From Simmondsia chinensis (Eukaryota; Streptophyta; Magnoliopsida; Caryophyllales; Simmondsiaceae): DNA of 64,000 nucleotides. This document shows positions 1 to 64,000 of the stretch, piece by piece; position 1 is the stretch's first letter, and each line of letters opens with the position of its first letter. Both the position numbers and the translations under genes were made by a program. The stretch spans positions 9,514,071 to 9,578,070 of the forward strand of contig JAGTTD010000024.1 of assembly GCA_018398585.1 (NCBI GenBank). The letters are read 5' to 3'. The notes beneath the pieces were generated by a model. That model did not search any database and was not told the DNA's origin. It saw nothing but the letters and a program-made list of their open reading frames with translations.

Positions 1-27
1 TTCTTAATATCTTGTATATTTTATATA

Positions 28-1390
28 CAACAACAACAACATCAAACTCAATGCCTCAAGAGCTCCCGCCAATGCAGGATCTGAGGGGTGAGATTTACGC
101 AGCCTTACCCCTTCAACGTGCTACCCTAAACGAAGGCTGTGTCCGAGGACCCCTAACCTGAAAAGCAAGTAAACAACAACAAGGAGAAAGCATAAACCAG
201 CAATAAATAAAAAAGCAACAAGCAGCAAAGCACATAGCACCACAAAGCAACAAAACACCGCGTGAGAATAGTGTGGCAAGCAACAAGTCACTAATAGTAG
301 ACAGCAATAGCCAGTATAAGCAAACGGGCATACCTAAAAGCCTAAGGGCGCTAGGACCAGCTTAGTTGTACTCCTCTAGTCTAAACCACTATTTCGGCTA
401 CACCAATGCTAGCCCTCCACTCAGTTCTATCAAAGGTTATCTCCTCATTTAGGTTTAGGCGGGTGAGGTCATGTCAAATCGTCTTCATCCAGCTCTTTTT
501 TGGCCTGCCTCTCCCTCTCCTCCCATGCGTAGTATGGAGTTGTTCGCATCTCCGGACAAGGGCAATGCTCGGTCTCCTCCTAACATGTACAAACCACCTC
601 AAACGTTGTTTCTTCAACTTATCCCCTATTGGAGCCATGCCCAATTATATCGTCATTTCTGATCCTATCCTTCCTTATGTGTTCACACATGTGCAGCATC
701 CTCATCTCAACTACCTTCAACTACTGCGTCTGGTCTTACTACCATCTTATAGTACTTTCTCTTTAACTTTAATGGGAACTTTCTATCACATAGCACCACA
801 AAGGCCATCCTCCATTTATGCCAACCTATTTTAATCTGGTTGTTGACATCCTCGTCAACTTCACCATCCTGTTCCACCATAGAACCCAAATATTTAAAAC
901 AGTCCTTTTCGTTATAAGCTCCAATCCAATCTTAACGTCTTCTATGCTTGGCCAGGCTGAGGTACAAAACTAGAGTTCCATATACTCGGTCTTGGATCTA
1001 CTGAGTCGTAAGCCTTTTGATTCCATGGCTATTCTCCAAAATTTCAGTTTTTCATTCACCTCTTCTCTAGACTACCCCACCAAAACTATATCATCAGCGA
1101 AAAGCATGCACCAAGGCACACCCCCTTAGATGTGCCTAGTGAGCTCGACCATAATCAGAATGAACAAAAAGGGACTCAAGGCTAATCCTTGGTGTACTCC
1201 AATTGTAATAGGGAAAGCATCTGTCTTCCTTTCTGTTGTACACATATTAGTTGTCCGTCCTAGTACATGTCTTTAATGACTCAGTTATAGGCCACAGGGA
1301 TGCCCTTTTTCTCCAAAACCCTCCATAGGACCTTTCTTGGCACTCTATCATATGCCTTCTCCAAATCAATGAAAAACATGTGAGATCATT
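28..1390 (-). mobile_element. RTE-type LINE, 5'-truncated, with 16-bp TSD
   Basis: This is a dead, 5'-truncated RTE-clade non-LTR retrotransposon read on the minus strand. The (CAA)n run at about 28-40 is the complement of the (TTG)n tail that ends RTE copies in this window. Next come the conserved tail block (about 50-160), a 3' UTR, and the end of the reverse transcriptase ORF with many stops and frameshifts (about 890-1390). One readable stretch is [20 protein letters not shown], near 860-800. The 16-bp direct repeat TTGTATATTTTATATA sits at 12-27 and again at 1391-1406, so both ends are exact. Other copies of the family lie at 2385, 5203, 7355 and 28867. It is not expected to encode a working protein. 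Confidence 0.9.
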
Positions 1391-1489
1391 TTGTATATTT
1401 TATATAGTATATTTGATTATTAAATTTTTATATTTCGTATGTGATTAAGAAAATTAATGTACTCTTTATTTATGTTTTACACGTATATT

Positions 1490-1686
1490 TAGAATTATAC
1501 TCAAAAAATTGATAAGGGTCAAACCCGAGTTTGAACCACCAAAACTCAACCCGCCCTAATGACCATGTCCAACCAACTCTAAAATTTCCTCCCTAAGACC
1601 CGACCCGACCCGTCCCGTTCAACTCGTAATAGCGATGCGCAGGTTGTGTCATGGGTTGACCCGACCCGATTTGTTGGACACCTCTA
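1490..1686. mobile_element. hAT-type MITE fragment (possible)
   Basis: The stretch is rich in ACCCGACCCGACCCG-like repeats and ends in GGACACCTCTAG. Read in reverse this starts TAGAGGTGTCC, similar to the TAGGGGTGT terminal repeats of plant hAT MITEs. I could not fix the other end or a TSD. The interval 1407-1489 shows only AT-rich sequence. Confidence 0.35.
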
Positions 1687-1689
1687 GCC

Positions 1690-2000
1690 TTAAGCCACAA
1701 GACGCCTAGAGAACCAATCCATCGGATTCCCATTCACAACAACTAGATAAGAGAAATTACCGAAACGTCCTTGACTCCATTTACAACATCTATCTCCAAA
1801 GCACCCAAAGCGAAAAATCCCAAACTTACTATATCATAAGCCTTATCAAAGCTTCAGCAGAATGCCTCTCTCTAACCTAACCAAATCATCTACAATCTCA
1901 GTGGCCACTAAATAGGAATCTATGATCAGTTTGGTCCCTACAAAAGTTGATTGGAATGCAGAAAAGACCCCCTTGTAGCGAAACTATTGAATTATTTGAT
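1690..2000 (-). pseudogene. L1-type LINE reverse transcriptase fragment
   Basis: Minus-strand conceptual translation across frames gives DSYLVATEIVDD followed by SFDKAYDIVS. This matches the start of plant L1 reverse transcriptase, where the pattern is 'DA.L.A.E..D' and then 'K.DFEKAYD.V.W.FL'. Stops and frameshifts are frequent. Neither end of the parent element is visible. The next 385 bases (2001-2384) show nothing I can identify. Confidence 0.6.
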
Positions 2001-2384
2001 TAATATCAACCAATAGATAGAATCACACCAAGAACTAAGGAGAAAAACGTATACCACGTAAGAGAGAGCCAAAAATTTTGAAGTTCAGACCAGTTATCTA
2101 TAGGTTTTAAGAAAAAATACTACTCTAGGCCAGGTTGCCGTAGAGGAAAGTAAAAGGATGGGGAACCTACAGAGACCCGTGATACTAATCTTTAGTACCT
2201 TATTCCTGATGACGGACAAACTTACGTGCATCTACTTGCATAAGGCATTTTCCAAATTATCATCTCTAGGTTTCCATAGTTTTCCATATTTTTCAAATAG
2301 GCAATTCTAAGAAATAAAAAAAAATAAAAAATAAAAAAAAGACCATATAAGCAAATCGGAAACAATTCTATTTTAGAAACCGAA

Positions 2385-2910
2385 AGATAAGGTCAAGCAT
2401 AAATGGAGGATGCTCTCTGCGGTACTATGCCAAATAAAGTTCCCGTTAAAGTTAAAGGGAAAATACTATAAGACAGTAGTGAGACTGGCCCTGTCATAAG
2501 ATGAAAAGTTTTGGCCAGTTAAACGGCATTATACGCACAAGTTGAAGGTGGTGGAGATGAGGATGTTGCGGTGGATGTGTGGACACACAAGGAAAGATAG
2601 AATTAGAAATGATGTTATAAAAAGCAAATTGGAAGTGGGCCCAATAGAGGATAAGTTGAAGGAGCAAAGTTCGCGGTAGTTTGGTCATGTTCAAAGGAGA
2701 CTAACCACTGCCCATGTTAGGAGATACGAGCAACTCCATACTACGGAGGGGAGGAAAGGGAGAGGCAGGCCAAAGAAAAGCTGGATGAAGACAATGATCT
2801 TGCCCACCTAAACCTTAATGAGGAGATGGCTTTAGATAAAGCTGAGTGGAAAGCTAGCACGGGTGTAGCCAATATAGCGGTTTAGAATAGAGGAGCAACA
2901 CTAGGCTAGT
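2385..2910 (+). mobile_element. RTE-type LINE fragment (end of RT ORF)
   Basis: This is the C-terminal part of an RTE reverse transcriptase ORF on the plus strand. It corresponds to the family stretch KWRM..VLC..KFPLKLKGKYY through the final PKKSW and L.L.EEMALDK blocks. It carries in-frame stops (for example in the region after KTVVR). It ends abruptly at the LTR edge at 2911, before any (TTG)n tail. The Gypsy insertion therefore interrupted it and the remaining 3' part is missing. Confidence 0.8.
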
Positions 2911-4910
2911 TGTCACGGTCTTAGGATCTAGGAACCGTGCCGCGCACATTGTCCACAGAGAACAACGCACTAGCCTGCGCTATAGATCACTTTGAGCACA
3001 CAACGGTCTAGGAACTTGGACCCACCAAGTCACGAACTCGAGTGTGCGAATGCGGCGATGCTACTCCCACTTAAGTACATGACAAACAATCACACAATGA
3101 ACATAAAGCTTGAACATAAACAATTTGCATTCATTAACAAAGCATACAACGGACATGGGGTTTACAAGTTGAGTAGACTCTTCCCCATATATATACAAAA
3201 CTGGTATCCATAGCCCTAGCATGAGAAAACATCACATGTGTATTCGCAATCATACACTCCTATTTTTAAAGAGGGCTAAGATAAAAAGAATCTAAAAATT
3301 TCCTAAGCTATTATATACATTAGGCTATCCTAAAACCCATGGGGACGACATGCAAGAGGTCTCATAGAGTAAAACAAATACAATAAAAAATGCCACTGTC
3401 CGCAAGCCCCATGACAGGCGCTAGGACGCACGCTGGGATGCACTTTGGGACACGCGTGTCACAATCTAGTCAAGGGCCATGACACGGTGCGCATGCGTGC
3501 GCCTTTGTGTCGCATGCGCGCGCACCTCAGCGCCCATGGGGCGCACTCCTGCACCTGTGTGTGTGTCCCAGTGTCGTGCGCTGCGCGCAAGTCAGCGCCT
3601 GTGTGCATCTTAACACGAGCGTATGGGAGCCCGTGAATGAGAGCATGTCGCGCGTTGCACACGCGTAGTGTTGCGCTCTTTGTCACAAATCATGTCCCGG
3701 GTATCGAAAGTTCCCTTATTAAGAAAGACACAGGTCGTTGAAGTCGGGTTTGGGGCATCAAATGTCCTAACCCTAAATAGTGGTGCCAAATGGGTTTTCC
3801 CTAGTAACGAGGTCGGGCCTCAGTGCAGCACTGAGAGCGACCCGAGGCCTCCACGTGAGTAGGACACTCCGTGGACATTGTGTTGGGGCCGAGGCCCAAC
3901 AGTGTGTGTAACTAGTCCAAGGAAGGTTTGGGCCCTGGTCTGGGCTGCAGGATGCTACGTTGGAGCGCCCTAGTAAGCGGTGTTCAACCTTCACATGGCG
4001 AGAGCACTTGTGGTGCTTGAGCCTCCTTGTGAGTGACGATGTGCACCAGCCCCGTTTACTGGACTCGTGTAAGTAGCACGGTTGGGGCGACTCCGTGCAG
4101 AATGCAAGATTGAGGGGCCGTTGGCCATGCGCCAATGTGTGCCCTGAGTTGATTGATGCCACGAGATGGTTGCCCACTCGGGTGAGTGGCGCACTACTTG
4201 CAAGGGATCTTGTGAACTCCCCATAAGGACAGCGGCCTTGAACACAAGGCACGCCCTTGTGACTTGGTTTTCCTTGGGTATGACTCTGGATTAGGGTTAC
4301 TCTAGGCTGCTTCTAAGGATTGCCGACACTATAGAGGGCACGCAACAGGAGGAATGACCCGGGAGTGGAGACACGTGGTTGAGACTCGAAGAGCATCAAT
4401 GGTGTCCGACATAAGTGAAGGTGTGCGGCTAGTGTATTGATCCAAGAGTTAGGCAAGTGCGCATATATACAAAGGGCTTCAAGGATTGATGACGATGATG
4501 AGACCTTGGTGCGCATGCTTGGACCAAAGTGTTGTGTTGGCAAGTGAACCTGTTGACGAATTGCACTTCATGATTTGCAGTCCTAAGGTTGATTGGACGT
4601 CAGTGTCCCATGTAGTGGGTTTGCCTTTGAGGCCATTGAGCTTGGGTGAATTTGCAACACAAAGTGCGACTCTCGGGTTGAGAGGGGTTACGCTTGACAA
4701 GTCATGTGTATTGAGAAAAAGAAAAAGTATGTGTCGAGGGTGAAATGACCTCTCTTGGAGTAAGGTTGGCCTTGATTCAGTGGAGTCTTGGAACCATACG
4801 GTCGCTTATTCCTCTGCGCAAAGTGGGACTGTGGCATTGCATGCTGGGACGCGAGCTGGGACGTGCGCACCACGTGCAACGGTACACTTGGTAAACCGAT
4901 GACCATGACA
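2911..4910 (-). mobile_element. 3' LTR of a chromovirus-type Gypsy element (2.0 kb)
   Basis: The block begins TGTCACGGTC on the plus strand and ends GACCATGACA, giving near-perfect terminal inverted repeats with TG/CA ends. On the minus strand the LTR start is directly preceded by a polypurine tract (GGTGGGGGAGGT, complement of 4911-4922) and by the end of a Gypsy polyprotein. It is therefore the 3' LTR of a minus-strand element. It is GC-rich relative to its surroundings and contains repeated GCGCAC and GTGTGTG motifs. A related LTR of 1.37 kb lies at 24795-26160; the two share long stretches, but this copy has extra sequence at both ends. Open frames inside it are not genes. Confidence 0.8.
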
Positions 4911-5195
4911 ACCTCCCCCACCTGATTTGTTGACGTCCTCGTTGACTTCGTCCTCGTCTCCGTTGGGAGGTCTTCTTCGCCTATCCAGCAGGTCTCTTCG
5001 ATTGTTCTTCCCTTCCATCTCACCAAGTACTTTGTTTAGGCCCTCTTCACTTAGCGCTCTACAATTACTTCTTTAATGGCTAGGGTTGGAGGAGGCTTTA
5101 TACAAATGTTTAGCTGGCATGATGTCTTCGTATGCTTCTAGCAGTCTCTGAACTAAGAGAGGGGTAACAGTCAGCTCCACTTCCTCTTCCACGAA
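4911..5195 (-). pseudogene. Gypsy chromovirus polyprotein remnant (linker plus chromodomain)
   Basis: The minus strand reads QRLLEAYEDIMPA near 5165-5125, resembling the linker before Gypsy reverse transcriptase. It is followed almost at once by KYLVRWKGRTIEETCWIGEE near 5035-4976, a C-terminal chromodomain-like motif (YLVRWKG..IEE.TW), and then the polypurine tract. Reverse transcriptase, RNase H and integrase are absent between them, so this is an internal-deletion derivative or a rearranged copy. A stop lies between the two parts. The right edge meets an RTE LINE at about 5200. Confidence 0.65.
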
Positions 5196-5202
5196 CAGAG
5201 CA

Positions 5203-6109
5203 GAACGGTGAGGTTGACGAGGATGTCAACAACAGGATTAACGTAGGCTGGCAGAAGTGGAGGATGGCCTCCGGGGTGCTTTGTGATAGAAAGTTCCGGC
5301 TAAAGCTAAAGGGATAATACTACAGGACGACAGTGAGACCGGCTATGTTGTATGGGGCTGAGTGTCGCCCAATGAAACAACATCAAACACAGAGGATGAA
5401 GGTGGCAGAGATGAGGATGCTGCGCTAGATGTGTGGCCACATAAGGAAGGATAGGATCAGGAATGACGTAATCAGAGGTAAATTAGGTGTAGCCTCGATC
5501 GAGGATAAATTGAGAGAGCACCGCTTGAGATGGTTTTGACATGTTAGCAGAAGACCAACCACAGCTCCAGTCAGGAGGTGTAAACAGCTACATACTACGC
5601 TAGGCAGAAGAGGGAGGGGCAGGCCAAAGAGGAGTTGGCTGGAGACGATACGACACGACCTAACTCACCTAAACCTAAGGGAGGAGATGGCCTTAGATAG
5701 AGCACGATGGAGGGCTAGCATAGCGGTAGCGGATGTGGTAGCGTAAAGTAGTGCGGCGAGTGACTGGTAGTTTAAGATTTCTAGGCAGTCATAACCCCAG
5801 ATAGTGCACTTATCTGTTGTTTAATTGCTTCTCGGTTATTCGTCTATTATTGGCCATGTACTATTTGCTTTACTATGTGCCTTGTAGTTGTCTTCTGTGG
5901 GGTATATTTTATACTGCTAGTTTAACACGGTGTCCTAAGCTGATGCTTTGTGGCTTCCATGGTTTCCAGGATACCATGTTCTCATGATGACTCGATTTTC
6001 ATGATGGGGGTCCTCGGAAACAGCCTCACTTCCACCCGGAAGGGGGAAGGCTGCGTACATCCACCCCCCCAGAACCTGCTTCGTGCGGGAGCCCCTGTGG
6101 CACTGGGAC

Positions 6110-6146
<37 letters not shown>

Positions 6147-6147
6147 G
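5203..6147 (+). mobile_element. RTE-type LINE, 5'-truncated, with (TTG)12 tail
   Basis: The plus strand starts within the RT ORF at [12 protein letters not shown] and continues through the end of the ORF (about 5745), a short 3' UTR, and the conserved tail block from about 5995. The tail ends CACTGGGAC(TTG)n, with the TTG run at about 6110-6147. The (TTG)n is followed directly by sequence belonging to a large LTR (see 6148-6901). No matching TSD was found on the left, so that edge is probably a rearrangement breakpoint. Long Gln or Leu runs predicted here come only from the (TTG)n repeat. Confidence 0.88.
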
Positions 6148-6901
6148 CATATCATAAAACATGATTCAAACCATATTTCCAAAATACCATAAATCAAAGC
6201 ATAATAACATAGCCAAATCTCACATTTCACAAACTTAGTCAATGATGCTTATTCAAATCATATTTCTGAAATTCCACATATCAAAGCATCATAGCCAAAT
6301 TCCATGTTTCACAAACTTAGTTAAAGATGTTTGATCCCATTTTAATTTCAAACACATAGAGGGTAAACATGTGGTGTACAAAGCAAGTATTTTGAGAATT
6401 TAAGAAGCTATTAACATAACAAAACACTTTAATAAAAGAGCAGCAGAGTTAACGAATAAGTTACTTACTTGTTGAAATAGGGCTCCCTTGAAATTCTAAA
6501 TTATGAGCTTACTTTTCCTAGCCTTCAATTCTCAATTCTTAATTACCTTAGGTGGAGAAAATGTGGAGTTGGATGATTTGGGAGTTGGCTAAAAGTGCTA
6601 GTTGTAGAAGGAGGGGTTGCTCCCCACTCCAATCCCATATTATACTTGCTCCCCACTCCATGCCTTATGCTTGCTCCCCACTTATTTTTTTTATTTCCTT
6701 GCTCCCTACTCCATGCCATATACAAATGCATATAAAATGCATACATACTCAAATACATGTAGGCATAATTATATACATTTGTGTCAAGCATAATATGATA
6801 TATAATTAGAGGTCAAATTGAGTCTGCTAAATACCAAAGGTTAGACTAACGGGAGAGATTTTATTTATTTTTTTTTTTTTTTTAAATTTCAGTTTCTTAC
6901 A
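6148..6901 (-). mobile_element. Large LTR copy A (partial, minus)
   Basis: This segment is homologous in reverse to the solo LTR at 36727-38122. Shared stretches include the complement of 'tactaagtaacttatttgttaactc' and of the 'cattgatttatggaattttgga' region. Its outer end reads TTTCTTACA, whose reverse TGTAAGAAA matches the TGTAAGAAAT start of the copy at 36727. The downstream half of the LTR is missing where the RTE LINE joins at 6147. No gene is present; local open frames are chance. Confidence 0.65.
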
Positions 6902-7354
6902 ACCAGCCCCACCCAACACCCAATCCCTCTTATTTGGAGGCAAACACAAGCATATTGAATTAAGAATGTGACTTAACTATGTGAATCCATGTAATTCTTT
7001 GTAGTTAGATTCCTATGAAGGTGTAGGTTCCAAGACAATAAATTGCCCTGCTAGGATGTAAAGGAAACAACTAGAGAACCACAGACATTGGACAGTCTAT
7101 ACGAAAGTGGAAATCGATGTGCAAAGACATCCCCAACCCAACTGTCTTCCCAAAATCAAACACAGTCGCCTGACCTAATCACGAGACGAATATGGGGAAG
7201 GAAAGAAGTTGTCAGATAAACTTCCATGGGGAGGAACAACTTCTTGTTTCCACCAACCTGCATCCCACCCATTCTCTTGGAGATCATACTTGCTCTTAAT
7301 CACCATGTGCCAAAGGAAATTAGGTTTCTAGGGAATCGCCATAACATAAAAAAT
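6902..7354 (-). pseudogene. L1-type LINE C-terminal fragment
   Basis: The minus strand contains broken coding sequence such as WHMVIKSKYDLQENGWD, near 7305-7255, in the style of the C-terminal region after the RT of plant L1 ORF2. It is likely the continuation of the L1 piece at 8758-9300, because an RTE LINE of the same orientation sits exactly between them. Stops and frameshifts make it non-functional. Confidence 0.6.
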
Positions 7355-8757
7355 AACACAACCTAGCACCTCAATAGGCTCCCACCAAGGCAGGGTCCAG
7401 GGAGGATAAGATGTATAAAGCCTTATCCCTACAAGGTGATACCCAGTAAAAAGGTTGTTTTCGAAGGGTCCCAACCCTAAACATAACAATATTTATGAAA
7501 TCCAAGTCAAGTAAAGCAATAAGAAACATGCAAAAAAAAACAAGTGTGACAATACCAGACACACGACCTACGGGCATTGTGAACTACCATTGGTGTGCTC
7601 CTCTCTCCTAACAGTTATGTCGACCACACGCATTTTCAACCATCACACAGCTCTATCTAAGACCATCTTTTCGGTAAGGTTAGAAGGATAAGTTTGTGTC
7701 CAATCATCTCCATCCAGTTTTTGTTCGGCTTGCCTCTACCCCTCTTCCAATGTGTATTATGTAATGGTTCACATTTCCTAACAGGGGCGGTAGTCAATCT
7801 CCTCCTAACATGTGTAAACTATAGCAGACGTTGCTCCCTCAACTAATTTTCAATGGGATCCACACCTTATTTGTTTCTTATAACGTGATTTATGATCATG
7901 TCCTTCCTAGTATATCCACACATCCACCGCAACATTCTTATGTCCACCACCTTCAATTTTTCGGTCTGGTGCCTTTTAACTAGGCAATATTAAGCACCAT
8001 ATGACGTAGTCGGTCTCATTACCAACAAATAATATTTTCCCTTCAATTCTAGAGGAAACTTTTTATCACATAGTATCATTGAAACTTACTTCCACTTATG
8101 ACATCCCACTTTAATCTTATTATTATCATCCTCATCAACTCCAACATTTTGTTGCACCATACAGCCCAAATATTTGAAACATTCTTTTTCAGTTTACATT
8201 ATGTCTCAATCTTCAGGTCCTCTTCGTCTAGTTGTGATACAAAACTTAAATTCCATATACTCAATTTTGGATCTACTACACCGAAAACCTTCCAATTCCA
8301 ATGCACTTCTCTAAAGTTCCAACTTCTCATTCACCCCTTCAATTGACATGCCCGCCAAGACTATATCATCTGCAAAAACCGTACACTAGGGTACATCCCC
8401 AGGGATGTGCTTAGTGATCTCATCCATAACCAAACCAAACAAGAAAAAGCTCAAGGTTGATCCTTGATGCACCCAACTGCAATCGGGAAAGTATCGGTCT
8501 CCCCTTTTGCTGTATGCACATTGATCGATGCGTCTATATACACATCTCTAATGACTCGAGTAATTGGCAATGCCTTTCTTTTCCAAAACCCTTCATAGGA
8601 CCTCTCTTGGCACTCTGTCGTACGCCTTCTCCAAATCAATGAAGACCCAGTGTAAATCATTTTTGTTTGTCTCTGTAATAACAATTCTATAGTCCGTCAT
8701 AGAAGATGGATCGCTTCCATCATAGATCTACCCAACATAAATCCACATTTACCAAAA
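7355..8757 (-). mobile_element. RTE-type LINE, 5'-truncated, inside an L1
   Basis: Tail block at about 7355-7480 (complement of the RTE tail, with the (CAA)n decayed to ACACAACC). RT ORF remnants follow up to about 8757, where the reading is GFMLGRSMMEAIHLL, the start of the conserved RTE fingers region. The segments [13 protein letters not shown] (about 8650), VHQGSTLS (about 8455) and FADDIV (about 8365) can be recognised across frames. It is flanked on both sides by pieces of one minus-strand L1, so it inserted into that L1. I could not define the TSD. Confidence 0.82.
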
Positions 8758-9300
8758 AAGGACATGCACTTGGACACAAATTACCAATACGCAACCCCCC
8801 TTGGCTATGTAGCCTCCAAACTCTGTCTCAAGTAACCAAATGATCCCAACATTCCTCTTTCACCCCTGACCAAAGAAAATCTCTCACAATTCACTCGATC
8901 CACTTCCCAACAAGCATAGTAATCCTAAAGACGGACATGTAACATATGAGAATACTAAAGACATGATTGGACAAGAGTAAGACGACTGACTAAAGGAAAA
9001 CAAGCACGTTTCCCTCCATCCAATCTCCTAGTGGATTTCCTAATCACAGGATCCTAGAAGCTATAAGATCTAGGATTACCACTTGAAGGTACTCCAAGGT
9101 AATAAGTGGTAACTGGTGCACTACAGAACCAGATAACAATGAGTAAGCAATTGGGGGAAGACATCAATATTAACCCCCATGATGACTTTGCTAAGATTAT
9201 TTTAAGACCTGAGAATTGTTCAAACAACTGGACAATGGTCAATCTCCTATTGCTCACACTATATAACTAATGAAATGTCAATTTTAAATTTAAATTGTAT
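8758..9300 (-). pseudogene. L1-type LINE RT (thumb) fragment
   Basis: The minus strand reads FEQFSGLKI.LAKSS, then YYLGVP.SGNPRS, then WIERIVRDFLWSGVKEE and DHLVTWDRVWRL..QGGLRIGNL. These are landmark blocks C-terminal to the YADD region of plant L1 reverse transcriptase (SGL..N..KS, YLG.P.G, DFLW.G, W..VC.P...GGLG...L). The fragment is broken by stops. Confidence 0.75.
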
Positions 9301-9840
9301 CGCACGTTGCACAAAAATTTTAGAAGTGGAACACTACAAGGGTGAGAGTTTGGGTTAATGGTTTCAATTTTTTATATCTTTAATGCCATGTGCAACACTA
9401 CATGGGATTAAACTAATATTTTATCGGTTATATAGCGTGGCAATCAGTTAGGGGACCAATTTTGATAAAAAAATATTAGTGAGAAACTATTTTAAACAAA
9501 AAAAATAAAGGACCAATATGAACAAATTTACAAACATTAGGAAATAATTGAGTAAATAACTCATTTCGTTTTCTCTATTTTCTCCCATGTGGCACCACAT
9601 CGCAAGGTAACTGCCAATTCACCGGATATCGATTGAGGGTAACCAAAATTTATCGAAAATAGAACATGAGGAACCATTTTGAACAAAAGAAAAAATGGAG
9701 GGACCAATTTTAACAAATTTATAAGCATAAGGGACCATTGGTATAAAAACTCAGCCATTCACAATAGATTAAACTATTTTCAATTTTATCAACTAACTTC
9801 ATCTGGAACCGTAATTGGACCAGAAACCTGAATTCTAACC
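9301..9840. other. AT-rich intron sequence with a decayed direct repeat
   Basis: No gene is seen. Two stretches, about 9450-9560 and 9635-9755, resemble one another. Each contains GGGACCAATTTTGA-like phrases followed by ACAAATTTA(C/T)AA and GGGACC, which suggests an old tandem or direct duplication. I cannot assign it to a family. Confidence 0.4.
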
Positions 9841-9852
9841 TAACTCATATAA

Positions 9853-10246
9853 ATGAGGAAGCACGAAGTAGGGGCGACAAGGATCGCAAATGGAAAGAGA
9901 AAGAAACAACGACAGCAGGTCAGGGTATTTGACCAGGAAGGGAAGAGGAAGGCAAGGGATGGAGTTCGAAGCTCCATTATGGATGAGGCCTCAACAGGAC
10001 TGGTGGAGGTCAGCAAGTGGCCACCAACAGAGGCAGTGGTTTGCTGCAATAAGAGACCACTGGCAATGGTGGCTAGACAGTTACTCGGGAAGAGATGTAA
10101 GACATGGCGAAGCAATTGGAGACCAAGACAAAGGAGAAAAGGAGGAAGAATCCATATTTCCAACTGTAACAATTTGTAAGGAAATCAAAAACATAAAACT
10201 TCATAGTGTCTTTCAAGTCTCTATTACAGATTCAAGAAATGAATAA
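9853..10246 (+). other. Overlapping open frames of uncertain meaning
   Basis: Two plus-strand frames (9853-10179 and 9890-10246) and one minus-strand frame (10172-9840) are open here. The frame from 9890 is unusually rich in Trp, Arg and Gln (for example WMRPQQDWWRSASGHQQRQW). I recognise no domain, and there is no splice-supported extension. The sequence is purine-rich, which favours chance open frames. It lies in the last visible PPME1 intron. It could be a transposon gag fragment; I would not call it a gene. Confidence 0.2.
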
Positions 10247-10290
10247 CACAAGTTTCCTTTTCAATTTGGTAAAATCTTCATTCTGAACCT

Positions 10291-10351
10291 TTTTTTTTTT
10301 TTTTTCCCCCGAAGACACATCAAGAGAAAAAAAAAAAAAAAAAAAAAAAAG
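10291..10351. repeat. Poly-T / poly-A inverted pair
   Basis: A run of about 17 T (from about 10291) is followed 25 bases later by a run of about 26 A (from about 10326). They could pair as a hairpin in RNA or DNA. This may be the remains of two poly-A tails in opposite orientation. The rest of 10250-10662 shows nothing recognisable. Confidence 0.5.
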
Positions 10352-10662
10352 GAACGTTTTCCATAAGTCAACCTGCCCTTAGCTTTTGGTAGTAATCACC
10401 TGATAGAATCAGCACATGGAAGTCCAGCAGAAGTAATGAAATTCAAGACATAAAGACAATCAACATCCTGAAATCTTAGTAATTCTAAATCAATCTTTCT
10501 TCCTAACTTCCTTATCAAGAGAAGAAAGAAAAATTTTCCTCTTAATTAACATACTAACACATCATTTCCCTTCTCCGGAAAGTACTTAACCCATCAATGA
10601 CTGAATATGTAACACCTTCTCAAATTCCAACTTGCTACACAAATGTAGCCTATCATTGGAGT

Positions 10663-11402
10663 TAGGGATGGATTTGGGTTAGATTTGGCTCCATCTAGAT
10701 CCAACCAAGAATAAACCCGACCCAACCCATATCCAGAAAAGATCCATTTAGTTCATAAAAATTCAACCCAAATCCAAATCTATCAGGTAAAACAGATGTC
10801 CAACCAAAATCCATAACCCATTTAAGCCCTAGAACAAACTGTAATATTACAACCTAATATAAATATATATAACAATAATAGGCAATGATAGTAACTTAAA
10901 AGCCAATATTTGAAAAAATCATTAGGTCTTTCTCTTCTTTTTTTCCATTTCATATGTATAACAATAATAATGTAATATTAGGGAATCATTCAAAAACCTC
11001 TCAATAGGTAATCCTTATATACAAATTTGTTACATCATGATTTTACAAAGAAATATTATAATGCCAGAGCAAACTCCAAAATGTTGGCATAATGAAAAAA
11101 ATTGTTGGAATCTAGTTTGGTATGGTGAAGATTCAATTTTTTCTTTAATTTTAATATTCTATCCTATAGTAAACATAACTTTGGCCTTGAGGCACTAGGT
11201 TTGTTGTACTTGTTGTAGTCAATATAATTTTGGGTCGGGTTTAGGTTGGGTCCAATGTCATCCAAATCCAACCCGACCCAAAACCCATTTATCAACATTC
11301 AAATCTCAATCCTTTTAAAACCCATTTTTTGCATCCAAATTCATCATAAGTTAATTGGAATAGATGGATATCCAACAAACTCGGGTCCAATTGCTATCCC
11401 TA
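10663..11402. mobile_element. hAT-type MITE, 740 bp, 8-bp TSD
   Basis: It starts TAGGGATGGATTTGGGTT and ends CCAATTGCTATCCCTA, so the terminal inverted repeat is TAGGGAT(A/G). The flanks ATTGGAGT (10655-10662) and ATTGTAGT (11403-11410) match at 7 of 8 positions, as expected for a hAT-superfamily 8-bp TSD. Subterminal regions are full of ACCCGACCCAACCC-like motifs. There is no coding capacity. It lies about 115 bp downstream of a PPME1 exon, in the intron. Confidence 0.8.
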
Positions 11403-11516
11403 ATTGTAGTTGATAAAGAAGTATCACTGTAGCAAAGTGCTCCAGTATCTACTGCAAGACAAAAAAATTTGCAACATGAATCTTTAGGATCATATAACAA
11501 CTATTCTACCACTTAC

Positions 11517-11597
11517 TGCCTTTTCGATGGATGAGAAATGCTGCATCCTGCTCGAAAGAATTTTCTGCATGTGCATTAGTGAAGCCAAAGCTGTTCC
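11517..11597 (-). CDS. PPME1: PPME1 exon 7 (last exon visible)
   Basis: 81 bp with acceptor ATTCCAG and donor GTAAGT. It encodes GTALASLMHMQKILSSRMQH and then FSSIEKA, the conserved segment following VVDVVEG. The next family segment (IEWSVRGG...) is not found in the remaining 11.5 kb. Confidence 0.94.
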
Positions 11598-11694
11598 CTG
11601 GAATATAAGATAGACTATTACTCTTAATTAACATTACAGGAGTATGCAATCATCGTTAAAGTTAGCTCAAGAAGTACAGGCACTATTGTCAAAC

Positions 11695-11779
11695 CTCAAC
11701 AACATCAACAACTATCAGCCCAGCCAAGCTAGGGAATGCTCTCTTTGCAGCAACATGCACAGCGACGGAACCTCCCATG
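11695..11779 (-). CDS. PPME1: PPME1 exon 6 (nucleophile elbow)
   Basis: 85 bp with acceptor TCACTGCAG and donor GTTTGA. The first base completes the catalytic Ser of GHSMGG. The rest reads MGGSVAVHVAAKRAFPSLAG and then LIVVDVVE, closely matching plant PME-1. Confidence 0.95.
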
Positions 11780-13063
11780 CTGCAGTGACATCATACCGGT
11801 CATACAAAAAGATGAGCATACGTAAATAAGTAAGCTCGAAGGTGGGCCAGTTGTAAGATCTGCTGCTAATTTTTAGCGAATCTAAAGAGATTAAAAGGTT
11901 CATAACAAATGTTATAAATCATTCTGTTTAAATTTCTACAGAACCAAAAAAGATAGAAGACATTCATTGTATTTTATTTTTTTAACGATATTTATAAATG
12001 TATTTTATAAAGTTATATGTTAAAAACTGTCAAGAAGTTAGAAAAATCAAAAGAGTGAAAAGATCTGGGCTTTTTTTTTTTTTCTTGAGGTGGTGCATAA
12101 CACTCTGGTGGCACATGTACTTTGCTGTGCCTGCTTCTGTCGGCGCATCCGGTGTCATACATCAGTTGGCGACCAGGTTTTGGAATCCTCATTATTTCTT
12201 CTTTCTAGGGGAATGGTTGGGGCGCCACTCCGATCACCGGTTTGAGGGAGAAACACATGTGAGTGAGGGAGTATTGGGTTCGTGGTGTTGGTGTGTGTAG
12301 GACGCTTTTTCCGGCATTTTTTTGCTGGTTTATCAACCATTATCATCCTAGTGACCTTCTTTCCTTGCTTTGTTGGTCTTCCTGTGCTTGGTGGTGGCAG
12401 TGATGACATTTTCTCTCTCCTTAACAGATTTTCTCTCTCTAGGTTTTGGCTTGATTTTCTCTTATTTTGGAGCAAATTCAGCATGATTCTCATCCTTGCT
12501 GATTACTTTTGCTCTCTTGAACCCGTTCACATTGACCCTAGATGTTTTGGATTGCGTCTTGCTCAGTTTTGGGAGTCGTTTTCCTGTGCCCTTTTCGGTT
12601 AAAAACAGGGGGTTCTGAATTTGGGTTTCTGGTGGTGGTTTCCACCACTGATTCTGGTGGTACCTGTTTGAGGTGAGTTCTTGATCTGTATAGAATGTTT
12701 TGGATTGATTTGGGTGTTTTCCATCCCTGTTGCTTGCTCTTTGTTGCTCTTTTCATTCGCTGGCATCTGTTTCTTGATTTCCGGCAACCTCTATAGCATG
12801 GGTAGTTGTAGTGTGGTGTATCTGTTTCTTTTTGTGGTGGCTTTGCAGGTTATTACTTCTTGGTTATTGTGCCAAGTTGTTTTACTTGAGGCTGTTTCCG
12901 TTACTGTTGATTTGTGCTGCCCATTGTGCTTCAATTTTGTGCCTCGTTATTTTATGGTCTCCGTTATCCTGTGAATTACTCTCTTTCTGCCCCTGTTTTT
13001 GGTTCCGACCCTGGTTGTGATGTCAGATCTCTTAGCATCATCTCATTCACCCTCATGGGCTGA

Positions 13064-13627
13064 TTGGGTTCGGTCCTCTCCATCTCATGGGGAATTACTT
13101 CATTTGTGCCACCACGTTTAGTTGATGGTAAAATGTGTGCTCTTGTTCCCAATGATGTCGTAGCGGCTAGGGACAAGAAATGGGAACGTTGTTTAGTGGG
13201 TCATTTAGTAGGGAAGGGGATTCCCTACTCTCCTGCTAAGGACATTGCTTTTAAGCTCTGGGGGTCGAAGGGTTTAGAGTGTGTTCTTACCGATGTCAAC
13301 ATTTACATGTTCCGATTTCGTACTAGAGAGATGACAGAGTATGTCCTTTGTGATGGTCGTTGGCTCTTCAAGGGTACTTGTATAGCCCTTCGCCCTTGGA
13401 AAGAAGGCTCGATGCAGATCCCCATTTGGATGAAGCTTCATGGAGTCCCTTTGAGACGTTGGACATGTAGAGGACTTAACTTTGTAGCGAGCACTGTAGG
13501 TAAACCCTTGTTTATGGACAAGGTGACTGAGACTAGATCGGGACTTGGGTACACTCGGATGTGTGACGAGATTGATGCTGAGGTGCATCCTGCTCATACT
13601 ATTTATGTAGAGATTGGTGGTCCGTAG
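13064..13627 (+). pseudogene. L1 ORF1 protein remnant (DUF4283-like)
   Basis: A 187-codon open frame contains blocks typical of the plant L1 ORF1 and gag-like DUF4283 domain: LVGHLVGKGIPYSPAKDIAF, then FRFRTREMTEYVLCDGRWLF and IPIWMKLHGVPLRRW, then VASTVGKPLFMDKVT. Plant L1 ORF1 products bind element RNA. The frame breaks at a stop at 13625-13627 just before the expected zinc-knuckle region. Sequence to about 14100 continues in another frame with Pro-rich and Ser-rich linker coding. Upstream sequence 12300-13060 is T-rich leader. Confidence 0.75.
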
Positions 13628-16600
13628 CACCAAATTTCAGTGGCCTATGAGGCCCTTGCTTGTGTTTGTCACCTCTATGGTGTCTTCGGTCATACTCGTA
13701 GTGGCAATGGCAGGGCTATGGCTTGCCCCTCTGTCCAAACTCAAGCTGCTCCTACTACTCTTCAACGTCAGAACCGCCGCCAAAAGGAGGCGACCATTCC
13801 TTTTCCTTTTGATTCTGACAAACTTCCCACTGTGGCAACCCCAGGCGGGGCCCGAAGCGGTGTTGGGTCCACGCCTCCCCCAGCTGAGCTAGTTGGTGGC
13901 CCAACTCAGTTTTCTGATGATGGGCATCTCGTTTTTTACGGCCCTCCATCCTCGGACCCTGTAGTTGGCTCTCTATCTTCGACAATGGTGACTGAGTCAA
14001 CTAGAGGCTCAGATCATCCAGCTGTAGCGACTTTCACTGTAGGCACAGTCACCTATTTGGCTCCTTGTACGACTTCAAAGGGTTAGACGATCATAAGGGA
14101 TCCTTCGGCCCCTACTTTGCCACATCGTTCATCTCATCGTGGGAAGGAGATTGTTGAGGCTCCTTCTACAGCTGTTGTTCACACACTGACAGACTCGAGT
14201 AATGCTTTGGTTCCCATAGAGATCAAGGAGGCTCCACATTGGTGGGTTTGATTGAGCCCATCATTTGTGGTTTGAACGGGAAGGCTAGAGTTCCCGGTAT
14301 CGGTTCTTAGGACCGGTTTGCTTGTCTATCTTTGGAGCTTTTGGATGATGCCTCCGCTTCTCGCTCTATCGAGGCCCCGGCCCCAATTAGGCGTGTCACT
14401 CGGTCAGCCGCTTGTAGGGGTGGTCATGCCATTCAGTAGTCTTTGTGATGGTGATTGGATGTTGGAATATTAGGGGTCTCAACAACCCATTCCACTCGTA
14501 CCATTCGTGATTGGATTTCTTCCAATCGCTTGACCATTATTGGCTTGGTTGAGTCTAAAACCAAGCCCACTGATGTTGAGTTCGCAATTGCCCGTTGTGC
14601 TAATGGGTGGCAGTCACTAAATAGTGGGGTTTGTTCCTCTTGGTGTCGTATTACTGTTGAATGGGATCTAAGTGCTCATCGTGTCTTTCTGATTTTTGAA
14701 AGAGATCAGTACGCGTTATGTCTCTTACTTAGCCGGGGTTGGTGGTTTCTACGCCACTTTTATCGATGGCTTTAAGAGCCAGGTCCTTGCAGAGAGCTCT
14801 AGGACTACTTGAGAGTTGTTAGCACTAGTCTTCAGGGAGCACCTTCGATTCTCCTTGGAGATTTCAACGCCATTCTTAGTCCTTTTGATCGATGTGGTGG
14901 CCAAAAGAGATGCCCCGGATATGTGGAGGGTTTTTAAGACAGTGTCATTGGGGCCAAGCTCAATACTCTTCCTTTTTTTGTACTTCACTTTACGTGGTCC
15001 AATGGCGCTGAGGGGGAAGCTTTGATCCTCAAGCGTCTTGATTGGTGAGGTGGCTGCGTGATTTTCCCATGGAGATTTTGACTCGTCATGTTGTTTCTGA
15101 CCACAGTGTTGTCGTCGTTAGGCTTGGGGAACTTCGCACTAGGTGGCTTCCTTTCAAGTTCTTTAACTTTTGGGCCGACCACGATGTTTTTCTTCCTACA
15201 GTCTAGAGAGTCTAAGGCACCAGTTTTAGGGGCACTCCTATGTTTCAGCTCACTCAAAAGCTAAAGCTGCTGAAGGGTAAGCTGGAAGCCCTTAATACTC
15301 GTCATTTCAGTGCCCTGCACTTCGTCTTGAGGAGCGTCACCTTTACCGAGAGAACTCGAGACTATGTCGGGATGAGGAGGCTTTTTTCCACCAAAAGTCT
15401 CATATCCAATGGCTTTCTCTCGGTGACCAAAGTACTCAGTGCTTCCATAGGATTGTTCTTCATAGGCAGGCCAGAAACCGGATATCTTCGATCATTGGCC
15501 TTGATGGGGAGAGGATTTATGATAAGCAGACGATTTCTTGCACTAGGGTTGCTTTCTTCGAGGAGCTTCCGACTAAGCCTCGTGATTGTTTACTGAGGAT
15601 ATTTCTCATCTTTTAAGGGCTTACATTTCTGAGGATCAAGCTTGCCCTTTGATTTCCCCGATTCCTACTGTTGAGATTCAGGATGCCCTCTTTTCCATTG
15701 GTGATGATAGGGCACCAGGACCAGATTGCTACTGTTGAAAGGGCTTAGAAGGTTGTGGGTTGTGATGTTATCAGAGCTATACAATCCTTTTCCTCAAGGC
15801 GCATGCTGGGCGCCCTGAGTACCACCAGGATCAGTTAAGTGCCGAAAGTGGTTTCCAGAATTTTCGCCCCATCTCCTGTTGCAATGTGATCTATAAGTGC
15901 ATCACTAAAATCCTTGCAAACAGGCTAAAGGGAGTCCTCACATAGTTGATTGATGATACTCAAATTGCTTTCATTCCAGGCAGGAGGATATCTGACAACA
16001 TTCTGTTGACCTAGGAGCTTATGCATGGTTATCACCTTCAGGTTTCGCCGTGTTGTGCCCTAAAGGTTGATATCCGCAAAGCTTTTAACACAATGCGTTG
16101 GGACTTTATCTTAGCCGGCATGCGGTGCATCATGCATGGGGACTCTAAGACTATGATTGGGTGGACTCAGGAGTGTCTATCTCCTGCTCGTTTCTCTATC
16201 GCCCTTAATGGCAAACTTCAGGAGTTCTTTAGCTCTAGCCGTGGTGTTCATAAGGGAGACCTTCTCTCTCCCTATTGGTTTGTCATTGCCATGGAGGATC
16301 TTCGTCGACTTCTTCATCAAGCTATTGACAACCTGCGTTTCCGTTATCATCTAAGTTGTCGTCTCACTTAACTGACACTCTCGTGCTTTACTAATGATCT
16401 GATGATCTTTTGCAAAGATGATATAGGGGGTATTATTGTTATTCATGGACTTCTTGACCGCTTTTCTGCACTCTCCGGGCTCTCCTCGAATGCAGCAAAG
16501 AGTACCATCTTCCTCGCCAATGTTGATTCTAAGGTTCAGCGAGAGATTCTTAATGTTTTGGGCTTTAATCTGGGGCAATGTCCAATTAGGTACCTGGGTG

Positions 16601-17025
16601 TACCTCTCATTACTTCTAGGCTCAGTTATATTGACTGCAAGCCGCTTTTAGACCGTATTCTCTCTTGCATCCGTCTTTGGACTTCACATTCTCTTTCACA
16701 TGAGGATCACCTGCAGCTCATCAGATCGGTTCCTTTTGCCATCCAGGTCTACTAGTCATCAATCTTCATGCTTCCGAGCACGATGATCAAGAAGATCGAG
16801 TCGACTCTTGCTGTTTTCTTTTGGAGAGACACCTCGCTCTAAGGTTGCCTGGAGACAGCTCCATTATCCGAGCCATGAGGGTGGCTTTGATCATGAAGCA
16901 CGTCTGGTTTCTTCTTTCGGCTTCCTCCTCTTTATGGCCTTGCTGGGTTCATCTGAACTGCCTTAGAGGGAGGAGTTTCTGGACGATCTGGGTGACAAGC
17001 TCAGCCTCCTGTGCTGGAGGCAGAT

Positions 17026-18692
17026 TGATGCGTCTCATACTTACACATTTTTAATTGCTATTTTAATTATTTTGCATCTAATTAATTATATACTCACTTT
17101 GGCTCAAGTTGGGGGTCCTCGAAAACAACTTCTCATTAGGGTATCCCCCTGATAAGGTCAGGCTGCGTATATGCTACCCCTCCCAAACCCTGCTCATGCG
17201 AAAGCCCTTGTGGCACTGGGCCTGTTGTTGTTGTTGTACTCACTTTGGCAATTTTGATGTTTATAGGTTCGAAGATTAAAGTTCCATAAATTGTCAAATT
17301 TTGGTGCAAGCAAGACCAAAGTCAATGCGAAGGCAATCAAATCTAGTCAACCAGGTTCGGGATCATAAGCCTATCAGCCTAAACAGTCCAATCTTCTACT
17401 CCAGTTCACTAAATCAACTCAACCAGATCAGCAACGCAGGTCTAGCCCTGTTTCTCAGCCCATCGACACCGTCATCCTCTCACCGGTGCAGACCCATACT
17501 TAACGTCTCCAACACCCAGTTCAGGCCCATCGTTACTGTTCAAACCACTAGGCCCACACACCACGCCTCCAGCCCGACACCTCACGCTCAGTCCCAATAG
17601 CCCACACCTGTTCACACGCACCACACCGTCACCTCCTCATCCCAACCCACATCAGCCTTGGCCTAGCTCAAACTGTCAACCACCGGGCCCAGGTCCCAAC
17701 ACCGTTTAGGGTTTCGTTAGGCAGCGGAGTCGGGTTTTTTTTTTTTTTTGGGGGGGGGGGTGTGTTGGTGGTTAAGCAGGATTTAAGTTCTAATTTTTCC
17801 TCCGTTTTAGGGCACCGCTTCAGCACCACCTCATATTCTCAAATCCTCTCTCTCAATTAATTACTTTTCTAAATTTGTAACGTGAGCAATTAGCACAAGA
17901 TCGACATGGATTCATTCATCTCTTCCTTCACCGGTTCATCCTTGATGGAGAGCTAACTTGCTCTCTAGCGTTAGATGAAGCCTTAGCCTTATTTACTTTT
18001 GTATCACTTTTAAGGTTTGGGACAATTTGTTTGTCACATGAATTGCTTGATTTTGAAATAAATACTTTCAAGTATTATGTTTTTATCATTTATTCAATTG
18101 AGATGATTATTGAGTCTGTAACCTTTGATCGTTAATGTTGATATTTATAAATTAATTCTTCGTGCTTGTAGCCTTAGAATTAATTAATCAAGCAATAATG
18201 TTCATCGAATTGTTAATTTAAGCCCATCTTCCCTATGCTTTAGTTAGATAGGGTCAATACGCAATAATTAACAATATGTTAGGTTGAGCCTATTTTCCTT
18301 ATGCTTTAGTTAGATAGGGTCAATACACAATACTAACAACATCACCTTAGTAGGTTGAATCTTATAGTCTAAACTACTACCCGTGTAACAATCAATAGTC
18401 CCAATTTCAGAGTTAAATCAAGAATAATTGGCTAATGATGGATTTGAAACCCTAGGTTCCAATTCCAAACTCTTTTCCCCGTCAGAAGTAGATTTCTTTA
18501 GTTTAATTGTCGTTTCCTTAGAATAGTTAACACATAACCTTTCAATTTGTTTGAATCAATTTAGGTCATAAATTAAATTCACGTACTCTTAGTCCCTGTG
18601 GTTCAACACCCTCTCGCCCTAGACTTCAATTTGGATGTGTTTAGTGGATAGGGTTTAATATTAAATTTTGATAGGCGTAGAAAAACACATCA
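17026..18692. mobile_element. LTR-like element, 1667 bp, inserted in L1 ORF2
   Basis: It starts TGATGCGTCTC and ends AAACACATCA, giving TGATGYG/CRCATCA terminal inverted repeats. The flanks CAGAT (17021-17025) and TAGAT (18693-18697) match at 4 of 5 positions, consistent with a 5-bp LTR-type TSD. Joining the flanks restores the L1 frame (LLCWRQI|LGIRNL). No LTR pair, PBS or coding region is seen, so it is best read as a solo LTR or a TRIM-like unit. It includes a (T)14(G)10 tract at about 17737-17760 and a small direct duplication of CTATGCTTTAGTTAGATAGG at about 18234 and 18301. Confidence 0.7.
17104..17236 (+). mobile_element. RTE-tail-only insertion, 133 bp, 13-bp TSD
   Basis: It consists only of the conserved RTE tail (AGTTGGGGGTCCTCGAAAAC ... 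GTGGCACTGGGCC) ending in (TTG)n. It is flanked by a perfect 13-bp repeat TACTCACTTTGGC at 17091-17103 and 17237-17249. It is either a severely 5'-truncated RTE LINE or a truncated SINE sharing that tail. Confidence 0.9.
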
Positions 18693-20268
18693 TAGATCCT
18701 TGGGATTCGCAATCTCTATTTAGGTGGTTTTCGTAATATCCTCGTTGATGGGCTTGATACGACCCTTTGGACAGACTATTGGTTGTCGTGCAGCGTTTTT
18801 CCGAGGGCTTCCTTGCCTTCTTGCTCACCTTGTCCGGTTTTTAGTGGGACTCCCAAGTCTCAGCTATTATTGAGGGTAATCGGTGGGGATTTCCACAAGT
18901 TTGTTTAGAGCTCCGCCGGTCTGGGACATGGTTGACTTTAGCCCTCGGGCTGGTGTTGCATATTACATTAGGTGGTTGGGTGACCCTTCAGGGAAATTCA
19001 CCGCCAAGTCCACTTGGGAGATGATTCGGAGTCGAAGAAAGGAGGATTCCAAGCATCATTTGCTTTGGTTTTAGCTTCAAGCATTCTTTTCTTCTATGGC
19101 TTGCCTCAATGAGCGATTGTGTACTCGAGACAGACTTTTAAGGCGTCGAGCTCAAGGTGTTCAGAGCATATGCATTCTTTGTTGTTCTAATGATGAGACT
19201 CACGAGCACCTTTTCTTTGCTTGCCCCTTCTCCACTTTCGTCTGGAGTCGAGTTACTCTGCGCACATTTGTTGACTAGCTTGCTCTTCCCTGGCACGATT
19301 TTGTTCCTTGGGCTGCTCGCCACCTCAGGGGACGTGAGATAGACAGTATCATAGCCCGCCTCTGCCTTTCAGCAACTACGTACGTCCTTTGGTATAAACG
19401 CAACCTTAGGATTCAACATTCAAGATCCAAGCCTGTTGAGGCCGTGAGCGAGAAGATCACGGGTCTGATTCAAAGCCGCTTACTTGTTGCTTCATCTTTC
19501 AAGGGTGCTCAGCGCCATTCCTCTTTGCTTAGGCATAGGGTTTTGAGGCTTAGTTCCTTTCTTATCGTTATTTTTGTAGCTTTTCTACAATTGTGTATTG
19601 TTGTTTTTGAGGACTTTGTCTTTGACCTTTGTTCCTTGTTCTAGGCTTGGGCCGTGACTTGGTGTATTGCCCCTAGTAGATTATACATATTTATCTTCAT
19701 CTATATACAGTCGCTGACTTACCAAAAAAAAAGGTCAGAAAAACCAAAGGAGTGTGGCTATCTATTCATTTTCTTTTGGCAAATATAAGGTTAAAAAGCA
19801 ACTTATGTTCCCTATACCCTAAGCAATTTCCGCGGCCCACTACATGACATCTATGAACTATACTATTATTCCATGATTCCAACACCATCCTCCTCTTCAC
19901 AGAAGGCTTACACATCTTTTGGCAAGGAAAGAAATGAAATGTCATTAATAGGAAGAAAATACATGCACTGAGGAAGGATTCTTCTAAATGAGAAAACAAG
20001 CAAGGAGAAACATCAACATGGAAACAGTCCTTCAATATAATGAAGCAGTAAGAGTGGACCACATGGTGCCAAACTAACCAGATGGTCCTACCCCCACATG
20101 AAGTGAAATGGATCAAACAGTATCCATGCATTCCTTCCATTCCACAAAACACCAGATCATTTGGACAAGTACAGAAATGAAAACGGTTAAACTTCCAATA
20201 TTGTCCACCCAATGATCCAGAGCATTAAAGATGGATAAAAAGTAAGTTATACAGCATATTGGACAAAC

Positions 20269-20348
20269 CTGTGGCCAACGAGAATGATTGCGGGAGGGGA
20301 GTCCCCATACAATGTCTTTAAAACAGCCAAAACATCATTGCATAGAGT
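20269..20348 (-). CDS. PPME1: PPME1 exon 5
   Basis: 80 bp with acceptor ATCTGCAG and donor GTTTGT. It encodes TLCNDVLAVLKTLYGDSPPA and then IILVGH, plus the first two bases (AG) of the catalytic Ser codon. The 8.5 kb intron 5 therefore splits the nucleophile codon AG|C. Confidence 0.95.
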
Positions 20349-20503
20349 CTGCAGATAACAAATTGAATCTATGTAATGTAGAAGAGAGAGAAGGGGAAAG
20401 ATCAAGTTTTTTCTTTTTTTTCCTGAAAATGAATCAAGTTTCAATCTTCCATATAGTCCAAGTTCCTAAACGTAGCATAAATCAAGATCTTAGGCATTAT
20501 CAC

Positions 20504-20618
20504 CTCAATTGACAGGTCTATATCATTATCAGTGGTCGATTTTCCATGTCCTCTCAGGTCCATTGCCACCACCCGAACTTTCTCCTTAATTTTACTCGCT
20601 GATAATGCAAATGAAAGC
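20504..20618 (-). CDS. PPME1: PPME1 exon 4
   Basis: 115 bp with acceptor TGATCAG and donor GTGATA. It encodes LSFALSASKIKEKVRVVAMD and then LRGHGKSTTDNDIDLSIE. RVVAMDLRGHG is the conserved strand-loop of PME-1. The open frame continues past the donor into intron sequence but loses similarity there. Confidence 0.95.
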
Positions 20619-20989
20619 CTGATCAAATGAATACCAAGAATCAGATGACCAAAGATGACATTTGATATGATAATTTCATTAACCAAGATAGTATCAACCA
20701 TTTTGAAAATATCTTCACTTGGGCATGTTTTATTTCCAAAGTGCATTTGCTTTTTGTGTTTATACAATGCTGAGGTCTATGTGGTATCTTGTACAAATGC
20801 ATAAGGTAATTATAATGCCTTAAAAACTAAAAGACAAAATGTAACACCCCCAAGCCCACAATGAATAGATGTATGTAGTTAGGCCAATTCAAAAGAGACT
20901 TCATCCTTACCCCAAAGTAACAAGGCTTTCCCATTTGAGCTCAAATGGTCCATTATGAGGTCAGAAGAGGACTTTCCACTTCCATTGGT

Positions 20990-21153
20990 TGTGTTGTAGT
21001 GGTGATGGGATTATAAAAAGGCATTCATTAAACCATAAGGACAACTTCCAATTACTACTAGGGCACATGAGCAAAAAGAATTTGAACCTCGCCCCTCTAA
21101 TCCAAAAGCCTAAACCTTTATAATGTTCTACCGCTGGACCAAGGCCTCGTTGG
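20990..21153 (-). mobile_element. tRNA-derived SINE
   Basis: The minus strand carries an RNA polymerase III type 2 promoter. Box A is TGGTCCAGCGG (complement of 21131-21141) and box B is GGTTCAAATTC (complement of 21078-21088), with about 43 bases between. The head reads GCCTTGGTCCAGCGG. A T-rich end lies leftward (about 21010). Ends and TSD were not resolved. A related plus-strand head is at 32260. The rest of 20640-21620 is intron sequence without recognisable features. Confidence 0.65.
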
Positions 21154-21627
21154 TCCGCGATCTAGAATTATATTCAAAATTTGTAAGAATAAGTACGATC
21201 CTCTCTCCTACAGCAGGGGGCAATGACATCCTCCGTTAAATTTTATGAGGAACTCGGCCTCGTCCTCCCTTCAAGATAGCAACCGCAATCAAAATTACAG
21301 CAACAGCACTAAGCCACTGAAGTGAATATTTAAGTTCCCAATTCTACTCTATAACATGTTAGATCAACCAGGCCTATTATCTTCTCACTTTTCAAAATAA
21401 ATATGGTTCAAAAGAATACAGAAAACATTACTAACACAGTCAAAGGCCCCCAGAAATGCAAACTATCCCAATGCCGAAATCCTAAGCAATTGATGGGTCC
21501 ATAATTAAATCGCCCACCTCATGCCTAACTGAATATTTTCTCTTTTTCTCCCCCGTTAATGGTTCTCCTGGTTAACCTACCATTATTAATTTTGCATGTG
21601 CTTCGTCACTGTTCATTGAAAATCATG

Positions 21628-21801
21628 AACAATCAATAAGCTATTTTCTTGTTCAATGGAGCAAGTTTTCGATGCTTAATTACATGTCATCAATAGTCAC
21701 GTCCGATAGAAGGGAAACATACCCTATACAAGGATACTGTACAAATCTGCAATACAACAGTATAATAAAGAGAAATACAATAATAATAATATACTTTAAC
21801 A
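21628..21801. repeat. Duplicated flank plus partial Copia LTR
   Basis: A segment of flanking intron DNA (21628-21704) and a 97-bp copy of the Copia LTR (21705-21801) are repeated in tandem with the next flank copy (21798-21874) and the true 3' LTR (21875-22002). The start-to-start distance is 170 bp. The LTR copy lacks about 31 internal bases. The junction falls on AACA, present both at the LTR end and in the flank. Confidence 0.75.
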
Positions 21802-21874
21802 ATCAATAAGCTATTTTCTCGTTCAATGGAGCAAGTTTTCGATGCTTAATTACATGTCATCAATAGTCACGTAA

Positions 21875-22002
21875 AATAGAAGGGAAACGTACCCTATACA
21901 AGGATACGGAGGACTATTTACGTAAAAGAGAATAATATTGTACAAAGTCGCCATACAGCAGTATAATAAAGAGAAATGCAACAATAATAATATACTCTAA
22001 CA
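21875..22002 (-). repeat. Copia 3' LTR
   Basis: On the minus strand it starts TGTTAGAGTATATTATTATT just after a G-run polypurine tract. Its outer end is AGAAGGG with the terminal CA changed. It is paired with 28227-28354. Confidence 0.9.
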
Positions 22003-23589
22003 TCCCCCCTCAATCTGAACGGGGGCGCCACAGACAGATTGGACCGCGACTCATGAAAACAAGTGGAAGATAAACCCTTGGTAAAAATATCAGCAATTTA
22101 AGACTGAGAAGGAACATAGCGCACTATAACATCGCCGGCGGCAACTTTCTCGTGAACAAAGTAGAAATCTACAGCAAGATGCTTGGTACGACGGTGCAAA
22201 ACGGGATTAGCCGACAAATAAGAAGCACTAATATTGTCACAGAATACTGTAATAGGAGCATACAAAAACATCCTAAGCTCCTAAAGCAACTAACGCAACC
22301 AGTAACTCTCAACTACTACATGAGCCACAAAACAATACTCAGACTTAGTGCTCGAACGAGCAACTATGCGCTACTTTTGTGCACTCCATGAGATCAAATT
22401 AGTCCCAAGAAAAATGGCATAACACGTTGTAGAACGATGAGTGTCAGGACACCCTCCCCAATCAGCATCAGTGTAGGCAATTAAGGAAGAGAGGGAAAAG
22501 GGATGTAAATATAGACCGAGCTGAAGAGTACCTTTGAGGTATCTATATGTGCGCTTGACCAACTGTAAGTGTAATGTAGTAGGAGAATGCATGAACTGAC
22601 TAACCACACTGACAGAATGAGCAATCTCAAGACGTGTCAAAGTCAAGTTATACAAAGCACCAACCATACTGCGATAAGGAGGGTCTGAAAGCAGAACACC
22701 ATCAGTGAGGCTCGGTAAAGATTTAGCTGGTAGAGAAGTACTGATTGAGTTGGCTTCATGTAATGAAAATTTAACCAAACGATCTCCAAATACTTTTTCT
22801 GACAGAGATGATAACCATAGGCAGTGCGAGTGGCCTCAACGCCAACAAAGTAATGAAGTTGTCGAAGATCCATCATAGCAAAAGTAGCAGCAAGTTTTTC
22901 TAAAAAATAAGATAAAAAAGCTTCATTGCTGCCAGCCAGTAAGATATCATCAACATACAATAGCAATATAAGACTGCCATGAGATGAAGTCAAAATGAAG
23001 AGAGACGAATCAGCCCGCGAAGAAAAGAAACCCATACCTAATAAGAAGGAACTAAGCCTTTGAAACCAAGCGACCATATAGAGCACGTCGAAGATGACAG
23101 ACATGATCTGGAAAGTCGGGATGAGCAAAACCTAGTGGCTGCTTCATATAAACAACTTCAAACAAGTACCCATTTAAGAAGGCATTTTTAGTATCAAGTT
23201 GACGAACTGGCCAATTATACTAAAGGGCAATGCAAAGAACAAGACATATAGTAGGAGGCTTAACCACAGGATTAAATGTCTCAGTGAAATCAATACCAGC
23301 CTGTTGTTTGTACCCTTGTGCTACAAGACGCACTTTATAGCGCTCAAGCTTACCATCAGCGTGAAATTTCTTTTTGTACATCCATTTGCAACCCAGCACA
23401 TTTTGAGAACAATGGGGAGGAACCAACTCCCATGTACCGTTTCGAAGTAAGGCTTGATACTCCTCAAGCATGGCGGCACACCAATTTGGGCTTGCGAACA
23501 CCAATTTTAAGACATATAGTCATTGGATAAGAATTAGTGACCAAAAAAGCGGAAGAGGTGACATGTTAGAGTAAAGGGGCTTCCCCACA

Positions 23590-23780
23590 GGCAGCAGAAG
23601 ACGCTGTCGGGGACGCCCAAGGGTCTGCGGGTGGCTGCGACACAGCAGCAGCCACCTGCTGCCCGGTTTCAGTGCTGCAGGGGGCTGTCTGCAGCACTGA
23701 AACAGTGCTGGTGCTGCATACAGGGTGCTGCAGCACCTGTTTCGGTGCTGCAGCACTGTCTGCAGTGTTCCGAACAGGTA
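23590..23780. repeat. GC-rich CTGCAG-rich palindromic block
   Basis: Within the Copia spacer between integrase and RT, the hexamer CTGCAG recurs five times inside variations of GTGCTGCAGCAC, with several imperfect hairpins (for example CTGCAGCACTGAAACAGTGCTG). Base composition is clearly more GC-rich than flanking coding sequence. This could be local expansion of a variable polyprotein linker, or a foreign insert. Confidence 0.55.
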
Positions 23781-24794
23781 ACCGAGGGTCATTATGCGGA
23801 GGGCGGTGATGTAATCGATCATGTCAAACATCTTCTACACTATTAACTGGGGAAAAACGGAAAAGCGGAGGCAAGAGTACCGGTGCACTTGGATTTGTTG
23901 AGCTGCGCGTTGTAGAAGAGGTAAGGCTAGAATATGGAAAAGAGGATTCATCAAATGTAACATGCCGACTGTTATACACCCAACCAGTAAGACGATCTAG
24001 ACAATGGTACCCTTTATAATTAAGACCATACCCGATGAAAAGACATTTTTGTACCGTTGACAAAACTTATGTGAAACATGAGGAGATAAGTTAGGATAAC
24101 ACTCTGAACCAAACACATGAAAGAAAGTGTAATCAGGAGTCCTATGGAACAACATTTCAAAAGGAGAAATACAGAGTGGGAAGGCAATTAATCAAGAAAA
24201 CTGATGTATATGACACATCAACCCAAAATTTAAGAGGAATACGCGCATGGAGGAGCATAGTGCGACTCATTTCACTCAGATGTCGATGTTTTCGCTTGGC
24301 TACTCCATTTTGTTGTGAAGTGTCGGGATAAGACATACGAAATTGAATGCCATGTTCCACAAAGTAATCTCGAAATGGATTTTGATCAAATTCTTTTCCC
24401 CCATCACTTTGAAAAAAACAAATCTTCCGTTGTAAAACAGCTTCAGCTTGGGCTTTGAATGTTTTGAAATGAGTGAATGCCTCAAACTTGTATTTCATAG
24501 AGAATAACCATGTATACCTAGAATAATCATACACAAAAATAACACAATAACAATAGCCCTGAATTGAGACATCAATAGAAGACCAAAAATCAGAATGTAT
24601 CAAATACAACGGTTCTATAGTACAACGTGTGGACAAAGAAAAAGGTAAACGACATGATTTTCCCAATTAACAGTTAGAACAAAACGACAACGATGTAGAC
24701 GAAATGGAAACAAGCTTCCACTTTACAAGTGTAGACAAAACACTATAATTAGTATGACCTGGACAACGGAGGAGATATGAGGATGCACGCGCAG

Positions 24795-26160
24795 TGTCAC
24801 GGTCCCGTTAAGGCCCGTGACATGGTGGGCGTGCGCACGCCTTTATGTCGCGCGTGCGCGCACCTCAGCGCCCATAGGGCGCACCCCTGCGCCTGTGTGC
24901 GTGGCCTAGTGTCGTGCGCTGCACACAAGCCAGTGCCGATGTGCATCTCACTGTGAGCATATGGGAGCCTGTGAATGAGAGCATGTCGCGCGCTGAACGC
25001 GCACAGTGTTGCGCGGTGTGTCACAAGCCACGTCCCAAGCTGCGGAAGTTCCCTTATTTAAGAAAGACAAGGTCATTGAAGTCGGGTTTGGGGCCTCAAA
25101 GGTCCCAACCCGGAATAGTGGTGTTAAATGGATTTCCTCGATAACGGGGGCGGGCCTCAATGCAGCCATGAGGACGGCATGAGGTCTCCACCTGAGTAGG
25201 ACACTTCGTGGACACTGTGTTAGGGCCAAGGGTGGACAGTGCGCGTAATTCGTCCAAGGAAGGTTTGGGCCCTCGTCTGAGCTATAGGACACGATGTTAG
25301 GGCGCTCCTGTAAGCGGGGTTTGACCTTCACATGGCGAGAGCACTTGCGGTGCTCGAGCCTCCTTGTGAGCGGCGGTGTGCACCAGCCCCGTTTACTTGG
25401 CCTCGTGGTTAACTGCACAGTTGGAGCGACAACATGTGGAGTGGAAGTTTGAGGGGCCGTTGGTCATGCGCCAACGCGCACTCATATGTGATTGATGCTA
25501 TAAGATGGTTGCACACTTGGGTGAGTGGCGTACTGCTTGTGTGGAATCATGTGAACTCCCTAGAACACAAGTCGCGCCCAAGGGACTTGGTGGTCCTTGA
25601 GTATTTGCTCTAGAGCAAGGTTACTCTAGGCTGCTTCTAAGAGTTGGCCGACACTATGGAGGACATGTGACTTGAGGAATGACCCAGGGAGTTGAGACAA
25701 GTGGTTGAGACTTGAAGGGCATCAATAGTCTCCGACAGATGGTGTGCAGCTAAGGTGCCGGCCCGCGAGTTGGGCAGGTGTGCATGTGTGCAAAGAGCTT
25801 CATGGATCGTTGCAGATGATGAGACCTTGGTGCGCTGGTATGCACCTAAGTGTTGCGTTAGCAAGGGAACTTGTTGACGGGTCGCGCTTTAGGATTTGAA
25901 GTCTAGAAGTTTCGCTGAACGTCAGTATGCCACTGAGTGGGTTTGCCTTTGAGGTCATGGGACTTGGGTGGACTTGTGACACGAAGTGGGACTCTCGGGT
26001 TGAGAGGGGTTATGCTTGTCAAGTCATGTGCATCGCAAAAGAGAGACAGTATATTGTCGAGGGGTGAAAAAGCCTCCCCAAGAGTAAGGCTGGCCTTGAT
26101 TCAATGGAGTCTTGGCTACGCACGGTCGTTTATTCCTCTGCACAAGGTAGGACCGTGACA
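24795..26160 (-). mobile_element. Solo LTR of a chromovirus-type Gypsy, in Copia integrase
   Basis: 1366 bp with ends TGTCACGGTCC and GGACCGTGACA, giving 10-11 bp perfect terminal inverted repeats. TSDs CGCAG (24790-24794) and CACAG (26161-26165) differ by one transition. Removing it together with one TSD restores the Copia frame (CLVAV|RASSYLLRCPGHTN). Long segments match the 2.0 kb LTR at 2911-4910, which is attached to chromodomain coding, hence the family call. Its orientation is taken from that copy. It arose by recombination between the two LTRs of an inserted element. Open frames inside it are not genes. Confidence 0.88.
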
Positions 26161-28226
26161 CACAGCCACCAAACAAGTATGCACAGGAAAAAGAGAGCCA
26201 TCCGTCTTAGCCTTGAGAATCATTTTCCCTGTGAGATTGTCCTTAACAGAAATAGAAGAAGCATCAAAATTAATAGAACAATTATTATCTGCACATAAAC
26301 GACGAACAGACAATAAATTATGGGATAAATTAGGCACACGTAGGACATCACACAAGAGGTTTTTAAATGTGCAGAACCAACATGAGCTATATCAAGCAAG
26401 TCACCACTCCCAACCATAACCTATTTAGAACCGGAGTATGGACCTAAATTATGCAGCATACCTTCATTCGGTGTCATGGGGGAGCTAGCACCAGAATCAG
26501 GATACCAAGCAGAGTCAGCTCCCTCACCAAATGACATAGCAGAGAAGGAACGAGGCACGTCACCGGCGGTGTAGGCATGACTGAACCGGTATGACACTGT
26601 AGGGCAGTATGCCCAAGCAAAAGGCAAATATGGCAAATTGCACGAGTACCAAGAATGCCAATTTGAATTAAAGGTTGTAAAGGAGGTCTAGGAGCATTAT
26701 TAGGCGCGAAGTGAGTCGCACCACCACGGGCCGGACCATTACGAGCATTGCCACGGCCCCCACGGCCACGATAAGGAGGTGATCGGCCACCATGGCTCCT
26801 CGAGGATGGCCATGACCACCATGGCACTGATTTCCTCTCCCACTACCATTCGTGTTCCCATGACCTCCCCCACGAGTCATAGAATCAGAAGCAACCAAAG
26901 CAAGAGCCTGTAAATGACCAATAGACAGACTAGCGGATTGGCGAAGGGCAAGTTCTCCTTCTTTCTGTAACAACTTATTTTCCAAGGTTTCAAAAGACAA
27001 GTCCATATTAGCATGAGTGAGTGTATCAACAAACATCTTATATTCTTCAGGAAGCCCATGTAAAATGTAACAAATGAGATCCCTTTGAGCAACAGGACAA
27101 TGCATAGCAGCAAGCTAATCAGAGAGAGCCTTAACCCTCCTCAAATAAGTTTCCATAGACTCATCGGGATTCATCCTAGTAGCAGTCAATTGCATTTTCA
27201 AAGATAACTCATTGGCAGTAGAACGATCCACAAATCTACGTTGCAAGGATAACCAAACATCACGGCAAATCGATAAATTATGTACCTGTTGAAAAACTTT
27301 TGGAGATAAGATAGAATTAAGCACCGTACGAAGACCAAAGTCAGCTTTATCCATTGGGAGAACTCTGGATTGAGGAAAATTTGACCATCATCAGAATAAA
27401 CATACTGACTGAGACAAGGAAGCGTGCCATCAACTAGACCCACGAGATCTTGATGTATTAAATATGGGACAAATTACGAGCGCCAGTACATATGGTTTGC
27501 AGAATCCAATTTGTGTGTCAACAAAGTTGTAATGTTAGGAGAAGAAATTGCACCCACCATGGAAGAGCGTGAGGGTATGGAATTGTTGGATAAACCATAA
27601 TTATTATGTTGATTTAGAGAAGAAGTCATGGTAGGGAAGAGAAGGAGAGAAGGGATTGTAAGTGATGATCCTATGGCTGGTGGTTGAAGAATAGATGGAA
27701 AGGAAGTGGAGGAGAGGGGAAGAAAGTGTCATGTGCATGGACGCGCATGACCTGCAATGGGAGAAAGAGAGGCCACTGATGACCCGAGGTCGGAGGTTCT
27801 AATGACAGGACCCAGCCCACCAGAGAGAGGGGGGGACGGAATTTGGGTCGAGATGAAGAGAGATTAGGGTTAAGGTTAAAATTGGTTAACTCCTCTCAAA
27901 GAAAAATAACTACTAGCAGTTATTGGTGGTGATGGGTGACCAGTGGCGTCGAGGTGCAGCACCGTCGACATGACAGAAGCGGCACCAGAGAACGCCGCGC
28001 CACCATGGCCAATGGTGGGGAGAAGCACGAAACCATAGAAATTGTAACATTTGGAAAGGGAAAGCCTGGTGGAGCAATTGGTGAACCACCACCGACAATG
28101 GGGGTGCCTGGTGGTCGGCAGTGTCGTCGCCGGCAGCAGTGGTGGCGGGGCTGTGGTGGTTGTTGGTGGTTTCTATAAGTTTGTTTGGTGTTAAGTAGGG
28201 TTCCAGAGATCAATTCTCTGATACCA

Positions 28227-28354
28227 TGTAGAAGGGAAATGTACCCTATACAGGGATACAGAGGACTATTTATATAAAAGAAAATAATATTGTACAAAGT
28301 CACAATATAGCAGTATAATAAGGAGAAATACAATAATTATAATATACTCTAACA
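28227..28354 (-). repeat. Copia 5' LTR
   Basis: On the minus strand it starts TGTTAGAGTATATTATAATT and ends CCCTTCTACA. The primer-binding site TGGTATCAGAG follows at once. It has the same length as the 3' LTR and differs at scattered positions. Confidence 0.9.
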
Positions 28355-28487
28355 CGTACTTTTAACACTTTGTATGCAACATAATCTGAGAAATGAAGGC
28401 CCAAATCACATGTATAAAGGATACATATAAAACTATAGTTTAACTATTGACATTGGCCAGCAAACAAGTAAAAGATATCCAGGTTAC

Positions 28488-28558
28488 CCAGTATATCCGC
28501 CTCCATGCAGACAAAAGACAACTGGGCCTTCTAATCCAGCAATATATACATGAAAAAC
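28488..28558 (-). CDS. PPME1: PPME1 exon 3
   Basis: 71 bp with acceptor TTTACAG and donor GTAACC. It encodes VFHVYIAGLEGPVVFCLHGG and then GYTG. The HGGGY motif forms the oxyanion-hole region of the hydrolase. The last codon is split GG|G across the 7.9 kb intron 3. Confidence 0.94.
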
Positions 28559-28691
28559 CTGTAAATAGAAATAGGAGAACATTAGACACACTAGATGAAA
28601 GTAAAATTAGATTGAGAGGAAGCAAATTAACGAATAATTAAAAAATCATCATCCATGTTATCCCCATGTGGAAACAAGATCGTTACTTAAC

Positions 28692-28776
28692 GTTATCGGA
28701 ATTTGGCACGTGAACATCATCCTCTTGGTCAAAATAGCCTCTCCAATCTACGGGTGCGTATTTCTGCATCAAACTC
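28692..28776 (-). CDS. PPME1: PPME1 exon 2
   Basis: 85 bp with acceptor TTGATGCAG and donor GTTAAG. It encodes SLMQKYAPVDWRGYFDQEDD and then VHVPNSDN, the conserved 'Y.P..W..YFD...D..IP' segment before the hydrolase core. It is 16.9 kb from exon 1 but joins it in phase. Confidence 0.92.
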
Positions 28777-28866
28777 CTGCATCAAGAGAACTACTACATT
28801 AGAGAAGTTTTAGCTATTTGCAAAGAGATCAAAGAAAAAAATTTCTAGTAATCTTTACACGTGCAT

Positions 28867-30666
28867 GGTCTTCATTGGTTCAAAGAAGGCATAAGATAGA
28901 GTGCCAAGAGAGATCTTTTGAAGGGTTTTGGAGAAGAAAAGCATCCTCATATCATATATTCAAGTCATTAATGACATGTATGAGGACACATCAACCAATA
29001 TGCGTACAACGGAAGAGGAGACTGATGCTTTCCTAACTACAATTAGGCTACATCAAGGATCAACTTTGAGCCCCTTCTTGTTTGTTCTTATGATGGATAA
29101 GCTTACCAGGCACATTCAAGGGGATGTGCCTTAGTGTAAGCCTTTTGCAGATGATATACTCTTTGCGAGTGAGTAAGGAGAAAGAGTGAATGAGAAGTTG
29201 GAACTTTAGAAAAAATCCCTTAGAATCGAAAGGCTTACGGCTTAGTAGATCAAAAACGGATTACATGGAACTTAAGTTTTGTACCACAACCGGACCAAGC
29301 GTAGAGGACATGACGATTGGGACGATTTGCATACCCCAAAAAGAATGCTTAAGATATTTCAGCTCCATGGTGTAACAAGATGGTAAAGTTAATGAGGATG
29401 TTAACAACCAGATTAAATTGGGATGGCATAAGTGGAAGACGGCTTCAGCAATACTATGCAATTAAAATTTTCCCCTAAAGTTGATGGGAAAATGCTATAA
29501 AACAATAGTGAAACCAGCTATGTCATACGGGGCTGAATGTTGGCCAATTAAACAGCACCACATACAGAAGCTAAAGGTAGCGGAGATAAAGATGTTGCAA
29601 TGGATGTATGAAAATAGTAGGAAAGACAGGATCAAAAATGACGTTATAAGCAGCAAATTAGGCGAGGCTCCAATTGAGGACAAATCGAGGGATCGACGTC
29701 TGCAATGGTTCGAGCATGTTAGAAGGAGACAAATTACCGCCCTCGTTAGGAAATGTGAACAACTACATAACGCACACTGGTAGAAAGGTAGATGCAAACC
29801 AAAGACAAGCTGGATGGAAACGTTTAGACATGAATTTACCCACCTAGCCCTAGTAAGGAGATGGCCTTAGATAGATCTAAGTGGAGGTTAAAAATACCTA
29901 TGGTCAACACAGTTGCTAGGAGAGAGGAGCGCATAGATACTAGTTCACAGTGCACCTAAGCTTGCATGTCTGCTATTGTTGTTGCTTCATGCTGCCTGCA
30001 TGTTTAATATTTCTTTATTTGACTCGGATTTTACACATGTTGTTCCGTCTTTGCTTTTTTACGGTTGGGGGCTCTTCAGAAATAGCCTCCTTGCTAGGGG
30101 TGTAAATGAGCCGAGCTGGCTCGCGAGCCCTCGTGAGCCAGCTCGTCATACAACTCAAATGGCTCGACTTGCTTTGAGCTCGAGTCGAGCCAACCGGCTC
30201 ATTTATCTTATCGAACCGAGCTCGAGCCTAGCGAAGCTCGAGGTAGTAGACTCACGAGCCTAAGCTAGTTTTTCTTAATATAATATATTAACTTAAATAT
30301 GTCTAATGGAGCCATGTTTCAGCCTAAATGAGCCGAGCCCGATTGAGCTTAAATGAACTAAAATATTGAAAACCTAATTCAAAGCTCATCGAGCTTAACC
30401 AAATCGAGCTGACCCTGAGCCTTTGACGAGCCGAACTCAAGTTTGAACTTTCAAAGCTCAGCGAGCTTCAGGCTGAGCCCGAGCCAAGATTAATGCAAAC
30501 GAGCCAATCCTCGAGCCTAGCAAGCTCGGGCTTGACTCGGCTCAAATACTCCCCTACTCCGTACATGATAGCACCATGTAGAGATAAGGTTGTGTACATC
30601 TCACCCTTCCCAGACCCTACCTTGGCGGGAGCTTCTTTGAAGCACTTGGCCTGTTGTTGTTGTTGT
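28867..30666 (+). mobile_element. RTE-type LINE, 5'-truncated, 13-bp TSD
   Basis: The plus strand starts at VFIGSKKA.DRVPREIF (family pattern [18 protein letters not shown]) directly after TTTACACGTGCAT (28854-28866). The tail (TTG)n ends at 30666 before TTTACATGTACAT (30667-30679). The two flanks match at 11 of 13 positions, with two transitions. RT landmarks are RLHQGSTLSPFLFVLMMDKL near 29045, FADDILF near 29145 and PAMSYGAECWPIKQH near 29510. Stops are frequent. A MITE interrupts the tail at 30095-30556. It lies 90 bp upstream (in gene sense) of PPME1 exon 2. Confidence 0.9.
30095..30556. mobile_element. hAT-type MITE, 462 bp, inside RTE tail
   Basis: It starts TAGGGGTGTAAATGAGCCGAG and ends CTCGGCTCAAATACTCCCCTA, clear terminal inverted repeats (allowing some mismatches). 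The flanks CTCCTTGC (30087-30094) and CTCCGTAC (30557-30564) match at 6 of 8. The interior is dense in GAGCTCGAGC-like palindromic motifs. It splits the conserved RTE tail block, which continues at 30565. Confidence 0.85.
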
Positions 30667-31044
30667 TTTACATGTACATCTACTGAGAATCTACCAGGAA
30701 AAAAGAGTTGTTCAAATTTGAACATGAAGCTATTGGCATTACATATACGACAAAAACATCCCAACTTGAGACTGCTCTCACAATCCAAAGTCTAAGCATA
30801 TTCCAATTACTATATTTGGCCTCTAAATTCTGCTTTACGGGGTAGATTTCGAGGTACTTTACAGTTTCCGTATATTTCTAAACACATCATAATTGGAGCT
30901 CCATCCATAAAATGAAAAAATTAGTTGTCACTTTGTAATTTTATACACTTTGTTGACCTTAAAATATAATCTCACCACAAATTATCAACATGATCAAATC
31001 CACATTTTTACCTCTGGAATTTGGAGACACTTTAATAGAAAGAG

Positions 31045-32055
31045 AGAAACAAGGTCACGTTTGGAACATGGAATTAAAGCTTGGAATTGAGGCTAAAACT
31101 GAATTGAGGTCCAATCCAATTTTGTTGTTTGGTTTGTCTATCGGAACTAGAATAAAAATTTCAATGCCCAAATACATGGAATCAGGCTTTAACTAAAATC
31201 GTACATTCCAATTTCTTGGAGTGGGGGGAAGGAATTATAATTCCATATTAACTCTACTAACTTGAAACCTAAAGGCAAGATGACTTGAAACCGAAACACT
31301 CGACTTAACCTAAATTTGACACGAAACTCAAAGTGACCAAACTCGAATGACTTGAACCCTCATTGACTTGATGAAACCCAAACCTGGCTCAATCTAACTC
31401 AAAATTGGAAAGAATCCAACCTCAATCGACCCGTGTGGATTCTTCCTTATTTCAGTAGGGCGACAATCCAAGATGACTCAAACCCAAAATAATTTTACCC
31501 AACTCGGTCTTAACTTGAATTTGACGCAACTAAAATAACCCAAAACCCGAGATAACCAACCTAATTGACCAAATACCTAGAGATGACTCAAAACTGAAAA
31601 ACACCTAACTCAACTCAATTCGACCTAAATTTGACCTGACTTACGTAATCTAGAACAAGAAAGATTGTAAGATGGCTCAAGCTCAAAATCACCATACCAA
31701 CTCAAACCCAACTTGTGCTAACCCGAATCTCAAAATGAACCGAACTAATTCACACGAAATCTGCAGCAACTTAGGCATAATGTGATTTGACCCAACTAAA
31801 ACCCGATTCGAGTTGACAAGGAACTCAACATGACTCAAACACAAAATTATCTTATTGACCAAAACCCGATCCTAGTTAACCCAAAACGGTCTAACTTGAT
31901 TAACTCAAATTCTGAGACGACTAGTAATGAAATTACAATTCAAACATCCAATTCTTTTGATTAACCAAACAATAAAATTTAACTTCTATTTCAGTTTCAA
32001 TTCCAAAACTGGAATTGAAATTGCAATTTCATAGTCTAGTTCCATGTTCATGTGG
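31045..32055. mobile_element. MITE-like element with GACTC/AACCC minisatellite interior
   Basis: The left end carries GGTCACGTTTGGAACATGGAA and the right end, read in reverse, GCCACATGAACATGGAACTA. These are imperfect terminal inverted repeats like those of Harbinger-type or other CACGTTTGG-type MITEs. Between them (31260-31920) is a long decayed array of phrases such as GACTTGAAACC, AACTCAA and TTGACCC. There is no coding region and the TSD was not settled. Confidence 0.5.
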
Positions 32056-32255
32056 CAAATAAAGCCTCAATATCATTCAAAAATGCTTGGTATACAAGAA
32101 AAACAATTAACAAGGAAGATTCATCCAATATACAGTCACGACCAAACCTATAACATATTCGTTACAAAGTCACTAAGGAAACTGTGCCTACAAAATCTCA
32201 TTAGTGCATTGACACAACTTGCAAACTCACCGTAACAAGAGGTGCTTCAAGGCAC

Positions 32256-32345
32256 CAATGAGGCATTGGTCCAGTGGTACATTGCTAAAAAGGTTGAGGC
32301 CTTAGGACAAGACGCCATATCATATGCTCATATCTCCAATCCGCA
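32256..32345 (+). mobile_element. tRNA-derived SINE head (degenerate)
   Basis: GGCATTGGTCCAGTGGTACATTG contains a box A (TGGTCCAGTGG, 32267-32277) and resembles the SINE at 20990-21153. Box B is not intact. The following 32346-32764 shows no feature. Confidence 0.45.
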
Positions 32346-32764
32346 CTTACTTAACAAAAAAAGTCTCACGTCTAGTGTTTAGTTAATCAACTAATTGATT
32401 TAACTACATGCTTCTCACAAAAGTTTTCCAGACTCAAAAGCTTTTTTCGTACCTGACCAACTCGATCAACATTAAATAAAATCAAGACATCCATGGAACC
32501 ATGAGATATAACAAGCCGAAAGAGGTCAATTAATTTGCTTGCCTCATTCGTCTCTATTCATCAAATTCTAATGTCAAAGATTATACACCTAGTTCTCAAA
32601 ATACTTGTCTCCCTTCCATTTTCGTTACGTGACATTTCCCACATGGCCATGTTAGAATCATTTTACTTCTTGTTCCCTGCACCAGCTTAACCATTTTTCT
32701 CTCCTCGCACAACATTTTCGCTAGCCTCCCTTCCCCAGCTACTGGTAATAGAAGTGATAGAAGA

Positions 32765-34451
32765 TGTCATAACACTAAACTAAGCAAACACTTGGCCAAT
32801 AACTTATAAGTCAAATAAGAAAATTAATGGCCACTATGTTTAAGCTGTTGAAAATTTTATAATTCTGAGTTAGTTTTTGGAACTTCTACTAGAAATTGTA
32901 TTATTTGTTTCCAATCATATTATGAAGCATATCTCAGAGAAATGTTCCCAAGAATTTTGCCTTCCTTCCCAGCTAGTGGGTACCACTATGTCATAACTGA
33001 AATTGATAAACAATAAAATGAACACAAAGCCCAGCAAATAACAAATCCACAAACCAAAAACAAGAATCAAGCATACTTTAGCGTAAAAATGACATAGCAT
33101 CAAAATTAAAAGTAAAAGACATGCTAGAAATTAGGTAGAAAAACTTATGATAAACAATGAACAAACACATAAGCCATATAGTCTTTGGTTGGGGTCGCAT
33201 ACCATCCCTACAACAAGATTCGAAATTGGCTACCAGAAATAGTTCCCCGGCCAACTTCAAATTCAGAGAAACGTTCCAAACAATCCACTGCTAACGGATA
33301 TGGTATAGCCCGCATCATCGGCTCAAAGATATCTTCCCCCATCATCATAGGGCACAACCCACAAAACAAAGCATAAGAAGCCGAAAGTACACAATGCATG
33401 ACATATTTGCATATCATAAAACATAAATCAAATCAATCTTTATCATAAATCATAATAATATCTTATAACAAAAGGTTAAGTTCCATATTCCATAAATTTG
33501 GATAAATAAGCTTAATCCGATTTTAGTTCTTAACACATGTAGGAATGAGATGTCAATATGCCATATGCCAAAAGGAAGTTTTTTTTAAAAAGAATTTTGA
33601 GAAAGCCATAAAAAAAGCAACATTTCCAGTGCCCCAGGGGCTCCCACCTAAGCAGGGTCTGGGAGGGATGGATGTATGTAGCCTTCCCCCTTCAGGTGCT
33701 ACCTTGAAGAGAGGCTATTTTTGAGTACGCCCAACCTGAGGGGTGCAATACAAGGACTTTCCACGAGGTCACCCATCTTGGTACTACTCTCGCCCAAGCA
33801 CACTTAACTTTGGAGTTCTAATGGGATCCGATACTTGCATGTTGGTACCCTCTTAGGTAGAAAGCCATAAAGTATATTTGCAAATAAATAGATTAAAAAC
33901 ATTTGGAGGGTCTTAGTCAAAAGGGCAGAAAAACTAATTGATAAGCGAATTACTAGTATAAAAAAAGCTCCCTTGAAATCCAAAGTTATAGTGCAGCCTT
34001 CCTACACCTTGGCTCCTCTCTCGCTCCATTCTCAATATCAGTTGCTTTAAGTGGAGAAAATCTAAAATGTGAATGATGAGAGTTTGCTAGCGGTGCTATT
34101 TATAGAAGAGGGGGGAGGATAGGTCAAAGATTATGTGCACTGAAAGGGGTAGGCAAAAGTTGCACAGGTTATGACAATAATAATATATGCACTAATGTGA
34201 GGTTTATGAATTAATTGTAAGCCAAGAGTCACAAAGAATAACTTAGGTGTTAAGAATAAAATGCATCAATATCTATAATAACATTGTAAAAATAAATTGG
34301 GCTTACAAAAAGACCAAATTAGATAAATTGTGACTATAAGGGGTGAATTCTAAATTTCAATTCCTTATATTAGATATCCAAAACCTACTTCATCTAAAGA
34401 GTAATTGTCAACTTTTATTTTAAAGCGAAACTTATGATACACATGTATACA
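32765..34451 (-). mobile_element. Large solo LTR copy B (hosts the 5S-headed SINE)
   Basis: It is homologous in reverse to the LTR at 36727-38122. The left end TGTCATAACACTAAACTAAGC matches the complement of that copy's GCTAAGTTTGGGCTCGTGACA end, and the TATAAATAGCACCGC-type promoter region is at about 34110. The right end is ...TATACA. The flanks GAAGA (32760-32764) and GAACA (34452-34456) match at 4 of 5. Subtracting the nested 246-bp SINE and its TSD leaves about 1.43 kb, close to copy C (1396 bp). It has no internal domains, so it is a solo LTR. Confidence 0.68.
33613..33858 (-). mobile_element. Chimeric SINE: 5S rRNA head plus RTE LINE tail
   Basis: The minus strand begins with about 117 bp clearly derived from 5S rRNA (33735-33852). 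Its landmarks are CGGATCCCATTAGAACTCC, AAGTTAAGTGTGCTTGGGCG, AGAGTAGTACCAAGATGGG and TGACCTCGTGGAAAGTCC, then TTGTATTGCACCCC. It passes directly into the conserved RTE tail (GGTTGGGCGTACTCAAAAAT ... GGGAGCCCCTGGGGCACTGG), and then ATGTTGC and a T run. A perfect 13-bp TSD AGAAAGCCATAAA flanks it (33600-33612 and 33859-33871). The 5S internal promoter regions (A box, intermediate element, C box) are recognisable. About 8 bases near the 5S 5' end are missing. It carries no coding capacity and would depend on LINE machinery. Confidence 0.92.
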
Positions 34452-34824
34452 GAACATGGAACCAACTACAGTTCACGGCGACATCTTACTTGTGGGCTCG
34501 CAGTGTGTTGCAGACGTTATATAATTGATTGTGGCAATTGAATTGAGTTTTATTAGGGAATATAAGTTGTTTTTAAAGCCTTATGTTTGAAAATATTAGA
34601 ATGTCACACAAATAATTAATTTTATAAATCCTTGGTAATTTTTAATAAGCTTATCACGTCATAGGTCAATTAAGTCCTTGTACTTTTAATTATATCAATT
34701 TCATCCTTCTACAATTTACATTGTGTCAATTTAGTACTAAAACGAATTTGATGTTATGTTAGCAATGAAATTTTTAATAATTGGTCAAGTGGGTTTAAAT
34801 TGAGTCAAAGGGTAGGTTTGCATA

Positions 34825-34943
34825 TCCCTTTAAGGTAGCACCCCAAAGGGGTAAGGCCACATACATTCCACCCCTTCCCCCCCAAAAAAAAAACACCCTG
34901 CATATGCAGAAGCCCTTGAGGCACTGGATTTGTTGCTGTTGTT
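34825..34943 (+). mobile_element. RTE-tail-only insertion, 119 bp, 14-bp TSD
   Basis: It contains the tail block (AAGGTAGCACCCCAAAGGGG ... GCCCTTGAGGCACTGGATT) and ends in a decayed TTG run. It is flanked by a perfect 14-bp repeat GGTAGGTTTGCATA at 34811-34824 and 34944-34957. The interior has a C7A10 tract. It is a truncated RTE LINE or SINE. Confidence 0.88.
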
Positions 34944-35595
34944 GGTAGGTTTGCATAGCATCACTTGCATGTAATATGATCGGCCGTCAAAAGTTATGTC
35001 ATTAACTTAGCTTCAATTTCACCGTAGAACTAAATTGACACAACATAAATTGTATAAGGACTAATGGGTACAATTAAAAGTAAACGGACAAAATTGACAT
35101 AGTGGACAAAGAACAAGAACTTTTATAGTAAATAACCCTTTTTAAAATGTGTACACGTTCACAACTATAATCTAATAAATAAAGTACAATTTGTATGCAC
35201 TAGGGAGAACATTAAAAAGAATAATTCACAAAGACAAGCTGAAAATCTATTAAAAATCCCTGACAGACGCACTGTCACCAAATGACTTTTACATGATTTC
35301 AGTACGATACAAAAATGAAATTTTGCAAGCCGGTATCAGAAAACAGCATATATGTTGCTATATGAGAAAAGTAACATTATTTTGAGATGACTAAAATAGC
35401 AAGCGTGAAAATTGATTCAGGACGAAAGGATAGCTTCTTTATCCCTAAGTTCTATGCCAACTAGACAATTGTTGTAGCACTGAGCAAGTACTGTCCTTCA
35501 CCGCAAATAAGAACCCTGCTGAAATGCTACAACCACTATAAGCAGCACCAACTAAGAACAGATAGAGAAGTATTGATCGTATAACTGCGTTGTCC

Positions 35596-35965
35596 TAGAG
35601 CATCCACAATGGCCTTCCTATTTTGTGAAGTGTACATTTGGACATTTAAAAGCACTTTCTACCAGTCCCACACTAATTCATCTACAATCCGATTCTCTTA
35701 GCTTTTTAAATATGACTATGGGTCCCATAGTATTTTGGTTAGTCATTTATTATGCTTTCTAATAAGATATTCATTCTATGGGAAAAATAGTTCTTTTGTT
35801 GTATAAGTAGACTTCTACGAGACTCTCTACATGGGACCCACTGTAAGAATGACTCCTAGAATCAACTTCTACCCCTCAAGAAAGTCCCATGTGCTATCAA
35901 ATTTTACTCCGCACTTTCTGAAAGCTTCAAAATACAGTCTTTAGGGAGTGCATTAGAGATACAGA
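35596..35965. mobile_element. Possible MITE (AGAGCATCCACAATGG start)
   Basis: It begins AGAGCATCCACAATGG, a sequence start common in plant MITEs. A loosely complementary GGGAGTGCATTAGAGA lies at about 35945. Terminal repeats and TSD are not convincing. The remainder of 34958-36726 contains only AT-rich intron, with a G run at 36239-36252. Confidence 0.35.
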
Positions 35966-36726
35966 CCAAATTTAGTCCTAGTTATCAAATTGCCGACCAA
36001 ATTTTATCGTTAAGCTGCTACGAACCAAATGATTCTCACACCGAAATCCATCAAAACTACCAATCAATCAATCTACATATCATAAGAATAATAGAATCCG
36101 TATAGTATATCCCAGTACAATCCATATTGTGTAGTATAATAGAGCTTTACATGTATTAAACTAGGGGGATGAAGTAACGAGAGATAAGAGAGAGGGGAAA
36201 CCGAGAAACAGAGGGGCGAGTAGGACAAGAAAAGAGAGGGGGGGGGGGGGGGAAGACTTCAATTGTTCTTCCATCCTCTACAATGAAGGGCCTTATTAAA
36301 GAAGTTAGGGGAGGCGGCCATAGTTGGATTGGCTTGAACGATTTAGCTAATTTAGTTATTACCTAAACTACACCTCACTTGACTACTATAATTCGTTTTT
36401 ATCATCAGCCGCGCTTCTCATCGTCCAACACTAGCATCAATGTCACTCCCATGTATGACTAGTTATAGAGATGCTAAAGTTATATCGAAAATCTAGCCCA
36501 GTGAAGTTAGAAAATGTACCAAACAACACAATCAACCATCCCCCTGAGTCACAACCGACAACTCAACAAAATAATTGAGAAAAGATAAATACCAAAGATT
36601 CCCTGAACTATTAACTGAAAATAAAAGACACTTTTGATTTCATCAAACCAGCCCAAACTATTTATTAATTTATATCATTTATACCCATTAGTGTAACTTA
36701 CTCCATGATTTTTTTACCCCTTTAAC

Positions 36727-38122
36727 TGTAAGAAATATAAATTTTTTTAAGACTTAAAGTATTTCCCACACAAATTACTAATAAACTATAAGTTATTTGT
36801 CAAATTCTAGTTGGAATTTTTAGCCAAATCTTTTACTCATTTCATTAACAAAATAAGCCTTTATTTTGACCCAAAAGAAAGCCCCTTCCTTCTTGATCAA
36901 GCATGCCTTCATATATGACCAAGAAGTCCTCTTTTTGACTAAGCTAGCTTTGCTTTTTGACTTGAAGTCAAGCCCTCCATGTATGACTAAGAAAATTCAG
37001 CCTACATTCTCTCCTTTGAACACCCAAGCCTCACCTTTACTTCTATAAATACCCCTCATCACTCCCCTTTCCTTAAACCATCCAAATCCAAGTTCTTCAT
37101 TTCAAGTATGAGTAAGAATAAGAGTTGAGGTAGAAGAGAAAGAGCAAAAGTTTGTGCTTAGGATTTAGGAAAGCATTGTTTCTTCTAGTAAGTAACTTAT
37201 TTGTTAACTCTTCCGCTCTTTTTGTTAAAGTGTTTTAATATGTTAATAGCTTCTTAAATTCTCAAAATACTTGTTTTGTACACCATATATTTACCCTCTA
37301 TATGTTTGAAATTAAAATAGGATCAAACATCTTTGACTAAATTTGTGAAATATGGAATTTGGCTACATTACAATGCTTTGATTTATGGAATTTTGGAAAT
37401 ATGATTTGAATCATGTTCTATGATGTGCAAATATGAACTATATTTCTTATGCTTTGTTTTGTGGGTTGTGCCCTATGATGCCGAGGAAAGGCATCTTTGA
37501 GCCCTCGATGGGGGATTATACCATCTTTGTTATTAGTGCACTATTTGGAATGTTCCTCAAAACCCGTAGTTGGCCGGGGACCCAATTATGATAGCCAATT
37601 TTGAGCCCAGTTGCAGGGATTATATGCAGCTAGAACCCTAAGAATTCAGTTGATGCGTTCCTAAGTTTTCATAATTAATTTTTAGTAAACAGTTTCAGCT
37701 ATGTTTTGATGTGCTTCATGCCTTTTAAAATAATGCTTGATCCTTGTTTTGTTGACGGATTTGTTACTTGCTGAGCTTTATGCTCACCCTATTGTTTAAC
37801 AATTTCAGACAAGGCATAGAAAGCTAAGTGGAGAAATTCAAGGGACTTATCTTCTTCAGGGTTGAAGTGATTACAATCTGAGAAGACTTTCTTTTATGTT
37901 TTATGAGTTAGTAGTTCAGTTACATAAGAACATGTTTACTTTTGGAAGTCTTAGATGTTATTTTGAGTCTTGAACTCCAAGGGTCTGTATCATGTGTTAT
38001 TCGTTGTATTATTAAGCATATTTAGAATAAAGTTTCTTAGTATTTCACCTACGTTGACTATTGGTTCCCTTGTTGGCTTATAAGTCATTGGCCCATTGTT
38101 TGCTAAGTTTGGGCTCGTGACA
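36727..38122 (+). mobile_element. Large solo LTR copy C, 1396 bp, perfect TSD
   Basis: It starts TGTAAGAAATATAA and ends GGGCTCGTGACA, flanked by identical TTAAC at 36722-36726 and 38123-38127. A TATA-like CTATAAATACCCC lies at about 37041. The phrase CTTGCTGAGCTTTATGCTCA (from 37769) resembles one found in many plant Gypsy LTRs. No second LTR or pol is present, so it is a solo LTR. Copies A (6148-6901) and B (32765-34451) are relatives. Confidence 0.85.
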
Positions 38123-38343
38123 TTAACAACCAAAATGAAATCGATACCATCCCATTAGTTCAAATCAAAATCCTAAATCATATTGCACGAATTTCATGTA
38201 ATTTCAATCATTAAGAGAGTTAAAAAGAAAAAAAAAATTGGATGGAATTTAAAGTTGAGGGGCTCTCTTTGATTTCAAACAATATTTTGGCTAAGGGCAA
38301 GCACAATTTCGAACATCCAAAATTGTTAAGGGTTGATATATGT

Positions 38344-38700
38344 TAAGGAAGTTTGATACAAATGTACCCCAAACCATTGTTAACTATAGAACAAATTGAC
38401 AAAAAGCTCTGGTCCCCCCTATCCACCTCATGTAACTAACTAGTAGGCCCCCCTTGGGAAGCTCTTAGCTTTTCTTCTTAGTATAAATAAGCTTGGAAGA
38501 CAAGGATTTGGGCATAAATGATTTTGTTGAGATATCCCTCTCCTCTCTCAATCTTCTACCCAATCCTCTCCCTCCTCTAACACTAGTTCATACTATTGGT
38601 TGATATACCTGTATAGCCAAATATATAACATAGATACAATAGAATACAATACAGATTTGAATTCTATTGCTCTTCACTGTTATGTTGCATCAATTGTCAA
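38344..38700 (+). mobile_element. Possible short LTR
   Basis: TGTTAAGGAAGTTTGATACA opens a segment with a TATA-like AGTATAAATAAGC (about 38479), a CT-rich stretch (ATCCCTCTCCTCTCTC) and an end near CACTGTTATGTTGCATCA. This is the usual layout of a Copia LTR. No partner LTR or TSD was identified. The neighbouring 38128-38343 and 38701-39101 are unassigned. Confidence 0.35.
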
Positions 38701-39128
38701 TTTCGAGTGTTGATCCTCATCAAAGTTCAATAAAACGGGTACAAAAACAACAACAGCTTCAAGGCGTAGTGAACTGCTTTCCTTAAGACTTATTTTGTCC
38801 TTAGTGAAATAGTCTAGGGGATACAATGAAACAAAAACACAAAGATAATATGTAGAGAGGATGGATTTCCTACGGAAGAAGAAGAGAATTATATAATTTT
38901 TCCTTGTATTTTTGCCTTTAGTCTAATTTTGGGGGCTTTATATAGAACAATTTGTGTCTTTTAGAAGAGACAACCTTCCAAAAAGCCACAAAGCATTTTC
39001 CCAAACGTCAAAACAAACCCGTGCCAAATAACGGCTAGAACTGCCCTATGACACATAGACTCAGCCTTTGGGCATTAAGGCTTTCTGAAAGATTGTGTAT
39101 CTGTGTCAACACATGATACAAGCCCAGA

Positions 39129-39667
39129 ACTTTGCCCAGACTTAGAGAGGAAGTATGAAGCGGAGAGAAGAGAGAGGTTAAAGGTAGAGAAGAGGGAGCT
39201 TTTCTATTTTTTGGATGGATAAAATGGCTGATAAAATTGTAGTATTTATAGCCCTAATTGTGACCGTTGGGAGCAACCTTGAACTCCCGATGGTTAGCTT
39301 TGAAGGGGTTCGTCGCATGGGAACAAGAAGTAGTAATGGAGGTCTTGCTTGGGAGAGACAGACACGTATTTATGAGGCACATTGGTAGCCGGTGAAAGAA
39401 AAGAAAATATTTCCAATAAAATAAAAAATACCCGTTATAAAAAGGGCACCCACACCCACACCCACACCCGAGCACCGCACAGAGTGCGGGCGGCACGCGC
39501 ATATGAGGTTCCCACCATTTTTTCACCCTTAACTTAATTCAAATCCTTGTCTTTATAAGGCCATATATAAACTACCCCTCCTTTCTCTAAATTATCCATG
39601 TGGGATGTGGGTTTTAGCTTAGGACTTCAATTATTCAATTTGGCTAAGCTTTGTTATATTTCCAACA
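39129..39667 (-). repeat. 3' LTR of decayed Copia
   Basis: It contains a (CCCACA)n-like tract at 39451-39468 that is shorter in the partner LTR. It ends toward the polypurine tract at 39668-39677. It could extend left to 39102 if the GTATC TSD is real. Confidence 0.65.
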
Positions 39668-42111
39668 GTCCCCCACAAATGTCACAAAGCTAAAGGAAAG
39701 AAATCAGTCTGGGCAAAAGGGCGAGCTTAGCTTTTCAATGTCGATGTCTAGCGACTTGAATCGACACCTAGTACGTAACAAGTTTAAGACCGACAGCTTG
39801 TCAGGTAACTTTCGTTTTGAACATGACAAGAGGTTGTATAGTCTTCCACCTGGGCACATACCAAACTCAAAATATCTCAGCAAATCCCGCAGTTTGACGC
39901 TTTTATCGGCCATGCGTCCGTCCTGGATTTTCATAGGTGCTCAAGAAGGCAAGTCTCCAACCTTCATAGGGAGCAGCCACACCCCACACCTACATAGGTA
40001 GATCCTATCAAGTGCGTGTTACTTCGCACCACCAAATAATGGCTATGGCTCCATTAAGAGCTAATGCTCATCCTCATCACCTTAGTAACAATTTCTGGGT
40101 TCCATCAAGTGTGACTTAGCTCACACCACCAAAATTATGGCTATGGATTGCCCAACACTGCCAACATCATAGGGAGGGACAATTATTGATTACAGTGTAC
40201 AATCGAACTGAACTATAACTTACTCATTGAACCTGTATAAACCAAGTTGAGATACATCACAATGAATTCACTTTACAGACTTTAATCCCATCCCCCTCGA
40301 TGCATTTCTAATACAATTTTCCGACAAAGCGTCTTTATCAATGAATCCACAAGGTTCTTTTCAGACCTTACACAATTTAGTGATATCACTTTCTTTCGAG
40401 TAGATTGTTTACGATCTTATTCCTAAGACGAATAAGTCTCACTAAGAGCATGGAGCTCATCCTTGACATCATGGCAGGTCGGTGTGTCCATCAAGTGTGT
40501 TGCCACACACCACCATAACAGGCTATGGACAACATTAAGAGCAGAGCTCAACCTCAACATTTTAGCAAATTCAACATATCCTTAAGCCACAAAACAGCAT
40601 TAGCTCATAATGGGCTAGGGTGCATCTATTTTATCAAATCTTCCCTTCTCAAGAGGCACTCGGTATAAGTCGCCTTCTTAAAAGGCCTTTTATTAAGAAG
40701 ATCTATCAAGCAGTCTCACTCCTAACTCGAGTGAGATCATGAGTGTTCCTTGACACAATAGCTAAGGCAATAGCCCTTAGCTTGCCAAACCCATCAGGTG
40801 TGCAGTGCCCACACCATCCTTCACGAATTATGGGTAGGTCAACGCTAAGCTCAACCTTCACAAATGCAATTACGACACTGCAAATGAAGAAAAGCGGTAC
40901 TTAAGTTGGTCACTGCCAACAACAGTCATAAGTTGCTCTTACCCCCCACATTGAGGCATCTGCAACGAGTTGTTAAACAACCAGCTCCATATCCTACCAA
41001 CTTCAACAAGAGTCAATGTAACAAAATAGTGGAGCAAATATTATATTAATAAAATCATATCTCCACCCCAAGTACTCATATAGTACACACACAGTCGGCA
41101 AAATAATTTTATACCGCGGAATATCAATATTACATACTAGCACAAGAGTGAAATTTTTTCAATCTTAACTTAACCCAACCACCACTAGTTGGTTCTCAAA
41201 AGACCATAATCTATGAATTGTCTTTTATCATTCAAACTAAGGCAACCCAAGCCTTTGCAAGGCTCTCAAATTCAAGTGTTAGCATCACCAAACTATTCGC
41301 GCTGAATTTGAACGGTCACCACAATAATATTTCCACCATAATCAATTCCCATAAGCTAGCTATAACTAGCGAACCTGGAACATAATAATCGCAAGAGATT
41401 GTGACCAGACAACATATTTCATAGGCTCTTAGGTGCTCACATTAACCCCCACAATGGAATGTATCACCCTACATTCCCAAGCCATTTAATTTTTCTATCT
41501 ACCAACTTAGACTTTAAGGTCAATTCAGTAGTACAGGTCTGAGAGGGGTATCCCAAAATACAATTCACTAACAAGCCTAAGCACATAGTCATTAGTAGGA
41601 TAGTTCTCATCAATATTAGATACCCAATTGGCATCACATTATCCATTTGACATAACATAGACTCTATTACAATGTAAGCCCCGATGCATAGTACTTCAAT
41701 GGTACATCAACACTTTCATTATAGAACTGCTCATCATGTGAATCACGAGTATATAAACTAGGTTTACTAGATTATGTTATATTAGGATGAGCGTTGTTCT
41801 TTACAAACATTATGCTATCAAACACCTTAGTGCATTTTGCATGTGATATACAATCAACTTTATACCTCTATAAGTGAACACTAGAATCATTTGAAATCTA
41901 TTAGCATGTCATCAAGAGTGAAAATCCTTAGATGGTCTAAGATCTTTGCAGACCAACTTTACCAAAGTCCTTCATGTCAAAGCATGAGATTAAAAGACTT
42001 GGCAGCATATTGATCTTTCAAAATCATGCCAAAATTATCATATAAACAAAATACATCACACCCATTCTCATTATTTTTAGAGTACACAAATTCATGTGTG
42101 AGCAACACTTA

Positions 42112-42137
42112 TCTCTCTCTCTCTCTCTCTCTCTCTT
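42112..42137. repeat. (CT)n microsatellite
   Basis: About 13 TC/CT units inside the decayed Copia. Confidence 0.95.
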
Positions 42138-43024
42138 TTAATGCACTCTTTCAGGAGCTTGTTTAAAATCATCCTCAAGATTTACAACCTCATAAAATTT
42201 ACTTTAAGTCAAAATGCAAGTTTGACACCCATTTGATAGACTAATCGATTTCTGAAAGAAGCAAGAGCTATCAAAACTCTAACGGTGGAGATCTTAGTCA
42301 TGATTGGACAAGTGTCAACGAGGGAGGTCAATTTCATGCTTTTGAGTGTATTTCTAGGCCATTAATCTTGCCTTAAACTTATCTTTAGAGTCATCAACTT
42401 CCAACTCCTTTTCGGATTCCAACCAATTGATTTACAACATGTAAGAATGTCTACCAATTTTCATGTATGATTATTGAGGATCGACTCCAGTTCATTAATA
42501 ATGGCCTTATTATAGGTTTTGGCGTCTTCTTCTATTAGGCACGCACACAAAATTTCTTCATTTATTTTCTTGAGTAAAGAATGTAGTGACAAAACTAGGT
42601 CCGAGGCTAGTTACTTTCCTAGCCCATTTGCTCCCTCTAATTTTAGGTATGTATATGTCATTATCACAAGTTAGAAAGCACATAACATAAAGACAATGCA
42701 ACAGTTGTGTATTACGGGTGGTATTAGATTCCATGGGAGACATATCGATATCTCTTGACCATACAATACCACCATATGCATGAACGTTATTATTACCTTT
42801 GATAGGGAAGCGATATGAAACACTATAATATGCTTATCCAAATAATTGCCTTTTATTTTTGAAATCAATAGTCTAACCTTATCCTGACGCCCCACATTTT
42901 TAAGAATTTTAGGTTAGGATTGAGACCTTTTGGTATGGGGTTTTTATAAGGTACCTTATTAAGTACATAACAAGCAAATAAAATTTCCCTTCTCACCTAT
43001 TTGCGAGAAGTCCAAGCAATTCAC

Positions 43025-43120
43025 GTGTGTGTGTGTGTGTGTGTGTGTTATTTTTTTTTTGGGCGGCAGCGGGGGGGGGGGGGGGGGGGGGGGGGGCGGG
43101 GGGCGGGGGGGAGGGGGGAG
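43025..43120. repeat. (GT)n, poly-T and long poly-G tract
   Basis: (GT)n at 43025-43048, then a T run, then a G-rich tract from 43058 that includes 26 uninterrupted G (43071-43096) and further runs of 6, 7 and 6 G split by single C or A. It has strong G-quadruplex potential, and is also a place where sequencing or assembly may be unreliable. Confidence 0.9.
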
Positions 43121-44358
43121 AAGAAGATATGATATGGTGTATGTAGAATAATCGCCTACAGGTATCCTTTTCCACTTTTACTCATTTGATTTTGAAGTCC
43201 CCTAAGTTACCGTGAGCTAGCTTAAGAAGTTCAATTTGTCTCTCAACTGATTTAAAGGGCACTGTTAGCTGGTTTAGCTTTCACGCATATTTTGCATTTA
43301 GTAATGTTGGCACTACTAAAATTAGGGATCAAATCAATTTCTTAAGTCATTTAATAGAGTCAAGATTTATGTGTACTATGCAAATATGCCATGAGTCAAG
43401 AAACTCGAGGATGTATGTATAAGAAGTACTGATAACAACATGCATCATACAAATTTTAAAGTATGTATTATCAAAGTCTTAGGTCTGATTAATTTTAAAC
43501 AACATTTTAAAGACCAAAAATAATATTCCCTTCTTTTATGTTTTTGGACCACTAATATTTTTAATTCAATATATACCTAATTTGGGCTTCTCTTTCCAAG
43601 ACAACCCATAAGAGCCTTATATTATTATTATCATTATCTTCTTTTTAATTCCAAGAAGATGCTTTAAAGAACCCAAATTCCAACCCAAGTGTCTCTCCCT
43701 ATTTCCCATGACCACCGCAACCACCCTTCTGGTATTTCCAGTGAGCTTCTCCACTTAGCCCGACAAATAGCACTGTCGGAACCCGCCTCCCGGAGGCGGC
43801 TGGAAACCTCCCTTATAAGGCAACCCCAGCAGGTGCCTGCCTTCGACCTGTGGCACACGTAAAAGTTCACATCTTTTTACGCTTCAACACTTCTCTTATT
43901 GCACTACGAGTTTTAGTTTCTAGGTAGTTCTATATAACATTTCTCTGATCATCCCAAAAACTCTTCTTTTCCTCCACACTATTCCAATTCACTAATTAAT
44001 TGTTTTTAATTTTGTCTTATGCACATCTCTCATGAAAAATAATCAATTTTCTCCAGGTCTAACTAACCACATTATTATGTTCTAACAGCTTATACTAAAC
44101 TACTTTAGATATCCAAAAATCATCTTTTAGATTGTCGTAAAAACAATAATCAAAACCGTAAGCTACAGCAAAGAAAACAGCAAAGTGAGGAAAGATCTAA
44201 CGAAACGAAAAACCGCGCCGTGGTATAAGTCACTGTCCTAAAAGACAATTTCGTCGCTGCCTAGGGTGCAAACAGAGTTACCGGCGGCCGTCCTCCAGGA
44301 TTAACGCAATCCGACCTTTAATGTCCACTCGTTAGAAGCCAGGTGGGATGCCGAGAGA

Positions 44359-44871
44359 ACTTTGCCTAGACTTAGAGAGGAAGTATGACGCGGAGAGGAG
44401 AGAGAGGTTAGAGGAAGAGAAGAGAGAGCTTTTCTATTTTTTGGATGGATAAAATGGCGGATGAAAGCCCTAATTGTGACTGTTGGGAGCACCCTTGAAC
44501 TCCCAACGGTTAGCTTTGAAGGGGTGCGTCTCGTGGGAACAAGAAGTAGTAATGGAGGTCTTGCTTGGGAGAGACCGACACGCATTTACGAGGCGCATTG
44601 GTAGCCGGTGAGAGAAAAGAAAATATTTCCGATAAAATAAAAAATACCCGTTATAAAAAGGACACCCACACCCGAGCACAGCACGGCGGGCGGGCGGCGC
44701 ACGCGCTTGTGGTTCCCACCATTTTTTCACCCTCAACTTAATTCAGATCCTTGTCTTTACAAGGCCATATGTAAACTACCCCTTCCTTCTCTAAATTATC
44801 CATGTGGGGTGTCGGTTTTAGCTTAGGACTTCAATTATTCAATTTGGCTAAGCTTTGTTATATTTTCAACA
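44359..44871 (-). repeat. 5' LTR of decayed Copia
   Basis: A close copy of 39129-39667. Open frames here (for example about 44301-44736) have counterparts in the partner LTR and are not genes. Confidence 0.65.
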
Positions 44872-44876
44872 GTATC

Positions 44877-45177
44877 CGCCACCAGTATTTCGCTGCCAAA
44901 TACTTGGCCCCCAGTTGCTAGTCCCCCTCAACCAGCCACCATCTCGGACAGACGTATGGTCAAGCGCCGCAGGATTGCCGCCACTCAAGTTCTTGTCCAA
45001 TGGGAAGACAGACAGCTGACGATGCCACCTAGGAATACCTACATGACTTTCAACTCCGCTTCCCCCCTTTCAATCCTCGAAGACGAGGGTCTGCTCAAGG
45101 GGCTGGCATTGATACAAGCCCAGATCTGGAGCCTTCTTCATTCCGCCAGTGGAGCTCCCGCCATCCTCAGCAGCACA
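44877..45177 (+). pseudogene. Gypsy polyprotein C-terminus (chromodomain-type)
   Basis: The plus strand reads LPNTWPPVASPPQPATISDR and then RMVKRRRIAATQVLVQWEDR. After a frame change comes a segment equivalent to the family ending 'ATWE....FQ..FP....GQGLLKGGGIDTSPDLEPS'. This is the end of a plant Gypsy polyprotein. It is followed directly by an LTR. The 5' part is absent because the decayed Copia lies immediately left. Confidence 0.65.
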
Positions 45178-45451
45178 TGTCAGCACCAGCAGATATTTAG
45201 GATATTTTCAGATATTTTCCTTAGATATTTTTCCTATAAATAGTAAGAGAGGATTAGGGTTAGGGATTATGTGATCAAAGAGTGTTTATCTTCTCTTCTC
45301 CCCCAAAACTTGTAAATCTCCATTTGTGGAGCTTACCCTGTCATATATACATATAAATATACTCAACGGGGCAGTTGTTACTGCTCCATAGGCCTAAATT
45401 AGTGCAAGATTGAGCTTGGATTCCATTGATTGAGCTAGGGTTGTATCAACA
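45178..45451 (+). mobile_element. Gypsy 3' LTR, about 274 bp
   Basis: It starts TGTCAGCACCAGCAG and ends TTGTATCAACA. It contains a TATA box (CCTATAAATAG, 45232-45242) and a poly-A-signal-like AATATA region. It follows the Gypsy C-terminus directly. The exact right end could be 45451 or 45455. The interval 45452-45656 is the start of PPME1 intron 1. Confidence 0.6.
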
Positions 45452-45656
45452 CACAGCATCAAGAGAACATTTCTAGAATATGCATGTTAACACACACCAT
45501 ACGCAAGCCTAAACACTTCCAAAACACATCCAAAAACATTATATATTTTGAAAATACATGAACAATATATTCATCTCAGATATTAGGTACTATAGCACAA
45601 TCGAGAAGCAAAAAATGGTGAGCGAACGATCAAGGGGGGGAGAGGGAGAGAGTTAC

Positions 45657-45784
45657 GGGTTGAGAGGACGATCGGGGACATCAGAGAAAGCGGAATCGGG
45701 ACCCAACGCTGCCGGCGGTGGACGCGGTGGTAGCTGCTCCTCGCCAGTGTCCTCCGGAAGTGAAGTCAAGTCGGAGGTGCTCAT
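45657..45784 (-). CDS. PPME1: PPME1 exon 1 (start codon)
   Basis: The ATG is the complement of 45782-45784. The exon gives 42 codons plus two bases: MSTSDLTSLPED, then a Glu-rich and Pro-rich stretch (PPRPPPAALGPD) and SAFSDVPDRPLN. It ends at a GTAACT donor. Plant PPME1 proteins begin with a similar LTSLPE...PPPR...AF..LP.RP region, which supports this start. The donor leaves CC, completed to Pro by the first base of exon 2. Confidence 0.88.
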
Positions 45785-45956
45785 GCTCTAGTCTACTTCG
45801 TCGCGGAAAATTGAGAGTTTGAGATCACCTACACTCCAACGATCAACTTTGAAGGTAGAAGAAAGCAAGTTAAGTTTCAAGAATCGGAACTCCTATTTTG
45901 GCAATTAATTTTCGCCTTGGCAATTTAAGACAGAAGAAAAAGAAAAAATATTAATT
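45785..45956 (-). promoter_or_regulatory. PPME1 5' UTR and truncated promoter
   Basis: 172 bp separate the PPME1 ATG from a Copia 5' LTR that starts at 45957 in divergent orientation. The stretch contains CT-rich sequence (complement of 45930-45945) but no clear TATA box. Either the transcription start is within these bases or transcription begins inside the LTR. Confidence 0.5.
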
Positions 45957-46361
45957 TGTTGTAAATATTAGATATTTTTCGGATATAATTTTTATGGTCG
46001 AATTTAGATATTATTAAATATCTTAAAAATTAAAAATTATATAAAAGACCTTTACATATAATATATGTGTGTACATAAACCGGTTGACAAGTGTCTCTTA
46101 CATGGCTTCTCCTTGTTAACCAGCACATGACACATGAAACCTATCTTCTAGCATATAAATATGATCATACTGTATGTATGCATGTATGAACAAAAAAGAA
46201 AGTTAAAAATAGAGAGAGATGTGAGAATTTATTTGAGTAAAGGAAATATTAGTTGGTTCCTGAGTTCTGAAATACAATACTTGTTATTTTTTCTAGTTAT
46301 ATTTGGGTTTATATTTTTATTCTCTTCTTTTTTAGTATAATATATCCCTAGTTTTATAACA
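45957..46361 (+). repeat. Copia 5' LTR adjacent to PPME1
   Basis: About 405 bp. It starts TGTTGTAAATATTAG and ends CTAGTTTTATAACA. It is followed by CGTTATCAGCATAAG, which matches the ACACGTTATCAGCACG-type junction and primer site seen downstream of many plant Copia 5' LTRs. A TATA-like GCATATAAATATG lies at about 46152. The 3' LTR is beyond the right edge. Confidence 0.75.
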
Positions 46362-46399
46362 CGTTATCAGCATAAGTCCCTAACCAATCAAGAATTATT

Positions 46400-47043
46400 A
46401 TAAGCTTGAGGTAAAGTTTTTATTCTCTATTCTTTGTAATTTTTAATGCTAATCTAACTAGGCTTGAGTTTACTGCCCTTGATATAAGTGTCAAAAATTA
46501 TTTGCCTTGGACCCTTGATGCTGAGATTCACCTTGATGCTGTGAATCTATGAGATAGAATTAAAAAAGGGAAATATCACATCCCTGCAGGATTGCGCAAA
46601 AGCAATGATATTTTTCAGGCATTATATTTATAAAGGATTGAAAGCCGAGTATCTTAGTATAAAGGATTCGCTTGTCCTTTGGTTGAATTCAAAGGAAATG
46701 TTTGATCACTAAAAATATGTCATCCTCTCTGAAGCTCGCTATGAATGGATTCACTAGTGGTTGCAGGATTTTAAAACTGTTATCGAGTATAACTCTACGG
46801 TGTTTAGTATTACCTCCCAACTGAAATTATGTGGAGAAAATTTACTGAGGAGGATATGTTAGAAAAAATATTTTCTACTTATCATGTCTCAAATATGCTC
46901 CTCTAGCAGCAATATCGAGAACGAAATTCCAAAAAATTCTCAATGTTAATTTCATGTCTTCTTCTTGTTGATAAAAAAAAAAAAATTAAAAATCATCAGT
47001 CACGACCAACTGGGTCAAAGCCATTCCCTGAAGTGGATGCTGC
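46400..47043 (+). pseudogene. Copia gag, N-terminal part
   Basis: Broken plus-strand coding. LEFTALDISVKNYLPWTLDA and EIHLDA near 46465-46540 match the Copia gag (UBN2/DUF4219) start 'F..LD..G.NY..W..D.E.HL.A'. Later parts include ITSQLKLCGEN and PTGSKPFPEVDAA near 47005-47043. Stops are frequent. It continues at 60031 after the LARD insertion, and the rest of gag is in frame there. Confidence 0.8.
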
Positions 47044-47726
47044 AGTTTATAATGCTAACCCGGTATTTTAAAATATCGGCCTGGTATTTTATATACTTAT
47101 AATACTAGCCCAATATCCACTCGCCTAAATACCCGCAGCCCGAAACGAGCGCCCCAAAGCCAAGCATCTGGGCATCCACAGCTGAGAACCCAGCTAGGCG
47201 CCCAAAGGTGTGGTCGCCCAAGGTATGGGCTGCGGGTCTCCGGGTCGGGCTATATGTCAAGTGCCCAGGCAGGCCACGGATCATATATAAATGAGAGACC
47301 CCTCATTTGAGAGGGGACATTCTCTCGCTCCAATTCTCTCTACCACCCTATTCTCTACCACTCTCTCTCATTCCTAAGGCAAGCTTTACCTAAGACAAAC
47401 CACATCACGCCTCAACCTCCCATCGTCCTTCACGGTCATCTCATTGGAGCAATAACTACTCCTATCGGGCTAAGTCTTTTATATTTTTTTTATATGTATT
47501 TACTAGCCGCTTTTAACAGTATTCATGAGATAAATACTGACTTGAGCGGCGGAGGGGTCCCCCGCGGGTTACCCCGTGGGCCTCTCTAATTGTCTGTTTG
47601 AATCTTGCAGGAAACACTAAGCTGGGCGTGCAGCTCGAGCTTGAGTTCAGCTCGTCCTTATGAACCCCATCTCATACCGAATTCTCATACGGCGAATAAG
47701 CTCACGGACCAAATTTGTCGAAAACA
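47044..47726 (+). repeat. LARD 5' LTR
   Basis: It starts AGTTTATAATGC (the TG start of the partner copy changed to AG) and ends GTCGAAAACA. A promoter-like TATATAAATGAGAG lies at about 47284. Confidence 0.88.
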
Positions 47727-47984
47727 TAATTGGCGCCATCTGTGCGAAGGATCACAAGCTCACGCCTGGTTTGATGTTTCTTGTAAGGTTCAAGCGTTTT
47801 AAGGGTCAAGCAAGGTAATTTTCAATATTTTTCGGTTTCCTTAGCCCTCTCTATGAAGGCCCACCTAAGCAAAAATTTATAAAGGAAGTTTGATTGAACA
47901 AGCTTAAGCAGGGCTGCACCCTTTATGCCCCTTTTTTCATTTTTTTTCTTTGGGTAAAAAATCTGAAAAATCATGATAAGCACC

Positions 47985-48895
47985 TAGAGCTCTTCATGGA
48001 TTGAAAGACATGTCCGTTTTAAGTTATAAGGTATGTTATATGCCTTACCTGCGTTTAGCTCGTCCAAAGCCTTTTCAGGGTGCTTTCAGCCATAAGACGT
48101 TCAAAAAAATTATATAAGTACTTAGAGCTCTTCAAGAGCTTCATTTTGATATAAAATTTGATTCGTAACTCTTCACGGATTGAAAGAGAAATCCGTTTTA
48201 AGTTGTAAGGTATGTTATACGCCTTACCTGTATTTAGCTCGCCCAAAGCCTTTTTTGGGTGCTTTCTGCCATCATACGTTCAAAAACTTTATATAGTTAT
48301 TTAGAGCTCCTCAAGAGCTTCATTTTGATATAAAATTCGATCCATCACTCTTCACGGATTGAAAGTTATGTCTGTTTTAATTTGCAAGGTAAGTTGTACG
48401 CCTTGTATGCTTTTGCTCGCCCAAAGCCTTTTTCGGGTACTTTCTGTCATCAAATGTTCAAAAAAATTATATGAGTACCTAGAACTGTTTAAGAGATTTG
48501 TTTTGATATAAAATTTGGTCCATAACTCTTCACAGATTGAAAGTTATGCCTGTTTTAAGTTGTACGGTAAGTTACCTAACCACAACGGGCGATCTGCTAA
48601 CCCGGTTCACATTTTATATGCTTTCTTTTATCCAAAAGCTCAAAAAACTATTGTAGTTATCTAGGAATCTTCAAGAGCTTCGTTTGATGGGTGATTTGGC
48701 TCGTAGCTCCTCAAGGATTAAGAATTATGTTTGTTTAAGTCTCAGGCTCAACTTATATAAGCCATCAATCTCTACCATATTAGATAAATGCCAACCATGT
48801 CTTTTCTATTCTTTTTTGGGTAGAGCTTCAAGAGCTTCATTTTGATATATGACTCACTCTATAACTCCTTACGGGGTAGAAAGTTATGTCTGTCA
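47985..48895 (+). repeat. LARD tandem repeat R1, about 180 bp x 5
   Basis: Units begin ATTGAAAG(A/T)(C/T)ATGTC(C/T)GTTTTAAG near 47998, 48178, 48358 and 48537, with weaker ones near 48717 and 48875. Each unit contains GCTCGCCCAAAGCCTTTT and GAGCTTCATTTTGATATA. Divergence rises to the right. Confidence 0.85.
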
Positions 48896-49716
48896 AGAAG
48901 AGAAGTGTGTTGACCACCCTTGCTAATTTGACCGTCATCCTCCCAACAAACCTTTGCACCACACTTCGAACCCCATCTCCATGACCACCGCAAGCAACTA
49001 CGGCACCCTAGCTCGCCAAATCTCACTCGCTTGACCTTGGTCGCCCAAGTCGTGGCTCGTCGGTGTCCTGGCTCGCCATTGCCCGTTGCTCGCCTCGTGC
49101 CAGTGCCACCATTTTCTAATCCCGGAATATAAAGCATACACAGTCTAACAACGAAACATAAGTGCAAATCAAAAGATAAATACAAGCACCAAGTTCAGAA
49201 GCATCAAAAGTACCAACAAAAAGATGACAAAGTTACATGATTCACTCTAAAAACTTTGCTGGGACATGCAAAAAATCTCATAACCCTCTCGGGAATTGCA
49301 AAACAGGCTTATTATCTCTTTCCATCATTGATTAATCCGATTACTCTATGAATTTCTCATCCATATATTTTATTCACCCACAAAAGCAACTCCAAAGCAT
49401 ACAATTCATCAAATAGGAATACAAGCCACAGTTGTCACCCGTGAAAACTAAGATACCCAACATATGCGATCATGCTCGTTATTTGCCTACAAGGCATTAA
49501 CAAGTGGCGTATAATCAAAGAAACGGAATCTCACCATACTAAAGCCACTTGGTACGTTGCATGATATCGCCATCTCTCGAAATCAAATGTCATCGGAAGC
49601 TAAGTACCTTTAAGAGACATTGAATCTATGGTACATTTAAAACAAAAATAGTCCCACAAATGGTAAGGGCTGGGAAAGTTTGTCTTTGTCCATGATCTCC
49701 TTTCTATGGTGGTAGC

Positions 49717-50237
49717 AAATCATATTAGACTGAGGGACTTTACCTCAGTCATTTCCTTATTTTAGGAGCAAATCATATTAGACTGGGGGACTTCGCCTCA
49801 GTCATTTTCTTATTTTAGGAGCAAATTATTTTAGAGTTGGGGGACTTCGCCTCAGCCATTTCCTTATTTTAGGAGCAAATCATATTAGACTGGGGGACTT
49901 CCCTCAATTATTTCTTTATTTATAGGAGCAAATCATATTAGATTGGGGGACTTCGCCTCAGGTATTTCCTTATTTTAGGAGCAAATCATTTTAGAGTTGA
50001 GGGACTTCGCCTCAGTCATTTCTTTATTTTGATGACAAACCATTTTAGGACAGCTAAACTTCGCCTCAATCATTCCTTTATTTTGATGGCAAATCACTTT
50101 CATACTAAATGACTTTGCCTCAGTTATATCATTAAGGGTGACATAAATCTCTTTAAGACTGGGGGACTCCGCCTCAATCATTTTCTTAACGATGGTGCGA
50201 ATCATTTCAGGACTAGGGGACTTCGCCTTAGTCATGA
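49717..50237 (+). repeat. LARD tandem repeat R2, about 53 bp x 10
   Basis: The consensus is GAGCAAATCATATTAGACTG, then GGGGACTTCGCCTCAGTCAT, then TTCCTTATTTTAG. Ten units are recognisable. The minus strand of part of it is open (50235-49975), giving a repetitive peptide that is an array artefact. Confidence 0.88.
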
Positions 50238-50269
50238 GTTGGATTTTGCACCCTTGTCTTAGTAGGGTA

Positions 50270-50790
50270 AATAATTGTTAGACTTCGCCCCTATTCATAA
50301 CCCAAACTTCATTTTAATGGTAGAATAAATCAATTTAAGACAAGGATACTCCGCACCTATTCATAACCCAAACTTCATTTCAATGGTGGGATAAATCAAT
50401 TTAAGACAAGGATACTTTGCCCCTTATTCATAACTCGAACTTCATTTCAATGGTTGGATAAATCAATTTAAGATAGGGACATTTTGCCCCTATTCATAAG
50501 CCGAACTTCATTGCAATGGTGGGATAAATCAATTTAAGACAAGGATACTTCGCCCCTATTCATAACCCGAACTTCATTTCAATGGTGGGACAAATCAATT
50601 TAAGACAGGGATACTTCGTTCCTATTCACAACTTAATCTCCTTATCTTAGTAACATAAGTCATTTTAGGACTGGGAGACTTCGTCCCAATTCATAACTTA
50701 GACTTCCTTATCCTAGAAGCATAAACCATTTTTAAGACCGGGGGACTTCGTCCCGATTTGCAAACTTTGCTTCTTTGTCTTGATGGCACA
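50270..50790 (+). repeat. LARD tandem repeat R3, about 66 bp x 8
   Basis: The consensus is AACCCAAACTTCATTTCAAT, then GGTGGGATAAATCAATTTAA, then GACAAGGATACTTCGCCCCT and ATTCAT. It shares the 'GACTTCG' core with R2, which suggests common ancestry. Confidence 0.85.
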
Positions 50791-53159
50791 AATCATTTCT
50801 CATGACCATAGGACTTCAAAGGCTAGATGTCATTTCCATTACAATGGGTAAACTACTCCAAAATTGAGAGAAATCACAATCAACAATGAGTGAGAGTACA
50901 TTTCTTTCGCACGACACAAATCGTATTAGAGTAACTACAAGTCGGGATCTACTCATTCATGAGATGCTATCCCTTTCAAAGCTAAGTAAGCTTCACCCCC
51001 AATCATGAAGCTTAACACAACATAGCGATATACTTAAGAGACTTCGTTATTCACTACAAGTTAGAGATCGAGTTGTAATTAAGCAACTTAGCCTCTTATG
51101 TTGACCTAATAAAACATTTTGCAACTGAAAAGTCCAACATGGATCACACATATTACTGTACCTAAACAACTTATACTTTAACCAACTTCTTGCTAAGTTA
51201 TTTAGTACAACTGCCAGCCAACAACTTGGTAAGGACAATATAAGATATCGTCATCATCTGCTTAGTGCCACCTTCTCGATCGCATACATTCTGTGGTGTC
51301 ACATAATCGGTACTTCCAAACCATGAAAACAACTTCTCAACAATCATAACAACTCAATAATAAAAATCCCTTATAAGGATGACAATCTAAACAGCTAGCA
51401 ATAAGGAAAAACTAGTCCAATACCTGCGATAGTCTATTTTAAAGTTGTCTTGAACTTCCTTACATATAATCTAAAACTCCTTTCACAGCCTAATCGATCT
51501 AGCAATGATTGCTGACAATAGGGGAACACACAATAAGGGTTCATTGAGTCCTTTTAGATACCTCATGATCCTAAGGCTAGAATAACAAGATTGATATATA
51601 CAAAATAGGGTTATGCCAATAGTTCAAAACTGTTGTAGTAGGTCTACGGCAACGGTTTTTGAACCGTTTAATACGCAGCATTTGTCGTAGCTTATGGCAA
51701 TGGTTTTTTGCACAATAGCAACGCTCTAGAAACGTTGTTGTAGAGTTATCAATGGCAGCGATTTTTGGCTTCCATACGACAACGGTTTTATTTCCCTAAG
51801 GGAACAGTTTTTTTTAACAGAATTGCTTTTGCAGTAGTTTTTTGCATAATGGCAACAGTTGCTATATTTAGTTTTGTTTATCGCAATGGTTATTTCATAA
51901 ACTATTTTACAACATTTTTTTTTTTCCTGTGGCAACAATTTTTATAGGTAATAGTCTATAGCAATGCTTTTTTAGCATAAACCACTACGATTTGGGATAT
52001 TTATTACAACAATTTTGACCTTTGGCAATAGGTATCGTATTCAATACTTCATATTGCAACGGTTTTCAGCAAAGAAGCCAAAAATTTGGGATACCCATTG
52101 CAATAGTTTATTTACCTATAACAATAGTTCTATATATGTTTATAATCCTTTACTGTAATAAAATTCTTGGTCCAATACAGCCACAACAACGATGGAAAAC
52201 TTAATTTTCCAAACAAGAAACATCCACCACAATCCAATTTCATCTATTGACAACAAAATTGCCACCAACTGTCAACAAAATTACAACCATCCATCAAGTC
52301 CAGTATAAAAGCCCAATTAGTTAACAAGACAATCCACCAAAGCACAAAATAGCCTAACGCTCCATTGTAACTGACAAAAATATGCACCGCCTAATAGTTT
52401 TGAGGTTTACTATATGTAATAACAGAAAAAAAAAAAAAAAAAACATCTTCAACATCATATTCTTCAACCTGCCATAAGAAAACATTAAATTATGAGCACA
52501 AAGTTGAGCAACATTTAATAAAGGACACATTCCTCCTTTACATTGACTAGCCATAATTTCAGTTAGTTGGCTCTTTATAGCATAAACACTGAGAAATAGT
52601 GAAAGTTCAACTGTTTTTGTATTCTAGATGTTGTTATTGAGTAGAATTATGGTGAAGGTGGTCTTATTTTGAGAAGTCAAACCATTTGATGAACTCATAC
52701 GTTGGATACAAAGCGTCAGTCTGCTTGCTAAAAACACAAGAAATTAATTAACCTCTACTATGTAGATGTCATACAATAAAACAACTTTGAAAAGCATTTA
52801 TTTTGGACCTTTGACAAGTGCGGAAACTTAATCAAATTGAAGCATCATAGAAAAAGTAAACATAAAATCAAACATAACCAAGATTTAACTATTTTCTTCA
52901 CATTAAGAACTCACGAATGACGCTACCAGGAGGGCAGAAAATGTTATAAGGATAATAGAATAATTAAACATAAGAACTTCATAGCAAAAAATCTCAAGCC
53001 ACATTCAACCAAACCAAGAACATCTTAAAAAACAATCTCATGCGAAGTGAACATAAATCATATTGCATCTCATTTATCATGCAATCTCTAATCTCTAATT
53101 GAAGCACACATTCTCTAGCTTAAATATATAAGTTGGGCCAACAACAGCCTTTCTCGTTT

Positions 53160-53275
53160 CACAAGGGCTCCCGCCGAGGCAGGGTCTAAGAGGGGCAAGA
53201 TGTACGCAACCTTACCCCTTCAGGGTGTTACCCTAAAAAGAGGCTATGTTCGAGTGCCCCCAACCCTGAAAAGCA
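53160..53275 (-). mobile_element. RTE tail fragment
   Basis: The minus strand carries the tail block (CAGGGTTGGGGGCACTCGAA ... GGCGGGAGCCCTTGTG) without a (TTG)n end. A second, more decayed tail lies at about 54365-54440. No TSD was found for either. Confidence 0.7.
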
Positions 53276-53675
53276 AGAAGCCAGCAACAAGAAGCAAATG
53301 AAACAATATTCTCTCATGCACAGGGATGCTTAATCTCTATCAAAAAAGCATAGCAAAGAAAGAGACCTCATATCTCTATTGAGTTTTATCATAGAAACAG
53401 GATGCATCAATGTCTATGGCTACCCAGCTAGAATTCACCATCAGAAGGAAGTTAATTCAGAATTTTCCATCAAGTATATGGCCTTCACTAGTGCTATAAT
53501 GAACAAAGAATTTAAGCACATACCCCAACCAAGTCATCAATTAAAAATGTTGGGAAAACAAACAACATTGCCTTATGCATAAGCTATGCTAGAATGCCAC
53601 GTATGAGAACCAGCAAAAAAGATCATCTTTTGGGTCCAAATTTCCAAACTGCAAAATGTTCAAATAAATCAAAGT

Positions 53676-53765
53676 ACCTCCCAATCGATGAATGATGCAG
53701 CTGCCCTATATTCTCGTGTCTGATGCTTCTCTGTAACCTTACTCGATAATGTATTCTTAATGAAT
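53676..53765 (-). other. Exon-like segment, unassigned
   Basis: The minus strand reads NTLSSKVTEKHQTREYRAAA and then SFIDWE before a GTACTT donor-like site. The composition looks like real coding sequence, but I do not recognise the protein. Another coding-like stretch lies near 54930-54800 (FLAARVKALEDRGCNNGANT), and a third near 52725-52680 (TDALYPTYEFIKWFDFSK). All are on the same strand as the deaminase fragment. Confidence 0.3.
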
Positions 53766-54482
53766 ATCATAATAATCACAACTAGAAAATATAATGGCCA
53801 ATCAAGAGATTTGAAAACACAACTACAAATTATATGTACTCTTGGGACACAACATCCAATTAGGATAAAAATTATAGATAAAAAGCCATAATGATTTTCA
53901 TCATTGTCACGATGTTAAATAACATTTTAAGAAATACAATAGTTATCAACCAAAAAATTTGTTTATATGCATGCACAACTTCCACACCATCTTTGTGAGC
54001 ATGCAATAAGTAAGTGCATGGTTGATGGTTAACAAAGCCAAAAGTTCCAAACAACTTAACAGTATATTCTACATGAATACTAAAAGTATCTCAAACTCCA
54101 CAATATAGAATTCAATCACAGAGTCCTAAATCCGCGACAATCTCAAACTTCACATAAAACTCAATCACATAGTCCAAGCTCATTAACAATGCCAAACAAC
54201 TCAACAATTTATTCTCAATGCATATCAAAATAATCACAAACTCAAACTCCACAATATCAATCTTAGAATCATAAATCCACAACAATATCAAACTCCTCAT
54301 AAAACTTAATCACAAAGTCAAAATCCATGATAATGCAAACAACCAAATACAATAACAGCCTGCTTGAAAGGCTCTCGTCAAAGTGGGGCTAGGGAGGGTG
54401 AAATGTAAGCAGCCTTACCCTTACAGGATGGGAAGTCGAAGGATAAAAGCAATTGGAAATCAATCAAAGGTGACCAACTAAC

Positions 54483-54651
54483 CTTTTTGCCAACCTAAAG
54501 TGACCCTCTTTCATGGTCCCATACTACTGTTTCTACACCATTTATTGTGGCCATCTTCAAAACAAGTTCAGCTGGCAACATAATAGGGTCCATTGTCCCA
54601 CTTTTGAGAACTTCATGTCCATTATTGATTAATGAAACAAGATATATCCAT
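54483..54651 (-). pseudogene. Amidohydrolase (MTA/SAH deaminase-like) exon fragment
   Basis: A 169-bp minus-strand segment with splice-like borders (acceptor GTAG, donor GTTAGT) reads WIYLVSLINNGHEVLKSGTM and then DPIMLPAELVLKMATINGVE, then TVVWDHERGSL*VGKK. The pattern 'LPAE..L.MATINGA..v.wd.eiGSLEvGKKAD' is diagnostic of the ATZ/TRZ (5'-methylthioadenosine/S-adenosylhomocysteine deaminase-like) amidohydrolase family. The stop (TAG, complement of 54495-54497) replaces the conserved Glu of GSLEVGKK. No neighbouring exons of the same gene were found. It is probably a host exon captured by the surrounding transposon. Confidence 0.7.
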
Positions 54652-57600
54652 CTACCACATAGAGATGGAAGGGGAATTGATTTTAACCCCTGAAAATCAA
54701 CTACTCAATATTGTATTCTTAAGTAACATCTCAACATAGATGACAAAGGCTAAGGCAAAATGAAGCCGAAGAAGAAGATCACCATTAACATAATCAAAAG
54801 CTTAATCAATATGCTCATCCATCTCAGTAGATAGGGATGGAGTATTTGCCCCGTTGTTACAACCTCTATCCTCCAGTGCTTTTACTCTAGCTGCTAAGAA
54901 GTGCTTGCTTTTTCTTCTTAGATTGACGCAGTATCTAAAAGTTGCTCGTTAGCTTCTCAAAAACAAAATGAACAAAAATTATATCAAACATGCCCCAAGA
55001 TTCTTACAAAAACTTGGGACAGCAAGGTAAGGTATGAGTTTTGCCCCCAATTCAGGATCACTAATGTCACTGTACCACAAGAAAAAGAAAAACCATTTGG
55101 TCAACACAAAAGATGCTTGGGTTTGCGATAATTGCATGTTGGATTGGTTCTATTTGGTGTAGGGTCACAGTTAAAAATTGAGGATTCCATTATCCAGCCT
55201 CCAACTATAATCCACATATAAGTTGTAAGATAAAAGATAGTCTTGAGTGGTACATACAGTCCGTAGATCACATGTTTATCCCCCAATAAATCTGTAAAAT
55301 AATGTTAGATTTCTCCTTAATATTGGCATACAATTTGAACCTTCAAAGAGTTCCTCTATATGCTTTTGACCTCATCATTATGATATACATGACCTCATCA
55401 ATTGGATATTCAAGTCTAACAATTTCTTTAACAACCAAATTCTTTTAATTTCGTGAGGCTTACTATATAACCCATAATGAATGAAGGTTAAGCATGCGTC
55501 AAAGCTCTAATTGTTTTAATGTCATGAAGCTTACTCTATAACCTATAATGCACAAACAATATTTCAACAACTTTTATAATAGACCATCACAATTGACATA
55601 AATAAGTGAAAGATTAGTTTTCATACAATAGTATTGAGGAGTAATGAGTATAAGAGGCCGCAATAAGTGGCATTTGAACTGAAGAATGAAACCTCTCATG
55701 CTAAATAAACATCATACTAGAGCCACATATATGAGATCATTGAATGCAGAAAGAGTGCAATCACCTCAGATGGACTCTTCGGTAAAGAATTCAATCATAA
55801 TCACTCAAACATGTAGATGTATGTGAAAATATCATTTACATACCCCTTCAGTCCACCATCACCCTCTCTAGAAACCAGTAGAATACTGCCCTTCTAACTC
55901 TCAAAAGGAACTTCTACTTTGATTTCTTTTTCAACACGAACCAATCCCTCGTTGACACATTTCCCACATTATTTAGAAATCACTTCATTATACACAAGAG
56001 AACTAAGCATAATTGGGACCCCAATATATAATTTCAAAATTAATCTCAACTATAAGAACAATATCAAAAATAATCTTAAAATTAATGTCTCTATAAACTA
56101 GTAAATAATCGAAAAGCAAAGTCAAACATATTAATATTCAATTCAATCATTTCTCTTGAAAAGCAACTTAACTTAGATCCATTGATAGAAGAAGAGACCA
56201 CGGCTAGGTGAAAGCAGAGTTGTTCTGACCGGCAGCAACGTGACGATTCTAAGCGACGGTCGGTAGTCTATGGTATCCTCCACTCGAGATAGGGCCTGAT
56301 TTATGTAAAGAACCCTAATATTTAAATAATCACACACTCAAAAAGTAGTGTCAAACATATTAATGTTTGATTTGGGTCATTTACCTGAAGAGCAATTCGA
56401 ATCAGGTCGGCAAGTGAGGAGGAGGGACGACAGCGAGGTCGGAGCAGCTTAAGAGCGGTCGAACAATAAGCAGGTGGACGACGGACCAAGGTGAGGTAAC
56501 AAGGGACTAGAGTGAGGCGAACAAGGCTAGGTAGAGCAAATACGAACGACAGACCGATGGGGTTGAGAGGCCACCTGTGGGGGCAGGGCGGGTGTGGGTG
56601 GGGGGATGAAGATTGGGATTAGATTTAGGGTTTAGTTTTAGTTTTTTTGTTCAGGCTTCTTTTAATGAATTTAAGATACACTTTTACTTATTTAATTTAT
56701 TCATACTCTTTAATCAATATAAATTATATTTGTCTTTGTGAATATATTAAATGAGTAGTTATAAAATATAATTGGAATATACTAAACGAGTCCAATATCA
56801 AGTCGGGTGTTAAGCCGAGTATTGAAAGACGTATCATTCAAACTTAAAGAACAATATGGATGTGGGAAATAACAAATAAAAAAAAGGATCGTGATAAAAT
56901 TTGATAATGAGAATATGAAAATGAGCATATAATTTTTAAGACTTAACAAATTCTAACTTTTTCAAGTGAACTTTTTTTTACATGAGCCCATTAACGACGG
57001 TTTGCGGGTAAAATTAACGACCGTTAGAAGTTCCCGTCGTTATAAGCCCTTTATATACCACCTTTTAACGACCGTTTTTTAATCACGTCGTAACTAAGCG
57101 CGTTGAAGACAACGGCGATTTGGTGCGTCCATGTACATTGGGGTTCGTTGTCTTCAACAAGCATGGTGGTTTTTCGTTTGGGAATAGAATTGTACTTGTA
57201 TATGAGACGGTGTTGTTTCGCTGTCCAATCAACATCGTGTTTGTTGTCAATGGGAATTGAGCAGCTTTGCAGAACACAGTGGTGTTTCCCTTCTTCGCCA
57301 CTGCGCTGATTCGTTGAGGGTTTCACTGATATGCACAAAACAAAGAGATGTGGGGAGAAGAATGAGAGACAGGGGTGGGAGGTTAGTTTGTCGAAATAAG
57401 GTTTTGAATTTCATTTTATGTTTAACTTTTTAAATTATTTTATTTATTATGTTTTTTAATTACTTTATTAATTTTTGTAAAACCGTTGCAATAAGTATTA
57501 TTTGGAAAACCGTTGCAGCAAATTGTTGCATTAGATAACTATCTGCTACGGTTATATTTTCATTACAAAAACCGTGACCATACCCTTACACAACGGTTTT

Positions 57601-58184
57601 GAAACCATTGCAAAGCCGTTGCGTAAAGTTCGATTTGGCAACGGTTTTAGAACCGATGCCGATGAATTGTTGCCATAAGCCTATTTTGTCGTATATGCCA
57701 TACCACTGAGATCTTTTGTCATTAAAATCCTATAAACACACCTTATAGAGTTTTTATATTCAATACCAACATAAGAGACATACCACAAGCTATCAAAAAC
57801 TCATAATTGGTAAGTTATATATTGTGCATAAATACTTGTCATCCCAGCATTAGTGAGGATTCATGTGATTTACTTATAACCGCCCAACATGAGCTGTGCC
57901 AAACTCATCAGTTCATAAATAAATGTCTAATACAAACAAACGTTAGCCGTTGACGTTCTGTAAGGATAATATACCATAAGTTTGTCATTTAAAAGGTAAG
58001 GGCCTTAGAAATGTGTTATTTCCTGCGACATTGTCTTTATTTTAATATTTATTCCCGGCATATTCACTGTTTGACAAGTGTGTTACACTGACATGTTTGC
58101 TTTGATCTACTGCCTTGAGTGTGCCTGACTTTATCCAGGTATTCTGCATGTAACGCCTGACGATTATCCACGTATGTACCAACC

Positions 58185-58405
58185 ACCATGGTCCGCCTTG
58201 GTGCAACCACCCGCAATAGGTGCAATGCACACCACCATGGTTCGCCCTGGTACGACCACCCGCAACGGGTGCAATGCATATCACCATGGTCCGCCATGGT
58301 GCAACCACCCGCAACCGGTGCAATACTTATCACCATGGTCCGCCCTGGTGCATCCACTCCCAACGGGTCTAATACTCATCACCATGGTCCATCCCGGTGC
58401 AATCA
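58185..58405 (+). repeat. LARD tandem repeat R4, exactly 49 bp x 4.5
   Basis: ACCATGGTCCGCC starts occur at 58185, 58234, 58283, 58332 and 58381. The unit carries CAACCACCCGCAACGGGTGC, with a short inverted repeat. The overlapping open frames on both strands here are caused by the repeat. Confidence 0.95.
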
Positions 58406-59305
58406 GCAGTAAAAAATACAATACGAGGCATTATGACTCGCTTGAGGGTTATTTAAAGATAATACATTAAGCATCATTATTTAATTTTCATTCGACATAT
58501 ATGATGTGTAGTTTATTACATTGAAATTACAGGTTTAAAAGATACGGTAAACAAATGCGGAAGACTGAACACCCTAACCTCATCCCAGTGTGTCATATAT
58601 ATATGTCACTTATGTCTTAAATGGATATATTGAGTTAATAGCTACGGAACATCAACCAGATATGCCGTATTCGTCACAATAATTCGATCAAAATGCATCA
58701 TGCTCACCACTTTATGGATATTACAAACTAAATACGTAAATTACACGTGGCTAATCATGATAGCCATATCCTCAAATGCTTGTTACATAAAACTCGTAGC
58801 ACGGCAAGTGCTTATGAAAATAAAGGAACAAAATGCTGCAAATACTTTGTGATTCAAAAGTTCCCAAAAGCTCAGACTCTTTTGAACACCCTTACACAAA
58901 TGAAGATTGCCCATTTGGACAAATAAAAAAATAAAACGTTTCTTTAAAATCCGTAAAAGGCTAAACGCCCTAATAGGGCAAACAATGTGTTAAACAATCT
59001 ATTGGGCTAAAAGCCCTGCTAAAGCTCATGATGGGCGCTACGCCCGGTTACGAATCGAAACGACTCAAATATTTAGTTAAAAGCCAAAACCTTGATACAC
59101 AACTTACTGAGGTCCTATGCTTAGATCGTACGCCTGTTAATGCGCATGGGTAACAATTACAAAAAACCAAAACATAATGCTAAATGCCTCCATCACTTAG
59201 ACAGACATCACACCTTAGGAAACCATAATTAAGCACTGATGCGTAATCCACTCCATGGCCAAACTTGGAATGACTGAAGTTCGTCCATTGAGTGGGGGGA
59301 CTATA

Positions 59306-60025
59306 TGTTTATAATGCTAGCCCGATTTTTTAAAATATCAGTCTGGTACTTTATATGCTTATAATATTAGCCCTATATCCACTCACACAAATACCCACAG
59401 CTCGAAACGAGGGCCCAAAGCCAAACATCTGGGCACCCACAACTAGGAACACAACTAGGCGCCCGAAGGTGTGGACGACTAGGGTATATGGGCGACCCGT
59501 TGCTCAAGGGGTGGGCAACCACTGGTCACCCCACAAGGTGATCGCCGGCGCCCAGGCAGGCCATGGATCCTACATAAATGAGAGACCCCTCATTTAAGAG
59601 GAGACATTCTCTCTTTGGCACTCCCTCTCTGCCATCCCTATTCTCTGCCGCTCTCTCTCTCCTGAGGCAAGCCTCATCTAAGGCAGACCACCTCAAGCCT
59701 CAACCTCCCATCGTTCGTCACGGTCATCTCACTAGAGCAATAACTACTCCAACCTTCGGCTCCTCTCAGGCTAAGTCTTTTATATCTTTTATATGTATTT
59801 ATTACCTACTTTTAATAGTATTTTGTGAGATAAATACTAACTTGAGCGTCGGAGGGGTCCCTCGTGGGTTACCCCAAGGCCCCTCTAACCGTCTGTTTGA
59901 ATCTTATAGGAAACACCAAGTCGGGCGTGCATCTAGAGCTTGAGTTTAGCTCGTCCTTAAGAACCCCATCTCATACCGAACTCTCTTATGACGAATAAGC
60001 TCACTGACCAAATTCGTCGAAAACA
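59306..60025 (+). repeat. LARD 3' LTR
   Basis: It starts TGTTTATAATGC and ends GTCGAAAACA. It is longer than the 5' copy, mainly from indels around 59470-59770. The frame at 59578-59943 has a partial counterpart in the 5' LTR and is not a gene. Confidence 0.88.
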
Positions 60026-60030
60026 GCTGC

Positions 60031-63000
60031 ATCCACAAAAATGATACAAATAACCGTGGCCGTGGTCATGGTCACAGATGTGGCCGTAGTTGTGGTTGTG
60101 GTCGTAGATGAGTTTATAGCCATGGTCATAATAATTGGCACCATAGTAATCAAAATGGACCAAAGTTTAAGAAGTCCAACAACAATGAAGAGAAATATAA
60201 AAGGGAGAAAATCCATCAACAGAATTCGTCAAAAGACGCAGAAACAAATTGCCACCGTTGTGGTATGAAAGGTCATTTGTCACGTACCTGTCATACAGAT
60301 GAACATCTAGTGAACCTCTATCAAGCATAATTGAAACAGAAAGGCAAAAGTGTAGAAACAAATTTTGCTGAAGATCATTCTCCAATTAATATGACAAATT
60401 TTGATGTTTCTGATTTCTTTGAGGATGCTAGTGGGAGAATTAATCATTTGATAAGTGACGCTAGTTTTAAACTAGACAGAATTTTTTTTTGTTTTTCAGT
60501 TATGTTTTTTGTACTAAAGTTTGTCTTAATTTTTAATAGAATAATAACGTTTTAGTGTATCTAATTTAATTCAATATTATGTTTTGATATCTCATCTTAA
60601 TGAGTTATTCTCAATAAAATCAGGCTTGATCAACTATGTTTATAAAATAAAATTCAAAACCATTATCATAGTCACTTTGAAATACTTTATTCATCAATTT
60701 TTTGTGATTTTATAACATAAATATAGTTCTTCTAATACATATGTATTAAAAATTTGATGAAACATAGATTTGATCAAAGATGGAGATTTATGTCTAGCTG
60801 ACAGTGCAACGACACACACTATCGTCAAAGGCAAAATATATTTTTCTCAGCTACGATTAGCTTAAGCTAATGTCAATACAATATTGGGTGTTTGAAATTT
60901 CGTTGAAAGCTCCGGAAGAGCACATGTTATGTTTCTTGGAGGAACAAAACTAAACATGAGCGATGCTCTGTTTTCCAGTAAATCACAGAGAAACTTGATC
61001 AGTTTCGAGATATTCGTCGCAATAGTTTTCATATTGAGACACTAAATGAGGGTGATAAAGATTACCTTTATATTACATCGCTTACCTTAATAAGAAAAGA
61101 AATAGTAGAAAAATTGTCAGCACTTTCTTCTGGGTTGTATTATACTTATACAAACCCGATTTAATCAAATACAGTAGTTAATCAGAAGTTAATTGATTAC
61201 AAAATATTCACCTTATGGCATGGCCGTTTAAGCCATCCATGTGAGACGATGATAAATAAAATTATTGAAAGTTCTCATGGACACTCATTAAAGAACCAAA
61301 AGATTCTTTCACCTGATGAAATTTCATGTGCCATATGTGCTTAAGGTAAAACGATTACTAGGTCATCCTCGACTGAACTCGGGATTGAATCTCCTACATT
61401 TTTGGAAAGAATACAAGGAGACATATGTGGTCCTATTATTCCATCATGTGGACCATTTTGATATTTTATAGTGTTGATAGATGTCTCAATACATTGGTCA
61501 CATGCCTGTCTATTATGTACTCGCAATGTGGCATTTGTAAGACTCCTTGTAGAAATAATCCAATTGCGGGCTCAATTTTTGGATTACACGGTTAAAAAGA
61601 TCCATCTTGATAATGCCGAAAAATTTACTTCCCAAGCTTTCAATGACTACTGTATGTCAACCGAGATTATAGTTGAGCATCCTGCAGCTCACCAGCATAC
61701 ACAAAATGGTCTTGCAGAATCCTTGATCAAACGTCTGTAACTAATTGCCAGACCATTACCTATGAAAATAAAATTTCCTAGTTCTCCGTGGGGGCATGCT
61801 ATATTACATGCTGCAGCACTTTTACGTGCTAGGCCAACTGCTTATCATAAATACTCCCCATTACAACTTGTTTCTGCTCCAGAACCAAATATATCTCATC
61901 TACGAATTCTTGGTTACGCTGTACATGTTCCAATTGCTCCACCTTAGTGCACAAAGATGGGTCCACAAAGGAGACCGGGAATTTATGTTGGGTTTGAATC
62001 CCCGTCAATTATAAAACACCTTGAACCACTGACAAGAGATATTTTTATTGCACGATTTGCAGATTGTAAGTTTGATGAAACAATGTTATCAGAATTAGGG
62101 GAATGAAAATTAAAGTTGAAAAAGCATGAAATTGTTTGGAATGCTTCATTAATATCACATCTTGATCAATGTATGAATCAATGTGACTTGGAAGTTTAGA
62201 AAATTATCCATATACAAAATATTGCAAACCAATTACCAGATGCATTTGTTGATACAAAAAGAGTAATGAAGTCACATGTTCCAGCTATAAATACTCTTGT
62301 TTGAATTAATATTTTGAACGAACAATCTTATATGACATTGGCAAGTACATCTATTGCATGCCAGAAGCGTGGTAGACCTGTTGGTTCTAAAGATAAGAAT
62401 CCAAGAAAGAAAAGAAAGCAAAATAAACAAGTTGGCTCATTTATTAAAACTCCAGAAGAGAAAACTCTTGAAGAGGTACAAATACAAATCCAAGAAAAAG
62501 ATACGAAGGAAAAAATGGCTCATCGGGAATCTCGATAAACTATGCTATTACTGGCATACGATGGAATCGAAATAAGACTATTATTGACCAAGTATTTGCA
62601 TATATAATGTGGCTACTGATTTGACCACAGAAGGTGAAGATTTTGAATCTAAATCAGTTCAAGAATGCCAAAGAAGAAGTGATTGGCCAAAATGGAAAAA
62701 GCAATTGAGGCTGAATCGAATTCACTTACGAAATTGCAGTTTTTGGACCTGTAGTCCAAACACCTGAAAACACGAAACCCGTAAGCTACAAGTGGGTATT
62801 TGTATGAAAAAGAAATGAAAAGAATGAAGTGTTCAGATATAAAGCACAACTTGTAGCTCAAGGTTTCTCATACAGGTGGGTATTTGTATGAAAAAGAAAT
62901 GAAAAGAATGAAGTGTTCAGATATAAAGCACAACTTGTAGCTCAAGGTTTCTCATACAGGCCAGAAATTGATTATGAAGAGACATATTCACCAGTAATGG

Positions 63001-63960
63001 ACACAACTACATTTAGATTCTTAATAAGTCTGGCAGTCTTATAAAGACTCCACATGTGTCTTATAGATGTGGTAATAGCTTATCTGTATGGATCATTTGG
63101 TAATGATATCTCTATGAAAGTCTCTGAAGGGCTACAAACCCCCGATGCATATAGCTCAAAACCTCGAGAGCTGTATTAAGTCAAATTATCGAGTTCATTG
63201 TACAGATTAAAACAATCAAGGTGAATGTGGTACAATTGCCTTAGCACATACCTTCTAAGAGAGAGATATATGAACAATCCAGTTAGCCCATGTGTTTTTA
63301 TTAAGAAATCAGACTTTGGATTTGCTATAATTGCAGTCTATGTCGATGATTTGAATATCATGGGAACTCCTGAAGCAATTAAATAAGCTGTTGCATATTT
63401 GAATAAAGAGTTTAAGATGAAAGATCTAGGAAAGACAAAACATTGCCTTGACCTGCAAATAGAGCACTTATCTGATGGAATTCTTGTCCATCAATCAGCT
63501 TATATAGAAAAAGTGGTAAAACATTTTAACATGGATAAGGCACACCTCTGAGTGCCCCAATGGTCATCTGATCCCTTGATGTAAATAAGGATCCTTTTCG
63601 ACCTCGAGGAAATAACAAATAAATTCTTGGCCCTAAAGTGCCATATTTAAGTGCAATAAGTGCACTAATGTATCTTACTAACTACATCTGACCAGATATA
63701 GCCTTCTCGGTTAACTTATTAGCAAGATATAGCTTAAATCCTACTCGGACACATTGGAATGGGATTAAACATGTATTTCGGTATCTCCGCGGTACATTTG
63801 ATATGGGATTATTCTATCCGAGATAACCAAGTCCAAGATTTGTTAGATATACAGATGTTAGATATTTGTCTGATCCACATAAAGGTCATTCACAAACAGG
63901 ATAATTATTTACATATGGTGACACTACTATATCTTGGTAATCTACCAAACAAACAACAAC
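60031..63960 (+). pseudogene. Copia gag end and pol, broken
   Basis: The gag end includes an RGRGHGH basic stretch and the zinc knuckle CHRCGMKGHLSRTC (about 60252-60293). Protease is LADSATTHTIVKG (about 60795). GAG-pre-integrase has LWHGRLSHPCETM (about 61215). Integrase has GDICGPIIP, HLDNAEKFTSQAF (about 61605) and QNGLAESLIKRL. Reverse transcriptase has YEETYSPVMDTTTFRFL (about 62970) and YVDDLNI (about 63340). RNase H has YTDVRYLSDPHKG (about 63855, with the usual DAG(Y/W) changed). Multiple stops and shifts are present. It runs to the right edge. Confidence 0.88.
62792..62959 (+). repeat. 84-bp tandem duplication in Copia RT
   Basis: Two adjacent, essentially identical 84-bp copies (62792-62875 and 62876-62959) begin GTGGGTATTTGTATG. 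The unit equals 28 codons of the RT (K.VF..K.NE....YKA.LVAQGFS). Confidence 0.95.
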
Positions 63961-64000
63961 AACAACTTGTTTAAATCATGCTGAGATACTTGTACTTCAT

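What the first reader, a model, noticed from the sequence alone, without database searches (positions are those of the whole stretch)
33600..33871. A 5S rRNA-headed SINE with an RTE LINE tail, flanked by a perfect TSD
The 246-bp element joins a 5S rRNA-derived head directly to the same tail that ends the RTE LINEs at 28, 5203, 7355 and 28867. The perfect 13-bp TSD AGAAAGCCATAAA shows that the chimera moved as one unit. 5S-headed SINEs are established in animals (the SINE3 class of fish). Plant SINEs I know are mainly tRNA-headed, and I do not recall a well-established plant 5S-RTE family. The A box, intermediate element and C box of 5S are recognisable, so it could have been transcribed by polymerase III with TFIIIA. 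This is my best candidate for an undescribed system.
Basis: partly seen in the sequence, partly recalled or inferred. Interest (0 to 1): 0.88.

Follow-up and report, generated by a model that had tools for sequence, protein, structure and literature searches.

The report
A plant 5S rRNA-headed SINE family
The window holds one copy of a large dispersed family of short jumping sequences in a plant, each built from 5S ribosomal RNA joined to the tail of a longer jumping element; 5S-headed families are known in animals and fungi, but I found none described in plants.

Summary
At 33600-33871, read on the minus strand, a 246-bp insertion carries a full-length 5S rRNA head (RF00001 1-120, 62.5 bits) and the 3' tail of the local EN-RT LINEs, inside a perfect 13-bp TSD. 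Two element-free copies of the host repeat lack head and tail together. In the window's own 831-Mb land-plant assembly the head-tail junction occurs 3,427 times at up to 2 mismatches (reversed-pattern control 0). Two samples (40 and 28 copies) give the same consensus but for one base. TSDs differ between copies. The head shares two positions with the genome's own 5S array, so it probably comes from the host lineage's 5S. Its first 11 nt are replaced by a family-specific sequence; from nt 23 it is nearly canonical and the promoter boxes are kept. The family is old: the nearest copies are 92-96% identical to the consensus. The novelty is a 5S-headed SINE in a plant; the passages that I read know only tRNA-headed plant SINEs. 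Pol III transcription was not testable.

The parts
33859..33871 (-). target site duplication, copy at the 5' end of the element (TTTATGGCTTTCT in sense)
   Evidence: perfect 13-bp repeat
33740..33858 (-). 5S rRNA-derived head, 119 nt
   Evidence: RF00001 1-120, 62.5 bits; 93 of 108 identical to a recalled plant 5S over nt 12-119
33847..33858 (-). remodelled 5' end (ACCTAAGAGGGT), shared by the family; nt 1-11 do not match 5S
   Evidence: consensus of 40 and of 28 copies; pattern of the 31-nt 5' end: 2,648 matches at up to 3 mismatches, control 0
33795..33809 (-). A box (5S nt 50-64, positions recalled): 14 of 15 in this copy, 15 of 15 in the family consensus
33787..33792 (-). intermediate element (5S nt 67-72, positions recalled): 6 of 6
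33761..33779 (-). C box (5S nt 80-98, positions recalled): 17 of 19 in this copy, 18 of 19 in the family consensus
33613..33739 (-). LINE-derived tail, starting TCAGGTTGGG, with two small predicted hairpins near the 3' end
   Evidence: SINE tail consensus 83-87% identical to the four best of seven LINE 3' ends
33610..33616 (-). terminal T run; the only run of four or more T in the sense strand of the element
33600..33612 (-). target site duplication, copy at the 3' end
32986..34113 (.). older repeat into which the element inserted
   Evidence: matches 37157-37819(-) and 6145-6616(+), both without the element
6145..6616 (+). element-free copy of the host repeat
37157..37819 (-). element-free copy of the host repeat
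28922..29131 (+). reverse transcriptase fragment of a LINE whose tail is of the same kind
   Evidence: PF00078 E 1.5e-5, below the curated cut-off; 150 matches among 150 scored of 5,645 candidates in the genome
5998..6116 (+). LINE 3' tail, followed by (TTG)n
40..162 (-). LINE 3' tail, followed by (TTG)n
7361..7479 (-). LINE 3' tail, without (TTG)n
30557..30658 (+). LINE 3' tail, second part of the LINE at 28867 (first part 30061-30097)
53153..53268 (-). LINE-type tail copy
17104..17229 (+). tail-only insertion with TSD TACTCACTTTGGC, starting at the same base as the SINE's head-tail junction
34825..34938 (+). 5'-truncated tail copy with TSD GGTAGGTTTGCATA

Best explanation
The element is one decayed copy of a dispersed SINE family of the 5S-headed kind, with thousands of copies in this plant genome. 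Inferred life cycle: the 5S-derived head keeps the type 1 Pol III internal promoter (A box, intermediate element, C box). RNA polymerase III transcribes from the 5' end, is not stopped at the former end of 5S because the 5S terminator has been replaced by TCAGGTTGGG, and runs through the LINE-derived tail to the terminal T run. The tail, which matches the 3' end of endonuclease-reverse transcriptase LINEs of the same genome, is recognised by the LINE protein, which copies the RNA into a new site by target-primed reverse transcription and leaves TSDs. The founder most likely arose when the LINE reverse transcriptase, copying LINE RNA, jumped at the TCAGG position to the 3' end of a 5S rRNA of the host lineage. 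Shown: the multicopy family, its fixed junction and fixed 5' end, differing TSDs, the shared tail, a host-like 5S head, and joint absence of head and tail at two paralogous sites. Inferred: Pol III transcription, use of the LINE enzyme, the template jump.
For: Element query: 40 matches among 40 scored (8,044 candidates in the first look), near full length at 86-100%. Junction pattern 3,427 matches at up to 2 mismatches, control 0; 5'-end pattern 2,648 at up to 3 mismatches, control 0. Of 40 regions fetched from 100 listed exact-junction places one (L105) had mistyped coordinates and was dropped; 39 of 39 match the consensus across the listed junction and 27 of 39 are near full length there. 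The two consensus sequences differ at 1 of 236 positions (the second uses 28 copies, these 27 and a neighbouring copy in L071). TSD score 11 or more: 18 of 40 vs 1 of 776; 15 of 28 vs 3 of 810. Own 5S: tandem units on contig C8; in the array at 6.41 Mb all 66 unit readings (overlapping loci) have T39 and A81, as in the SINE. No TTTT before the 3' end in the consensus. LINE open frames of 670 and 727 aa with RVT_1 and endonuclease matches, tail 1.2-1.3 kb downstream on the same strand, 84.6 and 86.9% identical to the SINE tail. SINE 3' ends read (C)TTT in 47 of the 66 ends that could be read among 79 copies, LINEs mostly (TTG)n: the same split that PMC13295347 reports for legumes (introduction).
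Against: No transcript or small-RNA data. The nearest copies differ from the consensus by 4-8%, so nothing shows present activity. The T-rich upstream signature of RTE insertion is strong in one sample (15 of 18) and near background in the other (6 of 15; background 1,791 of 6,012). 22 of 40 and 13 of 28 copies have no TSD at the score used. RTE-clade membership of the LINEs was not tested by a tree. The two tail hairpins do not stand out from shuffles by covariation, and the tail of the window copy folds no better than shuffles (z 0.17). The empty-site alignment is not base-exact.
Confidence: 0.93

Rival explanations
1. A one-off chimera: during one LINE insertion the reverse transcriptase switched from LINE RNA to 5S rRNA, giving a single 5S-tail copy that never multiplied.
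For: From the window alone this could not be excluded: one 5S match in 64 kb, the exact 3' end of 5S at the junction.
Against: 3,427 junction matches, a common 5' end that is not 5S, and a shared consensus with differing TSDs.
Confidence: 0.01
2. Dispersed copies of 5S rDNA units or 5S pseudogenes, or DNA-level spread of one segment, not retrotransposition.
For: 16 of 20 sampled loci hold a match over the Rfam 5S gathering score.
Against: The 5S genes found lie in tandem units of about 420-440 bp on C8 (40 scored of 565 candidates) with TTTTT right after the gene; the dispersed copies carry the LINE tail instead and about half are bounded by TSDs that differ from copy to copy.
Confidence: 0.02
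3. The 5S head was not taken from 5S rRNA directly but from the LTR of a Cassandra element (a 5S-carrying plant TRIM).
For: Cassandra is widespread in land plants and its 5S region follows host 5S promoter changes (PMC10853983 passages; PMC10886601 passage).
Against: The SINE head reaches the exact 3' end of 5S (CACCCC) and differs from the genome's own 5S at only 2 of 97 positions in nt 23-119, whereas Cassandra keeps a core of about 70 bp (over 100 nt in some species) with variable motifs between the boxes (passages). Cassandra copies of this genome were not retrieved, so this is not a direct test.
Confidence: 0.07
4. A copy of a tRNA-headed plant SINE whose head only resembles 5S.
For: Plant SINEs are described as tRNA-derived (PMC9033089 passage) and tobacco TS SINE shares its tail with an RTE LINE (PMC3747384 passages).
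Against: RF00001 1-120 at 62.5 bits; the consensus head differs from the own 5S at 14 of 119 positions, 12 of them in nt 1-22; ARAGORN finds no tRNA in the window.
Confidence: 0.005

Closest known systems
SINE3 / 5S-headed SINEs of animals (fish SINE3, lepidopteran HaSE3 and relatives)
   Same: 5S rRNA head with the three promoter boxes, LINE-derived tail; lepidopteran SINE3 also diverge upstream of the promoter (PMC10886601 passages)
   Different: Animals; the SINE3/AmnSINE1 tails listed come from CR1-type LINEs (table in PMC3747384). This family is in a land plant, its head is host-like 5S and its 5' end is a family-specific replacement
Ped-1 (springhare)
   Same: Nearest in build: 5S rRNA head with a BovB (RTE clade) tail (table in PMC3747384)
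   Different: A mammal; head, tail and host are independent (inference, sequences not compared)
TS SINE of tobacco
   Same: Plant SINE whose last 100 bases or so match a plant RTE LINE (PMC3747384 passage)
   Different: tRNA head; ends in TTG repeats, not a T run
Au SINEs / AngioSINE superfamily
   Same: Plant SINEs; Au-like ones end in poly(T) (PMC3747384 passage); many angiosperm SINEs share a 37-bp 3' Angio-domain (PMC9033089 passage)
   Different: tRNA-derived heads. Presence of the Angio-domain was not tested (the defining paper is not held)
Cassandra
   Same: Plant retroelement that uses a 5S-derived promoter
   Different: LTR retrotransposon; [quoted passage not shown]

Membership tests
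5S-headed SINE (SINE3-type) | 5' head derived from 5S rRNA | tested here: met
   RF00001 1-120; own 5S comparison
5S-headed SINE (SINE3-type) | type 1 promoter boxes retained | tested here: met
   A box and IE identical, C box 18 of 19 in the consensus against a recalled plant 5S; box positions recalled
5S-headed SINE (SINE3-type) | transcribed by RNA polymerase III | not testable with these tools
   no RNA or ChIP data
5S-headed SINE (SINE3-type) | multicopy, dispersed, flanked by copy-specific TSDs | tested here: met
   TSD found in 33 of 68 copies
5S-headed SINE (SINE3-type) | 3' tail shared with a LINE of the same genome | tested here: met
   tail found in 7 of 8 LINE loci; 83-87% for the four best
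5S-headed SINE (SINE3-type) | common descent with animal SINE3 | not tested
   unlikely: the head shares T39 and A81 with this genome's own 5S; no animal SINE3 was aligned
SINE mobilised by an RTE-clade LINE | partner LINE belongs to the RTE clade | tested here: inconclusive
   one frame with endonuclease and RT matches and (TTG)n ends, which PMC3747384 gives for plant RTE (passage); no RT tree was made
SINE mobilised by an RTE-clade LINE | thymine stretch about 10 nt upstream of the TSD | tested here: inconclusive
   TTT in -18..-7 in 15 of 18 and 6 of 15; background 1,791 of 6,012 12-mers of the first sample's flanks
tRNA-headed plant SINE (TS, Au, AngioSINE) | tRNA-derived head | tested here: not met
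   head is 5S; no tRNA in the window
AngioSINE superfamily | 37-bp Angio-domain in the 3' part | not tested
   reference sequence not available
Cassandra | 5S inside LTRs with short LTR-type TSDs | tested here: not met
   5S runs from the 5' end of a 246-bp unit with TSDs of 11-20 bp; the 5-bp TSD of such elements is recalled

The most novel reading that the evidence does not exclude
This is the first 5S-headed SINE family in plants: it was born inside this plant lineage when a LINE reverse transcriptase jumped onto the host's own 5S rRNA, then gained a new 5' end (ACCTAAGAGGGT) that is nearly the inverted complement of its own tail hairpin (ACCCTGCTTAGG), as if the first-strand DNA had folded back on itself through the GGGT of 5S nt 1-4. 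Elements of this kind are the predicted but unseen donors of the 5S promoter in Cassandra LTRs.
Probability: 0.4. Interest if true: 0.72.

Novelty: new variant of a known kind. Interest (0 to 1): 0.64.

Why it matters
Plant SINEs are described as tRNA-derived (PMC9033089 passage), and in 2024 the Cassandra study pointed to SINEs in animals for the capture of genic promoters of this sort (PMC10853983 passage). A plant 5S SINE widens the set of Pol III genes that plant retroposons have captured, and repeats, outside animals, a pairing of a 5S head with this type of LINE tail that is known from Ped-1 in a mammal. It bears on an open question: Cassandra has been speculated to come from a SINE3 insertion into an LTR (PMC10886601 passage), and I found no such SINE described in a plant. 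Practical points: 16 of 20 sampled loci hold a match over the Rfam 5S cut-off, so 5S gene counts made by covariance model in this genome would be inflated by SINE copies; and the plant SINE finder AnnoSINE drops candidates that are nearly identical to Rfam RNAs (PMC8825457 passage), which could hide young families of this kind.

Tried and rejected
Rejected: one-off chimera; 5S rDNA dispersal; tRNA head (see rivals). Viral and prokaryote contig scans for the junction, the plant 5S end or the tail gave 12, 0, 0 and 0 places; the 12 show no element similarity. Hairpins in the tail: RNAalifold finds them, but covariation does not exceed shuffles. Fold-back origin of the 5' end: the inverted match to the tail hairpin is reached by 86 of 50,000 random and 79 of 50,000 shuffled 12-mers, 262 of 50,000 random and 647 of 50,000 shuffled with GGGT fixed; the same 12-mer in direct orientation scores 8.0 against 9.5. 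Pairing with the junction is reached by 282 of 20,000 random and 99 of 20,000 shuffled 12-mers, but the 8-nt addition alone against the tail start is not unusual (2,573 of 20,000), and the pair probabilities in the folded consensus are 0.23-0.55. So it is only suggestive. A second apparent tail-only insertion (L020:348) has an upstream flank like that of the L117 LINE (read by eye), so only the one at 17104 remains. The reading of uneven head divergence in the window copy as proof of family descent (Fisher p 4.8e-5) was not needed once the genome answered. Two plant papers from the search listings were checked for prior 5S SINEs: a Metrosideros repeat table gives 68 bases to SINE/5S-Deu-L2, too little for a family; the Solanum repeat paper says that nine unknown potato repeat consensus sequences matched Rfam RNAs including 5S rRNA, without further detail in the passage.

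Full report
What is in the window. The insertion at 33600-33871 reads on the minus strand: TSD TTTATGGCTTTCT, a 119-nt 5S rRNA head (33858 to 33740), a 127-nt tail (33739 to 33613) ending in a T run, and the second TSD copy. Rfam gives RF00001 positions 1-120 at 62.5 bits, E = 9.9e-11 for 64 kb, the only family over its gathering score in the window.

One insertion. The perfect 13-bp repeat is one of 17 13-mer repeats at spacing 249-269 among 1,337,700 position pairs; the other 16 lie at 49743-50330, where one search shows tandem arrays. The element lies in an older repeat (32986-34113). Two other copies of that repeat, 6145-6616(+) and 37157-37819(-), lack both the 5S and the tail, so head and tail arrived together. 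The alignment is not base-exact: about 35 bp next to the target site are also missing from both copies.

A family. The genome search answered after many busy replies: the window is part of an 831,394,711-base, 35-contig assembly, and the 40 scored matches of the element (8,044 candidates in the first look) are near full length at 86-100%. NAC domains are matched 133 times, with 0 of 14 control genomes, so the host is a land plant (that NAC is a land-plant family is recalled); it was not named. The 23-base junction pattern has 3,427 matches at up to 2 mismatches, with 0 for the reversed pattern. The 31-base 5' end has 2,648 at up to 3 mismatches, again with 0. I fetched 39 further copies by similarity (with the window copy 40) and 40 regions picked by hand along the 100 listed exact-junction places, of which one had mistyped coordinates and was dropped. 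All 39 remaining places match the consensus across the listed junction and 27 are near full length there. The second consensus uses 28 copies, these 27 and a neighbouring copy in L071, and equals that of the first 40 at 235 of 236 positions.

TSDs. With the TSD required to end within a few bases of the element's start, 18 of 40 copies score 11 or more (mismatched flanks 1 of 776), and 15 of the 28 copies of the second sample (3 of 810). The repeats differ from copy to copy. TTT 7-18 nt upstream, as published for plant RTE SINEs (PMC13295347, introduction read), is seen in 15 of 18 in the first sample but 6 of 15 in the second (background 1,791 of 6,012), so this signature is not settled. SINE ends are (C)TTT in 47, TTG in 4 and other in 15 of the 66 ends that could be read among 79 copies; LINE ends are mostly (TTG)n.

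Age. Copies differ from the consensus by 4.7-11.0% in the first sample and 5.5-17.9% in the second, largely C>T and G>A. The 40 copies scored best against the consensus are 92-96% identical to it. The family is therefore old, and no young copy was seen.

Source of the head. The genome's 5S genes that were found lie in tandem units on contig C8 (40 scored of 565 candidates). Those of the array at 6.41 Mb differ from the recalled plant 5S at nt 12, 39, 81 and 95; in 66 of 66 unit readings from overlapping loci these four positions read C, T, A, T. The array at 4.69 Mb was not read. The SINE consensus shares T39 and A81 but has T12 and C95. From nt 23 to 119 the SINE differs from the own 5S only at 79 and 95. 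The head was thus probably taken from a 5S of this lineage, before C95T if the recalled reference is ancestral there. The A box and intermediate element are intact and the C box has one change against the recalled plant 5S. Where the 5S gene has its TTTTT terminator, the SINE reads TCAGGTTGGG, and the consensus has no TTTT before its 3' end.

Source of the tail. The genome holds many LINE copies related to the window's RT fragment (150 matches among 150 scored of 5,645 candidates). Of eight LINE loci held (L110-L117) seven contain the tail at E 1e-3 or better, L114 does not. Two fetched LINEs have open frames of 670 and 727 aa with RVT_1 and endonuclease matches (the Exo_endo_phos_2 match of the first is below its curated cut-off). 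The SINE tail consensus is 84.6 and 86.9% identical to their 3' ends and 86.9 and 83.3% to those of L113 and L112; identity was computed for these four best only. PMC3747384 (passages) states that plant RTE LINEs end in (TTG)n or (TTGATG)n and nearly all plant L1 in poly(A), which fits RTE, but no RT tree was made.

The 5' end. Both consensus sequences begin ACCTAAGAGGGTACC. This can be read as an 8-nt addition, GGGT kept from 5S nt 1-4, and loss of nt 5-12. The first 12 nt are nearly the reverse complement of the tail's own hairpin, ACCCTGCTTAGG, with one base skipped. None of the seven other tails of the window carries CTTAGG there; among the headless tails of other loci one (L050:564) reads CTTAGA and the consensus of 17 reads CTTTGG. 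A fold-back of the cDNA through GGGT would give this, but the chance level is about 0.2-1.3% depending on the null and the choice was made after seeing it, so I keep it as an idea.

Mechanism. Shown: a dispersed, TSD-flanked, multicopy unit with a fixed 5' end, a fixed 5S-LINE junction and a LINE tail. Inferred: Pol III transcription from the 5S promoter, mobilisation by the LINE protein in trans, and birth by a template jump from LINE RNA to 5S rRNA. One tail-only insertion (17104) begins at the very base where the 5S head is joined, which would fit a preferred stop of the reverse transcriptase there, but it is a single case.

Known and new. 5S heads are known in animal SINE3 (PMC10886601 passages), and fungal 5S-related SINEs are reported (PMC5063351, abstract in search listing). 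A 5S head with an RTE-clade tail is known in springhare Ped-1 (table in PMC3747384). [quoted passage not shown] Ten searches of the open-access library showed no plant 5S SINE in the titles and abstracts listed; one search was poorly specific. Two listed plant papers were opened at the terms and describe none. Subscription papers, Repbase and SINEBase were not searched, so prior description is possible.

Noticed in passing
window 17091-17245: A tail-only insertion with TSD TACTCACTTTGGC starts at the same base (TCAAGTTGGGG) at which the 5S head is joined in the SINE; it may mark a preferred stop of the LINE reverse transcriptase.
   Followed up: partly
family consensus nt 1-12 and the tail hairpin ACCCTGCTTAGG: The remodelled 5' end is nearly the inverted complement of the tail hairpin and also pairs with the head-tail junction.
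   Followed up: partly
L070-L089: 16 of 20 loci hold a match over the Rfam 5S gathering score (15 at the sampled copy, in L071 at a neighbouring copy), so 5S gene counts by covariance model would be inflated in this genome.
   Followed up: yes
L071 426-636 and 683-918: Two copies of the SINE within 500 bp of each other.
   Followed up: no
window 28867-30658: A LINE whose 3' tail is split by about 450 bp (30100-30557) of other sequence.
   Followed up: no
window 49707-50689 and 47990-48525: Tandem arrays with periods of about 53, 66 and 179 bp.
   Followed up: no
window 39126-39669 and 44356-44873: Two direct copies at 91-93% identity, about 5.2 kb apart, possibly the LTRs of one element; not examined.
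   Followed up: no
window 62787-62954: An 84-bp unit duplicated head to tail at 99% identity.
   Followed up: no
G000 contig C8, 4.69 Mb and 6.41 Mb: 5S rDNA units in two places in opposite orientation, 96-97% identical to the recalled plant 5S, with unit lengths of about 435 and 425 bp.
   Followed up: partly
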